Shown: piece after piece, positions 1 to 64,000 of the stretch
How positions within the stretch are numbered: position 1 is the first letter of the stretch
Layout of the letters: each line of letters starts with the position of its first letter
Assembly: GCF_000723405.1 (NCBI RefSeq)
Contig: NZ_CCAE010000009.1
Span: forward strand, 1-64,000
Direction of reading: 5' to 3'
Length of the DNA: 64,000 nt
DNA from: Hydrogenophaga intermedia
GTDB taxonomy: Bacteria > Pseudomonadota > Gammaproteobacteria > Burkholderiales > Burkholderiaceae_C
The notes under the pieces: generated by a model
The model's input: the letters and a program-made list of their open reading frames with translations, nothing else
Database searches by the model: none
What the model was told of the DNA's origin: nothing
Made by a program: the position numbers and the translations under genes

Positions 1-133
1 CGATCTACCAACACCACCTCCGCGCCAGTGCTAGCTTTTCGTACCGTCACTTATTGCACTGAAAACGAGGAGACCCCCTTTGGGTTCGGCCGTTTCGTGC
101 GCTGCGGATCGCGGCGTGCGGTGGAGCACTGTC

Positions 134-1093
134 ATGAAATTTTCCTCTCTCATCGCCTGGGACGGTGTACCCCTGCGCGAGTCAAGCAGCTCGCCTGCGT
201 ACACACGAGCGCACGATCCCCCCGCGCCGCCGTGGCTGCTGGTGTTGACCACGCTGTCGGCGTTGACCGGCGACCACCTCGGCAAGGTGGCGCGCATTGC
301 CAAGGCCATGGGCGCGGGCGTGCGGCTCGCGTACTACGCGGGCGAGCGTCCCACGGGGCTGGTGAATCCGCTGGCGCGGCTGGCGCAGCGCGCGCGCTTC
401 GTGCGCCGCCAGCACGCCATCGACGTGGAGGTGGTCGCGCACGAGGTTCGCGGGCGCCGCGAACTCCTGCGCCTGTCCCGCGCGGCCAGCCTTACCTGCC
501 TGTTGGACGCCAACGAACGGCCCGAACGCCCGCGCCTGGGCCCCGACCTCCTGTCGGTGCTGCTGCGCGAGGGCCAGGGACCGCTGTGGGTGGTGCACGG
601 CGCGGACGAGCCCGATGCCACCCTGCTGTCTTGCTTCGCCCGCACCACGCCGGTGGAGCGTGAGCTGATGCACTGGGCGCGCGTGTTCGCCCAGGGGCGC
701 ACCGTGCAACTGGTGCATGTACTGCAGACCACGGCACCGCCGCCCGACGTGCGCGACGCCGTCGAGATGACGGTGTTCGACCACGTGTTCCGCCAGTTGC
801 GCGTGCAGGCCTTCCAGGCGCTGGACGTGGTGTCCGCACCCCTGCGCGCGGCCGGCTGCGACATGGCGTTCGCTGTGCTGATGGGCGACGTCAACGAGCG
901 CATGCACCAGCACGTGCAGGCCGTGCGGCCCGGGCTGGTGCTGATCGGCCACCGCTGGCGGCCCTGGTCGCTGGGCGCCGCGCGCACGCGCGTGCAAGCC
1001 TTCGCGGCGCAAGGCGCCGACGCGCTGGTGGTGCCGCTGCCGCGTGGGCCTTGGTGGTCGTGGATCGCGCGGGCGATCGGTTGGCGGGGGTGA
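134..1093 (+). CDS. Universal stress protein (UspA) family protein
   Basis: The 319-residue product fits the length of a tandem-domain Usp protein. The C-terminal half is the clearest part: a segment ending in RPGLVLIGHR followed by a stretch ending ADALVVPLP matches the nucleotide-binding end of Usp folds, where a G-x(2)-G-like turn is followed by the last beta strand. The N-terminal half begins a similar fold (LLVLTTLSALTGDH). Usp proteins are cytoplasmic and usually contribute to stress or energy-limitation survival; the specific role here is unknown. ATG 134 is preferred because GGAG lies 8 bases upstream; an in-frame ATG at 80 has no such support. The stop codon overlaps a possible GTG start of the next gene, suggesting translational coupling. 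Confidence 0.7.
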   Translation: MKFSSLIAWDGVPLRESSSSPAYTRAHDPPAPPWLLVLTTLSALTGDHLGKVARIAKAMGAGVRLAYYAGERPTGLVNPLARLAQRARFVRRQHAIDVEVVAHEVRGRRELLRLSRAASLTCLLDANERPERPRLGPDLLSVLLREGQGPLWVVHGADEPDATLLSCFARTTPVERELMHWARVFAQGRTVQLVHVLQTTAPPPDVRDAVEMTVFDHVFRQLRVQAFQALDVVSAPLRAAGCDMAFAVLMGDVNERMHQHVQAVRPGLVLIGHRWRPWSLGAARTRVQAFAAQGADALVVPLPRGPWWSWIARAIGWRG

Positions 1094-1098
1094 GCGCG

Positions 1099-1968
1099 AT
1101 GGAACTCTCCAAAGGCTTCGTGAAGGCCAAGAACCCCTGCGCGGACGGCTTTCGCTGGTTCCTGCGCCACCACCCACAAGGCAACGACTACCAGCCGGTG
1201 CTCGACGCTCTGGTGGCCGATGGCCGCGTGGAGGACGCCTGCTGGCTGCTCGCGCAGTTCGGCCCCACGCATGCCGTGCTGCGGCTCGACTCGCTCTCGT
1301 GCGAGGCCATCGTGTTCGCGGGCGCGATCGAGGTGCGCGGCGACATCGACGCCGGCACCCTCGTGCGCGCGGGCCGCGGCATTCGCGCGGGGGGCGCCAT
1401 CCGGGCCGGGCGCGACGTGGTGGCGGGCGAGGCCATCGTGGCCGGCGGCGCCATCGAGGCCGTGTCCATCGACGCCGGTGGCGATCTGCAGGCCACGTCG
1501 GTGACGGCGGACGGCGCGGTACGCGTGGGTGGCCAGTTGCGCTGCGCGCGCGAGTTGGTGTGCCGCCGCGATCTGGACGTGGGCGCGCAGGCCAGCGTGG
1601 GCGGCGTGCTGGTGGTGGATGGCGAGGTGCGCGTGGGCCGCAGCCTGCGTGTGCGCGACACCTTGCGCACCGGCGCCAGCGTGCGCGCCGTTGACGGCGT
1701 GCTGGTGGACGGCACGATCGATTGCGGCGCGCACCTCGACGCTGGCTGGGGCATCAGGGCCGGTGGCCCCATCACCGCGCGCGGCGCGATCCGCGCCGGC
1801 GAAAGCCTGAGCGCCGGGGGCGAGATCACCGCTGGCGCCGGCTACGGCGTGTACGCCGGCCTGTGCGTACAGCGTGAGGACTGGGCCAGCAGCGCGCGCG
1901 TGAGCGCGTCGGCGCGACCCGCCGATCTCCTGAGCGGTTGCTGGGTCGAACCGGTCATGGAGGCCTGA
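1099..1968 (+). CDS. Repeat protein with probable beta-helix (bactofilin-like repeat pattern)
   Basis: After a globular N-terminus of about 70 residues (including FRWFLRHHPQGNDYQPVLDA), the rest of this 289-residue protein is built from short tandem units rich in the pattern A-G-x-I-R-A-G-G. Alternating small and hydrophobic residues at 5-6 residue spacing are typical of stacked beta-helix rungs, as in bactofilins or hexapeptide-repeat proteins. No catalytic residues or signal peptide are visible. It probably forms an operon with the Usp-type gene before it and the GNAT-like gene after it, since gaps are a few bases. A GTG at 1090 would give three more residues. Function unknown; a structural or assembly role is only an inference. 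Confidence 0.6.
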   Translation: MELSKGFVKAKNPCADGFRWFLRHHPQGNDYQPVLDALVADGRVEDACWLLAQFGPTHAVLRLDSLSCEAIVFAGAIEVRGDIDAGTLVRAGRGIRAGGAIRAGRDVVAGEAIVAGGAIEAVSIDAGGDLQATSVTADGAVRVGGQLRCARELVCRRDLDVGAQASVGGVLVVDGEVRVGRSLRVRDTLRTGASVRAVDGVLVDGTIDCGAHLDAGWGIRAGGPITARGAIRAGESLSAGGEITAGAGYGVYAGLCVQREDWASSARVSASARPADLLSGCWVEPVMEA

Positions 1969-1970
1969 GC

Positions 1971-2672
1971 GTGTCTGCGCTCGTCGCTCCAACGGGCTCC
2001 CTGTGGCCGCCCTGGAATCGCACCCCCATGGAACTGCGCATCGACGTGGAACTGCCCGCCGAGGCCGTGGATGCCGACCTGCGCCGCCTGCAGCGGCGGC
2101 TGCGCACGCCGGGCGACGCCTTGCACCGCTGTGCCACGCTGTCTTCGGGACTGCCCGGCCTGGTGCTGCGCCACCGCGAGGCTGACGGCGAGCACTACGT
2201 CTACGTGCAGGACACCACACTGGACCGCCTCGCCGGCTTCACCGTGTTCAACCGCCTGATCGAACTCGACCGGCGCGCCGACCGCGTGCTGCGCGGCCCG
2301 CACTCGCGCTACGCACCGGCCTACCGGCGGCGCGGCGTGGCCAGCGCAGTCTACGGCTGGGCGCTGGACGCTGGCCTCTGCCTCATCAGCGGGCCGCGCC
2401 AGTCGCCCGGCGCGCACGCGCTGTGGCGCGCGCTGGCGCGCCGGCACCCGCTGGGCTTCGTCTCGCTGCGCGACAAGGCCCTGCACTGGCTGGGCACCGA
2501 GGTCGACACGGCGACCCTGGAGGACTTCCACACGCGCATGGTGCTGCTGGGTGCGGGCTGGGACCTGCCGCGCTTCCTGCGCGAATCGCGCTGCACCGGG
2601 GATCAGCGGATCTTCTGCACTTCCAGCGGCAGCACGCGCGAGGCCATGTGGCCCCAGGCGCCGCGCACGTAG
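1971..2672 (+). CDS. GNAT-like acetyltransferase family protein (tentative)
   Basis: A 233-residue protein whose central segment RYAPAYRRRGVASAVYGWAL resembles motif A of GNAT acetyltransferases (R/Q-x-x-G-x-G/A), followed by SPGAHALWRALAR, similar to the C-terminal helix seen in many GNATs. The GTG at 1971 is preferred because GGAGG lies 7 bases upstream; ATG 2028 is the alternative and would give 214 residues. It lies 2 bases after the repeat-protein gene, so the pair are probably co-transcribed. Its last ~70 bases run antisense into the end of the convergent cytochrome gene, so the true C-terminus deserves caution. The substrate cannot be read from the sequence. Confidence 0.5.
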   Translation: MSALVAPTGSLWPPWNRTPMELRIDVELPAEAVDADLRRLQRRLRTPGDALHRCATLSSGLPGLVLRHREADGEHYVYVQDTTLDRLAGFTVFNRLIELDRRADRVLRGPHSRYAPAYRRRGVASAVYGWALDAGLCLISGPRQSPGAHALWRALARRHPLGFVSLRDKALHWLGTEVDTATLEDFHTRMVLLGAGWDLPRFLRESRCTGDQRIFCTSSGSTREAMWPQAPRT

Positions 2673-3865
2673 CTCGCCAGCGCCGCGATCTCAGCGTCCG
2701 ACAGCTCCTGCCCGAACGGCGGCATGCCGAAGGGGGCGGGGTTGCCGGCTGTGGTGGGTGGGAAGCCGCCGCCGATGATCACGCGCACCAGGTTCGCGCT
2801 CGAGGCCATGGTCACCGTGCGGTGTCCCGCCAGCGAGGGGAATTCGGGCTCGCTGCTGACGCCGTTCTCGCCGTGGCACTGCGCGCACTTGGCCGCGTAC
2901 AGGCGCTGGCCCAGCGCCAGCGCCTGAGGCTCGGCGGTCTCGGTGTCGGGCGCAGGCGGCTCCACCACGGGCAGCGACTGCAGGTACAGCCCCATCGCGC
3001 GCAGGTCGGCTTCGTTCAGGTGGCTGGTGCTGCCCGCCACCACCTCGGCCATCGGCCCCATCGTCGCGCCGCGCTCGCCGTGGCCGTCGCGCAGCAGGCG
3101 CACCACCTCGTCCAGCGGCCAGTCCTGCACGCCGGCCTCCTTCGGCGAGGCCAGAGAGGGCGCGTACCAGCCTTGCATGGGGATCTGGCCGCCGCTGAAG
3201 TCGGGCTCGTTCGCGGTGGCGCCCAAGGCGTTGCGTGGCGCGTGGCAGGCCATGCAGTGGCCCAGGCCCAGCGTCAGGTAGGCGCCACGGTTCCATTCGG
3301 CCGGCTGCGTGGTGTCCGGGCGGTACGGCTCGGGCGAGAAGAACAGGGTGCGCCAGGCCACCAGCGCGGCCTGTGTGTCGTAGGGAAAGCGCAGGGTGTG
3401 CGTGCGGTTGGGCTCGCGCACGGGCGGCAGGCTCATCAGGAAGGCGTGCAGCGCGTCGCTGTCATCGCGCGTCACGCGGGCGTAGTCGGGGTAGGGGAAG
3501 GCGGGGTAGAGCAGGCGCCCGTCGCGCGACTGGCCGTGGTGCAGCGCGCGCCAGAAGTCGTCCGCGGTCCAGCGGCCGATGCCGGTCTCGGCGTCGGGCG
3601 TGAGGTTGGACGCGTACACCGTACCGAAGGGCGTGTCGATGCCCTTGCCGCCTGCGTAGGCCGCGCCGCCGCGTTCCGTGTGGCAGGCCGCACAGTTGCC
3701 TGCTCGCGCCAGGTACGCCCCGCGTTCCACGAGTTCGGCGGTGTGCTTCACGTTCGGGCCGGGCTCCACGGGCACCAGCTGGGTGGCGTGCCGCACCCAC
3801 ACGGCCGCTGCGGCCACCAGGCCCAGCAGCAGTGCGGCGGCGATGAGGGGGGTGCGCCGAGTCAT
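2603..3865 (-). CDS. Triheme cytochrome c, dehydrogenase-subunit type
   Basis: The 420-residue product starts with a membrane-anchor or signal helix (LIAAALLLGLVAAAAVWV) and contains three CxxCH heme-binding motifs in order: CAACH near residue 57, CMACH near 208 and CAQCH near 338. Length and spacing match the cytochrome subunit of alcohol, aldehyde or gluconate dehydrogenases, which passes electrons from a periplasmic oxidoreductase to ubiquinone or an oxidase. No dehydrogenase subunit lies beside it, so its donor is unknown. The ATG overlaps the stop of the upstream diheme cytochrome gene (ATGA), showing translational coupling. The end overlaps the convergent GNAT-like gene by 70 bases. Confidence 0.85.
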   Translation of the reverse strand: MTRRTPLIAAALLLGLVAAAAVWVRHATQLVPVEPGPNVKHTAELVERGAYLARAGNCAACHTERGGAAYAGGKGIDTPFGTVYASNLTPDAETGIGRWTADDFWRALHHGQSRDGRLLYPAFPYPDYARVTRDDSDALHAFLMSLPPVREPNRTHTLRFPYDTQAALVAWRTLFFSPEPYRPDTTQPAEWNRGAYLTLGLGHCMACHAPRNALGATANEPDFSGGQIPMQGWYAPSLASPKEAGVQDWPLDEVVRLLRDGHGERGATMGPMAEVVAGSTSHLNEADLRAMGLYLQSLPVVEPPAPDTETAEPQALALGQRLYAAKCAQCHGENGVSSEPEFPSLAGHRTVTMASSANLVRVIIGGGFPPTTAGNPAPFGMPPFGQELSDAEIAALASYVRGAWGHMASRVLPLEVQKIR

Positions 3866-4575
3866 TTCAGCACCTCCGCACTGCCGCAGCGCATCGGCCA
3901 GGGATCGGGCGCGGCGCTGGCGGGCGCGGGCCCACCCGTGACCGGCTGCGACGACAGCCACACCGCCATCGCGCTCACGTCTTGCGGGCTCAGGCGGCGG
4001 GCGATCTCGCCCATGCAGTCGGGCGCGCTGGCCTTGCGCAGGCCGTTGCGCCAGGCGCCGAACTGGCCCAGCAGGTAGTCGCGCGGCAGGCCCAGCAGGC
4101 CGGGCATGGCGGGCTGGATGCCCGTCATGGCCGCCCCGTGGCACGCGGCGCAGGCCGGCACGCCCAGCGCCGCATCGCCCACGCGCACCAGTTGTTCGCC
4201 GCGCGCCAGCACCTCCGGCGGCGCGCCCGTGGTCTGCGGCGCGGGGTAGGGCAGGTCCAGCCCCGCGAAGTAGCCGGCGATGTCGCGCAGGTAGGCGTCG
4301 GACATGTGCTCGACCAGGTGGGTCATCGTGGCGTTGATGCGCCGGCCGTCCCGGAAGTGCAGGAGCTGGTTGTAGAGGTAGCCCGCGGGCTTGCCCGCGA
4401 TGCGCGGGAAGTAGCCCTGGTTGGTGGCGCGGCCGTCCTGGCCGTGGCAGGCCACGCAGGCCAGCATGCGGCGGGCCATCGGGTCCGTGGGCAAGGGGTC
4501 GGCCGCCTGAGCGGCGAGGGCGGGCAGCGCGAGCGCGGCGGCCAGCAGCAGGTGGGGAAGGCTTGGGAATCTCAC
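3862..4575 (-). CDS. Diheme cytochrome c4-like protein
   Basis: A 237-residue exported protein with a clear signal peptide (LLLAAALALPALAAQA) and two CxxCH motifs (CVACHG and CAACHG) about 100 residues apart. Residues such as PRIAGKPAGYLYNQLLHFRDG and PGLLGLPRDYLLGQFGAWRNG, repeated once per domain, are characteristic of the two-domain cytochrome c4 / class I c family. It likely carries electrons in the periplasm. GTG 4575 is chosen because it places the signal peptide at the N-terminus; longer forms add residues with no function. It forms a two-gene operon with the triheme cytochrome and is divergent from the MocR-type regulator, about 97 bases away. Confidence 0.85.
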   Translation of the reverse strand: MRFPSLPHLLLAAALALPALAAQAADPLPTDPMARRMLACVACHGQDGRATNQGYFPRIAGKPAGYLYNQLLHFRDGRRINATMTHLVEHMSDAYLRDIAGYFAGLDLPYPAPQTTGAPPEVLARGEQLVRVGDAALGVPACAACHGAAMTGIQPAMPGLLGLPRDYLLGQFGAWRNGLRKASAPDCMGEIARRLSPQDVSAMAVWLSSQPVTGGPAPASAAPDPWPMRCGSAEVLK

Positions 4576-4672
4576 ACCCAGCACTGTGCGCCAGGCCGGT
4601 GGCCGGCGGTAGGGGCAGATTGCGTTCAAATCGACCGGATCAGCCGAATCAGCGGCCCTTGTTCCATCACCC

Positions 4673-6076
4673 GTGACCATCAAGTACGAAGCGCTCGCCA
4701 ACGACATCGAGGCCCTCATCGCCAGCGGCACCCTGGCCGTCGGTGACCGCCTGCCCTCGGTGCGCGACACCGTGGCCAGCCGCGGCCTGAGCCCGGCCAC
4801 GGTGTTCGAGGCCTACTACCGCCTCGAAGCGCGCGGCCTGGTCGAGGCGCGCCCGCGCGCCGGCTACTTCGTCAAAGCCGTTCCCGCGCCGCGCGAGGAA
4901 CCGCGTGGTGCCACCCCCGTCCGGGGTTCGCACGAGGTCGCCATCCACGACGTGGTGCAGGCCGTGCTCGGCTCGGTGCGCGACCGCCAGGTCGCGCCGC
5001 TGGGCTCGGCCTTTCCCTCGCCCGAGCTGTTCCCGCTGGACCGGCTGGCGCGCGGCATGGGCGCGGCCATGCGCCGGCTCGACCCGCGCCAACTGCTCGA
5101 AGACCTCACGCCCGGCAACGCCGAGCTGCGCCGCCAGATCGCCCTGCGCGGTGTGGCGCAGGGCGTGAACATCGGCGTGGACGAGGTCGTCATCACCAGT
5201 GGCGCCATGGAGGCGCTCACGCTCGGCCTGCAGGCGGTGACGCAGCCCGGCGACGTGGTGGCCATCGAATCGCCCGCGTTCTACGGCTGCCTGCAGACGC
5301 TGGAGCGGCTGCGGCTCAAGGCGGTGGAGGTGGCCACGCACCCGCGCACCGGCGTGCAGGTCGACTCGCTGGCCGAGGTGCTGCAGCGCCACCCGGTGAA
5401 GGCCTGCTGGTTCATGCCCAACTTTCAGAACCCGCTGGGCGCGCTCATGCCCGAGAACGCCAAGCGGGCCATGGTGGAGCTGCTGGCGCGCCACGAGGTG
5501 CCGCTGATCGAGGACGACGTGTACGCCGAGCTGTACTTCGGCGCGCAGCGCCCGCTGCCGGCCAAGGCCTGGGACCGGCGCGGTGGCGTGATGCACTGCA
5601 GCTCGTTCTCCAAATCGCTGGCGCCGGGGTATCGGGTGGGCTGGGTGTCGGCGGGGCGTTTCGCGCCGCAGGTGAACCGGCTCAAGTTCATGAGTACGCT
5701 GGGTGTGTCGGTTCCGGCGCAGCAGGCGGTGCTGCATTTTCTGCAGCACGGCGCGTTCGACAAGCACCTGCGGCAACTGCGCACGGCATTGGCGGCGCGC
5801 CAGCAGCGCGCGCTGCGCGGTATCGAGAAGCACTTTCCCGAGGGCACGCGCGTCACGCGGCCGGAGGGTGGGTATTTCTTGTGGGTGGAGCTGCCCGAAT
5901 CGGTGGACGCCATGGCCTTGCAGCAGGCGGCGCTGGCGCGGCACATCAGCCTGGCGCCGGGGCCGCTGTTCTCGGCCGACCGGCGCTTTCACCACCACGT
6001 GCGCTTGAACGTGGGGCATCCACGGATGGAACAACTGGACGCGGCATTGAAGACGCTGGGGCGGTTGGTGGGGTGA
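4673..6076 (+). CDS. MocR-type transcriptional regulator (GntR HTH plus aminotransferase domain)
   Basis: A 467-residue protein with an N-terminal GntR winged helix (residues ~1-70, including GDRLPSVRDTVASRGLSPAT) fused to a class I/II aminotransferase fold. The PLP-binding lysine is K314 in SSFSKSLAPGYRVGW. MocR/PdxR-family regulators sense an amino compound or PLP itself through this domain. Start is GTG 4673; it is short of a strong Shine-Dalgarno, but it aligns with the family start. It is divergent from the cytochrome c pair, so autoregulation or control of those genes is possible. It could instead be annotated as a PLP-dependent aminotransferase, because the two are hard to separate by sequence. 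Confidence 0.85.
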   Translation: MTIKYEALANDIEALIASGTLAVGDRLPSVRDTVASRGLSPATVFEAYYRLEARGLVEARPRAGYFVKAVPAPREEPRGATPVRGSHEVAIHDVVQAVLGSVRDRQVAPLGSAFPSPELFPLDRLARGMGAAMRRLDPRQLLEDLTPGNAELRRQIALRGVAQGVNIGVDEVVITSGAMEALTLGLQAVTQPGDVVAIESPAFYGCLQTLERLRLKAVEVATHPRTGVQVDSLAEVLQRHPVKACWFMPNFQNPLGALMPENAKRAMVELLARHEVPLIEDDVYAELYFGAQRPLPAKAWDRRGGVMHCSSFSKSLAPGYRVGWVSAGRFAPQVNRLKFMSTLGVSVPAQQAVLHFLQHGAFDKHLRQLRTALAARQQRALRGIEKHFPEGTRVTRPEGGYFLWVELPESVDAMALQQAALARHISLAPGPLFSADRRFHHHVRLNVGHPRMEQLDAALKTLGRLVG

Positions 6077-6104
6077 GGTTTTGTTGGGCTGCTGGGTTGG
6101 TGGT

Positions 6105-6280
6105 GGCCCGAGGCCACCCAGTGTCCTCGGGCCGCATAGGCCCAGGCCCGCCAACACCTGTTGGTGCGCCACTGGGTGGGCGGATCGGGTGACAGGGCGC
6201 TCTGTGTAGCGAAATAAAGGAGGAGGGCGGCGCAGCCGCCCGGGGGACATTCGCGGAACAGAGCGCCCTGGCGCCCGATC
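6105..6280. repeat. Nested inverted repeats between convergent genes (REP-like or bidirectional terminator)
   Basis: Four dyads crowd into this gap. GGCCCGAGG (6105-6113) pairs with CCTCGGGCC (6125-6133). CCACCCAGTG (6114-6123) pairs with CACTGGGTGG (6170-6179). CCAACA and TGTTGG form a small hairpin at 6151-6164. CAGGGCGCTCTGT (6193-6205) pairs with ACAGAGCGCCCTG (6258-6270), extended outward by GATCGGG/CCCGATC at 6183 and 6274-6280, with GGGCGG/CCGCCC inside. No run of T follows, so a simple rho-independent terminator is unlikely; a REP-like palindromic element is more plausible. Confidence 0.55.
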
Positions 6281-6304
6281 CTCGCGAGGTCTTCGCCAGA
6301 AGTC

Positions 6305-6640
6305 TCAAGGAGACAGCACACCCCGAAGCGTCTCCGGCACCGCCCGCTCCGGCAACCGGTGCAGTTGCCCCACCGCCGCCAGAAACCCCTCAAGGTCCGC
6401 CCGCACCGGCCCCAGGTAACGCAGCACCCCCGCCGGTCGCAGGATCGCCACGCTCGGAAACGCGGTGATCTCCAACTCGTCCGCGTCCAGCCCCTCGTCC
6501 TCGATGTCCACCCAGCGCAGCGACTCGGCGGGCAGGCTGTCGGCCACCTCGCGGAAGGCGCGGCACTGCGTGCACCACTCGGCGCAGAGCACCACGACCG
6601 ACACGTCCGGGGGCAAGGAGGGGGTGTGGCTGGAGTCCAT
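6305..6640 (-). CDS. Thioredoxin-family protein
   Basis: A 111-residue protein with the thioredoxin core: VSVVVLCAEWCTQCRAFREV carries the CxxC active site as CTQC, followed by the strand ELEITAFPSVAILRP with the cis-proline in FPSV. This is the length of a single-domain thioredoxin. There is no signal peptide, so it should act in the cytoplasm. The active-site TQ pair differs from the usual GP, so redox potential and partners may differ from TrxA. ATG 6640 is preferred over an upstream ATG at 6679 because the extra residues are unlike thioredoxins. It is convergent with the MocR gene and divergent from the ROK regulator gene. Confidence 0.8.
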   Translation of the reverse strand: MDSSHTPSLPPDVSVVVLCAEWCTQCRAFREVADSLPAESLRWVDIEDEGLDADELEITAFPSVAILRPAGVLRYLGPVRADLEGFLAAVGQLHRLPERAVPETLRGVLSP

Positions 6641-6804
6641 GGGCAGACCACGAGTATCCGATCGACCCGATACCCGCACGGGCTTGACCCCGCTTTGGCC
6701 TTGTTTTGGTCAAAGTTCGGACTTTCCGGGCCGAATTCGACCCACTAGCATCCACCGCAATGTCGCGCCCGGGCTTCCTCGGGCGTCGGCAGAGGAGACA
6801 AGAC

Positions 6805-8001
6805 GTGAGCTGGAAAGGCCTCAAGAACGGCGAAAAGACGCTGCTCGACCACGTGTTCTGGGCGAGCGGGATCTCGCGCGACGCGCTCGCCGCGGCATCC
6901 TCGTTTTCCAAGAGCCGCGCCAACGCCGCCGTGGCCGAGCTGCTGGAACAGGGCCTGCTGGAGCCCACCGGCGAACTCGCCAGCACCGGTGGGCGCCGCG
7001 CCGAAACCCTGCGCCTGAGCCGCAGCCTGGGCGTGCTCATCGGCGTGGCCGTCGGCGCCACCGGCCTGGAAGTCGGCATCCTCAGCCCCGACCTCAGCGT
7101 GCTCGCCCACCACAGCGAACCCGCCGATGTGCGCGATGGCCCCGTGCCCGTGCTCGCGCGCATCCGCGCGCTCATGCGCGAGCTGCTCGCGCAGTGCGGC
7201 GTGTTGCCGCGCCAGGTCATCGCCATCGGCATCGGCCTGCCCGGCCCGGTGGACTTCGACACCGGCCAACTCGTGAACCCGCCGCTCATGCCGCAGTGGG
7301 ACGCCTATTCCATCCGCGACGACATCGCCACCGACTTCGCCGCGCCCGTCTTCGTGGACAACGACGTCAACGTGATGGCGCTGGGCGAGCTCTGGCGCAT
7401 GCAGCGCAGCCTGCAGAACTTCCTGGTGGTGAAGGTGGGCACCGGCATCGGCTGCGGCGTGGTCTGCCACGGGCAGGTCTATCGCGGCGCCAACGGCTCG
7501 GCGGGCGACGTGGGCCACATCTGCGTGGTGCCCGACGGCCCTCGTTGCCACTGCGGCAACCTGGGCTGCGTGGAGGCCATGGCCGCCGGCCCCGCCATTG
7601 CGCGCATGGCCACCGAGGCGGCCGAGGCCGGGCAAAGCCCGCTGCTCGCGCGCCTCATCGCCGAGCGCGGCCCGCTGCGCCTGCAAGACGTGGCCGAGGC
7701 CAGCCGCGCGGGCGACATGGCGGCCAACCAGGTGATGCAGCGCGCCGGTGCCTACGTGGGGCAGATGCTCGCGTCGGTGGTGAACTTCTTCAACCCCTCG
7801 CATGTGTTCATCGGCGGCGGCATCACGCGCGTGGGCCCGCTGTTCCTGGCCGCCGTGCGCCAAAGCGTGTACCACCGCTCGCTCGCGCTCTCCACGCGGC
7901 ACCTGGAGATCCAGTACACGCCGCTGGGCGAGCGCGCCGGGCTCATCGGCGCGGGCGTGCTGGCCATGCAGGAAAGCCTGCGGCGGATGGAGGTGGAATG
8001 A
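6805..8001 (+). CDS. ROK-family transcriptional regulator
   Basis: A 398-residue protein with an N-terminal winged helix-turn-helix (residues ~8-60, ASSFSKSRANAAVAELLEQG) followed by a ROK sugar-kinase-like domain. Visible signatures are VFVDNDVNVMALGE and the zinc-binding CHCGNLGCVEA near residue 250. Many regulators of this type bind a sugar and repress the neighbouring transport operon. GTG 6805 is preferred because GAGGAGA lies 6-8 bases upstream; an ATG at 6760 is also in frame. The stop overlaps the ATG of the sugar ABC ATPase, which makes local control of this operon very likely. Confidence 0.88.
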   Translation: MSWKGLKNGEKTLLDHVFWASGISRDALAAASSFSKSRANAAVAELLEQGLLEPTGELASTGGRRAETLRLSRSLGVLIGVAVGATGLEVGILSPDLSVLAHHSEPADVRDGPVPVLARIRALMRELLAQCGVLPRQVIAIGIGLPGPVDFDTGQLVNPPLMPQWDAYSIRDDIATDFAAPVFVDNDVNVMALGELWRMQRSLQNFLVVKVGTGIGCGVVCHGQVYRGANGSAGDVGHICVVPDGPRCHCGNLGCVEAMAAGPAIARMATEAAEAGQSPLLARLIAERGPLRLQDVAEASRAGDMAANQVMQRAGAYVGQMLASVVNFFNPSHVFIGGGITRVGPLFLAAVRQSVYHRSLALSTRHLEIQYTPLGERAGLIGAGVLAMQESLRRMEVE

Positions 8002-9491
8002 ACGGCGTGCGCGTCGAGCTGCACGGCATCGTCAAGCGCTTCGGCCCGGTGCAGGTGCTGCACGGCGTCGACCTGGCTTTCGAGCCCGGCCGCATTGTCG
8101 GCCTGCTGGGAGAGAACGGCGCGGGCAAGTCCACGCTGATGAAGATCCTGGCCGGCTACGAGGCGCCGAGCGAGGGTGACGTGCTCGTCAACGCCCGCCT
8201 GGTGCGCTTCGATGGCCCGCGCGCCGCCGAGGCCGAGGGCATCGTGCTCATCCACCAGGAGTTCAACCTGGCCGAGGACCTCACCGTCGCGCAGAACATC
8301 TTCCTGGGCCACGAGAAGCGGCGCGGCTGGTGGCTGGACGACACCGCCATGCGCGCCACCGCCCGCACCGTGCTCGACGAGGTGGGCCTGCACAAGGTGA
8401 ACCCCGACACGCGCGTACGCGACCTCATCGTGGCCGAGCGCCAACTGGTGGAGATCGCCAAGGCCCTGTCGCGCCATGCGCGCGTGCTCATCATGGACGA
8501 GCCCACCGCCACGCTCACGCCGAGCGAGACCGGTCGCCTTTTCGAGCTCATGGCGCGCCTCAAGGCCGAGGGCGTCACCGTCGTCTTCATCTCGCACAAG
8601 CTCGACGAGGTGGAGCGCGTGACCGACGAGGTGGTGGTGATGCGCGATGGCCGCGTCGTGGCGCGCGAACCCACCGCCGCGATCACGCGCGCGCAGATGG
8701 CTAACCTGATGGTGGGCCGCGAACTGGCCGACCTCTACCCGCCGCGCCACGCCGTGTCGGCCGACGCGCCCGTGCTGCTCTCGGTGCAGGGCCTGTGCGT
8801 CCCGGGCTGGGCCGAGGACGTGAGCTTCGAGGTGCGCGCGGGCGAGGTCTTCGGCTTCGCGGGCCTGGTGGGCGCGGGGCGCACGGAACTGTTCGAGGGC
8901 CTGCTGGGCCTGCGCGAGCGCTCGGCGCGCGCGGTGGAAATCGATGGCCGCGCGGTGCGTCCGCGCTCGCCGCGCGAGGCGGCCGACGCCGGCCTCACCT
9001 ACCTCAGCGAAGACCGCAAGGGCCGTGGCCTGCACGTGCGCTTCGGCCTGCGCGAGAACCTCACCCTCATGGCGCTGCAGCGCCACGCGAACCCCTGGCT
9101 CAAACCCGCGAGCGAGGCCGCTGCGCTGGAGCAGGCCGTGCGCGATTTCGGCATCCGCACCGGCTCGCTCACTGTGCCCGCCGGCTCGCTCTCGGGCGGC
9201 AACCAGCAGAAGCTGGCGCTGGCCAAGGTGCTGCACCCCGGCCCGCGCGTGGTGGTGCTGGACGAGCCCACGCGCGGCGTGGACATCGGCGCCAAGCGCG
9301 AGATCTACGCGCTCATCCGCCGCCTGGCCGACGAGGGCCGCGCGGTGGTGGTGATCTCGTCCGAACTCATGGAACTCATCGGCCTGTGCCACCGCGTGGC
9401 GGTCATGCGTGCGGGCCGCCTGCAGGCCACGCTGTCGGCCGAGCACCTCAACGAACAGGAGTTGATCGCCCATGCCACCGGAACGCACTGA
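7998..9491 (+). CDS. Sugar ABC transporter ATP-binding protein (RbsA/XylG/MglA type)
   Basis: A 497-residue ATPase made of two ABC domains, as in the ribose/xylose/galactose class. Domain 1 has Walker [10 protein letters not shown] near residue 40 and Walker [10 protein letters not shown]; its signature motif is poorly conserved, as is usual for domain 1 in this class. Domain 2 has a degenerate Walker A ([10 protein letters not shown]) but an intact signature (LSGGNQQK) and [12 protein letters not shown]. It energises uptake of a monosaccharide across the inner membrane. ATG 7998 overlaps the stop of the ROK regulator gene, and its own end overlaps the start of the permease gene by 20 bases, so all are one operon. 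Confidence 0.92.
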
Positions 9492-10476
9492 ACCCATCGC
9501 CGCCGCGCCACCGTCCGCGTCGCCGCGCTGGCGCCTGCCGTCCTTCGGTCCGCTGTTGGGCCTGGTGTTGCTGTGTGTCGTGGGCACCTGGCTCAACAGC
9601 GAATTCGCCACCCTGCCCAACGCACTGAACGTGCTCACGCGCACGGCCTTCATTGGCATCATCGCCGTGGGCATGTGCTTCGTCATCATCTCCGGCGGCA
9701 TCGACCTGTCGGTGGGCTCCATGGCCGCGCTCATCGCGGGCGTCACCATCCTGTTGATGAACAAGCTGGTGCCGCTGGGCTGGCCGCCGGTGGCACTGGT
9801 GGTGGTGGGCATGGCCACTGCGGTGCTGCTGGGCGCGCTGTTTGGCCTGGCGCACGGCCTGCTCATCACGCGCGGGCGCATCGAGCCCTTCATCGTCACG
9901 CTGGGCACGCTCGGCATTTTTCGCGCCTACCTCACCTACTTCGCCGACGGCGGCGCGCTCGCGCTCGACAACGATCTGGCCGACGCCTACGGCCCGGTCT
10001 ACTACGGCAGCCTGCTGGGTGTTCCCATCCCCGTGTGGGTCTTCGCGCTCGTGGCCATCGGCGGCGCGCTGCTGCTCAACCGCACCGCCTATGGCCGCTA
10101 CGTGCAGGCCATCGGCTCCAACGAGCAGGTGGCGCGCTACGCGGCGGTGGACGTGGACCGCACCAAGGTGCTCACCTACACCCTGCTCGGCGTGTGCGTG
10201 GGCATCGCCACGCTGCTCTATGTGCCGCGCCTGGGCTCGGCCTCGCCCACCACCGGCCTGCTGTGGGAGCTGGAGGCCATCGCCGCCGTCATCGTGGGTG
10301 GCACGGCCTTGCGCGGCGGCGCCGGCAGCATCGGCGGCACCGTCATCGGCGCCATCCTGCTCTCGGTCATCAGCAACATCCTCAACCTCACCAGCATCAT
10401 CAGCGTGTACCTCAACGCGGCGGTGCAGGGCTTCGTGATCATCGCCGTCGCATTCATGCAGCGGCGGCGTCCCTAG
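9472..10476 (+). CDS. Sugar ABC transporter permease (RbsC type)
   Basis: A 334-residue integral membrane protein with about eight to ten hydrophobic segments; the segments [20 protein letters not shown] and [19 protein letters not shown] are diagnostic of the RbsC/BPD_transp_2 permease family. It forms the channel for the sugar transporter whose ATPase precedes it and whose binding protein follows. The start overlaps the ATPase gene, consistent with translational coupling. The substrate is unknown; the isomerase and dehydrogenase downstream point to a sugar or inositol-type polyol. Confidence 0.92.
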
Positions 10477-10499
10477 GGCTAGCAACAAGGCCCTGCTTT
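10475..10499 (+). terminator. Stem-loop with T-rich tail between permease and binding-protein genes
   Basis: AGGGC (10475-10479) pairs with GCCCT (10490-10494) and is followed by GCTTTTTCT. The stem is short, so this is at best a partial terminator or an mRNA-stabilising or processing hairpin. It separates the membrane components from the periplasmic binding protein gene, which is normally needed in larger amounts. Confidence 0.35.
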
Positions 10500-10533
10500 T
10501 TCTGTCACCACCACCACCCTCAAGGAGACAAGC

Positions 10534-11496
10534 ATGAAGAACCGCATCCGTCTGCACGCGCTGGCCGCCGTGGCCGCCATCGGCCTGGCCAGCCCGCTGC
10601 TGGCGCAGGCCCAGAACAAGGTGAACCTGGGCGTGGCCATCCCGGCCGCCACCCACAGCTTTGCCGCCGGCCTGGTGTACTGGGCCAACGAGGCCAAGAA
10701 GGAGCTCGAAAAAGACCCGGCCATCAAGGTCACCATCAAGACCGCCAGCGGCGCGCCCGAACAGGCCAACCAGTTGCAAGACCTGGTCACAGCCACCAAG
10801 ATCGATTCGCTCGTCATCCTGCCCTTCGAATCCGCCGCGCTCACGCGCCCGGTGCAACAGGTGAAGGCCAAAGGCGTGTACGTCACGGTGGTCGACCGCG
10901 GCCTCACCGACACCAGTGCGCAAGACGCCTACGTCTCCGGCGACAACACCGCCTTCGGCAAGGTGCCGGCCGAGTACCTGGCCAAGTTCCTCAATGGCAA
11001 GGGCAACATCGTCGCGCTGCGCGGCATCCCCACCACCATCGACAACGAGCGCATGGACGCCTTCACCGCGGTGATGAAGAACCACCCGGGCATCAAGATC
11101 CTCGACGCCAAGCACGGCAACTGGAACCGCGACGACGCCTTCAAGGTGATGCAGGACTTCCTCACGCGCTTCAAGGAGATCGACGCCGTGTGGGCCGCCG
11201 ACGACGACATGGCCTTCGGCGTGTTGCGCGCCATCGAGCAGGCCAAGCGCAAGGACATCAAGATCGTTTTCGGCGGCGCCGGCGCCAAGTCGATGGTGAA
11301 GACCCTCATGGACGGCAGCAACCCGCTGATCCAGGCCAACGTGTCCTACTCGCCCAAGTTCCTCTACGAGGCCATCAAGATGACCGCGCTGGCGCGCAAG
11401 AAGGGCGAGAAGCTGCCGGCCTCGACCATCGTGCCCTCGGTGCTCATCACCAAGCAGAACGCCAAGGACTTCTACTTCCCCGACTCGCCGTTCTGA
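10534..11496 (+). CDS. Periplasmic sugar-binding protein of the ABC transporter
   Basis: A 320-residue protein with a signal peptide (HALAAVAAIGLASPLLAQA, cleavage after about residue 26) and the Peripla_BP_4 fold of ribose/galactose-type binding proteins: an opening strand VNLGVAIPAATHSF, the hinge region and a C-terminal segment AVWAADDDMAFGVLRAIEQA typical of the family. It delivers the sugar to the permease/ATPase pair encoded upstream. AAGGAGAC lies just before ATG 10534. It is followed after 21 bases by the epimerase/isomerase gene. The ligand cannot be told from sequence alone. Confidence 0.9.
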   Translation: MKNRIRLHALAAVAAIGLASPLLAQAQNKVNLGVAIPAATHSFAAGLVYWANEAKKELEKDPAIKVTIKTASGAPEQANQLQDLVTATKIDSLVILPFESAALTRPVQQVKAKGVYVTVVDRGLTDTSAQDAYVSGDNTAFGKVPAEYLAKFLNGKGNIVALRGIPTTIDNERMDAFTAVMKNHPGIKILDAKHGNWNRDDAFKVMQDFLTRFKEIDAVWAADDDMAFGVLRAIEQAKRKDIKIVFGGAGAKSMVKTLMDGSNPLIQANVSYSPKFLYEAIKMTALARKKGEKLPASTIVPSVLITKQNAKDFYFPDSPF

Positions 11497-11517
11497 ACGC
11501 GCGCCAGGAGGACCCGC

Positions 11518-12576
11518 ATGAAAACGATTCAAGGCCCCGGGATCTTCCTGGCCCAGTTCATCGGCGCGGCCGCGCCCTTCAACACGCTGGAGGGCCTGGC
11601 CGGCTGGGCCGCTTCGCTGGGCTACCAGGGGGTGCAGATGCCCACCAGCGACGCGGCCATCTTCGACCTCAAGCGCGCCGCCGAGAGCGACGCGTACTGC
11701 GACGAATTGAAGGGCCAGCTCGCCGCGCACGGCCTGCAGGTCACCGAACTCTCCACCCACCTGCAGGGCCAGTTGCTCTGCGTGCACCCCGCCTACGACC
11801 TGCAGTTCGACGCCTTCGCGGCGCCCGAGGTGCGCGGCAACCCCGCCGCGCGCACGCAGTGGGCGCACGACCAACTGCTGCTCGCGGCCAAGGCCTCGAA
11901 GCGGCTCGGCCTCAAGGCCCACGTGTCCTTCTCGGGCGCGCTGGCCTGGCCCTATCTCTACCCATGGCCGCAGCGCCCGCCCGGTCTGGTGGATGCGGCT
12001 TTCGAAGAACTCGCCAAGCGCTGGCGCCCCGTGCTCGACGCCTTCGACGACGCGGGCGTGGACGTCTGCTACGAGCTGCACCCCGGCGAGGACCTGCACG
12101 ACGGCGTCACCTTCGAGCGCTTCCTCGACGCCGTGGGCCAGCACCCGCGCGCCAACATCCTGTACGACCCGAGCCACTTCGTGCTGCAGCAACTCGACTA
12201 CCTGGCCTTCATCGACCACTACCACGAGCGCATCCGCGCCTTCCATGTGAAGGACGCCGAGTTCCGGCCCAACGGCAAACAGGGCGTGTACGGCAGCTTC
12301 TCGAACTGGATCGACCGCGCGGGCCGCTTCCGTTCGCTGGGCGATGGGCAGGTGGACTTCAAGGCCATCTTCTCGAAGATGGCCCAGTACGACTACCCGG
12401 GCTGGGCCGTGCTCGAGTGGGAGTGCTGCCTCAAGCACCCCGAGGACGGTGCGCGCGAAGGCGCCACCTTCATTCGCGAGCACATCATCCGCGTGGCCGA
12501 CCGCGCTTTCGACGACTTCGCCGCGAGCGCGGGCGACCAGAAGACCCTGTCCACCTTGCTGGGCCTGAACCGATGA
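11518..12576 (+). CDS. Sugar phosphate isomerase/epimerase (xylose isomerase-like TIM barrel)
   Basis: A 352-residue AP-endonuclease-family-2 TIM barrel. Metal-site segments are visible: CYELHPGEDLHDG, NILYDPSHFVLQQLDYLAF, AFHVKDAEFRP and AVLEWECCLKHPEDG, which supply the Glu, Asp and His ligands of the family. Such enzymes isomerise or epimerise sugars or inositol derivatives. The start ATG 11518 has AGGAGG upstream. The stop overlaps the ATG of the following dehydrogenase (ATGA). Together with the ABC transporter and the Gfo/Idh/MocA dehydrogenase, it argues for one catabolic operon for a rare sugar or polyol. Confidence 0.88.
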   Translation: MKTIQGPGIFLAQFIGAAAPFNTLEGLAGWAASLGYQGVQMPTSDAAIFDLKRAAESDAYCDELKGQLAAHGLQVTELSTHLQGQLLCVHPAYDLQFDAFAAPEVRGNPAARTQWAHDQLLLAAKASKRLGLKAHVSFSGALAWPYLYPWPQRPPGLVDAAFEELAKRWRPVLDAFDDAGVDVCYELHPGEDLHDGVTFERFLDAVGQHPRANILYDPSHFVLQQLDYLAFIDHYHERIRAFHVKDAEFRPNGKQGVYGSFSNWIDRAGRFRSLGDGQVDFKAIFSKMAQYDYPGWAVLEWECCLKHPEDGAREGATFIREHIIRVADRAFDDFAASAGDQKTLSTLLGLNR

Positions 12577-13709
12577 GCGACGAGCGCAGCACACGGCGCA
12601 TCCGCCTGGGCATGGTCGGCGGTGGCGAGGGCAGCTTCATCGGCGCCGCGCACCGCATCGCGGCGCGCCTCGACGACCAGTTCGAACTCGTGGCCGGCGC
12701 GCTCTCGTCCACGCCCGAGCGCGCGCACGCCAGTGCCGCCGCGCTGCACATCGCGCCCGATCGCAGTTACACCGACTACGCCGAGATGGCGCGCACCGAA
12801 GCGCAGCGCGCCGACGGCATCGACGTGGTCGCCATCGTCACGCCCAACCACCTGCACGTGCCGGTGGCGCGCGCCTTCGTGGAGCAGGGCATTCATGTCA
12901 TCTGCGACAAGCCGCTCGCCACCTCGCTCGCCGAGGCCGAGGCCCTGGCCCAGCGCGTGCGCGAGCGCGGTGTGCTGTTCCTGCTGACGCACACCTACAG
13001 CGGCTACCCCATGGTGCGCCAGGCGCGAGAACTCGTGGCCGACGGCGCCATCGGCGACATCCGCATCGTGCAGGTGGAGTACGTGCAGGACTGGCTGGGC
13101 GAGCCCATCGAACAGCAGGGCAACAAACAGGCCGCGTGGCGCAACGACCCGGCGCAGGCCGGCCCGGCCGGCGCGCTGGGCGACATCGGCACCCACGCCT
13201 ACCACCTGGCCGGCTACGTGAGCGGCCTGCGCCTGCAGGAACTCGCGGCGGAACTCAGCACCTTCATCCCCGGCCGCGCGCTGGATGACCACGTGCAGGT
13301 GATGCTGCGCTACGAAGGCGGCGCGCGCGGCATGCTGTGGGCCAGCCAGGTGGCCAGCGGCAGCCGCAACGGCCTGCGGCTGCGCGTGTACGGCAGCACC
13401 GGTTCGCTGCAGTTCGACCAGGAGAAGCCGGAGGAGCTGTGGCTCACGCGGCCGGGGCAGCCCTCGCAGTGCCTGTACCGTGGCGTGCCCGCGCAAGCGG
13501 GCTCAACCGCCACACCGCACCGCATTCCCTCGGGCCACCCCGAGGGCTATCTCGAGGCCTTTGCCCAGCTCTACCGTGATTTCGCGCGCGCCTGGCGTGG
13601 TGAGCCGGGCGTGGCGCTGCCGGGGCTGGACGATGGCCTGCAAGGCATGGCCTTCATCGAGGCCGTGCTGCGCAGCCACCGCGAGGGCATGCGCTGGGTG
13701 CGGCTGTAG
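12573..13709 (+). CDS. Gfo/Idh/MocA-family NAD(P)-dependent oxidoreductase
   Basis: A 378-residue protein with the N-terminal Rossmann motif GMVGGGEGSFIGAAHR, then VVAIVTPNHLHVPVARA and the conserved EKP-type motif present here as CDKPLATSLAEAEAL, in which the lysine acts in catalysis. The C-terminal domain contains GDIGTHAYHLAGYVSG, supplying the usual His. These enzymes oxidise or reduce sugars, inositols or their keto forms. It is the last gene of the sugar operon and is coupled to the epimerase/isomerase gene. A stem-loop follows 28 bases downstream. Confidence 0.9.
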   Translation: MSDERSTRRIRLGMVGGGEGSFIGAAHRIAARLDDQFELVAGALSSTPERAHASAAALHIAPDRSYTDYAEMARTEAQRADGIDVVAIVTPNHLHVPVARAFVEQGIHVICDKPLATSLAEAEALAQRVRERGVLFLLTHTYSGYPMVRQARELVADGAIGDIRIVQVEYVQDWLGEPIEQQGNKQAAWRNDPAQAGPAGALGDIGTHAYHLAGYVSGLRLQELAAELSTFIPGRALDDHVQVMLRYEGGARGMLWASQVASGSRNGLRLRVYGSTGSLQFDQEKPEELWLTRPGQPSQCLYRGVPAQAGSTATPHRIPSGHPEGYLEAFAQLYRDFARAWRGEPGVALPGLDDGLQGMAFIEAVLRSHREGMRWVRL

Positions 13710-13736
13710 GGGTGGGGCGGCCCTGCGGAACGGGGA

Positions 13737-13775
13737 TTTCCGCACATGTTCCGATTTTTGCGGTTTGTGCGGAAA
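13737..13775. terminator. Dyad between convergent operons
   Basis: TTTCCGCAC (13737-13745) pairs with GTGCGGAAA (13767-13775) around a 21-base loop. It lies between two convergent operons and is AT-richer than its surroundings. A U-tract is present only on the minus-strand reading, so its use as a terminator is uncertain; it could also be a factor binding site. Confidence 0.35.
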
Positions 13776-13820
13776 CCGTAGCAATATCAATGGTCTGTGG
13801 CGCCTTCAAGCCGAAGATGT

Positions 13821-14489
13821 TCAAGCCTTGAACCCGATGCGCGCCAGCGTCTGATCGATCCAGGCCGTGTCGAGCCGGCCCTCGGCGATCTGCCGCAGCG
13901 TCACCTGCTCGGCCTGTGACTTCTTCTGCGCGGCCTCCAGCACGCCCGCCGCCTCGTCCCGCGGCACGCACAGCACGCCATCGGCGTCGCCGATGACCAG
14001 GTCGCCCGGGTGGATCACCATGCCATCGATGGCGATGGGCACGTTGATCTCGCCCGGACCGTCCTTGTAGGGGCCGCGGTGCGTCACGCCCGCCGCGAAC
14101 ACGGGCAGGGCGCCCGCGCCGATCACGTCGAGGTCGCGGATCGCGCCGTTGATGACGAAGCCGGCGATGCCGCGCTGGATGGCGTAGGTCGTCATCAGCT
14201 CACCGATCAGTGCGTTGCTGAGGTCGCCCCCGCCGTCCACCACGATCACGTCGCCCGGCCGCGCGATCTCCAGCGCCTTGTGGATCATGAGGTTGTCGCC
14301 CGGCCGTGTCTTCACGGTGATGGCGGGCGCGGACAGGCGCGTCTCGCGGCTCAGCGGGCGCAGGCGCGCGCCGGCCGCGGTCATGCGGGTCATGCAGTCG
14401 CTCACGTTGGCGACGGGCACGCCGCGAAAGGCCTCGACGAGGTCGGGCGCGACGCGGTGGGTGAGGGGGAGGATGCGCAGTCCGAGCAT
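13821..14489 (-). CDS. RraA-like / 4-hydroxy-4-methyl-2-oxoglutarate aldolase family protein
   Basis: A 222-residue protein of the RraA-like (demethylmenaquinone methyltransferase-like) family. It shows DVIVVDGGGDLSNALIGEL and the loop GFVINGAIRDLDVI, which contain the Gly-rich turn and the Arg-Asp pair that bind metal and the pyruvate moiety in HMG/CHA aldolases. This version has the aldolase features, so a role in cleaving a 2-oxo-4-hydroxy acid is more likely than inhibition of RNase E. It is the last gene of the left-reading hydroxy-acid operon, three bases after the FMN dehydrogenase gene. Confidence 0.85.
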   Translation of the reverse strand: MLGLRILPLTHRVAPDLVEAFRGVPVANVSDCMTRMTAAGARLRPLSRETRLSAPAITVKTRPGDNLMIHKALEIARPGDVIVVDGGGDLSNALIGELMTTYAIQRGIAGFVINGAIRDLDVIGAGALPVFAAGVTHRGPYKDGPGEINVPIAIDGMVIHPGDLVIGDADGVLCVPRDEAAGVLEAAQKKSQAEQVTLRQIAEGRLDTAWIDQTLARIGFKA

Positions 14490-14492
14490 GGT

Positions 14493-15683
14493 TCAGTGTC
14501 CTTGGGCGGGAATCAGGTGGCTGGGGTCCAGCTCGTCGGGCCGCAGCACGCCCATCAGGGCCATGTTGCGGGACACCTCCGAGCGCAGCAGGTCGATGGC
14601 GCGCAGCGCGCCGGCCTCACCGGCCACGGCGGCCGCGAAAGCGAAGGGGCGGCCGACGAAGACGAAGCGCGCGCCCAGGGCCAGGGCCTTGAGCACGTCG
14701 CTGCCGCGGCGCACGCCGCTGTCCAGCATCACGGGAATGTCGGGGCAGGCCTCGACGATGCGCGGCAGCACCGCCAGCGGCGCGGCGGCACCGTCGAGCT
14801 GGCGCCCGCCGTGGTTGCTCACGATGACGCCGTTGATGCCCTCGTCGGCCGCGCGCCGCGCATCGCGCGGATCGAGCACGCCCTTCACCACGATCTCGCC
14901 ACCCCACACGCGGCGGATCATCTGCAGGTGCCGCCAGTTGAGGTGGCCGCGGTCGGACAGGTTGCGTTCGACGTTGGGTGAGAGGATGGGCGCGCCGCGC
15001 GTGGCGTAGCTGTTCTCGAAGTGCGGCATGCCGTGTTGCACCAGCGTGCGCAGGAAGGTGCCGAACAGCCAGCGCGGGTGCGTGATGCCCTGCCAGGCCA
15101 GGCGCGGGCCGGGCCGCACGGGAATGGTGAAGCCCGCGCGCAGGTTGCTTTCGCGGTTGGCGGCGGCGGGCGTGTCCAGCGTGATCACGAGCGTGCGAAA
15201 GCCCGCCGCCTTCACGCGGTCCAGCAGCGCGAGGATGCCGTCGTCATCGCCCGGCAGGTAGGCCTGGAACCAGGCGTCGGGGTTCACCGCGATCACCTCT
15301 TCCAGCCGGATCAGCGAGGAGCCGCTGAGCACGAAGGGAATGTTCTCGCGCCGCGCGGCCTGGGCGATGACGAGGTCGCCACGGTAGGCCGAGAGCGCGG
15401 CCAGGCCCATGGGCGCGACGCCGAAGGGCGTGGCCCAGCGGCGGCCGAACAGATCCACGCCCAGGTCGCGCGGCGTGATGTCCACCAGCACGCGCGGCAC
15501 CATCTCCCAGGCCTGGAAGGACGCGCGGTTGGCGCGGAAGGACTGGTTGGTCTCGGCAGCGCCGGCCACGTAGCCGAACACGGGGCGCGGCAGGTGGCGG
15601 CGCGCTTCGGTTTCGAAATCGTCGAGGCATAGCACGCGCTGCAGCCACCGGGGGGGGGCTGGCGCGTCGTCGATCGGGTTCAT
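14493..15683 (-). CDS. FMN-dependent alpha-hydroxy-acid dehydrogenase (lactate dehydrogenase/glycolate oxidase family)
   Basis: A 396-residue TIM-barrel flavoprotein. Family signatures are VSNHGGRQLDGA, with the catalytic histidine and substrate-binding arginine, and LDSGVRRGSDVLKALALGA, the FMN phosphate site. It oxidises an L-2-hydroxy acid to the 2-oxo acid, passing electrons to oxygen or the quinone pool. ATG 15683 overlaps the stop of the upstream reductase gene. A run of nine G (15650-15658, template of PAPPR near the N-terminus) sits just inside the gene. The exact substrate (lactate, glycolate, mandelate) cannot be assigned. Confidence 0.88.
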   Translation of the reverse strand: MNPIDDAPAPPRWLQRVLCLDDFETEARRHLPRPVFGYVAGAAETNQSFRANRASFQAWEMVPRVLVDITPRDLGVDLFGRRWATPFGVAPMGLAALSAYRGDLVIAQAARRENIPFVLSGSSLIRLEEVIAVNPDAWFQAYLPGDDDGILALLDRVKAAGFRTLVITLDTPAAANRESNLRAGFTIPVRPGPRLAWQGITHPRWLFGTFLRTLVQHGMPHFENSYATRGAPILSPNVERNLSDRGHLNWRHLQMIRRVWGGEIVVKGVLDPRDARRAADEGINGVIVSNHGGRQLDGAAAPLAVLPRIVEACPDIPVMLDSGVRRGSDVLKALALGARFVFVGRPFAFAAAVAGEAGALRAIDLLRSEVSRNMALMGVLRPDELDPSHLIPAQGH

Positions 15684-16603
15684 GAGGCGGAGGACTCGCG
15701 GTGCTCGGGCAAGGCTTTGCCGGAGAGCGCCTGCACCTGCAGCGCGAGCGCGGCCCAGTCCCAGTCGGCGCGGCCGCTCTCGCACAGGGCGTCGAGCAGT
15801 TGCTCGGCCAGCGCGGCCGTGGGCAGCACGGTACCGGTGCCTTGCGCGCCCTGCAGCGCCAGGCGCAGGTCCTTGCGCATCAGCACCGCGCGAAAGCCCG
15901 GCGTGAACTGTTTCGCCGCGATGCGCGGCGCGTGTTTTTCCAGCGAGAAGCTGCGCGCGGCACCGCCCAGCAGGGCCTCGCGCATCTGCGCCAGGTCCAC
16001 GCCCTCGGCCTGCGCCAGGGCGATGGCGTCGGCCACGCCCAGCAGCGCGCCGGCCACGGCCACCTGGTTGCAGGCCTTCACCACCTGGCCCGCGCCCACG
16101 CCGCCCACGTGCAGCACGCTCTTGCAGAAGGCGCCCAGGGCCTCGCGGCAGGCGTCCACGGCGGCGGTCTCGCCGCCCACCATGCAGCTCAGCACGCCAT
16201 CGGCCGCGCCCTGCTGGCCACCGCTCACGGGCGCGTCGACGAAGGCAATGCCGCGCGCCGCGAGTGCGCCCGCGAACTCGCGCGCCGACGCGGCGGCGAC
16301 GGTGCTGGTGTCGACCACGGTGCTGCCCGCCGCCAGGCCGTGCACCAGGCCGTCGTCGCCGAACAGCACCTCGCGCACCACCGCGTCGTCGGGCAGGCTC
16401 AGGAACACGATGGCACTGCCCCGGCCCACATCGGCCGAGGACGTGCCCGCGACCGCGCCCTGGTCCACCAGGGCCTGCACGGCGTGCGCCTCGCGCGCGA
16501 AGACCTTGAGCGGGTAGCCCTGGCGCAGCAGGCAGCCGGCCATGCCGGCGCCCATGGCGCCCAGGCCGATGAAGCCAAGAGAGGAACCGGGCGCGCGACT
16601 CAT
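15680..16603 (-). CDS. NAD(P)-dependent beta-hydroxyacid dehydrogenase (3-hydroxyisobutyrate / tartronate semialdehyde reductase family)
   Basis: A 307-residue enzyme with the Rossmann start FIGLGAMGAGMAGCLLRQGY, the substrate-binding VDAPVSGGQQGAADG and the catalytic lysine in GQVVKACNQVAVAG. It matches the usual length of tartronate semialdehyde reductase and 3-hydroxyisobutyrate dehydrogenase. The substrate is inferred to be a small hydroxy acid from its partners. The ATG overlaps the stop of the binding-protein gene upstream and its own stop overlaps the FMN-dehydrogenase start, so the four genes form one translationally coupled operon. Confidence 0.88.
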   Translation of the reverse strand: MSRAPGSSLGFIGLGAMGAGMAGCLLRQGYPLKVFAREAHAVQALVDQGAVAGTSSADVGRGSAIVFLSLPDDAVVREVLFGDDGLVHGLAAGSTVVDTSTVAAASAREFAGALAARGIAFVDAPVSGGQQGAADGVLSCMVGGETAAVDACREALGAFCKSVLHVGGVGAGQVVKACNQVAVAGALLGVADAIALAQAEGVDLAQMREALLGGAARSFSLEKHAPRIAAKQFTPGFRAVLMRKDLRLALQGAQGTGTVLPTAALAEQLLDALCESGRADWDWAALALQVQALSGKALPEHRESSAS

Positions 16604-17577
16604 TTGCCGATGGCCTTGCCGATGAGGTCCACCGCCGAGACGATTTCGGCCTGGAAGGCCGCGCCGTCGGCGTAGTCCTGCGTCAGGCCGGACTTGGCGA
16701 CGTAGTCCTTCCAGCCCGGCGTCTGCATGGCCTTGTGGAAGGCGTCGTGCAGGTAGCGCTTGATCGGCTCTGGCAGGTTCGCGGGCGCCATCAGGCCCTT
16801 CATGTTGTCCAGTGCCACGGGCACGCCCAGTTCCGTCATGGTGGGCACGTTGGGCAGGGCCGGCAGGCGCGCGCGCGAGAACAGCGCCAGCGGTCGCACG
16901 CGGCCCGCGTCGATCATGGGTTTCATTTCTTCATAGGCGCCGAAAGCGCTGTCCACCTGGCCCGCGAGCAGCGCGGTCATGGAATCGGCCGCGCCTCGGT
17001 AGGGCACGTGCAGCAGCTTCAGGCCGGCGGTCTTCTCGAACACGATGCCGGTGGCGTGGAAGATGCCGCCTTCGCCGGTGGAGCCGTAGGACACCTTCTC
17101 CGCGCCCTTCTTCGCCTCGGCGATGAGGGCCTTCATGTCGGCGAAGGGCGAGTCGGCGCGCACGGCCAGGATGCTGGGCGCGCGCGAGACCTTGATGACG
17201 GGCGTGAACGAGCTGCGCGAGTCGTAGTTGAGCGGGCGGAAGTGGCCGACCGAGGTGGTCTCGCTGCCGCCGCCCACGAACACGGTGTAGCCATCGGGCT
17301 TGGCGTCGGCCGTGGCCTGCGCGGCGATGGCGCCGGCCGCGCCCACGCGGTTGTTCACCACCACCGGCACGGGGATGATGTCCTTGGCCGCGTAGGAGAG
17401 CTGGCGCGCGATCTGGTCGGCCGAGCCGCCGGGCGCGAAGCCCACGAGGATGGTGATGGGTTGCGTGGGCTGCCAGGCCTGGGCGCGCGCGGCCAGGGGC
17501 AGGGCGGACAGGCCCAGCGCCGCGCCGGCGGCGCCCACCAGGTGGCGGCGTGTCAGGCCATGGGAATCGGAACTCAT
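16600..17577 (-). CDS. Bug-family periplasmic binding protein (TctC, tripartite tricarboxylate transport type)
   Basis: A 325-residue exported protein with a twin-arginine-like signal (TRRHLVGAAGAALGLSA) and then the Bug-family opening ITILVGFAPGGSADQIARQL. Further family features are VVVNNRVGAAGAIAAQATADA and the C-terminal segment with NVPTMTELG. Bug proteins capture organic acids in the periplasm; these are abundant in Comamonadaceae and Burkholderiales and are often orphan. The membrane components TctA and TctB are not in this window. It is the first gene of the hydroxy-acid operon and is divergent from a LysR regulator, suggesting LysR control by the same acid. Confidence 0.9.
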   Translation of the reverse strand: MSSDSHGLTRRHLVGAAGAALGLSALPLAARAQAWQPTQPITILVGFAPGGSADQIARQLSYAAKDIIPVPVVVNNRVGAAGAIAAQATADAKPDGYTVFVGGGSETTSVGHFRPLNYDSRSSFTPVIKVSRAPSILAVRADSPFADMKALIAEAKKGAEKVSYGSTGEGGIFHATGIVFEKTAGLKLLHVPYRGAADSMTALLAGQVDSAFGAYEEMKPMIDAGRVRPLALFSRARLPALPNVPTMTELGVPVALDNMKGLMAPANLPEPIKRYLHDAFHKAMQTPGWKDYVAKSGLTQDYADGAAFQAEIVSAVDLIGKAIGK

Positions 17578-17662
17578 GCGCTGTCTCCTTCTGTTGTGGG
17601 GGTGCGCGTGGCACCCGCTCGGGTTGGCTCGGGGCGCATTCTGGAAAAGTGCCTTGTGGATG

Positions 17663-17698
17663 AAAAGCGATATATTTCGATCGCTCTTGTTCGCTTTT
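17663..17698. promoter_or_regulatory. Nested inverted repeats in the LysR/Bug divergent region (likely LysR operator)
   Basis: AGCGAT (17666-17671) pairs with ATCGCT (17680-17685), and AAAAGCGA (17663-17670) pairs with TCGCTTTT (17691-17698). Both dyads sit 9-44 bases upstream of the LysR-type gene and in the 129-base gap before the divergent operon. A position like this and a short dyad are what LysR regulators bind; the binding itself is inferred. Confidence 0.5.
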
Positions 17699-17706
17699 CT
17701 GAAAGT

Positions 17707-18612
17707 ATGACGCTCAAGCAGCTCGAAGCCTTCTACTGGGCCGCCACGGCAGCGAGCTTCCTCGTCGCCGCGCAGCGCCTGCACATCTCGCAGTCCACCC
17801 TGTCCAAGCGCATCGGCGAGCTCGAGGCGCAACTGCGCACCGCGCTGTTCAACCGCAGCGGCCACCGCGCCGCCATCACCGAGGCCGGCGAGCAGTTGCT
17901 GCCGCTGGCGCGGCGCATGCTCGAACTGTCGGAAGACATGCGCGCCCAGCTCGCGGCCGGCGGCGGCGTGCGCGGGCACTGCCGCTTCGGCGTCGGCGAA
18001 CTCGCGGCCCTTACCTGGCTACCGGACCTGGTGGCGCACGCCGCCGAGCGCTACCCCGAGCTGCGCCTGGAGCCCTGTGTGGACCTCGGCTCGGCGCTGG
18101 AGCAGCGCCTGGAAAGCGGCGAGCTCGATTTCGCCGTGGTGGCGGGTCACTCCACGCGCGGCGCCATCGCCAGCGAGGCCATCGCCCACGTGCGCTTCTG
18201 CTGGGCCGCCTCGCCCGCGCTGGTGGGCCGCCAGCGCACGGTGGATGCGGCGCTGCTGGAGCGCCACGCGCTCATCACCCAGCCCAGCGCGGCCGGGCCC
18301 ACGCGCATGCTGGAGCACTGGCTCGCCCTCAACGGCCTGCAGGCGCCGCGCCGCCTGGTGTGCAACAACCTCTCGGCCATCGCCAGCCTCATCGCCTCGG
18401 GCGTGGGCATCGGCCTGTACCCGCGCGGCTGGCTGCGCCGCATGAAGGCCCGGGGCGCGGTGGTGGAGCTGCGCGGCGATCAGGCACTGCCCGAATTGCA
18501 GTACACCTTCCAGACCCGTCGCGACGATCACCGCAGCCTGCTCACGCACCTGCGCGGGCTGGTGGGCGAGACGGTGGATTTCGACAAACCCTGCCCCTTG
18601 TGGGGCGCTTGA
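17707..18612 (+). CDS. LysR-family transcriptional regulator
   Basis: A 301-residue protein with the standard N-terminal LysR helix-turn-helix (residues ~1-60: AATAASFLVAAQRLHISQSTLSKRIGELE, with a canonical recognition helix) followed by a periplasmic-binding-like effector domain. It is divergent from the Bug/hydroxy-acid operon and separated by a gap with dyads, so it most likely activates that operon when its hydroxy-acid or carboxylate ligand is present. The next gene begins 12 bases later on the same strand, so read-through into the antiporter gene is possible. Confidence 0.9.
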   Translation: MTLKQLEAFYWAATAASFLVAAQRLHISQSTLSKRIGELEAQLRTALFNRSGHRAAITEAGEQLLPLARRMLELSEDMRAQLAAGGGVRGHCRFGVGELAALTWLPDLVAHAAERYPELRLEPCVDLGSALEQRLESGELDFAVVAGHSTRGAIASEAIAHVRFCWAASPALVGRQRTVDAALLERHALITQPSAAGPTRMLEHWLALNGLQAPRRLVCNNLSAIASLIASGVGIGLYPRGWLRRMKARGAVVELRGDQALPELQYTFQTRRDDHRSLLTHLRGLVGETVDFDKPCPLWGA

Positions 18613-18624
18613 AGGAGACCGGCC

Positions 18625-20394
18625 ATGGCCGCTGAATCCGGCAGTTCCGAACTCATCCCCGTGGTCATGTTGCTCGGCGCGGCCGTGGTGGCCGTGCCGC
18701 TGTTCAAACGCATCGGCCTGGGTTCGGTGCTGGGCTACCTGGCGGCGGGCCTGGCCATCGGCCCCTTCGGCCTGGGCTGGTTCAGCGACCCGCAGACCAT
18801 CATCCATACCGCCGAGCTCGGCGTGGTCATGTTCCTCTTCGTCATCGGCCTGGAGATGCAGCCCTCGCACCTGTGGGCGCTGCGGCGCGCCATCTTCGGC
18901 CTGGGCAGCCTGCAGGTGCTGGTGTGCGGGGCCCTGCTCACGCTGGTGGGCGTGGCCTTCGGTTTTTCCTGGGCGGTGTCCTTCATCAGCGCCATGGGCT
19001 TCGTGCTCACGTCCACCGCCATCGTCATGCAACTGCTGGGTGAGCGCGGGGACATCGCCACGCCGCGCGGGCAGAAGATCGTCTCCGTCCTGCTGTTCGA
19101 GGACCTGCTCATCGTGCCGCTGCTGGCAATAGTGGCCTTCCTGTCTCCCGACGCGGCGGCCGCCGCCGCCGGGGCCTCCCGCTGGGCATCGATCGGCATC
19201 GGCGCGGGCTCCATCGCCCTGCTGGTCGCCGTCGGCGTGTGGCTGCTCAACCCGCTGTTCCGCGTGCTGGCCAACGCCCACGCGCGCGAGGTGATGACCG
19301 CCGCGGCCCTGCTGGTGGTGCTGGGCGCGGCCCTGCTCATGCAACTGGGTGGCCTGTCCATGGCCATGGGCGCCTTCCTCGCGGGGGTGCTGCTGTCGGA
19401 ATCCACCTTCCGCCACCAGCTCGAAGCCGACATCGAACCCTTCCGCGGCCTGCTGCTGGGCCTGTTCTTCCTCGGCGTGGGCATGTCGCTGGACCTGTCG
19501 GCCGTGGCGCAGCACTGGGCGCTCATCGTGGCCGGTGTGCTCTCGCTGATGGTGGTGAAGGCGCTGGGCATCTACGTCGTGGCGCGCCTCACCCACAGCC
19601 CGCACGAGGACGCATTGGACCGCGCGGTGCTGATGGCGCAGGGCGGCGAGTTCGCCTTCGTGCTGTTCGCGGCCGCGCTCGCGGGCCGCGTGATCGACCC
19701 GGTGGTCAACGCCAACATGACGGCCATCGTGGTGCTGTCGATGGCGCTCACGCCGCTGGCCGTGCTGGCGCTGCAGCGCTGGGCACCGCGCGTGTCACCT
19801 TCGACGGCAGGCGCGCCCGTGCCCGACCACCAGACCGGTGCGGTGCTCATCATCGGCCTGGGCCGCGTGGGCCAGATCGCCAGCCAGAACCTGCTGCTGC
19901 TGGGCGCCGAGATCACCATCATCGACGCCGACCCGCAGCTCGCGCGCGAGGCCGAGCACTTCGGCTTCAAGGTGTACTACGGCGACGGCACGCGCCTGGA
20001 CATCCTGCACGCGGCGGGCGCCGACAAGGCCAAGGTCATCCTGGTGTGCGTGGACGAGCCCAGCGCCGCCACGCAGATCGTGCAGCAGTGCAAGCACGCC
20101 TTCCCGCACGTGCGCGTCATTGCGCGCTCCTTCGACCGCGAGCACGCGGCCGCGCTGGTGAAGGCCGGCGTGGACCTGCAGGTGCGCGAGACGTTCGAGT
20201 CTGCGATGGTGATGGGCCGCGAGGCCATGCTCGCGCTGGGCACGGAACCGGCGGCGGCCGAGGCCATCGAGGCGGACATCCGCCGCCGCGACGCCGAGCG
20301 CTTCCAGATGGAACTCGACGGCGGCGGGCTGGTGGCGGGTCGGCCGATGATTCTGGGAAATCTGCGCGGCCGCAACGGGACCCAGGCGCACTAG
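18625..20394 (+). CDS. Monovalent cation:proton antiporter (KefB/KefC-type, CPA2 plus RCK domain)
   Basis: A 589-residue protein. Residues ~1-390 form about twelve hydrophobic segments of the CPA2 antiporter fold, with a conserved central region ETTFRHQLE-like (SESTFRHQLEADIEPFRGLL). Residues ~405-530 are a TrkA-N/RCK domain beginning GAVLIIGLGRVGQIASQNLL with an NAD(H)-binding GxGxxG. In E. coli KefB/KefC this domain gates K+ efflux in response to glutathione adducts; the homologue here probably exports K+ in exchange for protons. It follows the LysR gene by 12 bases and is convergent with the chemoreceptor gene, only 4 bases away. Confidence 0.85.
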   Translation: MAAESGSSELIPVVMLLGAAVVAVPLFKRIGLGSVLGYLAAGLAIGPFGLGWFSDPQTIIHTAELGVVMFLFVIGLEMQPSHLWALRRAIFGLGSLQVLVCGALLTLVGVAFGFSWAVSFISAMGFVLTSTAIVMQLLGERGDIATPRGQKIVSVLLFEDLLIVPLLAIVAFLSPDAAAAAAGASRWASIGIGAGSIALLVAVGVWLLNPLFRVLANAHAREVMTAAALLVVLGAALLMQLGGLSMAMGAFLAGVLLSESTFRHQLEADIEPFRGLLLGLFFLGVGMSLDLSAVAQHWALIVAGVLSLMVVKALGIYVVARLTHSPHEDALDRAVLMAQGGEFAFVLFAAALAGRVIDPVVNANMTAIVVLSMALTPLAVLALQRWAPRVSPSTAGAPVPDHQTGAVLIIGLGRVGQIASQNLLLLGAEITIIDADPQLAREAEHFGFKVYYGDGTRLDILHAAGADKAKVILVCVDEPSAATQIVQQCKHAFPHVRVIARSFDREHAAALVKAGVDLQVRETFESAMVMGREAMLALGTEPAAAEAIEADIRRRDAERFQMELDGGGLVAGRPMILGNLRGRNGTQAH

Positions 20395-20398
20395 CCGG

Positions 20399-22195
20399 TC
20401 AGAACGACTCCCACTCGCCGATGGCGTCGTCGGCGCTGGCCTTGGCGCTCGGCACCGGCGTGGCGGCCTTGGCGGGTGCGGCGGCCTTGGCGGGCATGGC
20501 CACGGGCCTGGCGGTCGGTGCGGCTGGCTTCGCCGCCGCGACGGGCTTCGCCACCGGCGCGGGCTTGGGCGCCACCTCCAGCTTCGGCTCGCGCCGCTGC
20601 TGAAGTTCACCCGCCGTCAGCGCGGCGATGCTGGCCGAGGCCGCGCCACCGTCCAGGCGGAAGATGCGCACCACCTCCGCCAGCCGCGCGGCCTGGTCGT
20701 TCATGCTCGACGCGGCGGCGGCGCTTTCTTCCACCAGCGCAGCGTTTTGCTGCGTCATCTGGTCCAGGTTGGAGACAGCGGCGTTGATCTGGTTGACGCC
20801 CTCGGCCTGCTCGCCCGAGGCGCTGGCGATTTCGCCGATGATGTCGCGCACGCGCACCACGTTCTCGACGATCTCGCTCATGGTCTGGCCGGCCTGGTTC
20901 ACCAGCTCGGTGCCCACGGTCACCTTGTCCACGCTGGCGCCGATGAGGCCCTTGATCTCTTTCGCGGCCTGCGCGCTGCGCTGTGCGAGGTTGCGCACCT
21001 CGCCGGCCACCACCGCGAAGCCGCGGCCCTGTTCACCCGCGCGCGCCGCTTCCACAGCCGCGTTGAGCGCCAGGATGTTGGTCTGAAAGGCGATGCCGTC
21101 GATGACGCCGATGATGTCGTTGATCTTGCGCGAGGCCTGGTTGATCTCTTCCATGGTCGAGACGACCTGGTTCACCACCGAGCCGCCCTTTTGCGCGCTC
21201 TGGCCCGCCACGTCGGCGAGCTGGTTGGCCACGCGGGCCGAGTCGGCCGACTGCTTGATCGCCCCCGACATCTGCTCCATCGAGGCTGCGGTCTGCTGCA
21301 GGTTGCTGGCGGTCTGTTCGGTGCGCGACGACAGGTCGTTGTTGCCGGTGGAAATTTCCTTGGCCGCCACCGTGATGTTCTCGGTGCCGCGCTTGACGTC
21401 GGCCACCACGCTGACCAGGCGGTCGCGCATGGTGCCCAGGGCGCGGGTCATGGCGCCGAATTCGTCGCCGCGGTCGTTGTTCAGGGTGGCCGTCAGGTCG
21501 CCCGCAGCCATGCGCTCGGCGAAGGCCATGGTCTCGTTCAGGGGCTGGCGGATGTTGCGGATCAGGAAGAAGGCGCCCACGGCAATGGCCACGATCAGCA
21601 GGCCCAGTTGCGCGGCGGCGACCGTGATGTTGGCCGCGCGCTCCTTGGCCTGTTCCGCCTGCGCGTCCATCAGGACCTTCTTCTGCATGCGGCCGAAGTC
21701 CTGCACGGCATTGAGGTACGGCGTGACGGCGCCGTTGAAGTTGGTGCTGATCTCTTGCGCGGCGCCGGCGTAGTCCTCGGCGGCCTTGAGCTTGGTGGCC
21801 TTGCCCAGCGAGGCAAGCACGGTGGTGCGCAATTCGGCGATGCGCGCCAGGGCGGCGATTTCGGCCTCGGTCTTGGGCATGGCGTCCAGCGCCTTCTGCA
21901 GTTCCGAGATGCGGGCCGAGCCGGCGGGTATCAGGTCCTTGTACAGCGCGCTGATGTTGGGGTCGCTGGACAACGTGGACGCCTGAACCCGCGTGGTCGT
22001 GGTTTCGGTGACACCGGCCCACTCGACGGCCAGGGCCGTCTTCTCCGACAGCAGGGTGAGGGTGCGCTCGGAGGCTTCACCCATGCGGGCAGAGCGCAAG
22101 CCGGCGCTGGCGATGGTGCCCAGCAGGGCCAGGATGATGAGGGCGACGCCGGTCCAGAGCTTGGTGCCGACGGACATGTTGCGAAGGAAATTCAT
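20399..22195 (-). CDS. Methyl-accepting chemotaxis protein with C-terminal pentapeptide
   Basis: A 598-residue chemoreceptor. TM1 spans about 12-34 and TM2 about 188-212; between them lies a periplasmic helical (4HB-type) sensor. A HAMP domain and a signalling domain follow, with the invariant hairpin tip [21 protein letters not shown] long alanine/proline-rich linker leads to the terminal EWESF, which matches the xWxxF pentapeptide that tethers CheR/CheB in enterobacterial receptors. A sigma28-like promoter lies at 22278-22305. The ligand is unknown. It has no adjacent che genes. Confidence 0.92.
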
Positions 22196-22277
22196 GGTGA
22201 AGCGGGGGTGCGACGAATCAGGCGTGGGCGATATCAGGCGCCCGCGGCCTGCCAGAAGACCCGGGCTGTCGCCGCCA

Positions 22278-22305
22278 CTATCGGCCGTGTGCCGGGAAAA
22301 CTTGA
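22278..22305 (-). promoter_or_regulatory. Sigma28 (FliA)-type promoter before the chemoreceptor gene
   Basis: Reading leftwards, TCAAGTTT (22305-22298), a 12-base spacer and GCCGATAG (22285-22278) match the sigma28 consensus TAAAGTTT-N11-GCCGATAA at 14 of 16 positions. It lies about 83 bases before the start codon of the 20399-22195 receptor gene, as expected for a late, FliA-dependent chemotaxis gene. Confidence 0.75.
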
Positions 22306-22372
22306 TTCGATAAGACGGGTGAAACCCGCCCAGTTCCCGAGCGGGTGCGCGCGCCGGCCGGGCGGCGCGGAC

Positions 22373-23665
22373 TCAATCGCCGCGCGCAGCGCCGTCCAGC
22401 GGCAGCGAGAGTGCGAAAGTGGTACCCGAGTCGCTGGAGTCCAGCGTCAGGCGGCCCTTGTGCACGCGCACCGTGTTCTTGCAGAAGGCCAGGCCCAGGC
22501 CGTTGCTGTGCGTGTCCGCGGTGCTGACAAAGGGCCGGAACACGCTGCGCCGCAGTTGGCGCGGAATGCCCGGGCCGCGGTCGCGGATCTCCACCACGCC
22601 CCGCCCGCCTTGCACGGCCGTGACGAGCGAGATGTCGCCCGGCGCTGGCGCGCCCTTCTGTTGGCGCAGCGCCACCAGCGCGTTGCGCAGCAGGTTGTGC
22701 ACCACCTGCGTGAACAGGCGCCGCGTGCCGCGGAAGTGGAACTCGGGGCCGGGCTCCAAGACCACCGCGCGCCGCTCGCTGTCGGTGCGGAAAGGAAAGC
22801 TGTCGATCGCCTCCTGGATCATCTCGCGCGCCGCGATGCGCTCCTCGCCCCGGCGCAGCACCAGCAACTGCGCGTTCACGATCTGCGAATCGATCTGCTG
22901 GTGCAGGTTGCGCACCAGCTGCTCCAGCCGCTGGCCCGAGCGGCGCGCCGTGGCCGACTCTTCGTTGGCGCGCAAGGTTTCCACCAGCAGGCCGACGCTC
23001 GCCAGCGGCGTGCGCAGTTCGTGCGCCATCACGCCCAGGGCATTCATGGTGGCCTGCAGGCGCTGGCGGTCCTGCTGCGCCGAGGACACGCCCAGCAGCA
23101 AGCCGCACAACCAGGACAGGCCGATCATGAAGCCGTGTTCACCCGCGAGGGCGGGTGGCAGCAGGCCCGTGGCGGCGCCGAGCAGTCCGGCACCGCCGAA
23201 GGCCAGGAGCAGCATGGCGGTGGCGTAGCGCCAGTCGGTGATCACGTACATCAGCAGCGCCACCAGGCACAGGGCCAGCACGCGCGGGTCGGTACCGCCG
23301 TTGAGCAGGTACAGGCCGGCCTGCACCACCGGCCCGGCCAGGGCCAGGTACAGCAGCACGTAGGCGCGGGCCGTGGGTCGCTCGGCCACGTCATCGGGGT
23401 CGAGCAGGAACAGGGGCACGGCGCCCAGCGCGGCGACAAGGCGCAGCGCGAAGCTGTCGAAAGGCTGCGGCGCGACGAAGGTGTACACAGCCCAGGCCGA
23501 GAGGTGCACGATGAAGTAGATCAGGCCAAGGGCGACCAACCGTGCGCGCGACAGGTGCAGCACGGGTTCGCGCGGAAGCTGTAGGAGGGTCTGAAGCGGC
23601 GTGGGCAGCGAAGAAGGCGAGGAGAGGGGGGGCATGGCGAGCCGCGTGAACAGATGTGGCCGCAT
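22373..23665 (-). CDS. Membrane sensor histidine kinase, six-helix CqsS/LqsS-like type (second of tandem pair)
   Basis: A 430-residue kinase. About six transmembrane segments occupy residues ~40-215; no periplasmic sensor domain is visible, so sensing is likely within the membrane. The DHp phospho-acceptor is MAHELRTPLAS (His near residue 241) and the ATPase has the N box QVVHNLLRNAL, G1 RDRGPGIPR and G2 GLGLAFCKNT. It is a paralogue of the kinase upstream (72 of the core motifs identical or similar by eye), with which it is probably co-transcribed. Start ATG 23665; ATG 23635 is an alternative. It could also be annotated as a generic ATPase-type sensor kinase. Confidence 0.82.
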   Translation of the reverse strand: MRPHLFTRLAMPPLSSPSSLPTPLQTLLQLPREPVLHLSRARLVALGLIYFIVHLSAWAVYTFVAPQPFDSFALRLVAALGAVPLFLLDPDDVAERPTARAYVLLYLALAGPVVQAGLYLLNGGTDPRVLALCLVALLMYVITDWRYATAMLLLAFGGAGLLGAATGLLPPALAGEHGFMIGLSWLCGLLLGVSSAQQDRQRLQATMNALGVMAHELRTPLASVGLLVETLRANEESATARRSGQRLEQLVRNLHQQIDSQIVNAQLLVLRRGEERIAAREMIQEAIDSFPFRTDSERRAVVLEPGPEFHFRGTRRLFTQVVHNLLRNALVALRQQKGAPAPGDISLVTAVQGGRGVVEIRDRGPGIPRQLRRSVFRPFVSTADTHSNGLGLAFCKNTVRVHKGRLTLDSSDSGTTFALSLPLDGAARGD

Positions 23666-23683
23666 GCTAAGGCTCCCCCGTGT

Positions 23684-23697
23684 CCCCGCCAGCGGGG
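23684..23697 (-). other. Short GC hairpin between the tandem kinase genes
   Basis: CCCCGC (23684-23689) pairs with GCGGGG (23692-23697) over a two-base loop in the 80-base gap between the two kinase genes. It lacks a T-run and could modulate message processing or be part of a REP-like remnant. Functional meaning is not established. Confidence 0.3.
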
Positions 23698-23745
23698 AAG
23701 CCCTCAGGCCGGCTGTGGGGAAACCCGGATGGATGCGCCGCCCGT

Positions 23746-25044
23746 TCAGCGCATCGCCACGGGCAGGTCGATCACGAAGGACGAGCCGCTGGCCACGCGC
23801 TCGAAGCGCAGTTGCCCGCGGTTGGCCTCCACGGTCTCGCGGCAGAAGGCCAGGCCCAGGCCGCTGCTGTGCGTGGTCTGCGTGCTGAAGAAGGGCTCGA
23901 AGATGAAGCGGCGCACGTGATCGGGCACGCCCGGGCCTTTGTCGCGCACGCGGATGGTGCCGCGCGCCGCGCCGGTGTCCACCTCGATCTCGATGTCCCC
24001 GCGCTCGAACGCGGCCTGGGTGCGGCGCAGCGCGTACACCGAGTTCTTCACCATGTTGTGGATCACCTGGATGAACAGGCGCTCGTTGCCCATGAAGTGG
24101 AAGTCGCCGCGCGTGTACACGCTCACGGCCTGGCGCTCGCGCTCGCTCAGGAAGGGGTAGGACTCGATCGCGTTGTGCACGAGCCGGGCGGCGTCGAGCG
24201 TCTCGTGGCCGGGCAGGATGTCGAGCAGCTGCGCGTTGACGATCTGCGAATCGATCTGGTGGTTGATGGCGCGCAGCAGCCCCTCCAGGCGATCGGCCAG
24301 GCGTGGCACGTCGGCGGGTTCGGCGTCGCGCAGGTGGTCGTTGATCAGCGCGGCGCTGGCCAGTGGCGTGCGCAGTTCGTGCGCCATCACGCCCATGGGC
24401 AGCAGGGTGGCATTGAGGCGCTGCAGCCGGTGGCTGGCCGATGACAGCGCCAGCGTGAGCGCCGAGAGCCAGGCGAAGTAGAAGGTGAGGTTGCCCTCGG
24501 TCGCGCGCCACGGGGGCAAGGCCAGTTGCGGCTCGGTCATCGAGACGAAGGCGCGCGCGGCGATGGTGCCCACCAGCAAGGTGGCGGTGGCCACGCGCCA
24601 GTCGAGCACCTGGTAGACGAGGAAGCACATCAGCGCGGTGCTGGTCATCCACACCGCGTTGCCGTGGTTCATCAGATAGAACCACTGGAAGAAGAAGGGG
24701 CCGGTGTAGGTCAGGTAGACCAGCAGGTAGATCCGGATGGCGCGGTGGCGGGTCACTTGCGCGGGCGTCCACCACAGCAGCGGCAGCGCGCCGATCGCGG
24801 CCAGCGCGCGCGCCAGCGGGCTCTCGAAGGGCTGTGGTGCGAGCTGGCTCCAGAAGCCATGGAAGGCCAGGTGGCCGACGAACAGGACGAGGCTCAGCGC
24901 CACCAGCCGCGCACGCGAGAGGTGCCGCAGCGGTTCGATGGGTTGACGAAGGAGGGCGAGCGCCCGTACGAGGAATCGGTGTCGCACAACGGGGCGCATT
25001 CTAGGGAGCGCAGCGGGGTTCGAAGCGTGAAATAAATCGGTCAT
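23746..25044 (-). CDS. Membrane sensor histidine kinase, six-helix CqsS/LqsS-like type (first of tandem pair)
   Basis: A 432-residue kinase with about six hydrophobic segments in residues ~45-210. The DHp motif MAHELRTPLASAALINDHLR, the N box QVIHNMVKNSVYALRR, G1 RVRDKGPGVPDH and GLGLAFCRET define a full HisKA/HATPase core. The stretch HQIDSQIVNAQLL is shared with its paralogue 80 bases downstream. No cytoplasmic REC or HPt domain is fused. It is divergent from a response regulator with unusual length, so the two kinases and the regulator probably form one two-component set. Seven-to-six-helix membrane kinases of this shape are known from the CAI-1/LAI-1 quorum-sensing receptors; ligand here unknown. 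Confidence 0.82.
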   Translation of the reverse strand: MTDLFHASNPAALPRMRPVVRHRFLVRALALLRQPIEPLRHLSRARLVALSLVLFVGHLAFHGFWSQLAPQPFESPLARALAAIGALPLLWWTPAQVTRHRAIRIYLLVYLTYTGPFFFQWFYLMNHGNAVWMTSTALMCFLVYQVLDWRVATATLLVGTIAARAFVSMTEPQLALPPWRATEGNLTFYFAWLSALTLALSSASHRLQRLNATLLPMGVMAHELRTPLASAALINDHLRDAEPADVPRLADRLEGLLRAINHQIDSQIVNAQLLDILPGHETLDAARLVHNAIESYPFLSERERQAVSVYTRGDFHFMGNERLFIQVIHNMVKNSVYALRRTQAAFERGDIEIEVDTGAARGTIRVRDKGPGVPDHVRRFIFEPFFSTQTTHSSGLGLAFCRETVEANRGQLRFERVASGSSFVIDLPVAMR

Positions 25045-25093
25045 GCGCGGGTCTCAAGTTCGTGCGCCAAGTGCCGATATGCTCCGATGGTCC

Positions 25094-25114
25094 GGACCGC
25101 GCGCGCCGCGGTCC
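25094..25114. promoter_or_regulatory. Hairpin/dyad in kinase/response-regulator divergent region
   Basis: GGACCGCG (25094-25101) pairs perfectly with CGCGGTCC (25107-25114) around a five-base loop, overlapping a smaller palindrome GGTCCGGACC (25089-25098). The dyad lies 24 bases before the response regulator start and within the 94-base gap separating it from the kinase genes. It could be a regulator binding site or a leader hairpin in the response-regulator mRNA. Confidence 0.4.
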
Positions 25115-25138
25115 TCCACTTCCTGAAGTAGGCCCGGC

Positions 25139-26074
25139 ATGTTGTTTCCCTGCATGAGAGCGTCCTCGCGCATCTCCTTCATCGACGACGACCCGTCGTT
25201 CCTGGACGCCATGGTCGACGCCGTCGCCTCGGTGCGGCGCTGCGAGTTTCTGCACCACCCGGGTGATCTGGACCGCCTCTACGCCGAGCAGGAGGATCTG
25301 TTGCGGCGCGAGCAGCAGATGCTCGCGCGCATCGTGGGCGCCGAATCGCCGCTGCCCGCGGCGCTCGACTACTTCGCCTGGCCCGGGCGGCACGCCATCT
25401 TCTCGGTGCTGGTCACCGACCAGGTGATGCCGGCCGAAGACGGCGTGTCCCTCTGCGAACGCCACGGCCATTTCGGCCTGCGCCGCATCCTGCTCACCGG
25501 CGCGGCCGACGCCGACCTGGCGGTCAAGGCCTTCAACCAGGGCGCCATCGAGTCCTTCCTGCCCAAGCAGACGCGCAACCTGGGCTTCAATCTGCGCCGC
25601 GCGCTGCAAGACCAGTTTCTGCACAACTCGGCGGAGCGCGGCCGTCAACTGGCCATGCAGATGCGGCGCGAGCGCTTCGCGGCGCTCGAATCGGCCGATG
25701 TGTCCAACGCACTGATGGTGATCCTCGGCCGTGGCCGCGTGGACGAGTACCTCGTGCTCGGCGAACCCTTCGGTGTGCTGGGCCTGCGCAGCGACGGCCG
25801 GCTGAGCTGGATCCAGATCGAGACGCGCGAGGGCCTTCGCGAACTGGGCGAGTCGCTGGCCGAGTTCGGCTGGGACGCGCCGGGCATGGCCAGCGTGCGC
25901 GCGGGCGAGGCCCTGCCCAACGTGGAGCTCGTGTCTCAACTCGATGGCATTGCGCCCGCCGTCGCGCCGGTCGAGACGCTGAGCGAGGCCGAGGGCGTGC
26001 TGGCCGCCGAGTTCGTGTTCGACTGGCCCGGCACGGTGTCGTGGCGCACGCTGCCCGGGGGGGCGGCTGCGTGA
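25139..26074 (+). CDS. Response regulator with extended receiver domain, partner of the tandem kinases
   Basis: A 311-residue protein whose N-terminus forms a receiver domain: ISFIDDDPSFLDA supplies the acidic pocket, VTDQVMPAEDG carries the likely phospho-acceptor Asp near residue 99, ILLTGAADADLA has the Thr and SFLPKQ the conserved Lys. Between the acidic pocket and the phospho-Asp there are about 60 extra residues, which is unusual for CheY-type receivers. The C-terminal ~150 residues have no recognised DNA-binding motif. It is divergent from the two kinases and followed 37-61 bases later by a LuxR-type gene. Start ATG 25139; ATG 25154 is possible. Confidence 0.78.
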   Translation: MLFPCMRASSRISFIDDDPSFLDAMVDAVASVRRCEFLHHPGDLDRLYAEQEDLLRREQQMLARIVGAESPLPAALDYFAWPGRHAIFSVLVTDQVMPAEDGVSLCERHGHFGLRRILLTGAADADLAVKAFNQGAIESFLPKQTRNLGFNLRRALQDQFLHNSAERGRQLAMQMRRERFAALESADVSNALMVILGRGRVDEYLVLGEPFGVLGLRSDGRLSWIQIETREGLRELGESLAEFGWDAPGMASVRAGEALPNVELVSQLDGIAPAVAPVETLSEAEGVLAAEFVFDWPGTVSWRTLPGGAAA

Positions 26075-26135
26075 GCGGCGCCGGGCTGTTCCCAAGCCGC
26101 TCGTCCCCGCAGTGCGCAGCATGAAGGGCTGTCCA

Positions 26136-26801
26136 ATGAGCGCAAGCGCCCCCTCGGGCTTCGCCGGCCTGGACGACCTGGGTGGGCCGCTCGATGCCTT
26201 AGAGCCCCTGATGGACGCGCTCGTCGCGCGCGTGCGCGAGCGCGGGTTCTCGGGCGTGGCCTTCGTGCGGCCCGACCCGTTCGGCGCGGCCGGCGCGCGC
26301 CTGGTGCAGGCGCTGAGCAGCCCGCCGCTGCAGGCGCACGCCGACTGGATCGAGCGCGCCACGCCGCCGCGCGATCAGGCCGTGGCCCTGCTGCCGATCG
26401 AGGCCCTGGGCGAGGAGGGTGCGCGCCGCCTCGGCGGCCTGGGCTACCAGCAGGTGCTGGTGGTGCGTGTCCCCGTGCTGGGCGAGGCCTGCTGCGAGTT
26501 CTGGCTGTTCTCCACCAGCACCCACGTGCGCGAAGAACACCTGGGCGCGGCCACGCTGGATCTGCTGCGCGACTGGCCCGCCTGGCGCGAAGCGCTGCGC
26601 GCGGCGGTTTGCCCGCTCACCCCGCGCGAGCGCGAGGTGCTGCAGGCCGTGGCCGAAGGCCTCAAGGGCGCGGAGGCGCAGGAGCGCTTCGGCTACACCG
26701 AGCGCACCTTCCGCCTGCACGTGGAGAACGCCAAACGAAAAATGCGCGCGGCCAACGGCTCGCAGGCCGTGTACCGCGCACACCTCATGTGCGGGCTGTG
26801 A
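26136..26801 (+). CDS. LuxR-type transcriptional regulator
   Basis: A 221-residue protein with a C-terminal LuxR/FixJ helix-turn-helix: LTPREREVLQAVAEGLKGAE followed by ERTFRLHVENAKRKMRA (residues ~159-205). The N-terminal ~150 residues loosely resemble autoinducer-binding folds but the invariant Trp/Tyr/Asp triad of acyl-homoserine-lactone receptors is not evident, so a ligand cannot be named. It is the second gene after the response regulator, probably in the same transcript. Start ATG 26136; ATGs at 26112 and 26121 are in frame but less convincing. Confidence 0.78.
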   Translation: MSASAPSGFAGLDDLGGPLDALEPLMDALVARVRERGFSGVAFVRPDPFGAAGARLVQALSSPPLQAHADWIERATPPRDQAVALLPIEALGEEGARRLGGLGYQQVLVVRVPVLGEACCEFWLFSTSTHVREEHLGAATLDLLRDWPAWREALRAAVCPLTPREREVLQAVAEGLKGAEAQERFGYTERTFRLHVENAKRKMRAANGSQAVYRAHLMCGL

Positions 26802-26830
26802 GGGCGGCCGGCGCCGAGGCTGGTCAACTG

Positions 26831-26854
26831 ATGTCAAATTCTTCATAATGACAT
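26831..26854. promoter_or_regulatory. Inverted repeat before RHH/Fic pair (likely autoregulatory operator)
   Basis: ATGTCA (26831-26836) pairs with TGACAT (26849-26854) across 12 bases in an AT-rich stretch directly upstream of the ribbon-helix-helix gene. GGAGGTGAT then provides a strong Shine-Dalgarno before ATG 26884. Antitoxins of this fold commonly repress their own promoter; the operator role is inferred. Confidence 0.5.
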
Positions 26855-26883
26855 CACTTTATGACTCGCACGGAGGTGATGCC

Positions 26884-27288
26884 ATGGCCAGAATGGGTTC
26901 ACGAACGGCCAAGCCGCAGGCGGCCAGCGAACGGGTGGTGACCACGGTCCGGCTGGAGCCCGCGCTGCACGCCGAACTCGCCGCGCTGGGCGAACTGGAA
27001 CACGCCAGCTTCAACCAGGTGGTGGAGGCGGGCATGCGCCATTACGTGCAGCACCGGCGCGACGTGTTGGAGCAGCGGCTGGAACGTGCCTTGAAGGCCC
27101 TGCGGGCACGGCCCAAGGGTGGCGATTTCGACGCAGCTATCGCCCGCCTGGTGGAGGCGGAAGCCACACTGGGCGACGCCGATCCCGCGCAGGGGCGTCT
27201 GGGTCAACGGTCGACCGATGCGCGGGCCAAGTCCATGAGCGACAAGGGGCTGGCCGCGCGCGTGCGTTCCCTCATGGCCGCTGGCTGA
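26884..27288 (+). CDS. Ribbon-helix-helix protein, probable antitoxin partner of Fic
   Basis: A 134-residue protein whose segment RVVTTVRLEPALHAELAALG followed by EHASFNQVVEAGMRHYVQ fits a ribbon-helix-helix DNA-binding fold (beta strand, two helices). A basic, coiled tail (VLEQRLERALKALRA) follows. It sits three bases before a Fic-domain gene, the standard gene order in toxin-antitoxin pairs, and has an inverted repeat in its promoter. The S/T-x-x-x-E-G/N inhibitory motif of VbhA-type Fic antitoxins is not seen, so inhibition would be by another mechanism or this is only a transcriptional repressor. Confidence 0.65.
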   Translation: MARMGSRTAKPQAASERVVTTVRLEPALHAELAALGELEHASFNQVVEAGMRHYVQHRRDVLEQRLERALKALRARPKGGDFDAAIARLVEAEATLGDADPAQGRLGQRSTDARAKSMSDKGLAARVRSLMAAG

Positions 27289-27291
27289 GGC

Positions 27292-27936
27292 ATGGCTGCC
27301 GGCCCCCATTGGGACGCGGACAGCCCTGAACTGCGTGCCAATCTCAAGCGGATCTTCAAAGCCATGCGCCGGCACGCTGAGGCGCGCCATGCACTGAACG
27401 CGGCCGACATCAAGGGCTGGCATGCGGACATGATGAAGGGCCTGTCGGTGCCCGAGGCGGCCGATGTGGGTGTGAGCGAGAGCGATCTCAAGGGGGCCTT
27501 TCGAGGGCCACCGCGGTTGGCGCACGTCACCGTCACCATCGGCATCCACGAGGGCGTGGCACCAGACCGGGTGCTCGGCGAGGTCGGTGCCCTGCTGGAA
27601 AGGGTGGCCATCACGGTGGCGGTGCTGGACGAGGCGATCGGTTCGAAGGCACCCGCGCGCTTCACGCGGGACGAACTGCGCGCTGTGTGCGAACTGGCGG
27701 GGACGCTGCACGGCGAATGGGTGCGCATCCACCCCTTCGGCAATGGCAACGGACGCATGGCGAGGTTGCTCGCCAACTGGGTGTTGATGCGTTATGGCAT
27801 CGAGCCGGTGCTCAGTCCCCGGCCGCGGCCCGAGGGCTTGTATGAACTGGCCGCTCGCGCGTCCATGCACGGTCGACACGACGTGATGGTGCTGTGCATC
27901 CTGTCGGAGATCGAAGCGGCGGCTGGCCGCTCCTGA
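27292..27936 (+). CDS. Fic-domain protein (probable AMPylating toxin or related transferase)
   Basis: A 214-residue protein with the Fic core motif HPFGNGNGRMAR near residues 146-157. The family consensus is HxFx(D/E)GNGRxxR; here the acidic residue that coordinates Mg2+ is Asn, a variation also found in other Fic proteins. Fic enzymes transfer AMP or another nucleotide moiety to target proteins. No N-terminal S/T-x-x-x-E-G/N inhibitory helix is visible. It is preceded by the ribbon-helix-helix gene and followed by a small convergent gene. Toxin activity is likely but not shown by the sequence. Confidence 0.8.
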   Translation: MAAGPHWDADSPELRANLKRIFKAMRRHAEARHALNAADIKGWHADMMKGLSVPEAADVGVSESDLKGAFRGPPRLAHVTVTIGIHEGVAPDRVLGEVGALLERVAITVAVLDEAIGSKAPARFTRDELRAVCELAGTLHGEWVRIHPFGNGNGRMARLLANWVLMRYGIEPVLSPRPRPEGLYELAARASMHGRHDVMVLCILSEIEAAAGRS

Positions 27937-27941
27937 AGGCT

Positions 27942-27958
27942 CGGGCCGGCGGGGCCCG
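27942..27958. terminator. GC hairpin between convergent genes
   Basis: CGGGCC (27942-27947) pairs with GGCCCG (27953-27958) around five bases, between the Fic gene and the convergent small gene. No T-run follows on either strand, so efficient termination by it alone is doubtful. Confidence 0.3.
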
Positions 27959-27967
27959 GACGATCGA

Positions 27968-28294
27968 TCAGAACGGCCGGCCCGACGCCGCCGCCATCTC
28001 CAGCCGCACCTTCAGCGCGCCCGTCACCAGGCCCTTGGCGTAGGCGTTCGGCGCGCTGGCCAGCAGGGCCTGCAGCTCTTCACCGGTGCAGTGCTCCACC
28101 TGGAACTCCTCGTACATGTCGAACCAGTGCGGGTGCTGCTGCTCGATCAGGCGCATTTCGTTCAGGTTGCTCATCGCCACCTCGGCCTCCAGGCGCTGGA
28201 GCATCTCCAGGGTCTCGATGGGCGGGATGCCGAGCGACGCGGGGCGCATGCCGTGGGTGGAGGGCAGGGTGGTCATATCGAGGTCCAGGTACAT
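27968..28294 (-). CDS. Small protein of unknown function next to the flagellar locus
   Basis: A 108-residue, acidic and soluble-looking protein (MYLDLDMTTLPSTHG at the start; a helix-rich segment with EMLQRLEAEVAMSNLNEMRL; ends with LEMAAASGRPF). No signal peptide, membrane segment or known motif is seen. TAGGA lies 10 bases before ATG 28294. It is divergent from fliF with a 321-base gap between. A relation to the flagellar locus is only positional. Confidence 0.5.
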   Translation of the reverse strand: MYLDLDMTTLPSTHGMRPASLGIPPIETLEMLQRLEAEVAMSNLNEMRLIEQQHPHWFDMYEEFQVEHCTGEELQALLASAPNAYAKGLVTGALKVRLEMAAASGRPF

Positions 28295-28615
28295 GGGTCA
28301 CGTCCTAAAGGGCGGAGGGTCTGTCCCGGTTGTCGGTGCCTTCTTGAGGGCCCTTCACCACTGACCCTGGCACTTTTGACAGGGCAAGGGAAGAAGCATC
28401 ACCGGATGCGCATTTGTTCACGCTGCAGGCGCACAAGACCGTGTTTCCCCCGCGTGCAACGCCCTGAATAAACCTTTTCGGTTCCTGTCAAGCGCGCTTG
28501 TGCCGCTCATCACCGATCTGGAACCGTGCGGCGATCTGCCCCCGATTCATCCACACGCTGACATGACATCGCAAATCAACTTCGCGTATCGTTACAAACA
28601 CAAAGTGAAAAACGA
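28295..28615. other. 321-base gene-free region before fliF
   Basis: No convincing gene. The part nearest fliF (28470-28610) is AT-richer than the flanks and contains the best sigma70-like promoter candidate for the fliF operon (listed separately). TGGCAC at 28369-28374 resembles half a sigma54 site but the GG-to-GC distance does not fit. Confidence 0.6.
28563..28592 (+). promoter_or_regulatory. Possible sigma70-type promoter for the fliF operon
   Basis: ATGACA (28563-28568), 18 bases and TATCGT (28587-28592) match the -35/-10 consensus at 5/6 and 4/6 positions. The start codon of fliF is 24 bases further on. Spacing is slightly long. An activator-dependent promoter would not be recognised from sequence, so this is tentative. 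Confidence 0.35.
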
Positions 28616-30304
28616 ATGAGCGCACTCACACCTTTTCTGCAACGGCTGCCTCAGCCCTCGTCCATCGCCTCGGCCCTGCGTTCCGAGGCGGTGTCCAAGC
28701 TGTTGCCGGTCGTGTTCCTGGCGATCGCGCTCACCGCGCTGGTCATGATGTTCGTCTGGCAGAACCAGTCGAACTACCGGCCGGTGTTCGGCGCGCGCGA
28801 GAACGTGCCATCGGCCGACATGATGTCCGTGCTGGACGCCGAAGGCATCGCCTACCGCCTGCACCCCGACACGGGTCAGGTGCTGGTGTCCGAGTCGAAC
28901 CTGGGCCGCGCGCGCATGCTGCTGGCCGCGCGCGGCGTGGTGGCCCGCCTGCCCGACGGCCTGGAGCTCATGGACAAGAGCGACCCGCTGGGCGTGACGC
29001 AGTTCGTGCAGGACGTGCGCTTTCGCCGTGGCCTGGAGGGCGAGCTGGTGCAGAGCATCACCGCGCTGGAGCCGGTCAAGAGCGCGCGCGTGCACCTGTC
29101 GATCGCGCGCTCCTCCACCTTCGTGCTCAACGCCACCGAGGCCAGCTCGGCCTCCGTGGTGGTGCACCTGCACCCCGGCCGCGAGCTCGAGGCCGAGCAG
29201 ATCGCCTCCATCATCAAGCTCGTCTCGGGCAGCGTGTCCAACCTGGCGGCCGACCGTGTGACGGTGGTGGACCAGGCCGGGCGGCTGCTCTCCAGCCGCG
29301 TCGACATCAAGGCCGGCCTGGACTCCGCCGGCTTCGCGAACGAGGCGCAGCGCAAGGCGCAGGAAGCGCTGCTGCGCAACGCCCACCAGTTGCTGCAGCC
29401 CGTGCTGGGCGTGAACAACTACAACGTCAGCGCCTCCGTCGAGCTGCACCAGGACAACGTGAAGGAAACGCAGGAGCGCTACGAGGGCGACCCGCGCATC
29501 ACCAGCGAAGCCTCGCGCGAGGAAATGAACCGCCAGCCGCAGGCCCTGGGCATTCCCGGCTCGCTGAGCAACCGCCCGGCCAACCCGCCGCCGGACGAGG
29601 AAGACAAGCCCGGCACCGCCGAGCGCAGCGCCGCCACGCGCCAGTACGCCTACGACCGCAGCGTCACCACCATCGAACGCGCGCGCGGCCAGGTGAAGAA
29701 GATCAGCGTGGCCGTGGTGCTGAACAACGCCGCGGCGCCCGCCGGCGCCACCGCCTGGGCGCCGGCCGAGATCGCGCGCATGGAGCAGGTGCTGCGCGGC
29801 GGCCTGGGCATCGACACCGCGCGCGGTGATCAGCTCGTGGTCTCGGCCATGGCTTTCCCCACGCCGCCCGCGGCCGTGGCCTGGTACGCCGAGCCGCAAT
29901 CCATCTTCACCATGACCGGCTGGGCGCTGAGCGCCGTCGGCGCGCTGCTGGCCTACCTGCTGATCGCGCGCCCGCTGATCCGCCGCTTCACGCGCGCCGC
30001 CGCGCCGCCGCGCGAGGTGGGCACCTCCGAGCTGGTGGCACTGGGCCCGCGCGACGGCGAGGGCGCCGCCGTGGTGGCCGGGGCGCTGCCCGCCGGCGCC
30101 GTGGCCGCGCTGCCGCAGCCCGCCAGAGACCAGAACAAGCGCGACTCCATGGGCTCGCTGCTGGAGAACTACAACCTGCCGCCGCCGGGTTCGCCGGTGG
30201 ACGTGCTCGTCGATCACCTGAGGGATCTCGCGACCAAGGAGCCCGAGCGCGTGGCCGAGGTCGTCAAACAATGGGTGCAGAAAAATGGCCACCAGCCTGC
30301 CTGA
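28616..30304 (+). CDS. fliF: Flagellar MS-ring protein FliF (lateral-type locus)
   Basis: A 562-residue protein with TM1 at about 28-50 (PVVFLAIALTALVMMFVW), the ring-building domains with SARVHLSIARSSTFVLNATEASSASV, and a second transmembrane segment near 430-450 (ALSAVGALLAYLLIA). The last ~40 residues (DHLRDLATKEPERVAEVVKQWVQ) match the helix that binds FliG. FliF forms the membrane ring that carries the export gate and rotor. It overlaps fliG by 20 bases. In many genomes fliE precedes fliF; here fliE sits at the far end of the locus. Confidence 0.96.
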   Translation: MSALTPFLQRLPQPSSIASALRSEAVSKLLPVVFLAIALTALVMMFVWQNQSNYRPVFGARENVPSADMMSVLDAEGIAYRLHPDTGQVLVSESNLGRARMLLAARGVVARLPDGLELMDKSDPLGVTQFVQDVRFRRGLEGELVQSITALEPVKSARVHLSIARSSTFVLNATEASSASVVVHLHPGRELEAEQIASIIKLVSGSVSNLAADRVTVVDQAGRLLSSRVDIKAGLDSAGFANEAQRKAQEALLRNAHQLLQPVLGVNNYNVSASVELHQDNVKETQERYEGDPRITSEASREEMNRQPQALGIPGSLSNRPANPPPDEEDKPGTAERSAATRQYAYDRSVTTIERARGQVKKISVAVVLNNAAAPAGATAWAPAEIARMEQVLRGGLGIDTARGDQLVVSAMAFPTPPAAVAWYAEPQSIFTMTGWALSAVGALLAYLLIARPLIRRFTRAAAPPREVGTSELVALGPRDGEGAAVVAGALPAGAVAALPQPARDQNKRDSMGSLLENYNLPPPGSPVDVLVDHLRDLATKEPERVAEVVKQWVQKNGHQPA

Positions 30305-31310
30305 GTCCGGCGCCGAAGCGCCCGCCATGTCCACCGTCGATCAGGCCGCCATCGTGCTGCTGAGCATGGGCGAGGAGCCCGCCGCCGCCGTGCTGCGCTG
30401 CCTGGGGCGCGAGGAGTTGCTGCTGGTGACGCAGGCCATGTCGGCCATGAGCGGCATCAAGGTCGACGCCGCGCGCGGCGCGCTGCAGCGCTTCTTCGAC
30501 GACTACCGCGAGCAGAGCGGCCTGCACGGCGCCTCGCGCACCTTCCTGAAGAACTCGCTCGACCTCGCGCTGGGCAGCAGCATCAGCAGCAGCGTGCTCA
30601 CGCGCATCTACGGCGACGCCATCCGCCCCAAGATGGCGCGCCTGCAGTGGGCCTCGCCGCGCTGGGTGGCCGACCGCATCGCGCAGGAACACGTGCACAT
30701 GCAGGCCGTGTTCCTGGCTTTCCTGCCGCCGGCCATGGCCAGCGAGGTCATCGCCAGCCTGCCCGAGGACGGGCGCGACGAGCTCATCGTGCGCGTGGCG
30801 CAACTGGGCCACGTGGAACACCGCCTGCTGCAGGAGGTGGAGGTGCTGGCCGACGCCTGCCTGCAGAGCCTGGAGACGCAGAGCGCCACCATCGAAGGCG
30901 TCAAGCACGCGGCCGACATCCTCAACCGCCTGCCCGGCGACAAGGCCCGCATGGTGGAGCAACTGCGCGAGCGCGACGCCACCGTGGCCGGCCAGATCGA
31001 GCGCAGCATGTACGACTTCTTCATCCTCTCGCGCCAGAGCGAGGAAGTGCTGCTGCGCATCCTCGAGGTGGTGCCCATGGACGAGTGGGCCATCGCGCTC
31101 AAGGGCGGCGACAGCGACGTGCGCCGCGCCCTCATGGCCTGCATGCCGCAGCGCCAGGTCAAGACCTTCCAGGACGCGATCCGCCGCACCGGCCCGGTGG
31201 CCGCGCGCCGCGTGGAAGAGGCGCGCGCCACCATCATGCGCGAGGTGAAGGCACTGGCCGATGCCGGCACGATCGCGGTGCAGCTCTACGCAGAGGCGAC
31301 GGTGGAATGA
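30285..31310 (+). CDS. fliG: Flagellar motor switch protein FliG
   Basis: A 341-residue rotor protein with the expected three-domain layout. The C-terminal domain, which meets the stator, shows IALKGGDSDVRRALMACMPQ. The middle domain is represented by HYVEHRLLQEVEV-like sequence (QLGHVEHRLLQEVEVLAD). It binds FliF through its N-domain and FliM through its middle domain. ATG 30285 overlaps fliF; ATG 30327 (MSTVDQAAI) is a plausible shorter start that aligns better with typical FliG N-termini. The stop overlaps the ATG of fliH. Confidence 0.95.
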   Translation: MATSLPESGAEAPAMSTVDQAAIVLLSMGEEPAAAVLRCLGREELLLVTQAMSAMSGIKVDAARGALQRFFDDYREQSGLHGASRTFLKNSLDLALGSSISSSVLTRIYGDAIRPKMARLQWASPRWVADRIAQEHVHMQAVFLAFLPPAMASEVIASLPEDGRDELIVRVAQLGHVEHRLLQEVEVLADACLQSLETQSATIEGVKHAADILNRLPGDKARMVEQLRERDATVAGQIERSMYDFFILSRQSEEVLLRILEVVPMDEWAIALKGGDSDVRRALMACMPQRQVKTFQDAIRRTGPVAARRVEEARATIMREVKALADAGTIAVQLYAEATVE

Positions 31311-32074
31311 GCACGGCTTTCCGCACCTACCGCTTTCCGCCGCTGGCAGATCGCGAGATCGCCGAGGCCCTGTCCGCCCAAGGCACGCCCGAGGCCCTGC
31401 AGGCCGCGCTGGCCGACGGCTACTCGCGTGGCGCCGAGCGCGGTTACGAGGAAGGTTTCGACAAGGGCCTGATCGAAGGTCGCGCCGTGGGCGAAACGCA
31501 AGGCCGCGAGCGCGGCGTGGCCGAGGGCCGCGCCGAGGGCGAGGCGCAGATCCTCGCGCGCTGGGAGCGCGTGGCCGCGCCCATGCAGGCCGCCATCGAC
31601 GCGCTGCGCCAGGTGCAGACCGACTACCAGGCCGCGCTGCGCCGCGAGATGGTGGAACTGGTGGAGCGCGTGGCGCGCCAGGTAATCCGCGCCGAGCTCA
31701 CGCTCAACCCCACGCAGATTCTGAAGCTGGTGGAAGAGACCTTGCAGAGCATGCCCCCCGCCGTGAGCGCGGTGGAGGTCTTCCTGAACAACGAGGACCT
31801 GCGCGCGATCCAGGCCATCGAGGGCGCGAACACGCGCGACTGGAACCTCATCGCCGACCCCGCGCTGCAAGCCGGCGAGTGCCGCGTGCAGGTGGCCGGT
31901 TTCGAGGCCGACGCCGGTTGCCGCCAGCGCCTGCAGGCTTGCATGGGCCAGGTGGCCGCGCAGTTGCTCGGCGCGGAAGAGCCTGCGAACGCGCCGGGCG
32001 ATGGGTCTCACGGCTTCGCCTCTCCAGTCGATGCATCGGCCATCGCCGCCACCGTGACCGAGGCCGCCGCGTGA
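31307..32074 (+). CDS. fliH: Flagellar export ATPase regulator FliH
   Basis: A 255-residue protein. Residues ~40-85 contain glycine-repeat units (GYSRGAERGYEEGFDKG, EGRAVGETQGRERG), the GxxxG repeats typical of FliH, followed by the C-terminal domain homologous to HrpE/YscL. It controls FliI and anchors the ATPase to the rotor. Its ATG overlaps the stop of fliG and its stop overlaps the GTG of fliI, so translation of the three is coupled. Confidence 0.93.
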   Translation: MSTAFRTYRFPPLADREIAEALSAQGTPEALQAALADGYSRGAERGYEEGFDKGLIEGRAVGETQGRERGVAEGRAEGEAQILARWERVAAPMQAAIDALRQVQTDYQAALRREMVELVERVARQVIRAELTLNPTQILKLVEETLQSMPPAVSAVEVFLNNEDLRAIQAIEGANTRDWNLIADPALQAGECRVQVAGFEADAGCRQRLQACMGQVAAQLLGAEEPANAPGDGSHGFASPVDASAIAATVTEAAA

Positions 32075-33378
32075 TCGCCGAGCAGCTGCGCCGCATCGCC
32101 GTGCCCCAGGTGTCGGTCTCGACACCCACGGGCCGCCTGGTCAGCGCCACCGGCCCGCTGCTGCAGGTGCGCGGCGTGCGCCTGCACGTGGGCCAGCGCT
32201 GCCGCATCGAATCGGCGCTGGGCGCGGACATCGAGGCCCAGGTGGTGGGCTTCAAGGACGAGGCCGCGCAGCTCATGGCCTTCAAGCGCACCGAAGGCCT
32301 GGCCGCCGGCGCGCGCGTGCTGCCGCTGCCGGCCACCGGCAACATCCTCATCGGCGACGCCTGGCTGGGCCGCGTGGGCAACGGCCTGGGCGAGCCAATG
32401 GACGGGCGCGGCCGCCTCACCGGCGAGCACCTGCTGCCCAGCGCGCCGCCCTGGGTGGACCCGCTGCGCAAGCGCCCGGTCGAGGGCGTCATCGACGTCG
32501 GCGTGCGCGCCATCAACGGCCTGCTGACCCTGGGCCGCGGCCAGCGCGTGGGCCTGATGGCCGGCTCCGGCGTGGGCAAGAGCGTGTTGCTGGGCCTGAT
32601 CACGCGCCAGACCGTGGCCGACGTCATCGTCGTCGGCCTGATCGGCGAGCGCAGCCGCGAGGTGCGCGAGTTCATCGACCTCTCGCTTGGCGAAGAAGGT
32701 CTGCGCCGCGCCGTGGTGGTGGTGGCGCCGGCCGACGAGTCGCCCCTGATGCGCCTGCGCGCCACCGAGCTGTGCCACACCATCGCCGCGCACTACCGCG
32801 ACCAGGGGCGCCATGTGCTGCTGCTGGTGGATTCGCTCACGCGCTACGCCATGGCGCAGCGCGAGGTGGCGCTCTCGCTCGGCGAGCCGCCGGCCACGCG
32901 CGGCTATCCACCGTCCGTGTTCAGCGCGCTGCCGCAACTGGTGGAAAGCGCCGGCAACGGCAGCGGCGACGGCTCCATGAGCGCCATCTACACCGTGCTC
33001 GCCGAAGGCGACGACCAACAGGACCCGGTGGTGGACACCGCGCGCGCCATCCTGGACGGGCACATCGTGCTCTCGCGCGCGCTGGCCGAGCGCGGGCACT
33101 ACCCGGCCATCGACGTCGGCCAATCCATCAGCCGCTGCATGAGCCTGGTGACCGACGCCGACCAGCAGCGCATCGCGCGCGAAGTGAAGGCCCTGCTGGC
33201 GCGCTACCAGCAGGTGCGCGAGTTGCTGCCCCTGGGCGCCTACGTGCAGGGCGCCGACCCGCTGAGCGACCGCGCCGTGGCGCTGTGGCCGCGCATCGAG
33301 GCCTTCCTGCACCAGGGCACCAAGGAATCCGCGCCGATGGGCGATTGCCTGCAGCGCCTGAAGGAGATCGTTGAATGA
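32071..33378 (+). CDS. fliI: Flagellum-specific ATPase FliI
   Basis: A 435-residue ATPase of the F1-beta type. Walker A is GLMAGSGVGKSVLLG near residues 166-180; LLLVDSLTRYAMAQREVALS carries the Walker B Asp and the following motif with GEPPATRGYPPSVF is the family signature. It powers unloading of substrates and chaperones at the export gate. The start is GTG 32071, overlapping the fliH stop (GTGA). Its own stop overlaps the ATG of fliJ. Confidence 0.95.
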   Translation: MIAEQLRRIAVPQVSVSTPTGRLVSATGPLLQVRGVRLHVGQRCRIESALGADIEAQVVGFKDEAAQLMAFKRTEGLAAGARVLPLPATGNILIGDAWLGRVGNGLGEPMDGRGRLTGEHLLPSAPPWVDPLRKRPVEGVIDVGVRAINGLLTLGRGQRVGLMAGSGVGKSVLLGLITRQTVADVIVVGLIGERSREVREFIDLSLGEEGLRRAVVVVAPADESPLMRLRATELCHTIAAHYRDQGRHVLLLVDSLTRYAMAQREVALSLGEPPATRGYPPSVFSALPQLVESAGNGSGDGSMSAIYTVLAEGDDQQDPVVDTARAILDGHIVLSRALAERGHYPAIDVGQSISRCMSLVTDADQQRIAREVKALLARYQQVRELLPLGAYVQGADPLSDRAVALWPRIEAFLHQGTKESAPMGDCLQRLKEIVE

Positions 33379-33809
33379 GCGTCCCCAACGGGCCGAGCGC
33401 CCTGCAACAGGTGGTGCAACTGCGCGAGCGCGAGCAAGAGCGCGTGGGCGCCGTGCTGGCCGAGCAGGAACGCACGCGCCAGCGCTTCGTCACCAGCATT
33501 TCCCAGTTGGGCGATCTGATGGACCAGGCCGGCGCCACCGGCGCGCTCTCGCCCACGCTGGCCGCCAACCTGGGCGCCTACAAGCTCAGCGTGCTCGACC
33601 TGGCCGACCGCCACCGCACGGCCCTGGCCCAGCACGAATCGCAAATGGACCAGACCCGCCTGGCGCTGCACGAGGCCTTCCGCCGCCGCGAGGCGGTGGC
33701 GCAACTGCACGAACGCCGCCTGGAAGAAGGTGAGCGCGCGCTTCACGTGGCCGAGCGAAAACGCACCGACGACATCGCCCAGACCGTGTGGCTGAGGGGG
33801 CGCTCGTGA
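33375..33809 (+). CDS. fliJ: Flagellar export protein FliJ
   Basis: A 144-residue, strongly helical protein rich in Glu, Arg and Gln (LREREQERVGAVLAEQER; RREAVAQLHERRLEEGERAL), the coiled-coil character of FliJ. Sequence conservation in this family is low, so the call rests on position after fliI, size and coiled-coil content. FliJ acts as the stalk of the ATPase ring. It is followed by a 96-base gap before fliD with no strong promoter seen. Confidence 0.85.
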   Translation: MSVPNGPSALQQVVQLREREQERVGAVLAEQERTRQRFVTSISQLGDLMDQAGATGALSPTLAANLGAYKLSVLDLADRHRTALAQHESQMDQTRLALHEAFRRREAVAQLHERRLEEGERALHVAERKRTDDIAQTVWLRGRS

Positions 33810-33905
33810 AAAAGTCCCGCGCCCCGCTTCAGAAAAGCCGCGCCACGGTCGCCTTGCACTTCGGAGGCGGCGTCCGTGACCGCCTGACCCCTCTGGAGTA
33901 ACACC

Positions 33906-35258
33906 ATGGACTTCGACCCGACCACGACCGCCACCCAACTGGCCACGCTGATGGTGCAAGGCCCGCAGCAGCAGATCGACCGCGAGTCGCAACTGGCCAA
34001 GGCCACGCAGGCCGGCCTGGAAAAGCTGCGCTCGGCGCTCTCCAACTTCAACACCGCCGTGAGCGGCCTGGCCGGCGCCACCGGCGGCCTGAAGAAGAAC
34101 GCCGCCACGCTCACCGGCACCGGGGCCACCGCCTCGGCCAGCGCGAGCGCGCAGCCCGGCTCGTACAGCTTCTTCGTCGAACAACTGGCCTCCACGCACC
34201 AGGTGGCCTTCGCCGACTTGCCGGCCGTGCCCGTGGCCCTGGGCGGCCCCTTGGTGGTGCAGCGCGCCGACGGCTCGTCGTTCAACGTCAACCTGCTCGC
34301 CGCCGACCAGGACGGCGATGGCAACCTCAGCGCCACCGAAATCGCGCGCGCCATCAACCAGTCCCCCGGCAACGAAGGCAAGGTGACCGCGCAGGTGGCC
34401 AACACCGCCTCCGGTTCGCAGCTCATCCTGTCCTCGGGCCTGAGCGGTGCCGACGGTGCGATCACGCTCGACGCCTCGGGCCTTCCCGACAGCGCGCTCA
34501 AGACCGCGCTGGGCGGCGCACCCACGGAACTGGCCGCCGCGCGCAACGCGGTGTTCTGGCTGGGCGACCAGGGCAGTGGTCTGCGTGTCGAGCAGGGCAG
34601 CAACAGCTACACCGGCATCGCGGGCGTGGACGTGAGCTTCACCAAGGCCCAGACCGCGGGCGACGCGCCGATCCAGCTCGACGTGGCCGCCGACAAGGCC
34701 GGCACCGAAGAGAGCGTGCGCAAGTTCGTCAACGCCTACAACGCGCTGCAGAACGAACTCAACAACCTCACCAAGACCAGTGAGGACGCCGCCTCGCGCG
34801 GCGCCTTCTCCACCGATGCGGGCGTGCGCAACCTGCGCAACCGCCTCAACGACCTGATCCGCCAGGACTTCGGCGGCCTGCGCATCAGCGACCTCGGCAT
34901 CAGCAGCGATCGCCAGGGCCAGCTCACACTGGACACCACGCGCCTGAACAAAACCCTGGCCGCCAACCCCGAGGCACTGGACACCGTGTTCGGCTCGTCC
35001 GCGCTGGGCAAGCGCTCGGGCGTGTTCGGCGCGGTGGCCGACCATTTGGACAGCTGGACGAAGTCCGGCACGGGCCAGCTCGCCCGGCGCCTGGACAACG
35101 TGCAGGTCCAGCAGAAAGGCCTGACCCAGCGCCAGGAGCGCCTGGACGAGACCTTCGACGTGAACTACCAGCGCTACCTGCTGCAGTTCAGCCAGTTGCA
35201 GACCGTGCTGGGCCAGATGAACCAGACCTCCGGGCTGTTCAGCCAGCTCGGCGCCTGA
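33906..35258 (+). CDS. fliD: Flagellar filament cap protein FliD (LafB position)
   Basis: A 450-residue hook-associated protein 2. The N-terminal FliD_N domain is recognised by QLATLMVQGPQQQIDRESQ and the C-terminal FliD_C domain by LGISSDRQGQLTLDTTRLNK and a final helix. FliD caps the growing filament and promotes flagellin folding. GGAG lies 6 bases before ATG 33906. Together with fliS and the following genes it keeps the order lafB-lafC-lafD-lafE-lafF-lafS-lafT-lafU known for lateral flagella. Confidence 0.93.
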   Translation: MDFDPTTTATQLATLMVQGPQQQIDRESQLAKATQAGLEKLRSALSNFNTAVSGLAGATGGLKKNAATLTGTGATASASASAQPGSYSFFVEQLASTHQVAFADLPAVPVALGGPLVVQRADGSSFNVNLLAADQDGDGNLSATEIARAINQSPGNEGKVTAQVANTASGSQLILSSGLSGADGAITLDASGLPDSALKTALGGAPTELAAARNAVFWLGDQGSGLRVEQGSNSYTGIAGVDVSFTKAQTAGDAPIQLDVAADKAGTEESVRKFVNAYNALQNELNNLTKTSEDAASRGAFSTDAGVRNLRNRLNDLIRQDFGGLRISDLGISSDRQGQLTLDTTRLNKTLAANPEALDTVFGSSALGKRSGVFGAVADHLDSWTKSGTGQLARRLDNVQVQQKGLTQRQERLDETFDVNYQRYLLQFSQLQTVLGQMNQTSGLFSQLGA

Positions 35259-35277
35259 CACACGCAAGAGGACCCCA

Positions 35278-35664
35278 TTGAGCTACGACGCATACCAGAG
35301 CTACCAGGCCGTTGACCTGGGCGCGCAGACGGCGAAGGCCTCACCGCTGGAGCTGGTGCTGATCCTGATGAACGGGCTGCTCGACGAGCTGGCCCGCGCG
35401 CGGGCGCACATCGAACACGCGCGCTTCGAGGCCAAGGCCAACAGCCTGAACCGCAGCGTCGCCATGCTCAATGGCCTGTCCAGCGCGCTGGACACCGACT
35501 CGGCCAGCGAGGTGGTGGAACAGCTCGCCGAGCTGTACGACTACTGCGCGCGCCGCATCCACGAAGCGGGCATCCGCATGGACGTGGCGCTGCTCGACGA
35601 GGCCGTGCGCCTGCTCGGCACCGTGCGCGAAGGCTGGGAGGGGGTGCGCGATGCCAACGGATGA
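35278..35664 (+). CDS. fliS: Flagellin chaperone FliS (LafC position), TTG start
   Basis: A 128-residue, mainly helical protein. The opening SYDAYQSYQAVDLGAQTAKASPLELVLILMNGLL is characteristic of FliS (Y-x-x-Y followed by a helical segment). It binds the C-terminus of flagellin and stops early polymerisation. The start is TTG 35278: AGAGGA lies 5 bases upstream and no ATG or GTG occurs at the correct place. Its stop overlaps the start region of the next gene by 14 bases. Confidence 0.88.
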   Translation: MSYDAYQSYQAVDLGAQTAKASPLELVLILMNGLLDELARARAHIEHARFEAKANSLNRSVAMLNGLSSALDTDSASEVVEQLAELYDYCARRIHEAGIRMDVALLDEAVRLLGTVREGWEGVRDANG

Positions 35665-35965
35665 ACGCACCCGCCTGATCGACCTGGCCGGGCGCCTGCA
35701 CGAGCGCACCCAGGCCGGTGACGTGCGCGCGCTGGCCGCGCTGGACCTTGAGGTTGGCGCGCTGCTGCGCGGCATCGCCGCCGCGGGTGCGCAGGGCGCG
35801 AGCGAGCGCGCCGCCATCGGCCTGCTGCAGCGGGCGCACCAGCGCGCGCTGGCCCTGGTGCAGCGCGAACACGACGCGGCGCAGGCGCAGTTGCGCGACC
35901 TGTGCGCGCACCGCGGGGGGCGCGACGCCTACGCCGCCGCCGAACTCCTGGGAGACCCGAGATGA
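35651..35965 (+). CDS. fliT: FliT/LafD-position flagellar chaperone-like protein
   Basis: A 104-residue all-helical protein (LIDLAGRLHERTQAGDVRALAALDLEVGALL; QREHDAAQAQLRDL). Conservation in FliT and LafD proteins is low, so the assignment uses its place between fliS and fliK, size and helix content. FliT would bind FliD and the export machinery. ATG 35651 lies within the end of fliS; the stop overlaps the ATG of fliK (ATGA). A different function cannot be excluded. Confidence 0.6.
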   Translation: MPTDERTRLIDLAGRLHERTQAGDVRALAALDLEVGALLRGIAAAGAQGASERAAIGLLQRAHQRALALVQREHDAAQAQLRDLCAHRGGRDAYAAAELLGDPR

Positions 35966-37032
35966 ACGCCACCCTGGCCCTGCACGCCGCCGCCCCCACC
36001 ACCGCCTCCATCACCACTTCCGTCACGCCCGTGGCCGACGCGGTGTTGGCGCCCGGCGCGAGCGACGCCGCGCACCCCTTGTTCTCCTTGATGCTGGGCC
36101 AAGCGCCCGCAGAGGACGCCGAGTCCGCCGACACCCCGGAAGCGGCGGATGCCGCGATCGCGCCCTGGCTGATGGCGCTGGACTCGCAGCAGGCGCCCGC
36201 GCTGCCGTTCACGCAACCCTTCTCGCGCCTGCTGGGCGCCGCCGCACGCGAAGCGGCGCCCGAGGGCGCGCCGGCCGAGGCCGGGGCCGACATCGCCACG
36301 CCCTCACCCATCGGCCACGTGTCCGCCGCGCCGGCGAGCGCCCCGGACACGGCCCAGGTCCGCTCGGCCTCGGTGCCCGCCGTCGCCGCGCCGGTCGCGG
36401 ACGGCGTCGCTGGCGCGGACCCCGCTCCCGCGCCGGACAACGCCCGGCAGCGCGCGTCCGCCGATGCCGCCGCGCGCGCGCTCCCGGCCGAGGCCTTGTC
36501 CGCCGCCATGGTGCCGCGCCCCGCGCGCGAGGCCGGCGTGTCGCTGGACGGCTTCGCGACCGTACTCAACGCCAATCCGGGTTCTTCCGCCTCGTCCGCC
36601 AGCGACCCCGTCGTGCGCCTGGACGCCCAACGCAGCGAACTCTGGCAGCGCCCGCTCGCCCAGGCGCTCGGCGATCGCGTGCAGTGGCAGTCCACGCAGG
36701 GCATCGACCAGGCGCGCATTCGCCTGGACCCGCCCGCGCTCGGCCGCATCGAGATCGTGGTGCGCCAGGAGGGCGCGCAACTGCAGGTGCAACTCACGGC
36801 CTCCAGCCCCGAAGTGGCGCGGCAACTGCAGCACATGGGCGACGGACTGCGCCAGGAACTGGGCCAGCGCCAGGGCCAGAGCGTGCAGGTGCAGGTGCAG
36901 CCCCACGACGGCGGCGCGCAGGCCGACGCGCGCGGCCAGCAGCGCCAGGGTCAGACCGGCCGCGACGAGGCCGACCCCGGCCAGGCCCTGCGCGGCGAAC
37001 ACGACCCGTCGCGCCGCTTCACGCTGGCCTGA
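35962..37032 (+). CDS. fliK: Flagellar hook-length control protein FliK (LafE position)
   Basis: A 356-residue protein with a long alanine- and proline-rich N-terminal part and the conserved C-terminal Flg_hook domain near residues 220-310 (DQARIRLDPPALGRIEIVVR; ASSPEVARQLQHMGDGLRQELGQRQ). The long part works as a ruler in the hook and the C-domain contacts FlhB to switch secretion. It overlaps the preceding gene by four bases. The product lacks a signal peptide, as expected for a type III export substrate. Confidence 0.87.
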   Translation: MNATLALHAAAPTTASITTSVTPVADAVLAPGASDAAHPLFSLMLGQAPAEDAESADTPEAADAAIAPWLMALDSQQAPALPFTQPFSRLLGAAAREAAPEGAPAEAGADIATPSPIGHVSAAPASAPDTAQVRSASVPAVAAPVADGVAGADPAPAPDNARQRASADAAARALPAEALSAAMVPRPAREAGVSLDGFATVLNANPGSSASSASDPVVRLDAQRSELWQRPLAQALGDRVQWQSTQGIDQARIRLDPPALGRIEIVVRQEGAQLQVQLTASSPEVARQLQHMGDGLRQELGQRQGQSVQVQVQPHDGGAQADARGQQRQGQTGRDEADPGQALRGEHDPSRRFTLA

Positions 37033-37058
37033 CCCCAACGCTTCAACGAGCCACCGAC

Positions 37059-37511
37059 ATGAGCAAGAAACTCTGGATATCCCTCGCCGCCGGCGCCTTC
37101 GTCCTGCTGGGCGCCGGCAGCGGCTTCGCGGCCTGGCACTTCATGGGCAACAAGCCGGCGACCGAGCAGGCCGCGCCCGAGATCGACACGCGCGAGTACC
37201 GCTACGTCTCGCTCGACAAGGTCATCGTCATGCTGCGCGCGCGCGAAGGTGGCCCGCTGAGCAACTACATGGCGGTGGACCTGGTGTTCAAGACGCCGGT
37301 GAAGGAAGAGGCCATGGCCAAGCAGCAACTGCCCAAGCTGCGCAGCCTGGCCGTGGCTGCGCTGTCCGAGCTCACGCTGGAGCGCGCCAGCATGCTCAGC
37401 ATCCCCGAGCTCACCGACTTCCTGCAGAAGGCCTACGGCGAGAGCTTCAGCCGCGAATCGCGCGAGGCGCCGTTCGCCGAGGTGATGGTTGGCCGTCTCG
37501 TCATCGAGTGA
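37059..37511 (+). CDS. fliL: Flagellar basal-body protein FliL (LafF position)
   Basis: A 150-residue protein with one N-terminal transmembrane helix (SLAAGAFVLLGAGSGFAAW), then a stomatin/FliL-type domain (YRYVSLDKVIVMLRA; SNYMAVDLVFKTPVK). FliL surrounds or supports the stator and boosts torque in many bacteria. The frame continues into the start of fliA with a 4-base gap (fliL ends 37511, fliA ATG 37516). Confidence 0.9.
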   Translation: MSKKLWISLAAGAFVLLGAGSGFAAWHFMGNKPATEQAAPEIDTREYRYVSLDKVIVMLRAREGGPLSNYMAVDLVFKTPVKEEAMAKQQLPKLRSLAVAALSELTLERASMLSIPELTDFLQKAYGESFSRESREAPFAEVMVGRLVIE

Positions 37512-37515
37512 CACC

Positions 37516-38229
37516 ATGCACAGCGGCTACGGTGAGATGAGCAGCCTGGCCGCGGCGGAGACCTCCGCCGCGCTGGAGCAGCGCCGCCTCGTCGAGCACA
37601 CGCCGCTGGTGCGCCGCGCGGTGGCCCAGCTCGCCTCGCAGGCGGGCGGTGCCATGGACCGCGACGACATGCTGCAGATCGGCCTGATGGGCCTGCTGGA
37701 GGCCCTGCGCCGCTACGGCGAGCCCGATGAACGTTTCCCCGGCTACGCCGCGCAGCGCATCCGCGGCGCCATCCTCGACGAACTGCGCCGCCAGGACTGG
37801 CGCCCGCGCACCGTGCGCCAGGAAGGCAACCGCCTGCGCGACGCCATCCGCGAACTCACGCGCCGCCTGGGCCACGAGCCGTCCGAGGCCGAGGTGATGC
37901 AGCACCTGGGCGTGAGCGCCGAGGACTACCTCGCCCACGAACAGCACATCAATGCCGAGACCATGGCCAGCTTCGACGAGCTGGTCGAGGAACTGGCGCT
38001 CACGCCCTCGGCCGCGCGCACGCCCGAGGCCGAGCTGATGCAGCGGCGCGCGCTGGAGCAGGCCCTGGCTTGCCTGAACGAGAAGGAGCAGCACGTGGTG
38101 CAGCTCTATTACGAGGCGGAGTTGAGCCTCAAGGAAATCGGCGCCGTCATGGGCCTCACCGAGGCCCGCGTCTGCCAGATCAACAAGAGCGCGCTGCAGA
38201 AGATGCGCGGCGCGATGTCACCCGAATAA
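37516..38229 (+). CDS. fliA: Flagellar sigma factor sigma28, FliA (LafS position)
   Basis: A 237-residue sigma70-family factor lacking region 1.1. Region 2 (DDMLQIGLMGLLEALRRYG; FPGYAAQRIRGAILDELRRQDW) and region 4 (LNEKEQHVVQLYYEAELSLKEIGAVMGLTEARVCQI) are both intact. It should direct RNA polymerase to late flagellar promoters of the TAAA-N15-GCCGATAA type, of which several occur in this window, and is held by FlgM encoded 1.9 kb downstream. Having its own sigma factor inside a flagellar locus matches the lateral flagella of Vibrio, Aeromonas and Flag-2. Confidence 0.95.
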   Translation: MHSGYGEMSSLAAAETSAALEQRRLVEHTPLVRRAVAQLASQAGGAMDRDDMLQIGLMGLLEALRRYGEPDERFPGYAAQRIRGAILDELRRQDWRPRTVRQEGNRLRDAIRELTRRLGHEPSEAEVMQHLGVSAEDYLAHEQHINAETMASFDELVEELALTPSAARTPEAELMQRRALEQALACLNEKEQHVVQLYYEAELSLKEIGAVMGLTEARVCQINKSALQKMRGAMSPE

Positions 38230-38248
38230 ATCACCACAGGCCGTCACC

Positions 38249-39121
38249 ATGCAGTTCTTCCTCGGCGTCATCATCGTTTTTCTCTGTGTCTTCGGTGGCT
38301 TCCTGCTGCACGGCGGCGACATGGGCGTGGTCTGGCAACCGGTCGAACTGCTCATCATCGGCGGCGCCGCCGCTGGCGCCATCGTCATCGGCAACCCGCG
38401 CCACGTGCTGGCCGAGATGGGCGTGCAGGTGCGCAAGCTGGTGTCGCGCCGCAAGCGCGGCGAGGAGTACCAGCGCCAGCTCATGCTGCTGATGTACGAG
38501 CTGCTGCAGACCGCCAAGAACGGCCTCAAGGCGCTCGACGCGCACGTGGAAGAGCCGCACAAGAGCCCGCTGTTCCAGCGCTACCCCATGGTGCTGGACG
38601 AGCCCAAGCTCATGCACTTCATCGTCGACAACTTCCGCGTCATGGCCATGGGCAAGATCACGGCGCACGAAATGGAAGGCGTGCTGGAGCAGGAGCTGGA
38701 AGCGATCCACGAGGAGCTGACGCAACCCTCCAAGTCGCTGCACAAGGTGGCCGAGGCCATGCCGGGCTTCGGCATCATCGCGGCGGTGCTGGGCATCGTG
38801 ATGGCCATGAACTCGGTGGCCGATGGGGCCAGCGCGGGCGAGATCTCCACCAAGGTGGCCGCCGCGATGGTGGGTACCTTCATCGGCATCTTCCTGTGCT
38901 ACGCGGTGCTCGACCCGATCAGCAACATGATGAAGCAGATCGTCAAGGAAGAGATGAGCGACATGGAAGCCGTGAAGGTGGTGCTGGTGTCGCACCTCTC
39001 GGGCAAGCCCGAGCTCGTGTCCATCGACGCGGGCCGTCGCCTCATCCAGATCAACATCAAGCCCAGCTTCGCGCAGCTGGAGACCTGGGTGAACCAGCTC
39101 GAGGAGAGCCCGAGTGTCTAA
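38249..39121 (+). CDS. motA: Flagellar motor stator protein MotA (LafT position)
   Basis: A 290-residue protein with four transmembrane segments: two at the N-terminus (residues ~1-25 and ~30-53) and two near residues 170-215. The proton-path prolines are seen in EAMPGFGIIAAVLGIV and LDPISNMM, and the cytoplasmic loop holds EEPHKSPLFQRY-type charged residues that meet FliG. With MotB it forms the ion channel driving rotation. Its last 8 bases overlap motB. Coupling ion (H+ versus Na+) cannot be decided with certainty, although the transmembrane pattern resembles H+ types. Confidence 0.95.
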   Translation: MQFFLGVIIVFLCVFGGFLLHGGDMGVVWQPVELLIIGGAAAGAIVIGNPRHVLAEMGVQVRKLVSRRKRGEEYQRQLMLLMYELLQTAKNGLKALDAHVEEPHKSPLFQRYPMVLDEPKLMHFIVDNFRVMAMGKITAHEMEGVLEQELEAIHEELTQPSKSLHKVAEAMPGFGIIAAVLGIVMAMNSVADGASAGEISTKVAAAMVGTFIGIFLCYAVLDPISNMMKQIVKEEMSDMEAVKVVLVSHLSGKPELVSIDAGRRLIQINIKPSFAQLETWVNQLEESPSV

Positions 39122-40130
39122 GGCAGAACACGGAACCATCGTCAAGCGCGTCTCGCGCCGCCACGAGGAAGAGGACCATGGCGGCAGCTGGAAGGTGGCC
39201 TTCGCCGACTTCACGCTCGCCCTCATGTGCCTGTTCCTGGTGCTGTGGGTGCTGGCCGCGCGCGACAAGGAAGAGGCGACGCGCGCGCTGGAAAGCGGCG
39301 GTGGCGCGGTGATGGCGGAAATCTCGGGCGCCAAGATCCCGGCCGAGGGCGGCCCGCGCGGCAGCCTGATCGACCGCAAGCCCATGCCGCGCAAGGGCGA
39401 GGGCGAAGGCCCCGACGCCATCCGCACCGTGCCGGGCCTCTTGAACCCCACCCCGCTGCGCGCGCGCTACGACACGCCCGAGCAGATGGCCGAGCTGGCC
39501 GCGCTGCTGGCCCGCCTGAGCCTGGAGGCCGGGCTGAGCGCCAACCTGCAGACCTTCGTCACGCCGCACGGGCTGCGCATCATGCTGCACGACACCGACA
39601 AGGAAGGCATGTTCCAGCTCGGCAGCGCCGTGCCCAGCGCGCGCTTCGCGGACATGCTGCACCGCATGGGCCCGCTGCTGGCGAAGATCCAGAACCCCAT
39701 CCTCATCGTCGGCCACACCGACGCCTCGCCCTACGCGAGCAAGGACCCGTTCGGCCAATCCAACGCGCGCCTCTCCACCGAGCGCGCGGGCGCGGCGCGT
39801 TCGCACCTGCTGCGCGGGGGCATGCCCGACGAATCGGTGCTGCAGGTGGTGGGCATGGCCGAGCGCGCGCCGGTGCTGCCCGACCAACCGCTGGCCAGCG
39901 TCAACCGCCGCATCGAGGTGATGGTGCTGACCCTGGACCAGGCACAGGCCATGACGGCGATGTTCGGCCGCCCCACGCAGGCCGAGCCCCTGCTGCCTGG
40001 CCTGCAGGCCGAAACACCCGCGCGCGACGTGCTGGCCGCGCTGCGCGAGTCGGTGGTGGCGGCGGGCCGCCAGTTGCCCGGCTTCGACCGCGCGCTCGCG
40101 CCGTCGGCCGAGCCCACCCTCACGCGCTGA
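39114..40130 (+). CDS. motB: Flagellar motor stator protein MotB (LafU position)
   Basis: A 338-residue protein with one transmembrane helix (WKVAFADFTLALMCLFLVLW) carrying the conserved ion-binding Asp in AFADF, a plug/linker region, and an OmpA-like peptidoglycan-binding domain (ILIVGHTDASPYASKDPFGQ; NARLSTERAG; SVNRRIEVMV). It anchors MotA to the cell wall. GTG 39114 is the start; it overlaps motA by eight bases, as is common. Confidence 0.94.
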   Translation: MSKAEHGTIVKRVSRRHEEEDHGGSWKVAFADFTLALMCLFLVLWVLAARDKEEATRALESGGGAVMAEISGAKIPAEGGPRGSLIDRKPMPRKGEGEGPDAIRTVPGLLNPTPLRARYDTPEQMAELAALLARLSLEAGLSANLQTFVTPHGLRIMLHDTDKEGMFQLGSAVPSARFADMLHRMGPLLAKIQNPILIVGHTDASPYASKDPFGQSNARLSTERAGAARSHLLRGGMPDESVLQVVGMAERAPVLPDQPLASVNRRIEVMVLTLDQAQAMTAMFGRPTQAEPLLPGLQAETPARDVLAALRESVVAAGRQLPGFDRALAPSAEPTLTR

Positions 40131-40144
40131 TCCGGGAGCGCAAC

Positions 40145-40444
40145 ATGCAGACACGAAGCACACGAGGCGATCGAATGAGAGTGAATTCCCCCGCGGGTAC
40201 AAGCCCCCTGGTGCCGGTGCGCGCCCCGCAGGCCGCCCCCGACGCCGCCGCGACGGGCGAGGCGGCTCCGGCCGCGCTGCAGTCCGGCGTGCTGGGTCCG
40301 GCCATGGACGCCTTGCGCGAGATGCCCGAGATCGACGAGGCCCGCGTGGCGCAACTGCGCGAGGCCTACCAGCGCGGCGAACTGAAGTTCGACGCCGGCA
40401 AGCTCGCCGCGCTGATCCAGCGCTACCACGGGGACGGCCGATGA
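40145..40444 (+). CDS. flgM: Anti-sigma28 factor FlgM
   Basis: A 99-residue protein with a flexible N-terminal half and the helical C-terminal part typical of FlgM: ARVAQLREAYQRGELKFDAG and KLAALIQRYH, which is the FliA-binding segment. FlgM keeps FliA inactive until the hook is complete, when FlgM is exported. GGGAG lies 7 bases before ATG 40145; ATG 40175 is a shorter alternative. The stop overlaps the ATG of flgN. Confidence 0.88.
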   Translation: MQTRSTRGDRMRVNSPAGTSPLVPVRAPQAAPDAAATGEAAPAALQSGVLGPAMDALREMPEIDEARVAQLREAYQRGELKFDAGKLAALIQRYHGDGR

Positions 40445-40869
40445 TCTCCGCCGCCGAAGCACTGACCTTGCTCGACGGCCTGCGCCAGGAGCGCGACGGC
40501 TTCGCGCGCATGCGCGATCTGCTGGAGGCCCACTTCGAGGCCGCGGTGCGGCACGACAGCGAACGCGTGCGGGTGGCCGCCGAGCGCATCACCGTGCTCA
40601 CCGAGCGGCTGGACACGTTGTGCAGCGAGCGCCAGCAGCGCGTGTTGCGCCTCACCGGCGGCGCCACACGCGACGCGCACGAGGCGCTGGCCTTGCGCCT
40701 GACCGCCAAGGCCGCCGACCTGCTGCGCGAGCAGATGCGCGAGCTGCAGACCCTGGTGGGCGAGTGCAAGCGCCTGAACGTGCGCAACTGCGAGCTGGTG
40801 GTGGGCCAGCAGGAAATCATGGCCCGCGTGCTCAGCAACGACGGCCAGGGCACCTATGCGCCTGCCTGA
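40441..40869 (+). CDS. flgN: Flagellar chaperone FlgN
   Basis: A 142-residue helical protein that follows flgM, as in most flagellar systems. Segments LLDGLRQERDGFARMRDLLEA and LREQMRELQTLVGECKRLNVRN show the coiled, leucine-rich character of FlgN, which chaperones FlgK and FlgL. The last 14 bases overlap the start of the muramidase gene, so these genes are read together. Confidence 0.87.
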   Translation: MISAAEALTLLDGLRQERDGFARMRDLLEAHFEAAVRHDSERVRVAAERITVLTERLDTLCSERQQRVLRLTGGATRDAHEALALRLTAKAADLLREQMRELQTLVGECKRLNVRNCELVVGQQEIMARVLSNDGQGTYAPA

Positions 40870-41602
40870 CTTTCCCTCCACGTCCGGCGCGTTCGCGCCA
40901 CCGCCGCTGCCGGTGCGCGCCGCCGCGGGTGGGCCCGTGGGCGGCTTCGGCGCGCTCATGGGCTCGGTGCGGCAAGAGGTGCAGCGCTTCATCGAAAGCG
41001 GCAGCGGCGCCGCCATGAACCCGCTGGGTGGCCTGTCGCCGCAGGCCGCGTGGCGGCGCGCGCAGCAGGCCTCGGGCCAAGCGGCTTCGCCGGCCACGCC
41101 ACGCGCGGACGCGGTGGCGCCCTTCGAGGGCGCGAGCCGCGAGGATCAACGCGCCTTCCTCGACCGCATCGCGCCCATGGCGCAGCGCGCCGCCGAGCGC
41201 CTGGGCGTGGCGCCCGAACTCGTGGCGGCGCACGCGGCCCTCGAATCGGGCTGGGGCCAGCGCCCGCTGACGGCGGCCGACGGCCGCAGCACGCACAACC
41301 TGTTCGGCATCAAGGCGGGTGGCGCCTGGCGCGGCGCGGCCACCGAGGCGCTCACCACCGAATACGAGGGTGGGCAAGCGCAGAAGACCACGCAGTCCTT
41401 CCGCCACTACGACAACCTGGACCAGGCCTTCGGCGACTACGCCAGCCTGCTGCGCAACAGCCCGCGCTACCAGGATGCCCTGCACGTGGGTGGCGACGCC
41501 CGCGCCTTCGCCACGGCCCTGGCGCGCGGCGGCTACGCCACCGACCCCGCCTACGCCGACAAGCTCACCGCCGTGGCGCGGCAGATCCAGGGCGCGCGAT
41601 GA
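40856..41602 (+). CDS. Separate flagellar muramidase (FlgJ C-terminal glucosaminidase-like, GH73)
   Basis: A 248-residue protein with a disordered N-terminal segment (~100 residues) and a GH73 glucosaminidase domain: LESGWGQRPLTAADGRSTHNLFGIKA carries the catalytic Glu (about E130) and the lysozyme-like turn; a later AFGDYASLLRNSPRY is also typical. This is the C-terminal half of the dual-domain FlgJ found in many betaproteobacteria and gammaproteobacteria, here encoded alone, while the rod-binding half is encoded at 48478-48882. It should open the cell wall for the rod. It is convergent with flgA, 4 bases away. Confidence 0.88.
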   Translation: MRLPDFPSTSGAFAPPPLPVRAAAGGPVGGFGALMGSVRQEVQRFIESGSGAAMNPLGGLSPQAAWRRAQQASGQAASPATPRADAVAPFEGASREDQRAFLDRIAPMAQRAAERLGVAPELVAAHAALESGWGQRPLTAADGRSTHNLFGIKAGGAWRGAATEALTTEYEGGQAQKTTQSFRHYDNLDQAFGDYASLLRNSPRYQDALHVGGDARAFATALARGGYATDPAYADKLTAVARQIQGAR

Positions 41603-41606
41603 GGCC

Positions 41607-42296
41607 TCAGTTCAGCGGTTCGACCTCGTCCGGGCCGGTCACGCGCGCCTCGATCGTGCGGCCCGACGCCGCGTTGCGCACGCGCACCGTGTCGCCTCGC
41701 TTGCCGTTGCCCAGGCTTTCGCCGGCGGTCTCCACCGCGATGGCCTTGCCATGGCGCGCGACGATGCGCACCGGCTGGCCGCGCCGCACCAGCACCGGCT
41801 CGTGCAACAGCCTGGCCTGCAGCAGCGTGCCCTCGCGCAGCTTGCGCCGGGGCGTGAAGCCCTCGATCAGGTCCAGCCGGCCGATGGCCTCGGGCGTGGT
41901 GCCCAGTTCGCGCTCCTCCAGCCGCAGGTTCTTGTCGGACAGCGTGGCGCCGGCCTCGATGTCCTGCGCCGCCACCAGCACCCGCGCGCTCAGCGTCGCG
42001 CGGGCGATCACCGTCTCGCGCCACACGTCGCCGCAGCGCAGCTCCAGCTTCATGCGCCGGGGCGTTCGCGCCTCGACCACCACCACCTCGGGCGGCTTGT
42101 CACACTTTGGTTCGTTTTCCGGCGCCGACACCACGTCCACCTCCACTCGGGTGTCGCTCCAGCCCCGCACGTCGGCGTGTTCACGCCAGTGCGATTCGAC
42201 GGTTTTTAAAATTCGCGGATCATTGTTGGCGCAGAATGCAATTAGTGGTGAAGCCACCAGCGACGCGAACAACAGCAAAGAGAAAGGAAGGCTCAT
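41607..42296 (-). CDS. flgA: P-ring assembly chaperone FlgA
   Basis: A 229-residue exported protein with a signal peptide (MSLPFSLLLFASLVASPLIAFC) and the SAF domain at its C-terminus (VLVAAQDIEAGATLSDKNLRLEER followed by FTPRRKLREGTLLQ). It helps FlgI form the P ring. ATG 42296 is chosen because it precedes the signal peptide; it lies one base before the flgB ATG on the other strand, so the two start codons overlap, and no Shine-Dalgarno is seen for flgA. The N-terminal coding part (42200-42290) is AT-richer than the rest. Confidence 0.9.
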   Translation of the reverse strand: MSLPFSLLLFASLVASPLIAFCANNDPRILKTVESHWREHADVRGWSDTRVEVDVVSAPENEPKCDKPPEVVVVEARTPRRMKLELRCGDVWRETVIARATLSARVLVAAQDIEAGATLSDKNLRLEERELGTTPEAIGRLDLIEGFTPRRKLREGTLLQARLLHEPVLVRRGQPVRIVARHGKAIAVETAGESLGNGKRGDTVRVRNAASGRTIEARVTGPDEVEPLN

Positions 42297-42660
42297 GGCA
42301 ATCGACTTCGGACAGGTCATCAGCGGCCACGCGCAGGCATTGAAGCTGCGCGGGCAGCGCGCCGAGATCATCGCAGCCAATCTGGCCCATGTGAACACGC
42401 CGGGTTATCAGGCGCGCGACATCGACTTCAGCGCGCGCTACGAGTCCGCTCTGGCCAGCCGCGACGAAGGCCTCGGGCTCGAGCTCGACGGTGACACGCT
42501 GATGTACCGCGTGCCGCACCACCCCTCGGGCGACGCCAACACGGTGGAGCTGGGCGTGGAGCAGGCCGCCTTCGCGCAGAACGCCACGGGCTTCCAGACC
42601 AGCCTGACCTTTCTGCAAATGAAACTCAAGGGCCTTGCGCAGGCCATCCAGGGGCAGTGA
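42295..42660 (+). CDS. flgB: Flagellar proximal rod protein FlgB
   Basis: A 121-residue rod protein of the expected length. The motif AANLAHVNTPGYQARDIDF is the Flg_bb_rod signature shared by FlgB, FlgC, FlgF and FlgG. The end NATGFQTSLTFLQMKLKGLA is also typical. AAGGAAGG lies 4 bases before ATG 42295. It is the first gene of the flgBCDEFGHIJKL operon and its start overlaps the opposite start of flgA by two bases; a promoter must therefore lie inside flgA coding sequence. Confidence 0.95.
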   Translation: MAIDFGQVISGHAQALKLRGQRAEIIAANLAHVNTPGYQARDIDFSARYESALASRDEGLGLELDGDTLMYRVPHHPSGDANTVELGVEQAAFAQNATGFQTSLTFLQMKLKGLAQAIQGQ

Positions 42661-43073
42661 GCATGGCCTTCGACAGCATCGCCGCCATCGCCGGCTCGGG
42701 CATGAACGCCCAGACCGTGCGCCTGAACACCATCGCCAGCAACCTGGCCAACGCCCAGTCCGCCGCCGGCTCCGAAGACGGCGTCTACCGGGCGCGCAAG
42801 CCGGTCTTCGCCGCCCTGATGGACGAGGGCACGGGCGCCGGCTCGCAGGTGCAGGTGCTCGACGTGGTGGAAAGCGACGAGCCCGTCCGCAAAGTGCACG
42901 AGCCCGAGCACCCGCTGGCCAACGCCGACGGCGACGTGTTCTATTCCAACGTGAACCCGGTGGCCGAGATGACCGACATGATGTCCGCCTCGCGCGCCTT
43001 CGAAACCAGCGTGGAGGTGCTCACCCGCACCCGCCAGATGCAGATGGCCGTGCTGCGGCTCGGGGAGGCTTGA
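42657..43073 (+). CDS. flgC: Flagellar proximal rod protein FlgC
   Basis: A 138-residue rod protein. The N-terminal signature IASNLANAQSAAGSEDGVYR and the C-terminal VLTRTRQMQMAVLRLGEA are diagnostic. GTG 42657 overlaps the flgB stop (GTGA); ATG 42663 is a possible shorter start. FlgC follows FlgB in the rod. The operon order here is the canonical one. Confidence 0.95.
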   Translation: MSMAFDSIAAIAGSGMNAQTVRLNTIASNLANAQSAAGSEDGVYRARKPVFAALMDEGTGAGSQVQVLDVVESDEPVRKVHEPEHPLANADGDVFYSNVNPVAEMTDMMSASRAFETSVEVLTRTRQMQMAVLRLGEA

Positions 43074-43075
43074 GC

Positions 43076-43753
43076 ATGATCGACACCACCATGAACACCA
43101 CCGGTGCGGGCACCGGCGCCTCGGGCGACGGCGTGGCCCAGAACGGCATGTCGGTGCCGCAGGACATGTTCATCCGCCTGCTGGTGGCGCAGGTGCGCAA
43201 CCAGGACCCGCTGGAACCCAAGGACCCGAGCGAGTTCGTCTCGCAGCTCGCCACGCTGTCGCAGACCGAGGCGCTGCAGACCCTGGTGAGCCAGAACAAC
43301 GGCACCGCCGCCATGCTCGACAGCATGCAGGTGCTGAGCCTGGGCGGCCAGGTCGGCAACACCGTTGCCGTTCGCACTTCGCAAGTGAGTATCGAAGGGA
43401 AGCCAGTTTCTGGATCCTTCGTGCTCGACGCCTCCACCCAGACCGCCGCCGTGGTGCTCACCGGGGCCGACGGCAACAAGCACCGCGTCGAGCTGGGCCC
43501 GCGCTCGGCCGGGCCGGTGGACTTCACGGTGGACCCGGCCGCGCTGGGCCTGCCCGACGGGAAATACACGATCGCCGTGGACGCGGGCGAGGGCATCACG
43601 CCCCCGGGCATCGACGTGCGTGGCGTGCTCACCGGCATCCGCCTCTCGCCCACGGGTGGCGTGCAGATGAAGGTCACCGGCATCGGCGAAGTCACCCCGG
43701 CCGACGTCACCGGCTTCTTCGGTCGCGAGACCGCTTCTTCCTCCAACGGTTAA
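43076..43753 (+). CDS. flgD: Flagellar hook assembly protein FlgD
   Basis: A 225-residue protein with the conserved N-terminal block PQDMFIRLLVAQVRNQDPLE, where DPLEP is a family hallmark, and QLATLSQTEALQ. The C-terminal half contains the FlgD Tudor/FnIII-like domain (KHRVELGPRSAGPVDFTVD). It caps the growing hook until completion. The start is ATG 43076, 3 bases after the flgC stop. Confidence 0.93.
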   Translation: MIDTTMNTTGAGTGASGDGVAQNGMSVPQDMFIRLLVAQVRNQDPLEPKDPSEFVSQLATLSQTEALQTLVSQNNGTAAMLDSMQVLSLGGQVGNTVAVRTSQVSIEGKPVSGSFVLDASTQTAAVVLTGADGNKHRVELGPRSAGPVDFTVDPAALGLPDGKYTIAVDAGEGITPPGIDVRGVLTGIRLSPTGGVQMKVTGIGEVTPADVTGFFGRETASSSNG

Positions 43754-43774
43754 CGATTCAAGAAGGAACGCAGC

Positions 43775-44968
43775 ATGAGCATGGAAATCGCACTTTCCGG
43801 GGTGAAGGCCATCAACGCCGAACTCGAGACCATTTCGAACAACATCGCCAACGCGGGCACCTACGGCTTCAAGTCCAGCCGCACCAACTTCGCGTCCATG
43901 TACGCCGACACCTCGCCCATGGGCGTGGAGGCGTCCTCGCGCACCCAGTCGATCGGCATCGGCGGTGGCACGCTCAACACCGGCCGCGGCATGGACGTGG
44001 CCATCAAGGGCAAGGGCTTCTTCGCGGTGAAGGAGCCTTCGGGCCAGACCCTGTTCACGCGCGTGGGCATCTTCCAGGCCGACCGCGAGGGCTACGTCAC
44101 CGACAGCTTCGGCCGCCGCCTGCAGGGCTACGGCGTGGTGCCCGGCACCGACGTGATGGGCCCCATGGGCGACATCCAGGTGAGCAAGGAGCAACTGCCG
44201 GCCGTGGCCAGCTCGCGCCTGGACTACGTGGCCAACCTCTCCGGCGACTGGACCACGCCCACCGTGGTGCCCTTCGACCCGGCCGAGCCGCTGAGCTACA
44301 ACGGCTCGAACGTCTCGGTGGTGTACGACTCGCTGGGCTCGCAGCACACGCTCACGCAGTACTTCGTGCGCAGCGGCCCGAACGAGGTGACGGTGCACTA
44401 CGGCTTCGACGGCGCGCCCATGGCCGCCGGCACCGAGACCGTGCTGCAGTTCGGCACCGACGGCCGCCTGACGCTGCCCGCCGGCCCCGTGGCCAAGGCA
44501 CTGCCCCTGCCCGCCACGGTGGACCCGATCACCCTGAACGTGAACTACACCGGCACGACGCAGTACGCGGGCCAGACCACCACCACGGTGAACGACGCCG
44601 ACGGCAACTCCTCGGGCGCCTTCCTGTCGGTGAGCATCGACGAGGACGGCGCGGTGCTCGCGCAGTACAGCAACGGCGAACGCCAGCGCATCGGCACCGT
44701 GGCCCTGGCCAACTTCCCCAACGAAGACGCGCTGGCCAACGTGAGCGACACGAGCTGGACCATCACCAACGCCAGCGGCGAACCGCTGTACGACGCGCCG
44801 GGCGTGGGCCAGGCGGGCTCGCTGGTGGCCGGCGCGCTGGAACAGTCCAACGTGGAGATGACCTCCGAGCTGGTGAGCCTGATGACCTCGCAGCGCAACT
44901 ACCAGGCCAACACCAAGGTGTTCCAGACGCAGAACCAGATCATGCAGTCCTTGATGCAAGCCATCTAG
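43775..44968 (+). CDS. flgE: Flagellar hook protein FlgE
   Basis: A 397-residue hook subunit. N-terminal SMEIALSGVKAINAELETIS and NNIANAGTYGFKSSR match the Flg_bb_rod/hook signature; the C-terminus is VEMTSELVSLMTSQRNYQAN. At 397 residues it is slightly short compared with many FlgE proteins, as in lateral systems. AGAAGGAA lies 9 bases before the ATG. A strong hairpin region follows before flgF. Confidence 0.94.
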   Translation: MSMEIALSGVKAINAELETISNNIANAGTYGFKSSRTNFASMYADTSPMGVEASSRTQSIGIGGGTLNTGRGMDVAIKGKGFFAVKEPSGQTLFTRVGIFQADREGYVTDSFGRRLQGYGVVPGTDVMGPMGDIQVSKEQLPAVASSRLDYVANLSGDWTTPTVVPFDPAEPLSYNGSNVSVVYDSLGSQHTLTQYFVRSGPNEVTVHYGFDGAPMAAGTETVLQFGTDGRLTLPAGPVAKALPLPATVDPITLNVNYTGTTQYAGQTTTTVNDADGNSSGAFLSVSIDEDGAVLAQYSNGERQRIGTVALANFPNEDALANVSDTSWTITNASGEPLYDAPGVGQAGSLVAGALEQSNVEMTSELVSLMTSQRNYQANTKVFQTQNQIMQSLMQAI

Positions 44969-44980
44969 TGAAACACCCCC

Positions 44981-45060
44981 GCCGCGCTTCGCGCGACCCC
45001 CTCGAGGGGGCGACACCTGCGGCCCGGCAAAGCCGGTTCCGCGGTGTCCCTGGGGCCGAC
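44981..45060. repeat. Multi-hairpin REP-like element between flgE and flgF
   Basis: CCCCC TCGA GGGGG (44997-45010) and a long hairpin with GACACC (45012-45017) pairing with GGTGTC (45043-45048), GCGG/CCGC and CCGGC/GCCGG nested inside. CGCG-CTT-CGCG also occurs at 44984-44994. It lies in the 115-base gap between flgE and flgF and could act as an attenuator or as a REP-type element; repeats with this architecture recur in Comamonadaceae genomes. Confidence 0.5.
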
Positions 45061-45083
45061 CCTTGCGCATCAGGAGGACTTGA

Positions 45084-45815
45084 ATGGATGCATTGATCTA
45101 CACCGTCATGAGCGGCGCCGAGCGCTCGCTGCGCGAGCAGCAGGTGCGCGCCAACAACCTGGCCAACGCCGACACGCCGGGCTTTCGCGCGGACAAGAGC
45201 TTCGCCACCGCGATGCGCACGCCGGGCTACGGCTACGACGCGCGCCACATGAGCGAGCTCAGCGCCAACGGCATCAGCGAACGCGCCGGCGCCATCCGCC
45301 AGACCGGCCGCGACCTGGACGTGGCCGTCACCGGTGACGGCTACTTCACGGTTCAGAACGCGGGTGGTGAGGCCTACACGCGCGCCGGCAGCATCGCCAT
45401 CGACGCCGAGGGCACGCTCACGGTGAACGGCCGCGCCCTGCTCGGCGAGGGCGGTCCCATCGTGCTGCCGCCATACACGGCGGTGCAGATCGGCGCCGAC
45501 GGCACGGTGTCCGTGCAGGCGCCTGGCCAGGCCGAGATGCAGCCGGTGGACCGCCTGAAACTGGTGAAGCCCGAAGCGGGCGCGCTGGTGAAGAACGAGG
45601 CCGGCCTGCTGGTGCCGCGCGACCCGCGGGTGGCGCAACTGCCCATGGACGAGACCGTGCAGCTCAAGGCCGGCTACCTGGAAGGCAGCAACGTCTCCGC
45701 CGTCGAGGAGATGGTGGCGACCATGGCCACCAGCCGCGACTTCGAGATCCAGATGAAGCTCTACGGCGCCGCCGAGCGCATGGCCCAGGCGGGCGACCGC
45801 CTGGTGCGCGGCTGA
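45084..45815 (+). CDS. flgF: Flagellar proximal rod protein FlgF
   Basis: A 243-residue rod protein with NNLANADTPGFRADKSFATA at the N-terminus, a central GDGYFTVQNAGGEAYTRAG characteristic of FlgF/FlgG, and a C-terminal coiled segment. CAGGAGGACT, a strong Shine-Dalgarno, lies 3-9 bases before ATG 45084, an extra independent translation signal after the hairpin. FlgF joins the proximal to the distal rod. Confidence 0.93.
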   Translation: MDALIYTVMSGAERSLREQQVRANNLANADTPGFRADKSFATAMRTPGYGYDARHMSELSANGISERAGAIRQTGRDLDVAVTGDGYFTVQNAGGEAYTRAGSIAIDAEGTLTVNGRALLGEGGPIVLPPYTAVQIGADGTVSVQAPGQAEMQPVDRLKLVKPEAGALVKNEAGLLVPRDPRVAQLPMDETVQLKAGYLEGSNVSAVEEMVATMATSRDFEIQMKLYGAAERMAQAGDRLVRG

Positions 45816-45858
45816 GCCGTTCTGACTTTTCCCCCATCACGCACACGAGGAACCGACC

Positions 45859-46647
45859 ATGAACGCAGCCATGTGGACCGCCAAGACCGGCGTGCAGGCG
45901 CAGGACGCCAAGCTCCAGGCCATCGCCAACAACCTGGCCAACGTCAACACCACCGGCTTCAAGCGCGACCGCGTCGTCTTCGAAGACCTGTTCTATCAAG
46001 TGGAGCGCCAGCCCGGCGCCGCGCAGGCCGAGGGCATGAACACGCCCGTGGGCGTGCAGCTCGGCAACGGCGTGCGCGTGGCCGGCACGCAGAAGGTGTT
46101 CACCACCGGCAGCCTGCAGACCACGGGCCAGCCGCTGGACATCGCCATTCAGGGTCAAGGCTTCCTGCAGGTGGAACTGCCCAGCGGCGAGACCGCCTAC
46201 ACCCGCGCGGGCCAGCTGCAGCGCAGCCCCGAGGGCCGCCTCATGACGGCGCAGGGCTACCCGCTGGTGCCCGACATCACGCTGCCGGCCAACGCCAAGT
46301 CCATCACCATCGGCGAGAACGGCACCGTCAGCGTGGGCGTGGCCGGCGACACCGCCCCGCAAGAGGTGGGCCAGATCACGCTCGCCGGCTTCATCAACCC
46401 CGCCGGCCTGCTGGCCCTGGGCGACAACCTCTACCAGGAGACCACCGCCAGCGGCGTGCCCACCGAAGGCATCGCCGGCGAAGAGGCGCTGGGCGCCATC
46501 AAGCAGGGCGCGCTGGAAGGCTCCAACGTGCAGGTGGTGGAAGAAATGGTGGACATGATCACCGCGCAGCGCACCTACGAGATGAGCACCAAGGTGCTGA
46601 GCGCGGCCGACGGCATGCTGCAGAACCTGGCGCAGGCGGTGCGCTGA
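45859..46647 (+). CDS. flgG: Flagellar distal rod protein FlgG
   Basis: A 262-residue rod protein: KLQAIANNLANVNTTGFKRDR at the N-terminus, the QGQGFLQVELPSGETAYTRA core and a C-terminal VQVVEEMVDMITAQRTYEMS are diagnostic. This is the length expected for the 260-residue FlgG. GAGGAA precedes ATG 45859. The stop overlaps the ATG of flgH. Confidence 0.96.
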   Translation: MNAAMWTAKTGVQAQDAKLQAIANNLANVNTTGFKRDRVVFEDLFYQVERQPGAAQAEGMNTPVGVQLGNGVRVAGTQKVFTTGSLQTTGQPLDIAIQGQGFLQVELPSGETAYTRAGQLQRSPEGRLMTAQGYPLVPDITLPANAKSITIGENGTVSVGVAGDTAPQEVGQITLAGFINPAGLLALGDNLYQETTASGVPTEGIAGEEALGAIKQGALEGSNVQVVEEMVDMITAQRTYEMSTKVLSAADGMLQNLAQAVR

Positions 46648-47312
46648 TGCGCGCGGCACTCGCTCCCCTCGTGCTGCTGGCCGCCGCCTGGCTGGCGGGC
46701 TGCGCGGCCGTGGTGCCACCGCGCGCGCCGGCCCTGGCCGACGACCCCGCGCCCGTGGTGCAGGTGCCGACCGCGCGGGCCCGATCGGGCGGCGTGTTCA
46801 CGCCCGCCTCGCCCTGGACCCTGGTGGCCGACACGCGCGCGCGCCGCGTGGGTGACGTGATCACCGTCATCCTGTCGGAGACCACGCAGGCCAGCAAGCG
46901 CACCGGCACGCAGATCGACAAGGGCAGCAGCCTGGGCATCAGCCCGCTGACCATCGACGGCGACGACATCACGCCCCCCATCGGCCTGAGCGCCGACCGC
47001 GCCTTCGACGGCAACGCCAGCAGCACGCAGCAGAACGCGCTCAGCGGCGCCATCACCGCCGTGGTGGTGGAGGTGCTGCCCAACGGCCTGCTGCGCATCG
47101 CCGGCGAGAAGAGCCTGTGGCTCAACCAGGGCGAAGAATTCATCCGCCTGAGCGGCTACGTGCGCGGGCAGGACGTGGACGCCGCCAACCGTGTGTCCTC
47201 GCAGCGCATCGCCAACGCGCGCATCGCGTACTCGGGCAGCGGCACGCTGGCCGACGCCAACACCCCGGGCTGGCTCACGCGCTTCTTCAACAGCCCCTGG
47301 ATGCCTTTCTGA
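46647..47312 (+). CDS. flgH: Flagellar L-ring lipoprotein FlgH
   Basis: A 221-residue outer-membrane lipoprotein. The lipobox LAGC follows a hydrophobic signal ([15 protein letters not shown]). Family segments are [20 protein letters not shown] and [20 protein letters not shown]. It forms the bushing in the outer membrane. ATG 46647 overlaps the flgG stop by one base. Confidence 0.95.
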
Positions 47313-47325
47313 TCGGGCCACGAGC

Positions 47326-48474
47326 ATGAACACCCGCCCCCTCCGCCCCTGCCTCGGTGGCTTGCTGATGGCCCTTTGCCTGATCGCGGCCCCGGTCTTT
47401 GCGCAAAAGGCCGGGGCGGCTGCCCCGCCCGTGCGCACCACGCCGCTGGGCAACCTCGTGCAGATCGAAGGCATGCGCGAGAACCAGCTCATCGGCTATG
47501 GCCTGGTGGTGGGCCTGCAGGGTTCGGGCGACAGCAGCCAGATCAAGTTCCAGGGCCAGTCGGTGTCCAACATGCTGCGCCAGTTCGGCGTGACACTGCC
47601 CGAGCGCGGCGACCCGCGCCTGAAGAACGTGGCCACCGTGATGGTGAGCGCCACCTTCCCGCCTGGCTACCGCCGGGGCCAGACCATCGACGTCACCGTG
47701 TCCTCCATGGGCGACGCCAAGAGCCTGCGCGGCGGGGTGCTGCTGCTCACGCCGCTGCTGGCCGCCGATGGCGAGGTCTACGCGCTCGCACAGGGCAACG
47801 TGGTGGTGGGCGGCTTCTCGGCCCAGGGCCAGAGCGGCTCCAGCGTCACCGTGAACACGCCCACCGCCGGCCGCGTGCCCAGCGGCGCCACGGTGGAGCG
47901 CGAGATCCCCACCGACTTCGACACGCGCGAGACCGTCACGCTCAGCCTGCGCCGCCCGCACTTCCAGACGGCCACCAACATCGTGCGCACCATCAACGGC
48001 CGCTACGGCGAGATCGCCACCACGCGCGACGCCACCAGCGTGGACGTGGTGGCCCCCGCCAACCCCACCCAGCGCGTGGCCTTCGTGGCCGAGCTGCAGC
48101 GGCTGGGCGTGCAGGTGGGGCAGGAGCTGCCGCGCGTGGTCTTCAACTCGCGCACAGGCACGGTCGTCATCGCCGACGGCGTGCGCGTGCGCCCGGCTGC
48201 CGTGGCGCACGGCAACCTCAAGGTCATCATCGGCGAGCAGCCCGTGGCCAGCCAGCCCGCGCCCTTCGGCCGTGGCGAGACGGTGGTGCTGCCGCAGTCC
48301 AGCGTGGTGGCCGAGCAGGACCGAGGTCGCATGTTCAACTGGGCCGCGGGCAGCAAGCTGCAGGACATCGTCGACACCATCAACAGCACCGGCGCGTCGC
48401 CGGACGACCTGATGGCGATCCTGCAGGCGCTGGACCAGGCCGGCGCCATCGATGGCGAATTGATCGTGATCTGA
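47326..48474 (+). CDS. flgI: Flagellar P-ring protein FlgI
   Basis: A 382-residue exported protein with a signal peptide ([18 protein letters not shown]) followed by [20 protein letters not shown] and LNLQGSGD-type sequence ([13 protein letters not shown]). The later part [20 protein letters not shown] and the C-terminal helix are typical. It builds the ring in the peptidoglycan, assisted by FlgA. It ends three bases before flgJ. Confidence 0.96.
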
Positions 48475-48477
48475 GCC

Positions 48478-48882
48478 ATGGACCTGCCCGTCACCAACAC
48501 CCGACTGGGCGCCAGCGCCGCGCCAGACGAGGCCGTGCAGCGCGCGCGCGTCGAGCAGGCCGCGATCAAATTCGAGGCCTTCTTCGTCGGCCAGATGCTC
48601 AGGCAGATGCGCCAGGGCACGCAGGCGCTGGCGGGCGAGGACAGCCCGTTCAAGGACCGCATCCACCAGGACATGCTCGACATCGCCGACACGCAGGTCG
48701 CCGACACCATGGCCCGCCAGCGCGCCTTCGGCATCGCCGACGTGATCCTGCGCCAGCTCATGCCGACCGCCGCACCGCTGGTGGCCACCGCGCTTAAGTC
48801 CGGGCCCGATCCGGTCGCCCTGACAGGTGAAGGCGCGGGCGCTTCGCCCGCCGACCCGCTTGAACAGGCCCCGACACCATGA
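48478..48882 (+). CDS. flgJ: Rod-binding protein FlgJ, single-domain form
   Basis: A 134-residue protein containing only the N-terminal rod-binding domain of FlgJ: AAIKFEAFFVGQMLRQMRQGTQ and KDRIHQDMLDIADTQVADTM are the typical segments. The glucosaminidase domain is missing and is supplied by the gene at 40856-41602. FlgJ caps the rod as it is assembled. The stop overlaps the ATG of flgK. Confidence 0.9.
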   Translation: MDLPVTNTRLGASAAPDEAVQRARVEQAAIKFEAFFVGQMLRQMRQGTQALAGEDSPFKDRIHQDMLDIADTQVADTMARQRAFGIADVILRQLMPTAAPLVATALKSGPDPVALTGEGAGASPADPLEQAPTP

Positions 48883-50252
48883 AGATCCAGCAGATCGCCC
48901 TGAGCGGCGCGATGGCCGCGCAAGCCGCGCTCAACACCACCAGCCACAACATCGCCAACGCGATGACGCCGGGCTTCACGCGCCAGGGCCCGCTGTTCGG
49001 CGCGGTGGGCCCCACGGCCGCCGGCGCCGCCGGCAGCGGCAACGGCGTGCAGGTGCCCTCGCTCATCCGCTTCAGCGATGGCTACAAGAGCCTGCAGCTC
49101 TGGGCCGCCGCGTCCGAGCTGGGCCGCTTCGAGACCGCGCAGCCCTACCTCAAGCAGATCGAGCAGGTCATGTCGGGCGAGGGCTCCAGCCTCAACAAGG
49201 GCCTCGACGCCTTCTTCGGCGCGCTCAACGCGGCCAGCGTGGACCCGAACTCCGCGCCGCTGCGCCAGCAGATCATCACCGAGGCCGAGGCGCTCGCGCA
49301 GCGCTTCAACGGCCTCAATCAGGTGCTGGTGAACCAGCGGCTGTCCATTGGCCAACAGCGCGGTGCCATGGTCACGCAGATCAACAGCCTGTCCGAGCAG
49401 ATCGCCAAACTCAACGGCGAGATCACTGCGGCCGAGTCGCTCAACATCAACCCTTCGGGGCTTATCGACGAGCGCGACCTGCGCATCGACGAACTCGCCA
49501 AACTGGCGGGCCTGTCCGTGGTGGATCAGCCCGATGGCTCGCGCAGCGTGTCGCTCACCTCGGGCGTGCCGCTGGTGGTGGGCGCCGTGGCGGGCCGCAT
49601 GGAGATGGTGAACCAGCTCGACGGCTCGCAGACCGTGGAGGTTCAGTTCGCCAAGGAGTCCTTCAAGGTTCGCACCGACGGCCTGAGCGGCCAGCTTGGC
49701 GGACTCTACGAGTTCGAGGACGGTGTGCTGATGCCCACCATTGGCTCCGTCGCCTCGCTCGCCGAAGAACTCGCCACGCGCGTGAACGGCCAGCTCGCGC
49801 TGGGCTTCGCGCCCGACGGCAGCCCCGGCGTGGACCTGTTCGTCTTCAACGGCGCCGACGGCCTGCTCTCGGTGCGCCCGGGCGCTACCGGGGATGAACT
49901 GGCCTTCTCCAGCGACCCGCTGCAGGCCGGCAACAGCGATAACCTGCTCGCGATCATCGGCCTGCAGAACCAGTCGGTGCCCATCGCCGGCCTGGGCACG
50001 GTGCGCATGGGCGACGTGTACACGCAATTGCTCGGCGGCATCGGCATCCGCAGCCAGCAGTCGCAGGCCTCGTTCACCACCGCCACCACGGTGCGCGACC
50101 AGGCGCAGCAGAGCTGGGCCTCCACCAGCAGCGTCAACACCGACGAAGAGGCCATCAACCTGGTGCAGTACCAGCAGATGTACACCGCCAACATGAAGGT
50201 GATCCAGGTCGCGGGCGAACTGTTCGACGCGGTCATCGGGTCGCTGCGCTGA
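48879..50252 (+). CDS. flgK: Flagellar hook-associated protein 1, FlgK
   Basis: A 457-residue protein. Its N-terminus (SGAMAAQAALNTTSHNIANA followed by MTPGFTRQGPLF) and C-terminus (INLVQYQQMYTANMKVIQVA) match FlgK. It joins hook and filament. The start ATG 48879 overlaps flgJ. FlgK proteins are often larger, with an expanded middle domain; this one is of the short kind found in lateral flagella. Confidence 0.94.
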   Translation: MKIQQIALSGAMAAQAALNTTSHNIANAMTPGFTRQGPLFGAVGPTAAGAAGSGNGVQVPSLIRFSDGYKSLQLWAAASELGRFETAQPYLKQIEQVMSGEGSSLNKGLDAFFGALNAASVDPNSAPLRQQIITEAEALAQRFNGLNQVLVNQRLSIGQQRGAMVTQINSLSEQIAKLNGEITAAESLNINPSGLIDERDLRIDELAKLAGLSVVDQPDGSRSVSLTSGVPLVVGAVAGRMEMVNQLDGSQTVEVQFAKESFKVRTDGLSGQLGGLYEFEDGVLMPTIGSVASLAEELATRVNGQLALGFAPDGSPGVDLFVFNGADGLLSVRPGATGDELAFSSDPLQAGNSDNLLAIIGLQNQSVPIAGLGTVRMGDVYTQLLGGIGIRSQQSQASFTTATTVRDQAQQSWASTSSVNTDEEAINLVQYQQMYTANMKVIQVAGELFDAVIGSLR

Positions 50253-50274
50253 TCGATCCACCGGAGCCCACGCC

Positions 50275-51186
50275 ATGCGCATCGCCAGCAACCAGTTCCA
50301 CATCACCATGAGCACCTCGCTGCAGGCCGCCACTGCGCGCGTGGAGAAGGTGCTCACGCAGATGGCCTACGGCCAGCGCGTGCTGCTGCCGTCCGACGAC
50401 CCGATCTCCAGCGTGCGCCTGGCGCGCCTGGACCGCGAGGAGGCCGCGCTCACGCAGTACCGCGACAACGTGGGTGGCCTCATGTCGCGCCTGCGCCAGA
50501 GCGAGTCCATCCTCGACAGCATCAGCAACGACATGCTGCAGCTGCAGGACCTGCTGCTGTTCGCGGCCGACGGCTCCAACAGCAGCGCCGACCTGAACGC
50601 CGTGGCGGGCTCGCTCGAATCCTTGCGCGACAGCGTGCTGGCCTTCGCCAACACGCGCGACCAGGAAGGCCGCTACCTGTTCTCCGGCACGGCCAGCCTC
50701 TCGCCCACCATCACCTTCGACCCCGCCGCCGCGCCCGGCGCGCGCTACACCTTCACCGGCAACACGCTGCAGCAGCAGGTGGTGGTGGGCGAGGGCGTGA
50801 CCCAGCCGGCCAACACCTCGCTCGACGACGTGGCCGCGCTGCTCAACCAGCTCGACCTCACCGTCGTCGACATGAACACCCCGGGCGTGAACATGAGCGA
50901 CCCGGCCGTTCGCGCGCGCCTGGTGGCCACCACCGACCTGGTGAACGACAGCTTCAACCGCGTGGGCGAGCGCATCGCGCGCCTGGGTGGCCAGCAGGCC
51001 CTGCTGGACAACCTGGACGGCGCGCACGCCAACATCAGCCTCTCCAACCGCCAGGCCGCGCTCACGCTCGGCCAGCTCGACTACGGCGACGCCACGGTCA
51101 AGCTGCAGGCCTACAACACCTCGCTGCAGGCCACGCAGAAGGCCTACGCCAAGATCACCGCGTTCTCGTTGTTCGACGTGATCTGA
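50275..51186 (+). CDS. flgL: Flagellar hook-associated protein 3, FlgL
   Basis: A 303-residue flagellin-like protein with an N-terminal RIASNQFHITMSTSLQAATA and QRVLLPSDDPISSVRLARLD, and a C-terminal coiled helix KLQAYNTSLQATQKAYAKIT. It links FlgK to the filament. CGGAG precedes ATG 50275. A 31-base gap then leads to the gene in the LafW position. Confidence 0.93.
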   Translation: MRIASNQFHITMSTSLQAATARVEKVLTQMAYGQRVLLPSDDPISSVRLARLDREEAALTQYRDNVGGLMSRLRQSESILDSISNDMLQLQDLLLFAADGSNSSADLNAVAGSLESLRDSVLAFANTRDQEGRYLFSGTASLSPTITFDPAAAPGARYTFTGNTLQQQVVVGEGVTQPANTSLDDVAALLNQLDLTVVDMNTPGVNMSDPAVRARLVATTDLVNDSFNRVGERIARLGGQQALLDNLDGAHANISLSNRQAALTLGQLDYGDATVKLQAYNTSLQATQKAYAKITAFSLFDVI

Positions 51187-51217
51187 GCCAGGGCAAGAGC
51201 ACCCCCCGAACGCCCGC

Positions 51218-52291
51218 ATGCAGATCGTTCCTTCCCTGCCGGGCTCACCGCCCCACCGTGTCGATGCCGAAGCCCGCGGCGTGAACCCGGGCGCCGCCCC
51301 GGCCGCGCCCCGCGCGGCCGCTGGCGTTGCCGACGCCGCCACGGCGCGCGCCGCACCCGCACGCCCCGCGCTCACGCGCGGCCTGAAGGACTTCGACCTC
51401 TCGCGCCAGAGCGGCGTGGCCGGTGCGCAACTCGCGGGCGTCTTCCTCGACCGGCTGCAACAGGGCCTGCAGGCGCTGCGCCAGCAGTACACCGCCCAGC
51501 TCGGCGCCGACCCCGAACAGGCCACTGTCAGCGCGCCCGCCGCCGACGCGCTGCGCGCCGGCCTCAAGGCCACCTGGTCGCAGCGCGCGCGCGCCACCGC
51601 CGGCGCGCTGGACGCGCAACTGCGCATCGGCGAACCCGGCCAGGCGCGGCAGGACTTCCACATCCGCGGCCTGTCGCGCCACGCGCTCACCAGCGGCTCG
51701 CGCGAGGTGCTCACCGTTGTCACCGGCAACGCGCCCGCGCCGCTCACCGCCACCCTCGACCCCGAACTCGGCGCCGCGGCCAACCTGCGCCGGCTCGACC
51801 AGGCGCTCGCGCCCGTGGGCCTGCGCGTGCGCGCCGACGACGCGGGCGAGCCCGTGTTCAGCGTGCCCGAGGCCGAGTGGCCGCGCTTTCACGACCGCGT
51901 GCTCATCAAGGGCGAAGGCCGCCGCTTCCCCGACGGCCAGGCGCAAGCCGTGCGCACGCCCGCGTTGCCATCGGCCCTGGGTGACGCCGTGTTCGACGCG
52001 CCGGGCAGCGAGCCCGCCTCGCTGCGCGAGGCCCTGGGCCGTGTCACGGTGGGCATCGCCGCCGTGACGGGCGCGCAGCAGCGCGCACAGGCCGTGCTCA
52101 TCGAACAGCACCAGGGCCTGCAACACGCCGGCCACGCCCAGGGCACGGTGAAGACCACGCCCGAACGCGCACAGCACCTGGCCGAAGGCTTTGCGCTGCG
52201 CCTGCGCGAGGCCGGCTTCGCGCGCTACGAAGCCGTGGCGCCCACGGTGGCCGGCATCAGCCGCGAGCGCGTGCGTTCGCTGCTGGGCTGA
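51218..52291 (+). CDS. Conserved-position flagellar gene of unknown function (LafW position)
   Basis: A 357-residue protein with an alanine-rich, disordered N-terminus (~60 residues), a helical middle (LAGVFLDRLQQGLQALRQQYTA) and a C-terminal segment with DFHIRGLSRHALTSGSREVL and GLRVRADDAGEPVFSVPEAE. It lacks a signal peptide. It lies exactly between flgL and flagellin, where lafW, a proposed hook-associated protein of Flag-2/lateral clusters, is found. Sequence kinship to LafW could not be tested; a role in filament or hook assembly is inferred from position. Confidence 0.5.
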   Translation: MQIVPSLPGSPPHRVDAEARGVNPGAAPAAPRAAAGVADAATARAAPARPALTRGLKDFDLSRQSGVAGAQLAGVFLDRLQQGLQALRQQYTAQLGADPEQATVSAPAADALRAGLKATWSQRARATAGALDAQLRIGEPGQARQDFHIRGLSRHALTSGSREVLTVVTGNAPAPLTATLDPELGAAANLRRLDQALAPVGLRVRADDAGEPVFSVPEAEWPRFHDRVLIKGEGRRFPDGQAQAVRTPALPSALGDAVFDAPGSEPASLREALGRVTVGIAAVTGAQQRAQAVLIEQHQGLQHAGHAQGTVKTTPERAQHLAEGFALRLREAGFARYEAVAPTVAGISRERVRSLLG

Positions 52292-52301
52292 TCGCGCGCC
52301 G

Positions 52302-52318
52302 CCCGAAAACTTTTCGGG
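52302..52318 (+). terminator. Stem-loop between flgL-operon and flagellin promoter
   Basis: CCCGAAAA (52302-52309) pairs perfectly with TTTTCGGG (52311-52318) around a single base and is followed by TTTCGCG. It starts 11 bases after the stop codon of the LafW-position gene and sits just before the flagellin promoter, so it likely ends the flgB operon transcript. Confidence 0.6.
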
Positions 52319-52326
52319 TTTCGCGC

Positions 52327-52353
52327 TTAAGGTTCTTCGCGAACCGGTCGCCC
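52327..52353 (+). promoter_or_regulatory. Sigma28 (FliA)-type promoter of flagellin gene
   Basis: TTAA (52327-52330) and GGTCGCCC (52346-52353) are separated by exactly 15 bases, the spacing of sigma28 promoters (TAAA-N15-GCCGATAA). The -10 element departs from consensus. The spacer GGTTC-TTCGC-GAACC is itself a perfect dyad. The flagellin start codon is 63 bases downstream. Confidence 0.6.
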
Positions 52354-52415
52354 AGTAAGGGGGAGGACGTCGATACCCGACGGACCCGACCAACAGCCCA
52401 CAGGAGAGATCCACC

Positions 52416-53309
52416 ATGCTGAGTCTGCACACCAACGCCGCTTCGCTGAGCACCCAGAACGCCCTCGGTGGCGTCCAGAAAGCCCTGAGCAGTTCGCTGA
52501 CCCGTCTGGGTACCGGCTTCCGCATCAACTCCGCCATGGACGACGCGGCCGGCCTGCAGATCGCCACCCGCATGAACGCGCAATCGCGCGGCATCACGGT
52601 GGCCATGCGCAACACCCAGAACGGCATCTCGATGATGCAGACCGCCGAAGGCGGCCTGAAAGAGATGACCAACATCCTGACGCGCATGAAAGACCTGGCC
52701 ACCGAAGCCGCCAACGGCAGCTCCACCCAGGAAGACCGCGACGCCCTGCAAGCCGAATACGACCAGCTCGGCGAAGAACTCGGCAACATCATCAAGAACA
52801 CGGCCTTCGCCGGTGAGCGTTCGTTCTCCGACGGCACCACCACCGACGGCACGAACGGCAAGCTCTCCGCCGCCGTGACCTTCCAGATCGGCGCGTCCAC
52901 CGACGAGACGATGGAAGTGGACATCTCCACCGCCCTGGGCGACCTGACCACGGCCCTGGACGGCCTGGCCGCCTCCTACGCCGCCGGCGCCGACCCGGCC
53001 GCCCCGGGCACCGAGATCGCCACCTCGGCCGCCGCCAACACCATCATCGACACCATCGGCGACTCGCTCGACACCATCGGCGCCGTGCGCGCCCAGATGG
53101 GTGCCGCCAGCAACCGCCTGGAAAGCGTCTACAACAACCTCGGCAACATGCGCATGCAGACCGAGCAGTCCAAGGGCCGCATCATGGACGTGGACTACGC
53201 CAGCGAAACCGCCAACATGACCAAGAACCAGATGCTCATGCAGGCCAGCACCTCGATGCTGCGCTCCAGCAGCAGCATGTCGCAGCTGGTCATGGCGCTG
53301 GTGCAGTAA
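52416..53309 (+). CDS. fliC: Flagellin, lateral-type (LafA/FliC)
   Basis: A 297-residue flagellin. The N-terminal helix bundle SLHTNAASLSTQNALGG and LGTGFRINSAMDDAAGLQIA and the C-terminal YNNLGNMRMQTEQSKGRIMD and ASETANMTKNQMLMQAS are well conserved; the surface domain is only about 100 residues, so it is a short flagellin as in lateral filaments. GGAGAG precedes ATG 52416. The gene is monocistronic, with a sigma28-type promoter and its own strong terminator. It is chaperoned by FliS and capped by FliD. Confidence 0.95.
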   Translation: MLSLHTNAASLSTQNALGGVQKALSSSLTRLGTGFRINSAMDDAAGLQIATRMNAQSRGITVAMRNTQNGISMMQTAEGGLKEMTNILTRMKDLATEAANGSSTQEDRDALQAEYDQLGEELGNIIKNTAFAGERSFSDGTTTDGTNGKLSAAVTFQIGASTDETMEVDISTALGDLTTALDGLAASYAAGADPAAPGTEIATSAAANTIIDTIGDSLDTIGAVRAQMGAASNRLESVYNNLGNMRMQTEQSKGRIMDVDYASETANMTKNQMLMQASTSMLRSSSSMSQLVMALVQ

Positions 53310-53347
53310 TCGCACACCGGGCCGCCCTCGCGGCCCGACAGCAGCAA

Positions 53348-53377
53348 GGCCAGCCGCGACCCGGCTGGCCTTTTTTT
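53348..53377 (+). terminator. Rho-independent terminator after flagellin
   Basis: GGCCAGCCG (53348-53356) pairs with CGGCTGGCC (53362-53370) over a five-base loop, followed by seven T (53371-53377). This is a clear intrinsic terminator 39 bases after the flagellin stop, expected for a highly expressed gene. Confidence 0.9.
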
Positions 53378-53428
53378 CATCGAATTCGCGGAGCGGCGGC
53401 ACACCGCTCCTTCTTTCCGGCCTGACCC

Positions 53429-54430
53429 ATGCAACTCGAGCGCGTCCCCGCCGCCTCCGCCCTCAGCGCCCTCGGTGCCCGCATGCCGGATGCGCCCGTG
53501 CGCCCCGCGCAGCCCGAGGTGGGCCAGCGCCTGCGCATGCGCTTCGACGGCCACGACGGCGACGGCGTGCTGCTCAGCGAAGAGCAGGGCCGCCGCTGGC
53601 GCCTGGCCGATGGTGCCGGCTGGTCGCGCAACCTGCGCGTGGGCGACATGCTGTGGATGCAGGTGCGCGCCACCGAACCCGCGCTCGAACTGGAATGGGT
53701 GCTGCGCCCGCCCACGCCCGCACGCGCGGACACCGCCGCGCAACCCGAGGACGTGGCCGCCATGCGCCCCGACCAGGCCGCGCAGCGCCTGCACCAGTGG
53801 CGCCTGCCCCCGGCGGCCGAACTCGCGGCCGCGTGGCGCGCCATCCTCTCGTCGCGGCACATGGAGCTGGGCCTGCGCAGCCTGGCCCTGATGGAAGGCC
53901 CGGCGCGTTTGCCCCTGGCGCCATCGGGCGGCGAGGCCGCCACCGTGCGCGCCGCGCCCGAGGCGCTACCGCACTGGGTGTTTCACCTCTATTCACTGGG
54001 CAGCCTGGCCGTGGCCCTGCGTGTGGCCGCGCGCCGCCAGTGGGCGCGCGAACAACCCGCCAGCCCCGCGCCGCCGCAGACCGAGGCCGGCCTGGAGCTG
54101 GAACTGAGCCTGCCCGGCGGCGGGCAGGTGCTCCTGCAACTGTGCTGGCGCCCATCGCGCTTGGCCATGGCCGTGCTGCCGCGCCAGCGCGAGCACCTGG
54201 AGTTGCTGCGCGTGGTGCTGCCCGACATCGTGGCCGCCATGGCCCGCGCGGGCGCGGTGCCGGCGGTGGTGCAACTGGGCTCGCCGCTCACCGCCTTGCC
54301 GGCGGGCGGCATGGGCTACCGGCCCGGGCCGGTGTCGTCGGCGCTGCTGCAACTGGGCGCGGAATTCACCACCGCGCTCATGCGCATCTGGCCGGTGGGC
54401 ATGGGGCCGGCGGAGACGGCCGAAGGCTAG
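53429..54430 (+). CDS. Orphan protein downstream of flagellin, FliK C-domain-like
   Basis: A 333-residue protein without signal peptide. Residues ~220-280 (LELELSLPGGGQVLLQLCW, then HLELLRVVLPDIVAAMARAG) resemble the Flg_hook/FliK_C pattern of strand, strand, helix (LxVxLxxxGxVxVxL and LxxxLPxLxxxLxxxG). FliK itself is encoded at 35962, so this would be a second, divergent ruler-like or secretion-related protein. The N-terminal half (AILSSRHMELGLRSLALMEG) is unrecognised. It begins 52 bases after the flagellin terminator; no strong promoter is seen. Confidence in the coding call is high, in the function low. Confidence 0.55.
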   Translation: MQLERVPAASALSALGARMPDAPVRPAQPEVGQRLRMRFDGHDGDGVLLSEEQGRRWRLADGAGWSRNLRVGDMLWMQVRATEPALELEWVLRPPTPARADTAAQPEDVAAMRPDQAAQRLHQWRLPPAAELAAAWRAILSSRHMELGLRSLALMEGPARLPLAPSGGEAATVRAAPEALPHWVFHLYSLGSLAVALRVAARRQWAREQPASPAPPQTEAGLELELSLPGGGQVLLQLCWRPSRLAMAVLPRQREHLELLRVVLPDIVAAMARAGAVPAVVQLGSPLTALPAGGMGYRPGPVSSALLQLGAEFTTALMRIWPVGMGPAETAEG

Positions 54431-54761
54431 GCCAATCGCCGCGTCGACCGGCGTTGAAGCAGCCCGCGAAACGCGGGAGAACATCTTTTTTTTCAATCCC
54501 TGTCAAGGTTGACAGGCGACCGTATTAAACCCCGGTGGGTACCGCCATTTCGCGGGTTTTCACCAGCCCGGTGCATGGCTGGTGAAGGCGTTTGCCGCAC
54601 CGCCCCGGGGGGACCCCCGGGAACGTTCCACTGTGGCCGAGGCGGTCGCTTGCGCGTCCTTGGCGTCCGATGCAGGCAATCACGTCACGCGAAGTTCATC
54701 GAATGGGTGACAAACCGGATAGGGGTATTTTGTGGCTGTGCGGTCACACGAACGCTGAACC
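54431..54761. other. 331-base gene-free region with several inverted repeats
   Basis: The gap between the FliK-like orphan (right-reading) and a chemoreceptor (left-reading) holds CCTGTCAA-GG-TTGACAGG (54499-54516), TTCACCAGCC...GGCTGGTGAA (54559-54586) and CCCGGG-type dyads near 54604-54622. A run of T precedes the first (54486-54493). No open frame there is convincing. It may terminate both convergent transcripts, hold operators or code a structured RNA. Confidence 0.45.
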
Positions 54762-56306
54762 TCAAGCCCGCAGCCGGAACACCTGCACCACCTCCGCCAG
54801 GCGCGTCGCCTGCTCGCGCAGGCTTTGCGCGGCCGCGGTGCTTTGCTCCACCAGCGCGGCGTTCTGCTGGGTCATCTGGTCCAGGTGGCTCACGGCGGTG
54901 TTCACCTGGCCGATGCCGTCGCTCTGCTCGCCGGCGGCGGCCGAGATCTCGCCCATGATGTCGGTCACGCGCTGCACCGAACCCACGATCTGCGTCATGG
55001 TCTCGCCCGCGTTGGCCACCAGCTGGCTGCCTGCCTCGACCTTGTCGACGCTGGCGCCGATGAGGCCCTTGATTTCCTTGGCCGCTTCGGCGCTGCGCTG
55101 CGCCAGGTTGCGCACCTCGCCGGCCACCACGGCGAAGCCGCGGCCCTGTTCACCCGCGCGCGCCGCTTCCACCGCGGCGTTGAGCGCCAGGATGTTGGTC
55201 TGGAAAGCAATGCCGTCGATGACGCCGATGATGTCGTTGATCTTGCGCGAGCTCTGGTTGATCTCGTCCATGGTGCTGACCACCTGCGAGACCACCGCAC
55301 CACCGCGCTGGGCGATTTCGGCGGCGCTAGCGGCCAGTTGATTCGCCTGGCGCGCGGCGTCGGCGCTCTGGCGCACGGTGCTGGTGAGCTGCTCCATGCT
55401 GGCCGCCGTTTCCTGCAGGTTGCTGGCGGTCTGCTCGGTGCGGCCGGAGAGGTCCTGGTTGCCGGTGGCGATCTCGGCGGAGGCGGTGTTGATGCTGTCG
55501 GTGGCCGAACGCACCTGGCCCACGGTCTTCACCAGCGATTCGCGCATGCGGGCCAGGCCGCCGAGCAGGCGGCCCAGTTCGTCCTGGCGGTCCACGCGCA
55601 CCTCGCGGGTCAGGTCGCCTTCGGCCACGGCGTCGGTGGCGCTCAGGGCCTCCTTCAGGGGCTCGGTGACGGAGCGGGTGATGGCCCAGGCCACGAAGGC
55701 GGCGATGGCAACGGCGATGGCGGCCAGCGCCATCAGCAGGGTGATCTGGCGCGTGACCGCGGTGCGGGAGGCGATGGCGGTCTGCTCCATCAGGCCTCGC
55801 TGGCCGGTGATCATCTTCTGCTGCTCGGCACTGTAGGCCTCGGCGGCGGGGGCCAGTTCCTTGTTCAGGATGTCTTGCGCGCCGCCGTAGTCTTCCATCT
55901 GAAGCGCGTCGAAGAAGCGCTTGCGCACCGCGAGGTAGGCGTCGCGCTTCTCGCCGATGCTGGCGAGCAGGGCCTTGCCCTGTTCGCTGACGATGCGGGT
56001 CTCCAGCTCCTTCTGCAGCGCGGACACGTCCTTGGCGGACTGGGCCATCAGCGGCGTGAAGTGGTCGACCACGCGCGGGTCGTTGCGCGACATGGCCTGG
56101 GCCATGACGCGGTTCACGTTCAGCGTGGTCTGGGCGGCCCATTCCTGGGTCATGTTGAGGCGTTGCTGCACCGAGACGATGTCCTCGGTGGCGCGCAGCG
56201 CGGAGCTCAGGCCCATCCAGGCCAATGCGGTGGTGCCGACCAGCAGGGCCAGCACGATGGCAAAGCCGATCGTGAGGCGGGGGCCGATGTTGAGGTTCTT
56301 GAACAT
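54762..56306 (-). CDS. Methyl-accepting chemotaxis protein within the flagellar locus
   Basis: A 514-residue chemoreceptor. TM1 lies at about 10-30 ([17 protein letters not shown]) and TM2 at about 187-207 ([19 protein letters not shown]), enclosing a 4HB-type periplasmic sensor. HAMP and the signalling domain follow, with the invariant tip [20 protein letters not shown] and a C-terminus VFRLRA without the CheR-binding pentapeptide. A sigma28-type promoter overlaps the end of flhA upstream. ATG 56306 is chosen because TM1 begins there. Ligand unknown. Confidence 0.92.
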
Positions 56307-56334
56307 TCGTAAGACTCCGGGTTGGAACAGGTGT

Positions 56335-56361
56335 ATATCGGTTGCGGACTCAACCAATTGA
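56335..56361 (-). promoter_or_regulatory. Sigma28 (FliA)-type promoter overlapping the flhA stop codon
   Basis: Reading leftwards, TCAA (56361-56358), 15 bases and ACCGATAT (56342-56335) match TAAA-N15-GCCGATAA closely with exact spacing. The -35 element is inside the last codons of flhA, which ends at 56350. The chemoreceptor start codon lies 29 bases beyond the -10 element. Confidence 0.7.
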
Positions 56362-58437
56362 GCCCACCACCACCACGCTGCGGCTGTCGGGCATCTCGTT
56401 GTAAGAAAGAACGTTCAAGCCGGGCGCAAACAGGCGCGCGTAGCGGGCCATCACGGGGCGCAGCTGCGGCAGCACCATCAGCACGGGCGCCGCGGCCATC
56501 TGCTTCATCTGCTCGCGCGCCATGGGCAGGTGCGACTGCAGTTGGGTCAGCAGGTTGGGTTCGATGGGGAAGTTGTCCAACGCGGCCTTGCCGGTCTGCG
56601 TGGCCTGGCTCAGCGCACGCATCAGCAGGTCCTCCAACTGGTTGCCCAGGCTGAAGGCCTTGACCTCGCCGACCTGGCCGCAGGCCTGGGCCACGATCTG
56701 GCGGCGCAGGGTCAGACGCGCCTCGGCGGCCAGCAGGATCGGGTCCTTGGTGATCTCGGCGTTCTCCAGCAGGGTGGTGGCCAGGGGCACCACGTCTTTC
56801 AGGGACACGCCTTCCTGCAGCAGGGTGCGCAGCACCTTGAGCAGCAGGCTCGGGCTGAAGGCCTTCTCCAGCGCGGCGGCGAGCTTGGGCGCTTGCGCGG
56901 CGCAGCGCTCCAGCAGGGCGGGCACGTCCTCGTGCTGGAACAGCTCGGGCAGGTTCTCGCGCACGAGCTTGGTCACGTGGGTGGCGATGACGGTGGGTAC
57001 GTCCACCACCTGGTAGCCCATGCCCAGGGCGTGCGCCTTGTGCGCGGCCTCGATCCACACCACCGGCATCTGGAAGGAGGGGTCGGCGCCGGGGATGCCG
57101 TCGATCTCGCCATACACCTGCGGCGAGGGAATGGCCATGAGCCGGTCGGGAAAGATCTCGGCCGAGGCGACCACGCTGCCGTGCAGCAGCACCTGGTAGT
57201 GCGTGGGCTTCAAACCCAGCTCGTCGCGCGTGCGAATGGGCGGCAGCACGATGCCCAGCGATTCGCTGAGGGTCTGGCGCACGCCCTTCAGGCGCTTGGT
57301 GAGCACGGCGCCCTGGGCCGGGTCCACCAGGCCCACGAGCTTGTAGCCCACGGCCACGGCCAGCGGGTCCACCACGGGCAGGCTCTTCCAGTCGATGTCG
57401 GGTGCGGCCTCGGTCACCAGTGCGGCCTGCAGCGCATCGGGTGCTGCCGGCGGCGCCACGGCCTGGCGCTGGCCCAGGCGCCAGGCCGCGTAGCCCAGCA
57501 CGCCCGCAAAAGCCAGGAACATCAGCGTGGGCATGCCGGGCACCAGGCCCAGGACGATGAGCAGCCCGGCCACGCCGTACAGCACATTCGGCGAGGCCAG
57601 CAGCTGCTGGCCCATCTGCTTCTCGATGTCGCCCGCGTCGCTGACGCGCGTGACGATGATGGCGGCCGCGGCCGACAGCAGCAGCGCGGGGATCTGCGCG
57701 GCCAGGCCGTCGCCGATGGTGAGCAGGGCGTAGAGCTTGAAGGACTCGCCCAGGCTCAGGTCGTGCATGAGCGCGCCGATGAGCACGCCGCCGACCATGT
57801 TGAGGATGAGGATCAGGATGCCCGCGATGGCATCGCCCTTGACGAACTTGGAGGCGCCGTCCATGGCGCCGTAGAAGTCGGCCTCGCCGGCCACTTCCTT
57901 GCGGCGCGCCTGCGCGCCTTCCTGGTTGATGAGGCCGGCGTTGAGGTCGGCGTCGATCGCCATCTGCTTGCCGGGCAGGGCGTCCAGCGTGAAGCGGGCC
58001 GACACTTCGGAGATGCGCTCGGCGCCCTTGGTGACCACCAGGAAGTTGATGATCATCAGGATGACGAACACCACGATGCCGACAACGAAGTTGCCGCCGA
58101 TCACCACATGGCCGAAGGCCTCGATCACCGAGCCCGCGGCGTCGGTGCCTTCGTTGCCCTTGAGCAGCACCACGCGCGTGGAGGCCACGTTGAGCATCAG
58201 GCGCAGCAGCGTGGCGCCCAGGATGACCGTGGGGAAGAGCGAGAAGTCGAGCGGGCGGCGCACGTTCACCGCCACCAGCAGCACGATCATCGCCAGCACG
58301 ATGTTGAAGGTGAACAGCACGTCCAGCAGCAGCGGCGGCAGCGGCAGGATGATCATGCCCAGCAGGGCCATGAGCAGCAGCGGCGCGGCCACGCGCAGCT
58401 TCTTCAGGTCGTTCAACAGCGAGTTCATGGGGTTCAT
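56350..58437 (-). CDS. flhA: Flagellar export gate protein FlhA
   Basis: A 695-residue FHIPEP-family protein. The N-terminal ~320 residues form about eight hydrophobic segments; the family signature [20 protein letters not shown] is intact. The cytoplasmic C-terminal ring starts near residue 360 and ends with VVVVGSIG. It is the main component of the type III export gate, with FlhB. Its ATG overlaps the flhB stop (ATGA). A FliA promoter for the next gene overlaps its stop. Confidence 0.96.
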
Positions 58438-59573
58438 GTCGGTCCGGCGCCGCTCAGGTGGGCGGGCACGTCGAGGTCATGGGGCAGGTGAGGTTCGCTG
58501 CGGCGCTGGCCCTGGCGGAAGGCCTTGAGCGCGAGCACGTGGCGCAGCACCACGGCCACGGCCTGGTACAGCGTGGCGGGAATCTGCTGGCGCACCTGGC
58601 TGGTGTTGTAGACGGCGCGCGCCAGCGGTGGCACGCGCAGCACCTCCACGCCGGCCTCCTCGGCGATGCGGCGGATGTACAGCGCCATCTCGTCCAGGCC
58701 CTTGGCGATCACGTAGGGCGCGTCGGCCTTGTGCGTGTCGTACTTGATGGCCACGGCGTAGTGCTCGGGGTTGACGATGACCACGTCGGCGGTGGGCACG
58801 GTCTTGCGCACGCCGCGCCGCGCGATCTGCTGCTGGATCTGGCGGATGCGCGCCTTCACCTCGGGCCGGCCTTCGGTGGTCTTGTGCTCTTCCTTGATGT
58901 CGCGCTTGCTCATGCGCTGCTCGCGCAGGTAGACCAGGCGCTGGATCGGCACGTCGATGAGCGCATAGAGCACGAACACCGACACCAGCGCGAACACCGC
59001 GCCCTGCGCCAGCGACAGGGCCTGGGGCAGCGCCTCGCCCAGCGGCAGCGCGGTCACGCGCAGGAAGCCCTTGATGCTGGCGTTCATGACGTAGTACAGG
59101 ACGCCGAACAGCGTGAAGGCCTTGAGCGCGGTGGTGGCGAACTCGGCCAGGTGCTTGGCCTTGGTGATGCGCTGGAAGTAGTTCATCGGGTTGAGCCGTT
59201 CCAGCTTGGGGACCAGGTTCTCGGTGCTCAGCAGCCAGCCGCCGGGGAACAGCGAGGCCAGCAGCACGCACAGCGGCACGATGAACAGCGGCAGCAGCAT
59301 CTTGGCCAGCAGCAGCATCACCGGCACGAAGGCGTGCGAGAACAGGTTGTCCAGCGCGCCGTCGCCCTCGGCCACCACGAAGCCCAGGGTGAAGAGGCGG
59401 CGGAAGTCGGCCAGGTAGCCGGGTGCGAGCAGGATGATGGCCTGCAGGCACACCACCAGGCCCACGGCGGTGGCCAGGTCTTTCGAGCGCGCCACCTGCC
59501 CCTGCTCGCGCGCCTTGCGCAGCTTCTGCGGTGTGGCGGCTTCGGTCTTGTCGCCGGTCTGGTCCTGCGCCAT
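58434..59573 (-). CDS. flhB: Flagellar export switch protein FlhB, NPEH variant
   Basis: A 379-residue protein with about four transmembrane segments and a cytoplasmic domain carrying VVIVNPEHYAVAIKYD. The autocleavage site is usually NPTH; here the third residue is Glu (NPEH) near residue 264. Cleavage occurs between Asn and Pro, so it may still work. The positively charged linker EEHKTTEGRPEVKARIRQI is typical. FlhB switches export from rod/hook to filament substrates under control of FliK. Confidence 0.94.
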   Translation of the reverse strand: MAQDQTGDKTEAATPQKLRKAREQGQVARSKDLATAVGLVVCLQAIILLAPGYLADFRRLFTLGFVVAEGDGALDNLFSHAFVPVMLLLAKMLLPLFIVPLCVLLASLFPGGWLLSTENLVPKLERLNPMNYFQRITKAKHLAEFATTALKAFTLFGVLYYVMNASIKGFLRVTALPLGEALPQALSLAQGAVFALVSVFVLYALIDVPIQRLVYLREQRMSKRDIKEEHKTTEGRPEVKARIRQIQQQIARRGVRKTVPTADVVIVNPEHYAVAIKYDTHKADAPYVIAKGLDEMALYIRRIAEEAGVEVLRVPPLARAVYNTSQVRQQIPATLYQAVAVVLRHVLALKAFRQGQRRSEPHLPHDLDVPAHLSGAGPT

Positions 59574-59577
59574 TGGA

Positions 59578-60348
59578 TCAGCCTCGCATCAGGCGCTCGA
59601 GCATCTCGAGCACCCGCGTGGTGAGGTTCACGTATTGCTGCGGGATGAGCTGCAACATGCCGCCGAGCATGAACAGGCCGAAGACGATGATGAGCGAGAA
59701 GCCCAGCGAGAACAGGTTGAAGGTGGGCGCCACGCGGTTGAGGAAGCCGAAGCCGATCTGCACCACCAGGGCCGAGAAGATCACCGGCAGCGACAGCAGC
59801 AGAGCGGCCGAGAACACCCAGCCCACCTGCAGCGGCAGCACGGTGAGGGCCTGTTCGGGAATGCCCGCGCCCACCGGCCAGGCACGAAAACTCGAGCCCA
59901 TGACGCCGCTGAACACCAGGTGGCCGTCCACGGCGAAGAAGATGAGGATGGTGAGGATGTAAATGAGCGCGCTCACCACGTCGGACGAGGCGCCGCTCAT
60001 GGGATCGTTCATCTGCGCCATGGCCAGGCCCATCTGGCTGGAGGCCATGTAGCCCAGCAGCGCGAACACGGCCATGATCATCTGGAAGCCGATGCCGATG
60101 ATGAGCCCGATGGCCACCTGCTCGATGGTGGTGACGACGCCCAGCAGCGAGAACGGCGAGATGGGCGTGGGCGGCGCGGCGATGGGCAGCAGCACCACCG
60201 CCAGCGTCAGCGCCAGCAGCACGCGCACGGTGACGGGCACCATGTTCTCGCCGATGACGGGCATGAAGCTGAGGATGGCCAGCACCCGAACGAAGGGCCA
60301 CCACAGCGCCATGAGGGTGGCGAGCATCTGGCCGAAGACGGGTTCCAT
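59578..60348 (-). CDS. fliR: Flagellar export gate protein FliR
   Basis: A 256-residue protein with about six hydrophobic segments; the N-terminus (LIMALWWPFVRVLAILSFMP-like stretch) and C-terminus (NLFSLGFSLIIVFGLFMLGG) match FliR. It forms the export pore with FliP and FliQ. It lies 10 bases after fliQ in a tight fliPQR operon and 4 bases before flhB. Confidence 0.94.
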   Translation of the reverse strand: MEPVFGQMLATLMALWWPFVRVLAILSFMPVIGENMVPVTVRVLLALTLAVVLLPIAAPPTPISPFSLLGVVTTIEQVAIGLIIGIGFQMIMAVFALLGYMASSQMGLAMAQMNDPMSGASSDVVSALIYILTILIFFAVDGHLVFSGVMGSSFRAWPVGAGIPEQALTVLPLQVGWVFSAALLLSLPVIFSALVVQIGFGFLNRVAPTFNLFSLGFSLIIVFGLFMLGGMLQLIPQQYVNLTTRVLEMLERLMRG

Positions 60349-60358
60349 GGCGCCGGGC

Positions 60359-60628
60359 TCACAGGGCCAGTTGCGCCGCGCGTTCGAAGATGGCGCGCGC
60401 GTAGTCCATGAGCTTGCTGGTGAGCCAGGTGCCCATGACGATGATCGACGCCAGCGTGACCAGCAGGCGCGGCAGGAAGCTCAGCGTCTGCTCATTGATC
60501 TGCGTGGCGGCCTGGAACAGGCTGACCAGCACGCCCACGATGAGGCTGGGCGTGATGAGCATGGTGACGATCAGCACCACCAGCTTGAGGCATTCGGCCA
60601 CCAGTTCGACGGCGATCTCGGGGGTCAT
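60359..60628 (-). CDS. fliQ: Flagellar export gate protein FliQ
   Basis: An 89-residue protein with two hydrophobic hairpin segments (LKLVVLIVTMLITPSLIVGV and FLPRLLVTLASIIVMGTWL) and the conserved polar connection SLFQAATQINEQTLSF. Length and layout are exactly those of FliQ, of which four copies pack on the FliP pore. Confidence 0.95.
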   Translation of the reverse strand: MTPEIAVELVAECLKLVVLIVTMLITPSLIVGVLVSLFQAATQINEQTLSFLPRLLVTLASIIVMGTWLTSKLMDYARAIFERAAQLAL

Positions 60629-60640
60629 CGCGGGGCCTCG

Positions 60641-61465
60641 CTAGATGGCGCGCACGCTGGTGACCAGCGTGTTCACGGTGAGGGTCCAGCCGTCCACCAG
60701 CACGAACAGCAGGAGCTTGAGCGGCAGCGAGATCACCAGCGGCGACAGCATCATCATGCCCATGGCCATCAGCACCGACGACACCACCAGGTCGATGACC
60801 AGGAAGGGAATGAAGAGCATGCAGCCGATCATGAAGGCCGTCTTGAGCTCGCTGAGCACGAAGGCGGCGAGCTTGACGGTGAAGGGGTGCTGCGCCGGGT
60901 CGCTCACCTCGGGCGCGCCCGAGAGCGTGGCGATCTGCTTGAGCGAAGCCTGGCTGGTCTGCGCGAGCATGAAGCGCGAGAGCGGTACCTCGGCGCGGTT
61001 CAGCGCCTCTTGCAAACCGATGCTGCCCTGGTCGTAGGGCAGCATGGCTTCGTTCCAGATGCGGTCGCCCACCGGGCGCATGACCAGCATGGTGAGGATG
61101 AGCGCGATGCCGGTGAGCACGCGCGCCGGCAGGCCCTGCTGCAGGCCCAGGGCCTGGCGCAGCAGCGATAGCACGATGATGAAGCGCGTGAAGCTGGTCA
61201 TCATCAGGACCATGGCGGGCAGCAGGCCCAGCAGGGTCATGATGATCAGGATCTGCGTCTTGACCGTGTAGTCGGTGGTGTTGCCGGTGGTGGTGCTGCT
61301 GAAGATCTGCAGGCCACCGCCCGCGTTTGCACCCGCGGCCGCGCCCGCGCTGTTGGCCGCCTGCGCGAACGCGCCCTCGGGCCAGGCGAGGGCGGCGAGG
61401 GCGAGGCCGGCGCCGGCCGCGACGGCCAGCCGCGCCGCGCCGCGCGGGCGGGTGGCGAAGCTCAT
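60641..61465 (-). CDS. fliP: Flagellar export pore protein FliP
   Basis: A 274-residue protein with a signal peptide ([21 protein letters not shown]) and the conserved [34 protein letters not shown]-type region and the C-terminal [20 protein letters not shown]. FliP is the pore-forming core. The ATG overlaps the fliN stop. No fliO lies between fliN and fliP, in contrast to the primary flagellar systems of enterobacteria. Confidence 0.95.
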
Positions 61466-61860
61466 GGCGTGAAGCTGTCCAGGTCCAGGTCGCTGACCTC
61501 GATCACCTTGAGCCCGTAGTTCTCACCGCTGACGACCACCTCGGCCTTGCCGATGGCCACGCCGTTGATCTTCATGCTGAGCGGCTCGCCGGCCAGCACG
61601 TCGAGTTCGACCACGCTGTCGGGGCGCAGGTGGGCCACGTCTTCCAGCGAGACCTTGGCCGAGCCGAGTTCCAGCGTGAGCGTGACGGGGATGCGGCGCA
61701 TGAGGCGGCCCAGGCCCAGCGTGGGTGCAGCGGGCGCGGCGGCCGGTGCGGCGGTTTCGGCCTGGCTGGCGCTGGCCATCTCCTGCATCACGGCGGCGAA
61801 GGCGTCGTCGGTGCCGGGCGCGGTGGCGAGGGCGTCGAGGGTGGAGGGGTCGATGGACAT
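61462..61860 (-). CDS. fliN: Flagellar motor switch protein FliN
   Basis: A 132-residue protein with a variable N-terminal region (~50 residues, alanine-rich) and the SpoA domain ([20 protein letters not shown], then [20 protein letters not shown] and a final GLKVIEV). It forms part of the switch/C-ring beneath FliM. It begins 3 bases after fliM and overlaps fliP. Confidence 0.93.
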
Positions 61861-61862
61861 GG

Positions 61863-62741
61863 TCAGACTTCCTGCAGGTTGGTCAGGCACAGGCGGCCCT
61901 TGTTCTCGACCACCAGGGCCTTGAGCACGGGGTTGTCCTGCACGCGCACGGTGGCGGTGTCGAGCGAGATGGGGAGAACGTCGCCCGGCTTGAGGCCGAG
62001 CAGCTCGCCCAGGGGCAAGGTTTTCTGGGCCAGGCGCACGTCCAGGCGCAGCGGCAGCGCGCGGCGCAGGCTGGCGCTGTCGCTGGCACGCACGGCGGAC
62101 TGGCGGCGCGCGGGCGCCAGCTGGCGCAGCGCGGTGGCCAGGGTGTCGCTGTCGAGCGCGAACACCAGCAGGCCCAGCGGCGCCGAGCCCGCGAGCACCT
62201 GCGCCCACAGGAACATCGTGGGACCGCTGATGGGGCAGCGTGTGAGCGGGAGGCTTTGCTCAAACGCGAGTGTGGGTGCCTCGCCGTCGGCACCGCCGTC
62301 GATAGGGCCGCCGATGCGGCGCATCAGCGCCTGGCTCAGCAACTGGCCGAGCTGCGCGGCCAGGCGCTGCTCGGTGGCGGTTTCCAGCGGCGGCACGCAT
62401 CGCGCGCCCAGTTCCCAGTCGGTGGAGCCGTAGCGGCGCGCCAGCAGCGCGGTGAGCGCCGAGCGCTCGATGGCGAAGGCACTGCGGCCGCCGCCGCTGC
62501 GGTGCGTGGCCCAGCGCAGCGTGGTCTCGATGGGGTTGGTGCGGCCGTGCGACACGCCGCCCAGGCGCACCGGCGCGCCGACGCGGCCAGGGAAGGCGGC
62601 GGCCAGGGCGTGGTCCAGGTCCTGTTGCGTGAGCTGGAACAGCGAGTCCAGTGCGTGGATGGGCCGGCCGAGTTCGCAGGGGTCGAGCGCGGTGAGGCGC
62701 GCGCCCGCGGCGGGCGGAAGGATGTGCGGCGTGTGGGCCAT
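61863..62741 (-). CDS. fliM: Flagellar motor switch protein FliM, without obvious CheY-binding segment
   Basis: A 292-residue switch protein. The middle domain is represented by segments near GRTNPIETTLRW and RCPISGPTMFLWAQ; the C-terminal SpoA-like domain includes LPLGELLGLKPGDVLPISLD. The N-terminus (MAHTPHILPPAAGARLTALD) has no LSQxEIDALL motif, which is the CheY-P docking segment of chemotactic FliM. The product is also shorter than standard FliM (about 330 residues). This suggests a motor not reversed by CheY. Confidence 0.85.
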   Translation of the reverse strand: MAHTPHILPPAAGARLTALDPCELGRPIHALDSLFQLTQQDLDHALAAAFPGRVGAPVRLGGVSHGRTNPIETTLRWATHRSGGGRSAFAIERSALTALLARRYGSTDWELGARCVPPLETATEQRLAAQLGQLLSQALMRRIGGPIDGGADGEAPTLAFEQSLPLTRCPISGPTMFLWAQVLAGSAPLGLLVFALDSDTLATALRQLAPARRQSAVRASDSASLRRALPLRLDVRLAQKTLPLGELLGLKPGDVLPISLDTATVRVQDNPVLKALVVENKGRLCLTNLQEV

Positions 62742-62748
62742 CGGTGCC

Positions 62749-63069
62749 TCAGATCGGCAGCTTCATGAGCTCGTCGAAGGCGCCCACGACCTTGTTGCGC
62801 ACCTGCATCATCATGTTGAAGTTCAGGCTGGCTTCCTGGCTCTTGAGCATGGCGCCGACCAGGTCGTCGCTGCGGCCGCTCTCCACGGCGCTGACGGCGG
62901 CCTGCGCGGCGTGGCCCTTGTCGTCGGCGGCGCGCAGCAGGCCGCCCACGTGTTGTGTGAAGGACGGGCCCTGCGCCGCGCCCGAGGGCAGCACGTCGGC
63001 GAGCTGGGCCTGCGCCGTCTGCATCTGCTGCAGGCTGGCGTGGATGGAGGAAAGCATCGACGGGTTCAA
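62749..63069 (-). CDS. fliE: Flagellar hook-basal body protein FliE
   Basis: A 106-residue protein with the typical helical FliE arrangement: DVLPSGAAQGPSFTQHVGGL, then SQEASLNFNMMMQVRNKVVG and AFDELMKLPI at the end. It joins the MS ring and rod. A TTG at 63069 has GGGAG six bases upstream; ATG 63057 is the shorter alternative. It is the first gene of the left-reading operon fliE-M-N-P-Q-R-flhB-flhA, rather than preceding fliF. Confidence 0.92.
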   Translation of the reverse strand: MNPSMLSSIHASLQQMQTAQAQLADVLPSGAAQGPSFTQHVGGLLRAADDKGHAAQAAVSAVESGRSDDLVGAMLKSQEASLNFNMMMQVRNKVVGAFDELMKLPI

Positions 63070-63120
63070 GGGTGCTCCCGGGTGGGTTGTTTTGTGATTT
63101 GTGGAAAGGTACTGTCGCGA

Positions 63121-63148
63121 ATCGTAATATGGATGGGTGACGCGTCAA
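63121..63148 (-). promoter_or_regulatory. Sigma70-type promoter candidate for the fliE-flhA operon
   Basis: Reading leftwards, TTGACG (63148-63143), 16 bases and TACGAT (63126-63121) match consensus at 5/6 and 4/6 positions. The fliE start is 52 bases downstream. The rest of the 287-base gap 63070-63356 contains no gene that I can support. Confidence 0.5.
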
Positions 63149-63356
63149 GTGACTCGCCGGACGCGATCGGCGTTGGCGGGATGAGCGGTGGGGCGGGAGG
63201 GCCTGACGGTGTCGGGGGTGCGGCTTGGGGTGGACGGTTCTGGATGCGCCGCCTTTCTGGCCTCTGCTTCGCGCGGGCCGCTGGTATGTGTGCCCGTTCT
63301 CCGGCCCACGCCAGCCGTTAGCGCGAGGTCTCAACGAGAAACCAGCAAGGCGCCCC

Positions 63357-63986
63357 TCAGAGCTGGATCTGGATGTGCGGCAGAAAGCGCACGCTGGCGT
63401 CCTCGAACCGCGTCTTGTCGTACCGCAGAGTGGCTGCCCACAGCACGATGGAGGGGTCGATGGCCGGGTTCACCGGGTGCACGATGCAGCGCACCGCCTT
63501 CTCGTGCTGGAAGGTCTTGGCCACGCAGTCGGGGTACTTCAGCGCCAGGTTCACCAGCGACTCGTCGGCCACCGAGGCCCGCCGCGTGCCCGTGTCGCGC
63601 ACGATCCACTCCACCCACTGGTCGCGCAGCTCGTCTCGCAGCGCGGCGCCGATGCGGTCGAAGTGGATCCAGCCGGTTTCCGCCACCGTGTCCCGGCGCG
63701 CCTGCTCGCGCGTCAGGTGAAAGTTGTCCACCCGGTAGTTCAGGTCGACCATCAGCACGCGGTTGAGCCCCGCCGCACGCTGGTGCTCCTGCGTCCACCG
63801 CGACGCGGCCACCAGCGCCGCCTGCTTGGCGCTGCCGCCATACACACCGGTGATGAGCCCGGTGGACAGCTCCGCGTTGTGGCCCGCGAAACCCAGGCTG
63901 CAGTCGCGCAGGCGGATGCGCTCCGGCACGTCGCGCGTGTGCGCCAGGAAGGACAGCTGGATCATGTCGCGTTGCTTGGCCACCAT
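63357..63986 (-). CDS. Protein of unknown function at the right edge
   Basis: A 209-residue soluble protein with no signal peptide. Segments include IRLRDCSLGFAGHNAELSTG, WVEWIVRDTGTRRASVADES and NLALKYPDCVAKTFQHEKAV. No known motif was recognised. AGGAG lies 6 bases before ATG 63986, so the start looks complete and the gene does not run off the window. It reads away from fliE-side genes on the same strand as them. A link to motility is not supported. Confidence 0.55.
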   Translation of the reverse strand: MVAKQRDMIQLSFLAHTRDVPERIRLRDCSLGFAGHNAELSTGLITGVYGGSAKQAALVAASRWTQEHQRAAGLNRVLMVDLNYRVDNFHLTREQARRDTVAETGWIHFDRIGAALRDELRDQWVEWIVRDTGTRRASVADESLVNLALKYPDCVAKTFQHEKAVRCIVHPVNPAIDPSIVLWAATLRYDKTRFEDASVRFLPHIQIQL

Positions 63987-64000
63987 GGCGTGCTCCTGTT

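Follow-up and report, generated by a model that had tools for sequence, protein, structure and literature searches.

We report that Hydrogenophaga intermedia carries, on contig NZ_CCAE010000009.1, a four-gene module that is probably a receiver of the alpha-hydroxyketone (Cqs/Lqs/Jqs) quorum-sensing kind lacking a synthase of its own. The module lies in the window, i.e. the whole stretch of 64,000 nucleotides analysed here. Two tandem histidine kinase genes, K1 (22373–23665, reverse strand, 430 aa) and K2 (23746–25044, reverse strand, 432 aa), are followed by a divergent gene for an LqsR-family response regulator (25139–26074, forward strand, 311 aa) and by a gene for a LuxR-type (GerE) regulator (26112–26801, forward strand), an arrangement confirmed from the window sequence. 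The start codon of K1 was picked by comparison with its orthologue and that of the LuxR gene is uncertain; Rfam gave 0 matches in the window. A sequence-only reading of the same DNA had proposed an alpha-hydroxyketone-type module, and this proposal is supported by descent, namely by receptor homology, by an LqsR-like fold predicted for the regulator and by a synthase encoded elsewhere in the genome. We found no description of such a module in a literature search of titles and abstract openings. It would represent a second, listen-only set of receptors placed among swimming genes, beside a normal cluster that makes and senses the signal.

K1 and K2 are paralogues, as the sequence-only reading had noted, with 44% identity over 400 aa, the membrane part included, and with exactly alike HELRTPLAS and IDSQIVNAQLL blocks. 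Pfam placed HATPase_c above the cut-off in both proteins, and HisKA at 34.3 bits in K1 (cut-off 26.9) and at 22.3 bits, below the cut-off, in K2. In the structure model of K2, six helices lie ahead of the H box (44–68, 76–90 with a break at 86, 101–125, 130–146, 149–170 and 178 onward), the last continuing into the kinase helix, so that the predicted transmembrane part leads directly into the HisKA/HATPase_c region. A plain hydropathy scan of K2 yielded fewer clear peaks instead of six clean ones; the six transmembrane segments previously counted in each kinase are therefore accepted for K2 on the basis of the model and homology, and for K1 on the basis of homology.

A membrane-domain profile of 35 synthase-linked kinases matched K2 with E 4e-39 and K1 with E 3e-29, compared with 0.33 for the best shuffled sequence and 0.05 for the best unrelated frame of the window. 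Profile–profile comparison of K1/K2 with Vibrio CqsS gave an E value of 7e-8 (probability 94.6), and the direct match of K1 to the CqsS profile was weak (E 2e-4). Judged by these profiles, the membrane domains of K1 and K2 are homologous to those of receptor kinases whose genes adjoin a CqsA-type synthase gene; their homology to that of Vibrio CqsS is more distant. Unrelated membrane domains, the outcome that would have spoken against the original proposal, thus did not occur. A hybrid kinase on contig 11 that was meant as a control matched the profiles as well (E 3e-7 and 4.5e-10) and was therefore counted as a relative, not as a neutral control. It is the fourth CqsS-like membrane domain of the genome and adjoins an N-acyl amino acid synthase-like gene.

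The two kinases differ in the residues that presumably form the receptor pocket. K2 retains 14 of 14 near-invariant membrane-domain columns and K1 retains 8 of 14, with the same pattern in three of three orthologues of each. The six changes in K1 take in W104 and F162, two head-group positions of CqsS; S107 is lost as well. At these three places, located through motif spacing from a V. campbellii sequence, all three K2 proteins have W, S and F, all three K1 proteins have R, A and L, and the 68 non-K1 rows have W (68/68), S or T (68/68) and F or Y (68/68); the pattern by which 17 of these 68 rows had first been chosen covers three columns of the 14 (Q, P, and E/D), and those columns weigh less for that reason. 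LqsS is reported with S at the W104 place, indicating that W104/S107/F162 are not strictly defining (PMC3376566). Conservation of the receptor residues suggests K2 as a putative binder of an alpha-hydroxyketone. The earlier suggestion that two receptors mean two signals is plausible and partly backed: the head-group loss in K1 would fit a different ligand and would also fit a silent receptor. K1 and K2 offer a natural experiment in receptor specificity, with one cluster and a shared presumed regulator, one pocket kept and the other apparently rebuilt.

The response regulator had been described as a receiver with a large insert and no DNA-binding domain, and both features were borne out. The receiver match in Pfam is weak (23.2 bits versus a cut-off of 30.2), Pfam found no DNA-binding domain in the protein, and the model places helices 41–86 between strand 34–38 and strand 88–94, the latter containing D94. 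The acidic pocket (D16–D18), the phospho-acceptor D94, T120 and K143 are the same in all 30 of the sequences aligned; by sequence, the phosphorylation site is intact. The model (residues 1–311) matched L. pneumophila LqsR (6SY9) at rank 1, with a Foldseek E value of 1.5e-16 and a TM score of 0.70; the Z score was 25.9 over 282 aligned residues, with the next match, to a receiver only, at 18.8. By sequence alone, the match to LqsR is confined to regulator residues 84–161 (E 1e-9). In its predicted structure, the regulator has the LqsR fold over its whole length, output domain included. The LuxR regulator noted behind it has a GerE match above the cut-off.

A generalisation in the literature is that lqsR clusters with lqsA and lqsS (PMC3376566); the window regulator has two lqsS-like kinases beside it and no lqsA-like synthase. 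Considering that PhcX already breaks this clustering, we did not take it as defining. Regulator–LuxR pairs related to that of the module exist without such kinases, implying that the kinases are not always needed, and in two genomes an LqsR-like gene adjoins a LuxI/LuxR pair.

The absence of a synthase from the window, asserted in the sequence-only reading, was upheld by tblastn with the genome's own synthase as query, which gave no match at E 1e-5. The genome search that it had recommended was positive: contig 50 encodes a CqsA/LqsA/JqsA-type synthase (NF005526, 558 bits, cut-off 428; among the 14 control genomes, none gave a match above the cut-off and 8 gave one below it, from related enzymes), with 'CAI-1 autoinducer synthase' as its top PDB match. 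This synthase belongs to a complete core cluster of synthase, regulator, kinase and LuxR that occurs in most of the genus Hydrogenophaga. As the window module does not combine synthase and receptor in one cluster, we class it as a receiver module and not among the complete systems. In 47 of the 48 named loci of the core cluster, the LuxR gene adjoins the kinase gene, and the window LuxR is a distant homologue of the core-cluster LuxR (32% over 208 aa).

A conserved palindrome marks the LuxR gene and the synthase promoter of the core cluster. One comparison of the core loci took in 43 of the 48 named loci and the genome's own, five having no usable synthase start, and the codon comparison took in the 33 of 46 genes that are of one length. 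The palindrome was rejected as an operator for the module in the window, since the stretch at 22–27 kb has no copy of it with up to three mismatches and the best match near the window LuxR gene has 5–6 mismatches in the three genomes that carry the module. The two sets are thus without a visible common operator.

The intergenic region contains a predicted sigma-28 (FliA)-like promoter, TCAAG-N14-GCCGATA (25054–25079, forward strand), whose end lies 59 bases from the regulator gene. Eight sites in the genome fit this pattern, three of them inside open frames. Both the promoter and the flagellar position are conserved in all three module genomes, i.e. also in the two module-carrying relatives; in each of the three, a chemoreceptor gene lies on one side of the module and fliF on the other. 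A sigma-28-like site is absent upstream of the related regulators in genomes G170, G063 and G138.

The tandem-kinase module was found in at least 3 of 67 Hydrogenophaga genomes, with at most 25 candidates scored per genome; H. borbori, a named strain that is not known to be a pathogen and is thus amenable to testing, is one of the carriers. Phylogenetic trees, both of which carry long-branch warnings and of which the regulator tree has bootstrap values that had not settled, joined K1 and K2 in a single clade (100/99), nested in a group of 31 rows (99/96) that are mostly synthase-linked kinases, with no firm position within that group. K1 and K2 form separate clades, and the split between them predates the divergence of the three species. 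The window regulator grouped with two regulators whose genes lack a neighbouring synthase gene (99/97), and a separate clade (98/94) contains the synthase-linked regulators except that of genome G116, which branches deeper. A recent duplication of the core cluster was rejected on the basis of the regulator grouping together with the early K1/K2 split. The frames of all four module genes are open in three genomes, with dN/dS values of 0.10–0.51, each higher than the value that its core counterpart shows in the same pair of comparisons. Purifying selection acts on the module genes, which are intact, yet they evolve faster than the core cluster.

Among known systems, the module resembles Lqs of L. 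pneumophila, where LqsS and LqsT converge on LqsR (PMC5289986), in having two homologous kinases per LqsR-type regulator and the same predicted regulator fold; a second kinase outside the synthase cluster is also common to both (PMC5289986). LqsS/LqsT were likened to K1/K2 by description, and the regulator was compared by structure (6SY9). In contrast to Lqs, the two kinases here share a locus with a regulator of their own and a LuxR gene, away from a complete core cluster; head-group residues are missing from K1, and a sigma-28-like promoter is present. The Jqs system of Janthinobacterium sp. HH01 comprises the synthase jqsA, the linked kinase jqsS and the regulator jqsR (PMC3566124), the same three gene kinds, by description, as in the contig 50 core cluster, whereas the window module has no synthase, two kinases and a LuxR gene. 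Vibrio CqsA/CqsS shares the homologous membrane domain, including the W, S and F that K2 has at W104, S107 and F162; CqsS, however, is a hybrid kinase carrying its own receiver (PMC3376566), and neither K1 nor K2 extends beyond the ATPase domain, their LqsR-type regulator being a separate protein encoded next to them. PhcX of Ralstonia solanacearum, an LqsR orthologue located by phcBSRQ, likewise lies away from a cqsA-type synthase (PMC10653808), but the window regulator adjoins two CqsS/JqsS-type kinases instead of phcBSRQ.

We propose that K2 detects the ketone signal of the cell's own synthase or of neighbours, and that K1 either responds to a different molecule or works as a kinase or phosphatase independently of a ligand. 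Both kinases would act on the divergent regulator, like LqsS and LqsT on LqsR, and the regulator, without a DNA-binding domain, may relay its state via the co-encoded LuxR. The sigma-28-like promoter would turn on the regulator and LuxR genes during flagellar building, thereby tying density sensing to motility. A more specific version, which we put forward tentatively, is a two-channel, motility-gated receiver in which K2 reads the cell's own ketone and K1, through its rebuilt pocket, a second cue, both feeding one LqsR-type regulator and its dedicated LuxR, with the core LuxR binding the palindrome by the same logic. If true, this would explain how LqsR-family regulators, whose mode of action is said to need further study (PMC10653808), gain access to DNA; the LuxR gene in nearly all core clusters, the window LuxR and the core palindrome together make a testable proposal for that action.

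Alternatively, the kinases may belong to the receptor family and sense another lipid-like molecule, e.g. a Phc-type 3-hydroxy fatty acid methyl ester, which we regard as unlikely. Regulators of the LqsR family do pass from one quorum-sensing system to another, as indicated by PhcX beside the phc genes (PMC10653808) and by the LqsR-like genes beside LuxI/LuxR pairs, and both the altered K1 pocket and the contig 11 hybrid beside its N-acyl amino acid synthase-like gene would suit such a signal. The complete set of family residues in K2 and the synthase clusters from which most of the kinases grouping with the module come speak against this reading, and no methyltransferase, PhcB or PhcS was recognised among the module and neighbouring genes.

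The alpha-hydroxyketone reading also has to be weighed against two explanations outside signal reception. A motility-linked sensor responding to a membrane or flagellar cue, with no diffusible signal, would account for the promoter, for the position next to fliF and for a K1 without head-group residues, but it appears improbable given the complete receptor signature of K2 and the candidate signal synthase that the genome encodes. The least probable of the readings considered is a decaying or weakly constrained extra quorum-sensing copy with little function: the small number of carriers, the dN/dS values above those of the core counterparts and the residue losses in K1 point in this direction, whereas the four open frames in three genomes, the dN/dS range, the preserved receiver residues, kinase motifs and promoter, and the same six K1 changes in all three orthologues argue for maintained genes.

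The window module (22373–26801) consists of two divergent gene pairs. The minus strand carries the kinases, K2 (23746–25044) and, about 80 bp downstream of it, K1 (22373–23665), which share 44% identity over 400 residues, membrane part included; the plus strand carries the response regulator followed by the LuxR-type gene. Pfam searches detected HATPase_c and HisKA in both kinases, with HisKA of K2 below the cut-off, a weak receiver match in the regulator (25139–26074) and GerE in the LuxR protein (26112–26801). The AlphaFold model of K2 (pLDDT 82, pTM 0.57) has six helices ahead of the H box, the sixth continuing into the kinase helix.

The genome is a 5.29 Mb draft in which the window, the start of contig 9, and the core cluster, on contig 50, lie on separate contigs. 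Its one autoinducer synthase of the alpha-hydroxyketone type is encoded on contig 50 and scores 558 bits (cut-off 428); among 14 control genomes, 8 had matches below the cut-off and none exceeded it. Among solved proteins, it is closest to the CAI-1 autoinducer synthase. The gene (10367–11608 of locus L002 on contig 50) is the first of the four in the core cluster, where regulator (11700–12686) and kinase (12677–14020) are convergent to it and a divergent LuxR gene (14108–14776) is the fourth. The 48 named core-cluster loci (L093–L140) were retrieved by a kinase query, so that the kinase is present by construction; all 48 have the regulator, 47 have LuxR and 46 have the synthase, and the two loci without synthase (L116 and L135) are both near contig ends. 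Across the genus, 55 of 67 genomes have the synthase (53 of these over the cut-off) and 59 have the core LuxR or a homologue; a kinase of CqsS/JqsS type (E up to 1e-35, at most 25 candidates scored per genome) was likewise found in 59. With at most 25 candidates scored in each of the 67 genomes, extra kinases of this type turned up in our genome and the relatives G122 and G150 (two each) and in G138 (one), and in no other. The window module is therefore a second set that lacks a synthase; tandem kinases are present in 3 of the 67 genomes of the genus. In a family sample of 120 genomes, an LqsR-like gene was present in 22 and the synthase in 17, with the regulator occurring without synthase in five.

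A profile of the membrane domain alone, built from 35 related kinases (of which 33 belong to genomes where the synthase was matched), recovered K2 at E 4e-39, K1 at 3e-29 and three Vibrio CqsS at 2e-18 to 1e-16, compared with 0.33 for the best shuffled sequence and 0.05 for the best unrelated window frame. The CqsS profile found K2 at E 2e-8 and K1 at 2e-4, and the K1/K2 and CqsS profiles matched each other at 7e-8; the three CqsS genes carry no annotation and were named from the cqsA-like gene beside each, on large replicons of Vibrio that are catalogued as plasmids. Head-group recognition in CqsS is reportedly governed by W104, S107 and F162, and in LqsS the W104 place is reportedly occupied by S (PMC3376566). 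We mapped these places by spacing in the V. campbellii sequence, standing in for V. cholerae. In an alignment of 71 receptors, all 68 rows other than K1 have W at the W104 place, S or T at the S107 place and F or Y at the F162 place, while all three K1 orthologues have R, A and L. Fourteen membrane-domain columns reach at least 93% conservation across the 68 rows, those of W104 and F162 among them and that of S107 not; K2 keeps 14 and K1 keeps 8, the K1 changes being identical across the three species. At the place of C170, the tail-length residue, L is found in K1, in K2 and in 57 of the 58 other synthase-type kinases from genus and family rows, and F in the three CqsS; the F160 and F166 places are variable. 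Judged by sequence, K2 thus looks like a normal family receptor and K1 like a family receptor with a rebuilt pocket.

The solved sequence closest to the window regulator is 6SY9, L. pneumophila LqsR, with the match limited to residues 84–161. The predicted structure (pLDDT 89) resembles LqsR from end to end (Foldseek E 1.5e-16, TM 0.70), with Z 25.9 over 282 residues, the next matches reaching 18.8 and covering the receiver only. Residues D16–D18, D94, T120 and K143 are invariant in all 30 aligned regulators. The output domain of LqsR is described as diguanylate cyclase-like, its signature being degenerate and no activity having been detected, and its mechanism is presented as open (PMC10653808). 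In L. pneumophila, the homologous kinases LqsS and LqsT are reported to converge on LqsR and to be inhibited by the signal (PMC5289986). By analogy, K2, and perhaps also K1, probably sets the phosphorylation of the window regulator. As this regulator has no DNA-binding domain, a LuxR gene lies downstream and the core cluster also contains a LuxR, the window LuxR would be the likeliest route from the regulator to DNA.

In the kinase tree, K1 and K2 form one clade (100/99) nested in a 31-row group (99/96) of mostly synthase-linked kinases, and their split predates the divergence of the three species. In the regulator tree, the window regulator groups with the second regulator of G170 and the regulator of G063, from another genus (99/97). 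The synthase-linked regulators form a clade of their own, with only the G116 one placed deeper; both trees were flagged with long-branch warnings. No kinase or synthase match was found within 13 kb of the G170 second regulator or the G063 regulator. Between our genome and the two relatives, dN/dS was 0.16–0.41 for the kinases, 0.10–0.27 for the window regulator and 0.31–0.51 for the window LuxR, versus 0.01–0.09 for the core genes, indicating that the module is retained and evolves faster than the core genes. The second module of G138 (L067, contig 53, 5354–8581) has a kinase, regulator and LuxR on one strand, with a single kinase that forms a long branch separate from K1/K2, and no synthase match within 13 kb.

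In all three genomes, the module is flanked by a methyl-accepting chemotaxis gene on one side and the fliF region on the other, which may point to a link with motility. TCAAG-N14-GCCGATA, a sigma-28-type promoter by its consensus, stands 59 bases ahead of the window regulator gene and is kept in all three. The pattern with spacer 14–15 has 8 sites in our genome versus 1 for the reversed control. Another of the 8, a second sigma-28-like promoter, TCAAG-N15-GCCGATA (22279–22305), lies 83 bases before the chemoreceptor gene 20399–22195 and is kept in both relatives. Three of the 8 sites (L196, L197 and L199) fall within an open frame, and the gene product at L199 resembles a flagellar rod protein by eye. 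No such site was found ahead of the related regulators in G170, G063 and G138. The stretch separating the module from fliF (26869–27936) holds a Fic-domain gene as well as a small open frame; H. borbori is without it, so it is a separate insertion or loss.

In the core cluster, the palindrome CTGTCAA-NN-TTGACAG falls within codons 4–9 of the LuxR gene, is exact in 38 of 46 genes and, in 33 LuxR genes of equal length, coincides with the most codon-conserved of 217 windows. Exact copies occur in 56 of 67 genomes of the genus, at one or two sites each (reversed control, 0 of 67). Upstream of the synthase, 36 of 44 loci have a TGTCAA-NN-TTGACA copy with at most 2 mismatches, in most cases some 66 bp ahead of the aligned start; in none of the 44 did the reversed pattern come below 4 mismatches, and shuffles reached at most 2 in 0.5%. 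Of seven loci in other genera with a core-type LuxR, 4 have the palindrome at the LuxR gene with at most 1 mismatch; 5 of the seven have a synthase, and 2 of these have such a copy upstream of it, the remaining sites having 2–4 mismatches. The palindrome at the core LuxR gene and upstream of the synthase is thus a candidate operator, and we infer that the core LuxR binds it. It is absent from the window module. An exact copy, CTGTCAAGGTTGACAG, lies elsewhere in the window (54500–54515), between a 333-aa open frame whose end is at 54430 and a chemoreceptor gene whose end is at 54762, and G122 and G150 have the same 16 bases at the corresponding position. Downstream, a conserved stretch, ACCGTATTAAACCCC, stands amid otherwise drifting sequence, and an Rfam search of the window returned nothing; the site is possibly a regulon site or a small-RNA promoter.

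On contig 11 of our genome (L016), a hybrid kinase (1292–3376), with HATPase and receiver over and HisKA and Hpt below the Pfam cut-offs, has a membrane domain matching the CqsS profile (E 4.5e-10) and adjoins a FeeM-like N-acyl amino acid synthase gene (3456–4160; Pfam E 1.2e-8), possibly forming a LuxM/LuxN-like pair with a CqsS-like sensor. In two other genera (L070, 6106–9139; L073, 6673–9690), LqsR-like regulators with 32% and 38% identity to our core regulator, the former without a Pfam match at 0.001, adjoin a synthase of LuxI type (Autoind_synth E 6e-36 and 5e-37, respectively) and have a LuxR with an autoinducer-binding domain nearby, suggesting that acyl-homoserine-lactone systems may be a further setting for LqsR-type regulators. 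Five further loci with LqsR-like regulators (L066, L068, L069, L071 and L072) gave no synthase or CqsS/JqsS-type kinase match within 13 kb (E 1e-5), and all except L069 have a LuxR neighbour. LqsR-like regulators also occur on Polaromonas, Rhodoferax, Massilia and Legionella lytica plasmids (L084–L087, L089), none of these records being among those with a synthase match; in Polaromonas sp. JS666 the regulator forms a pair with a kinase.
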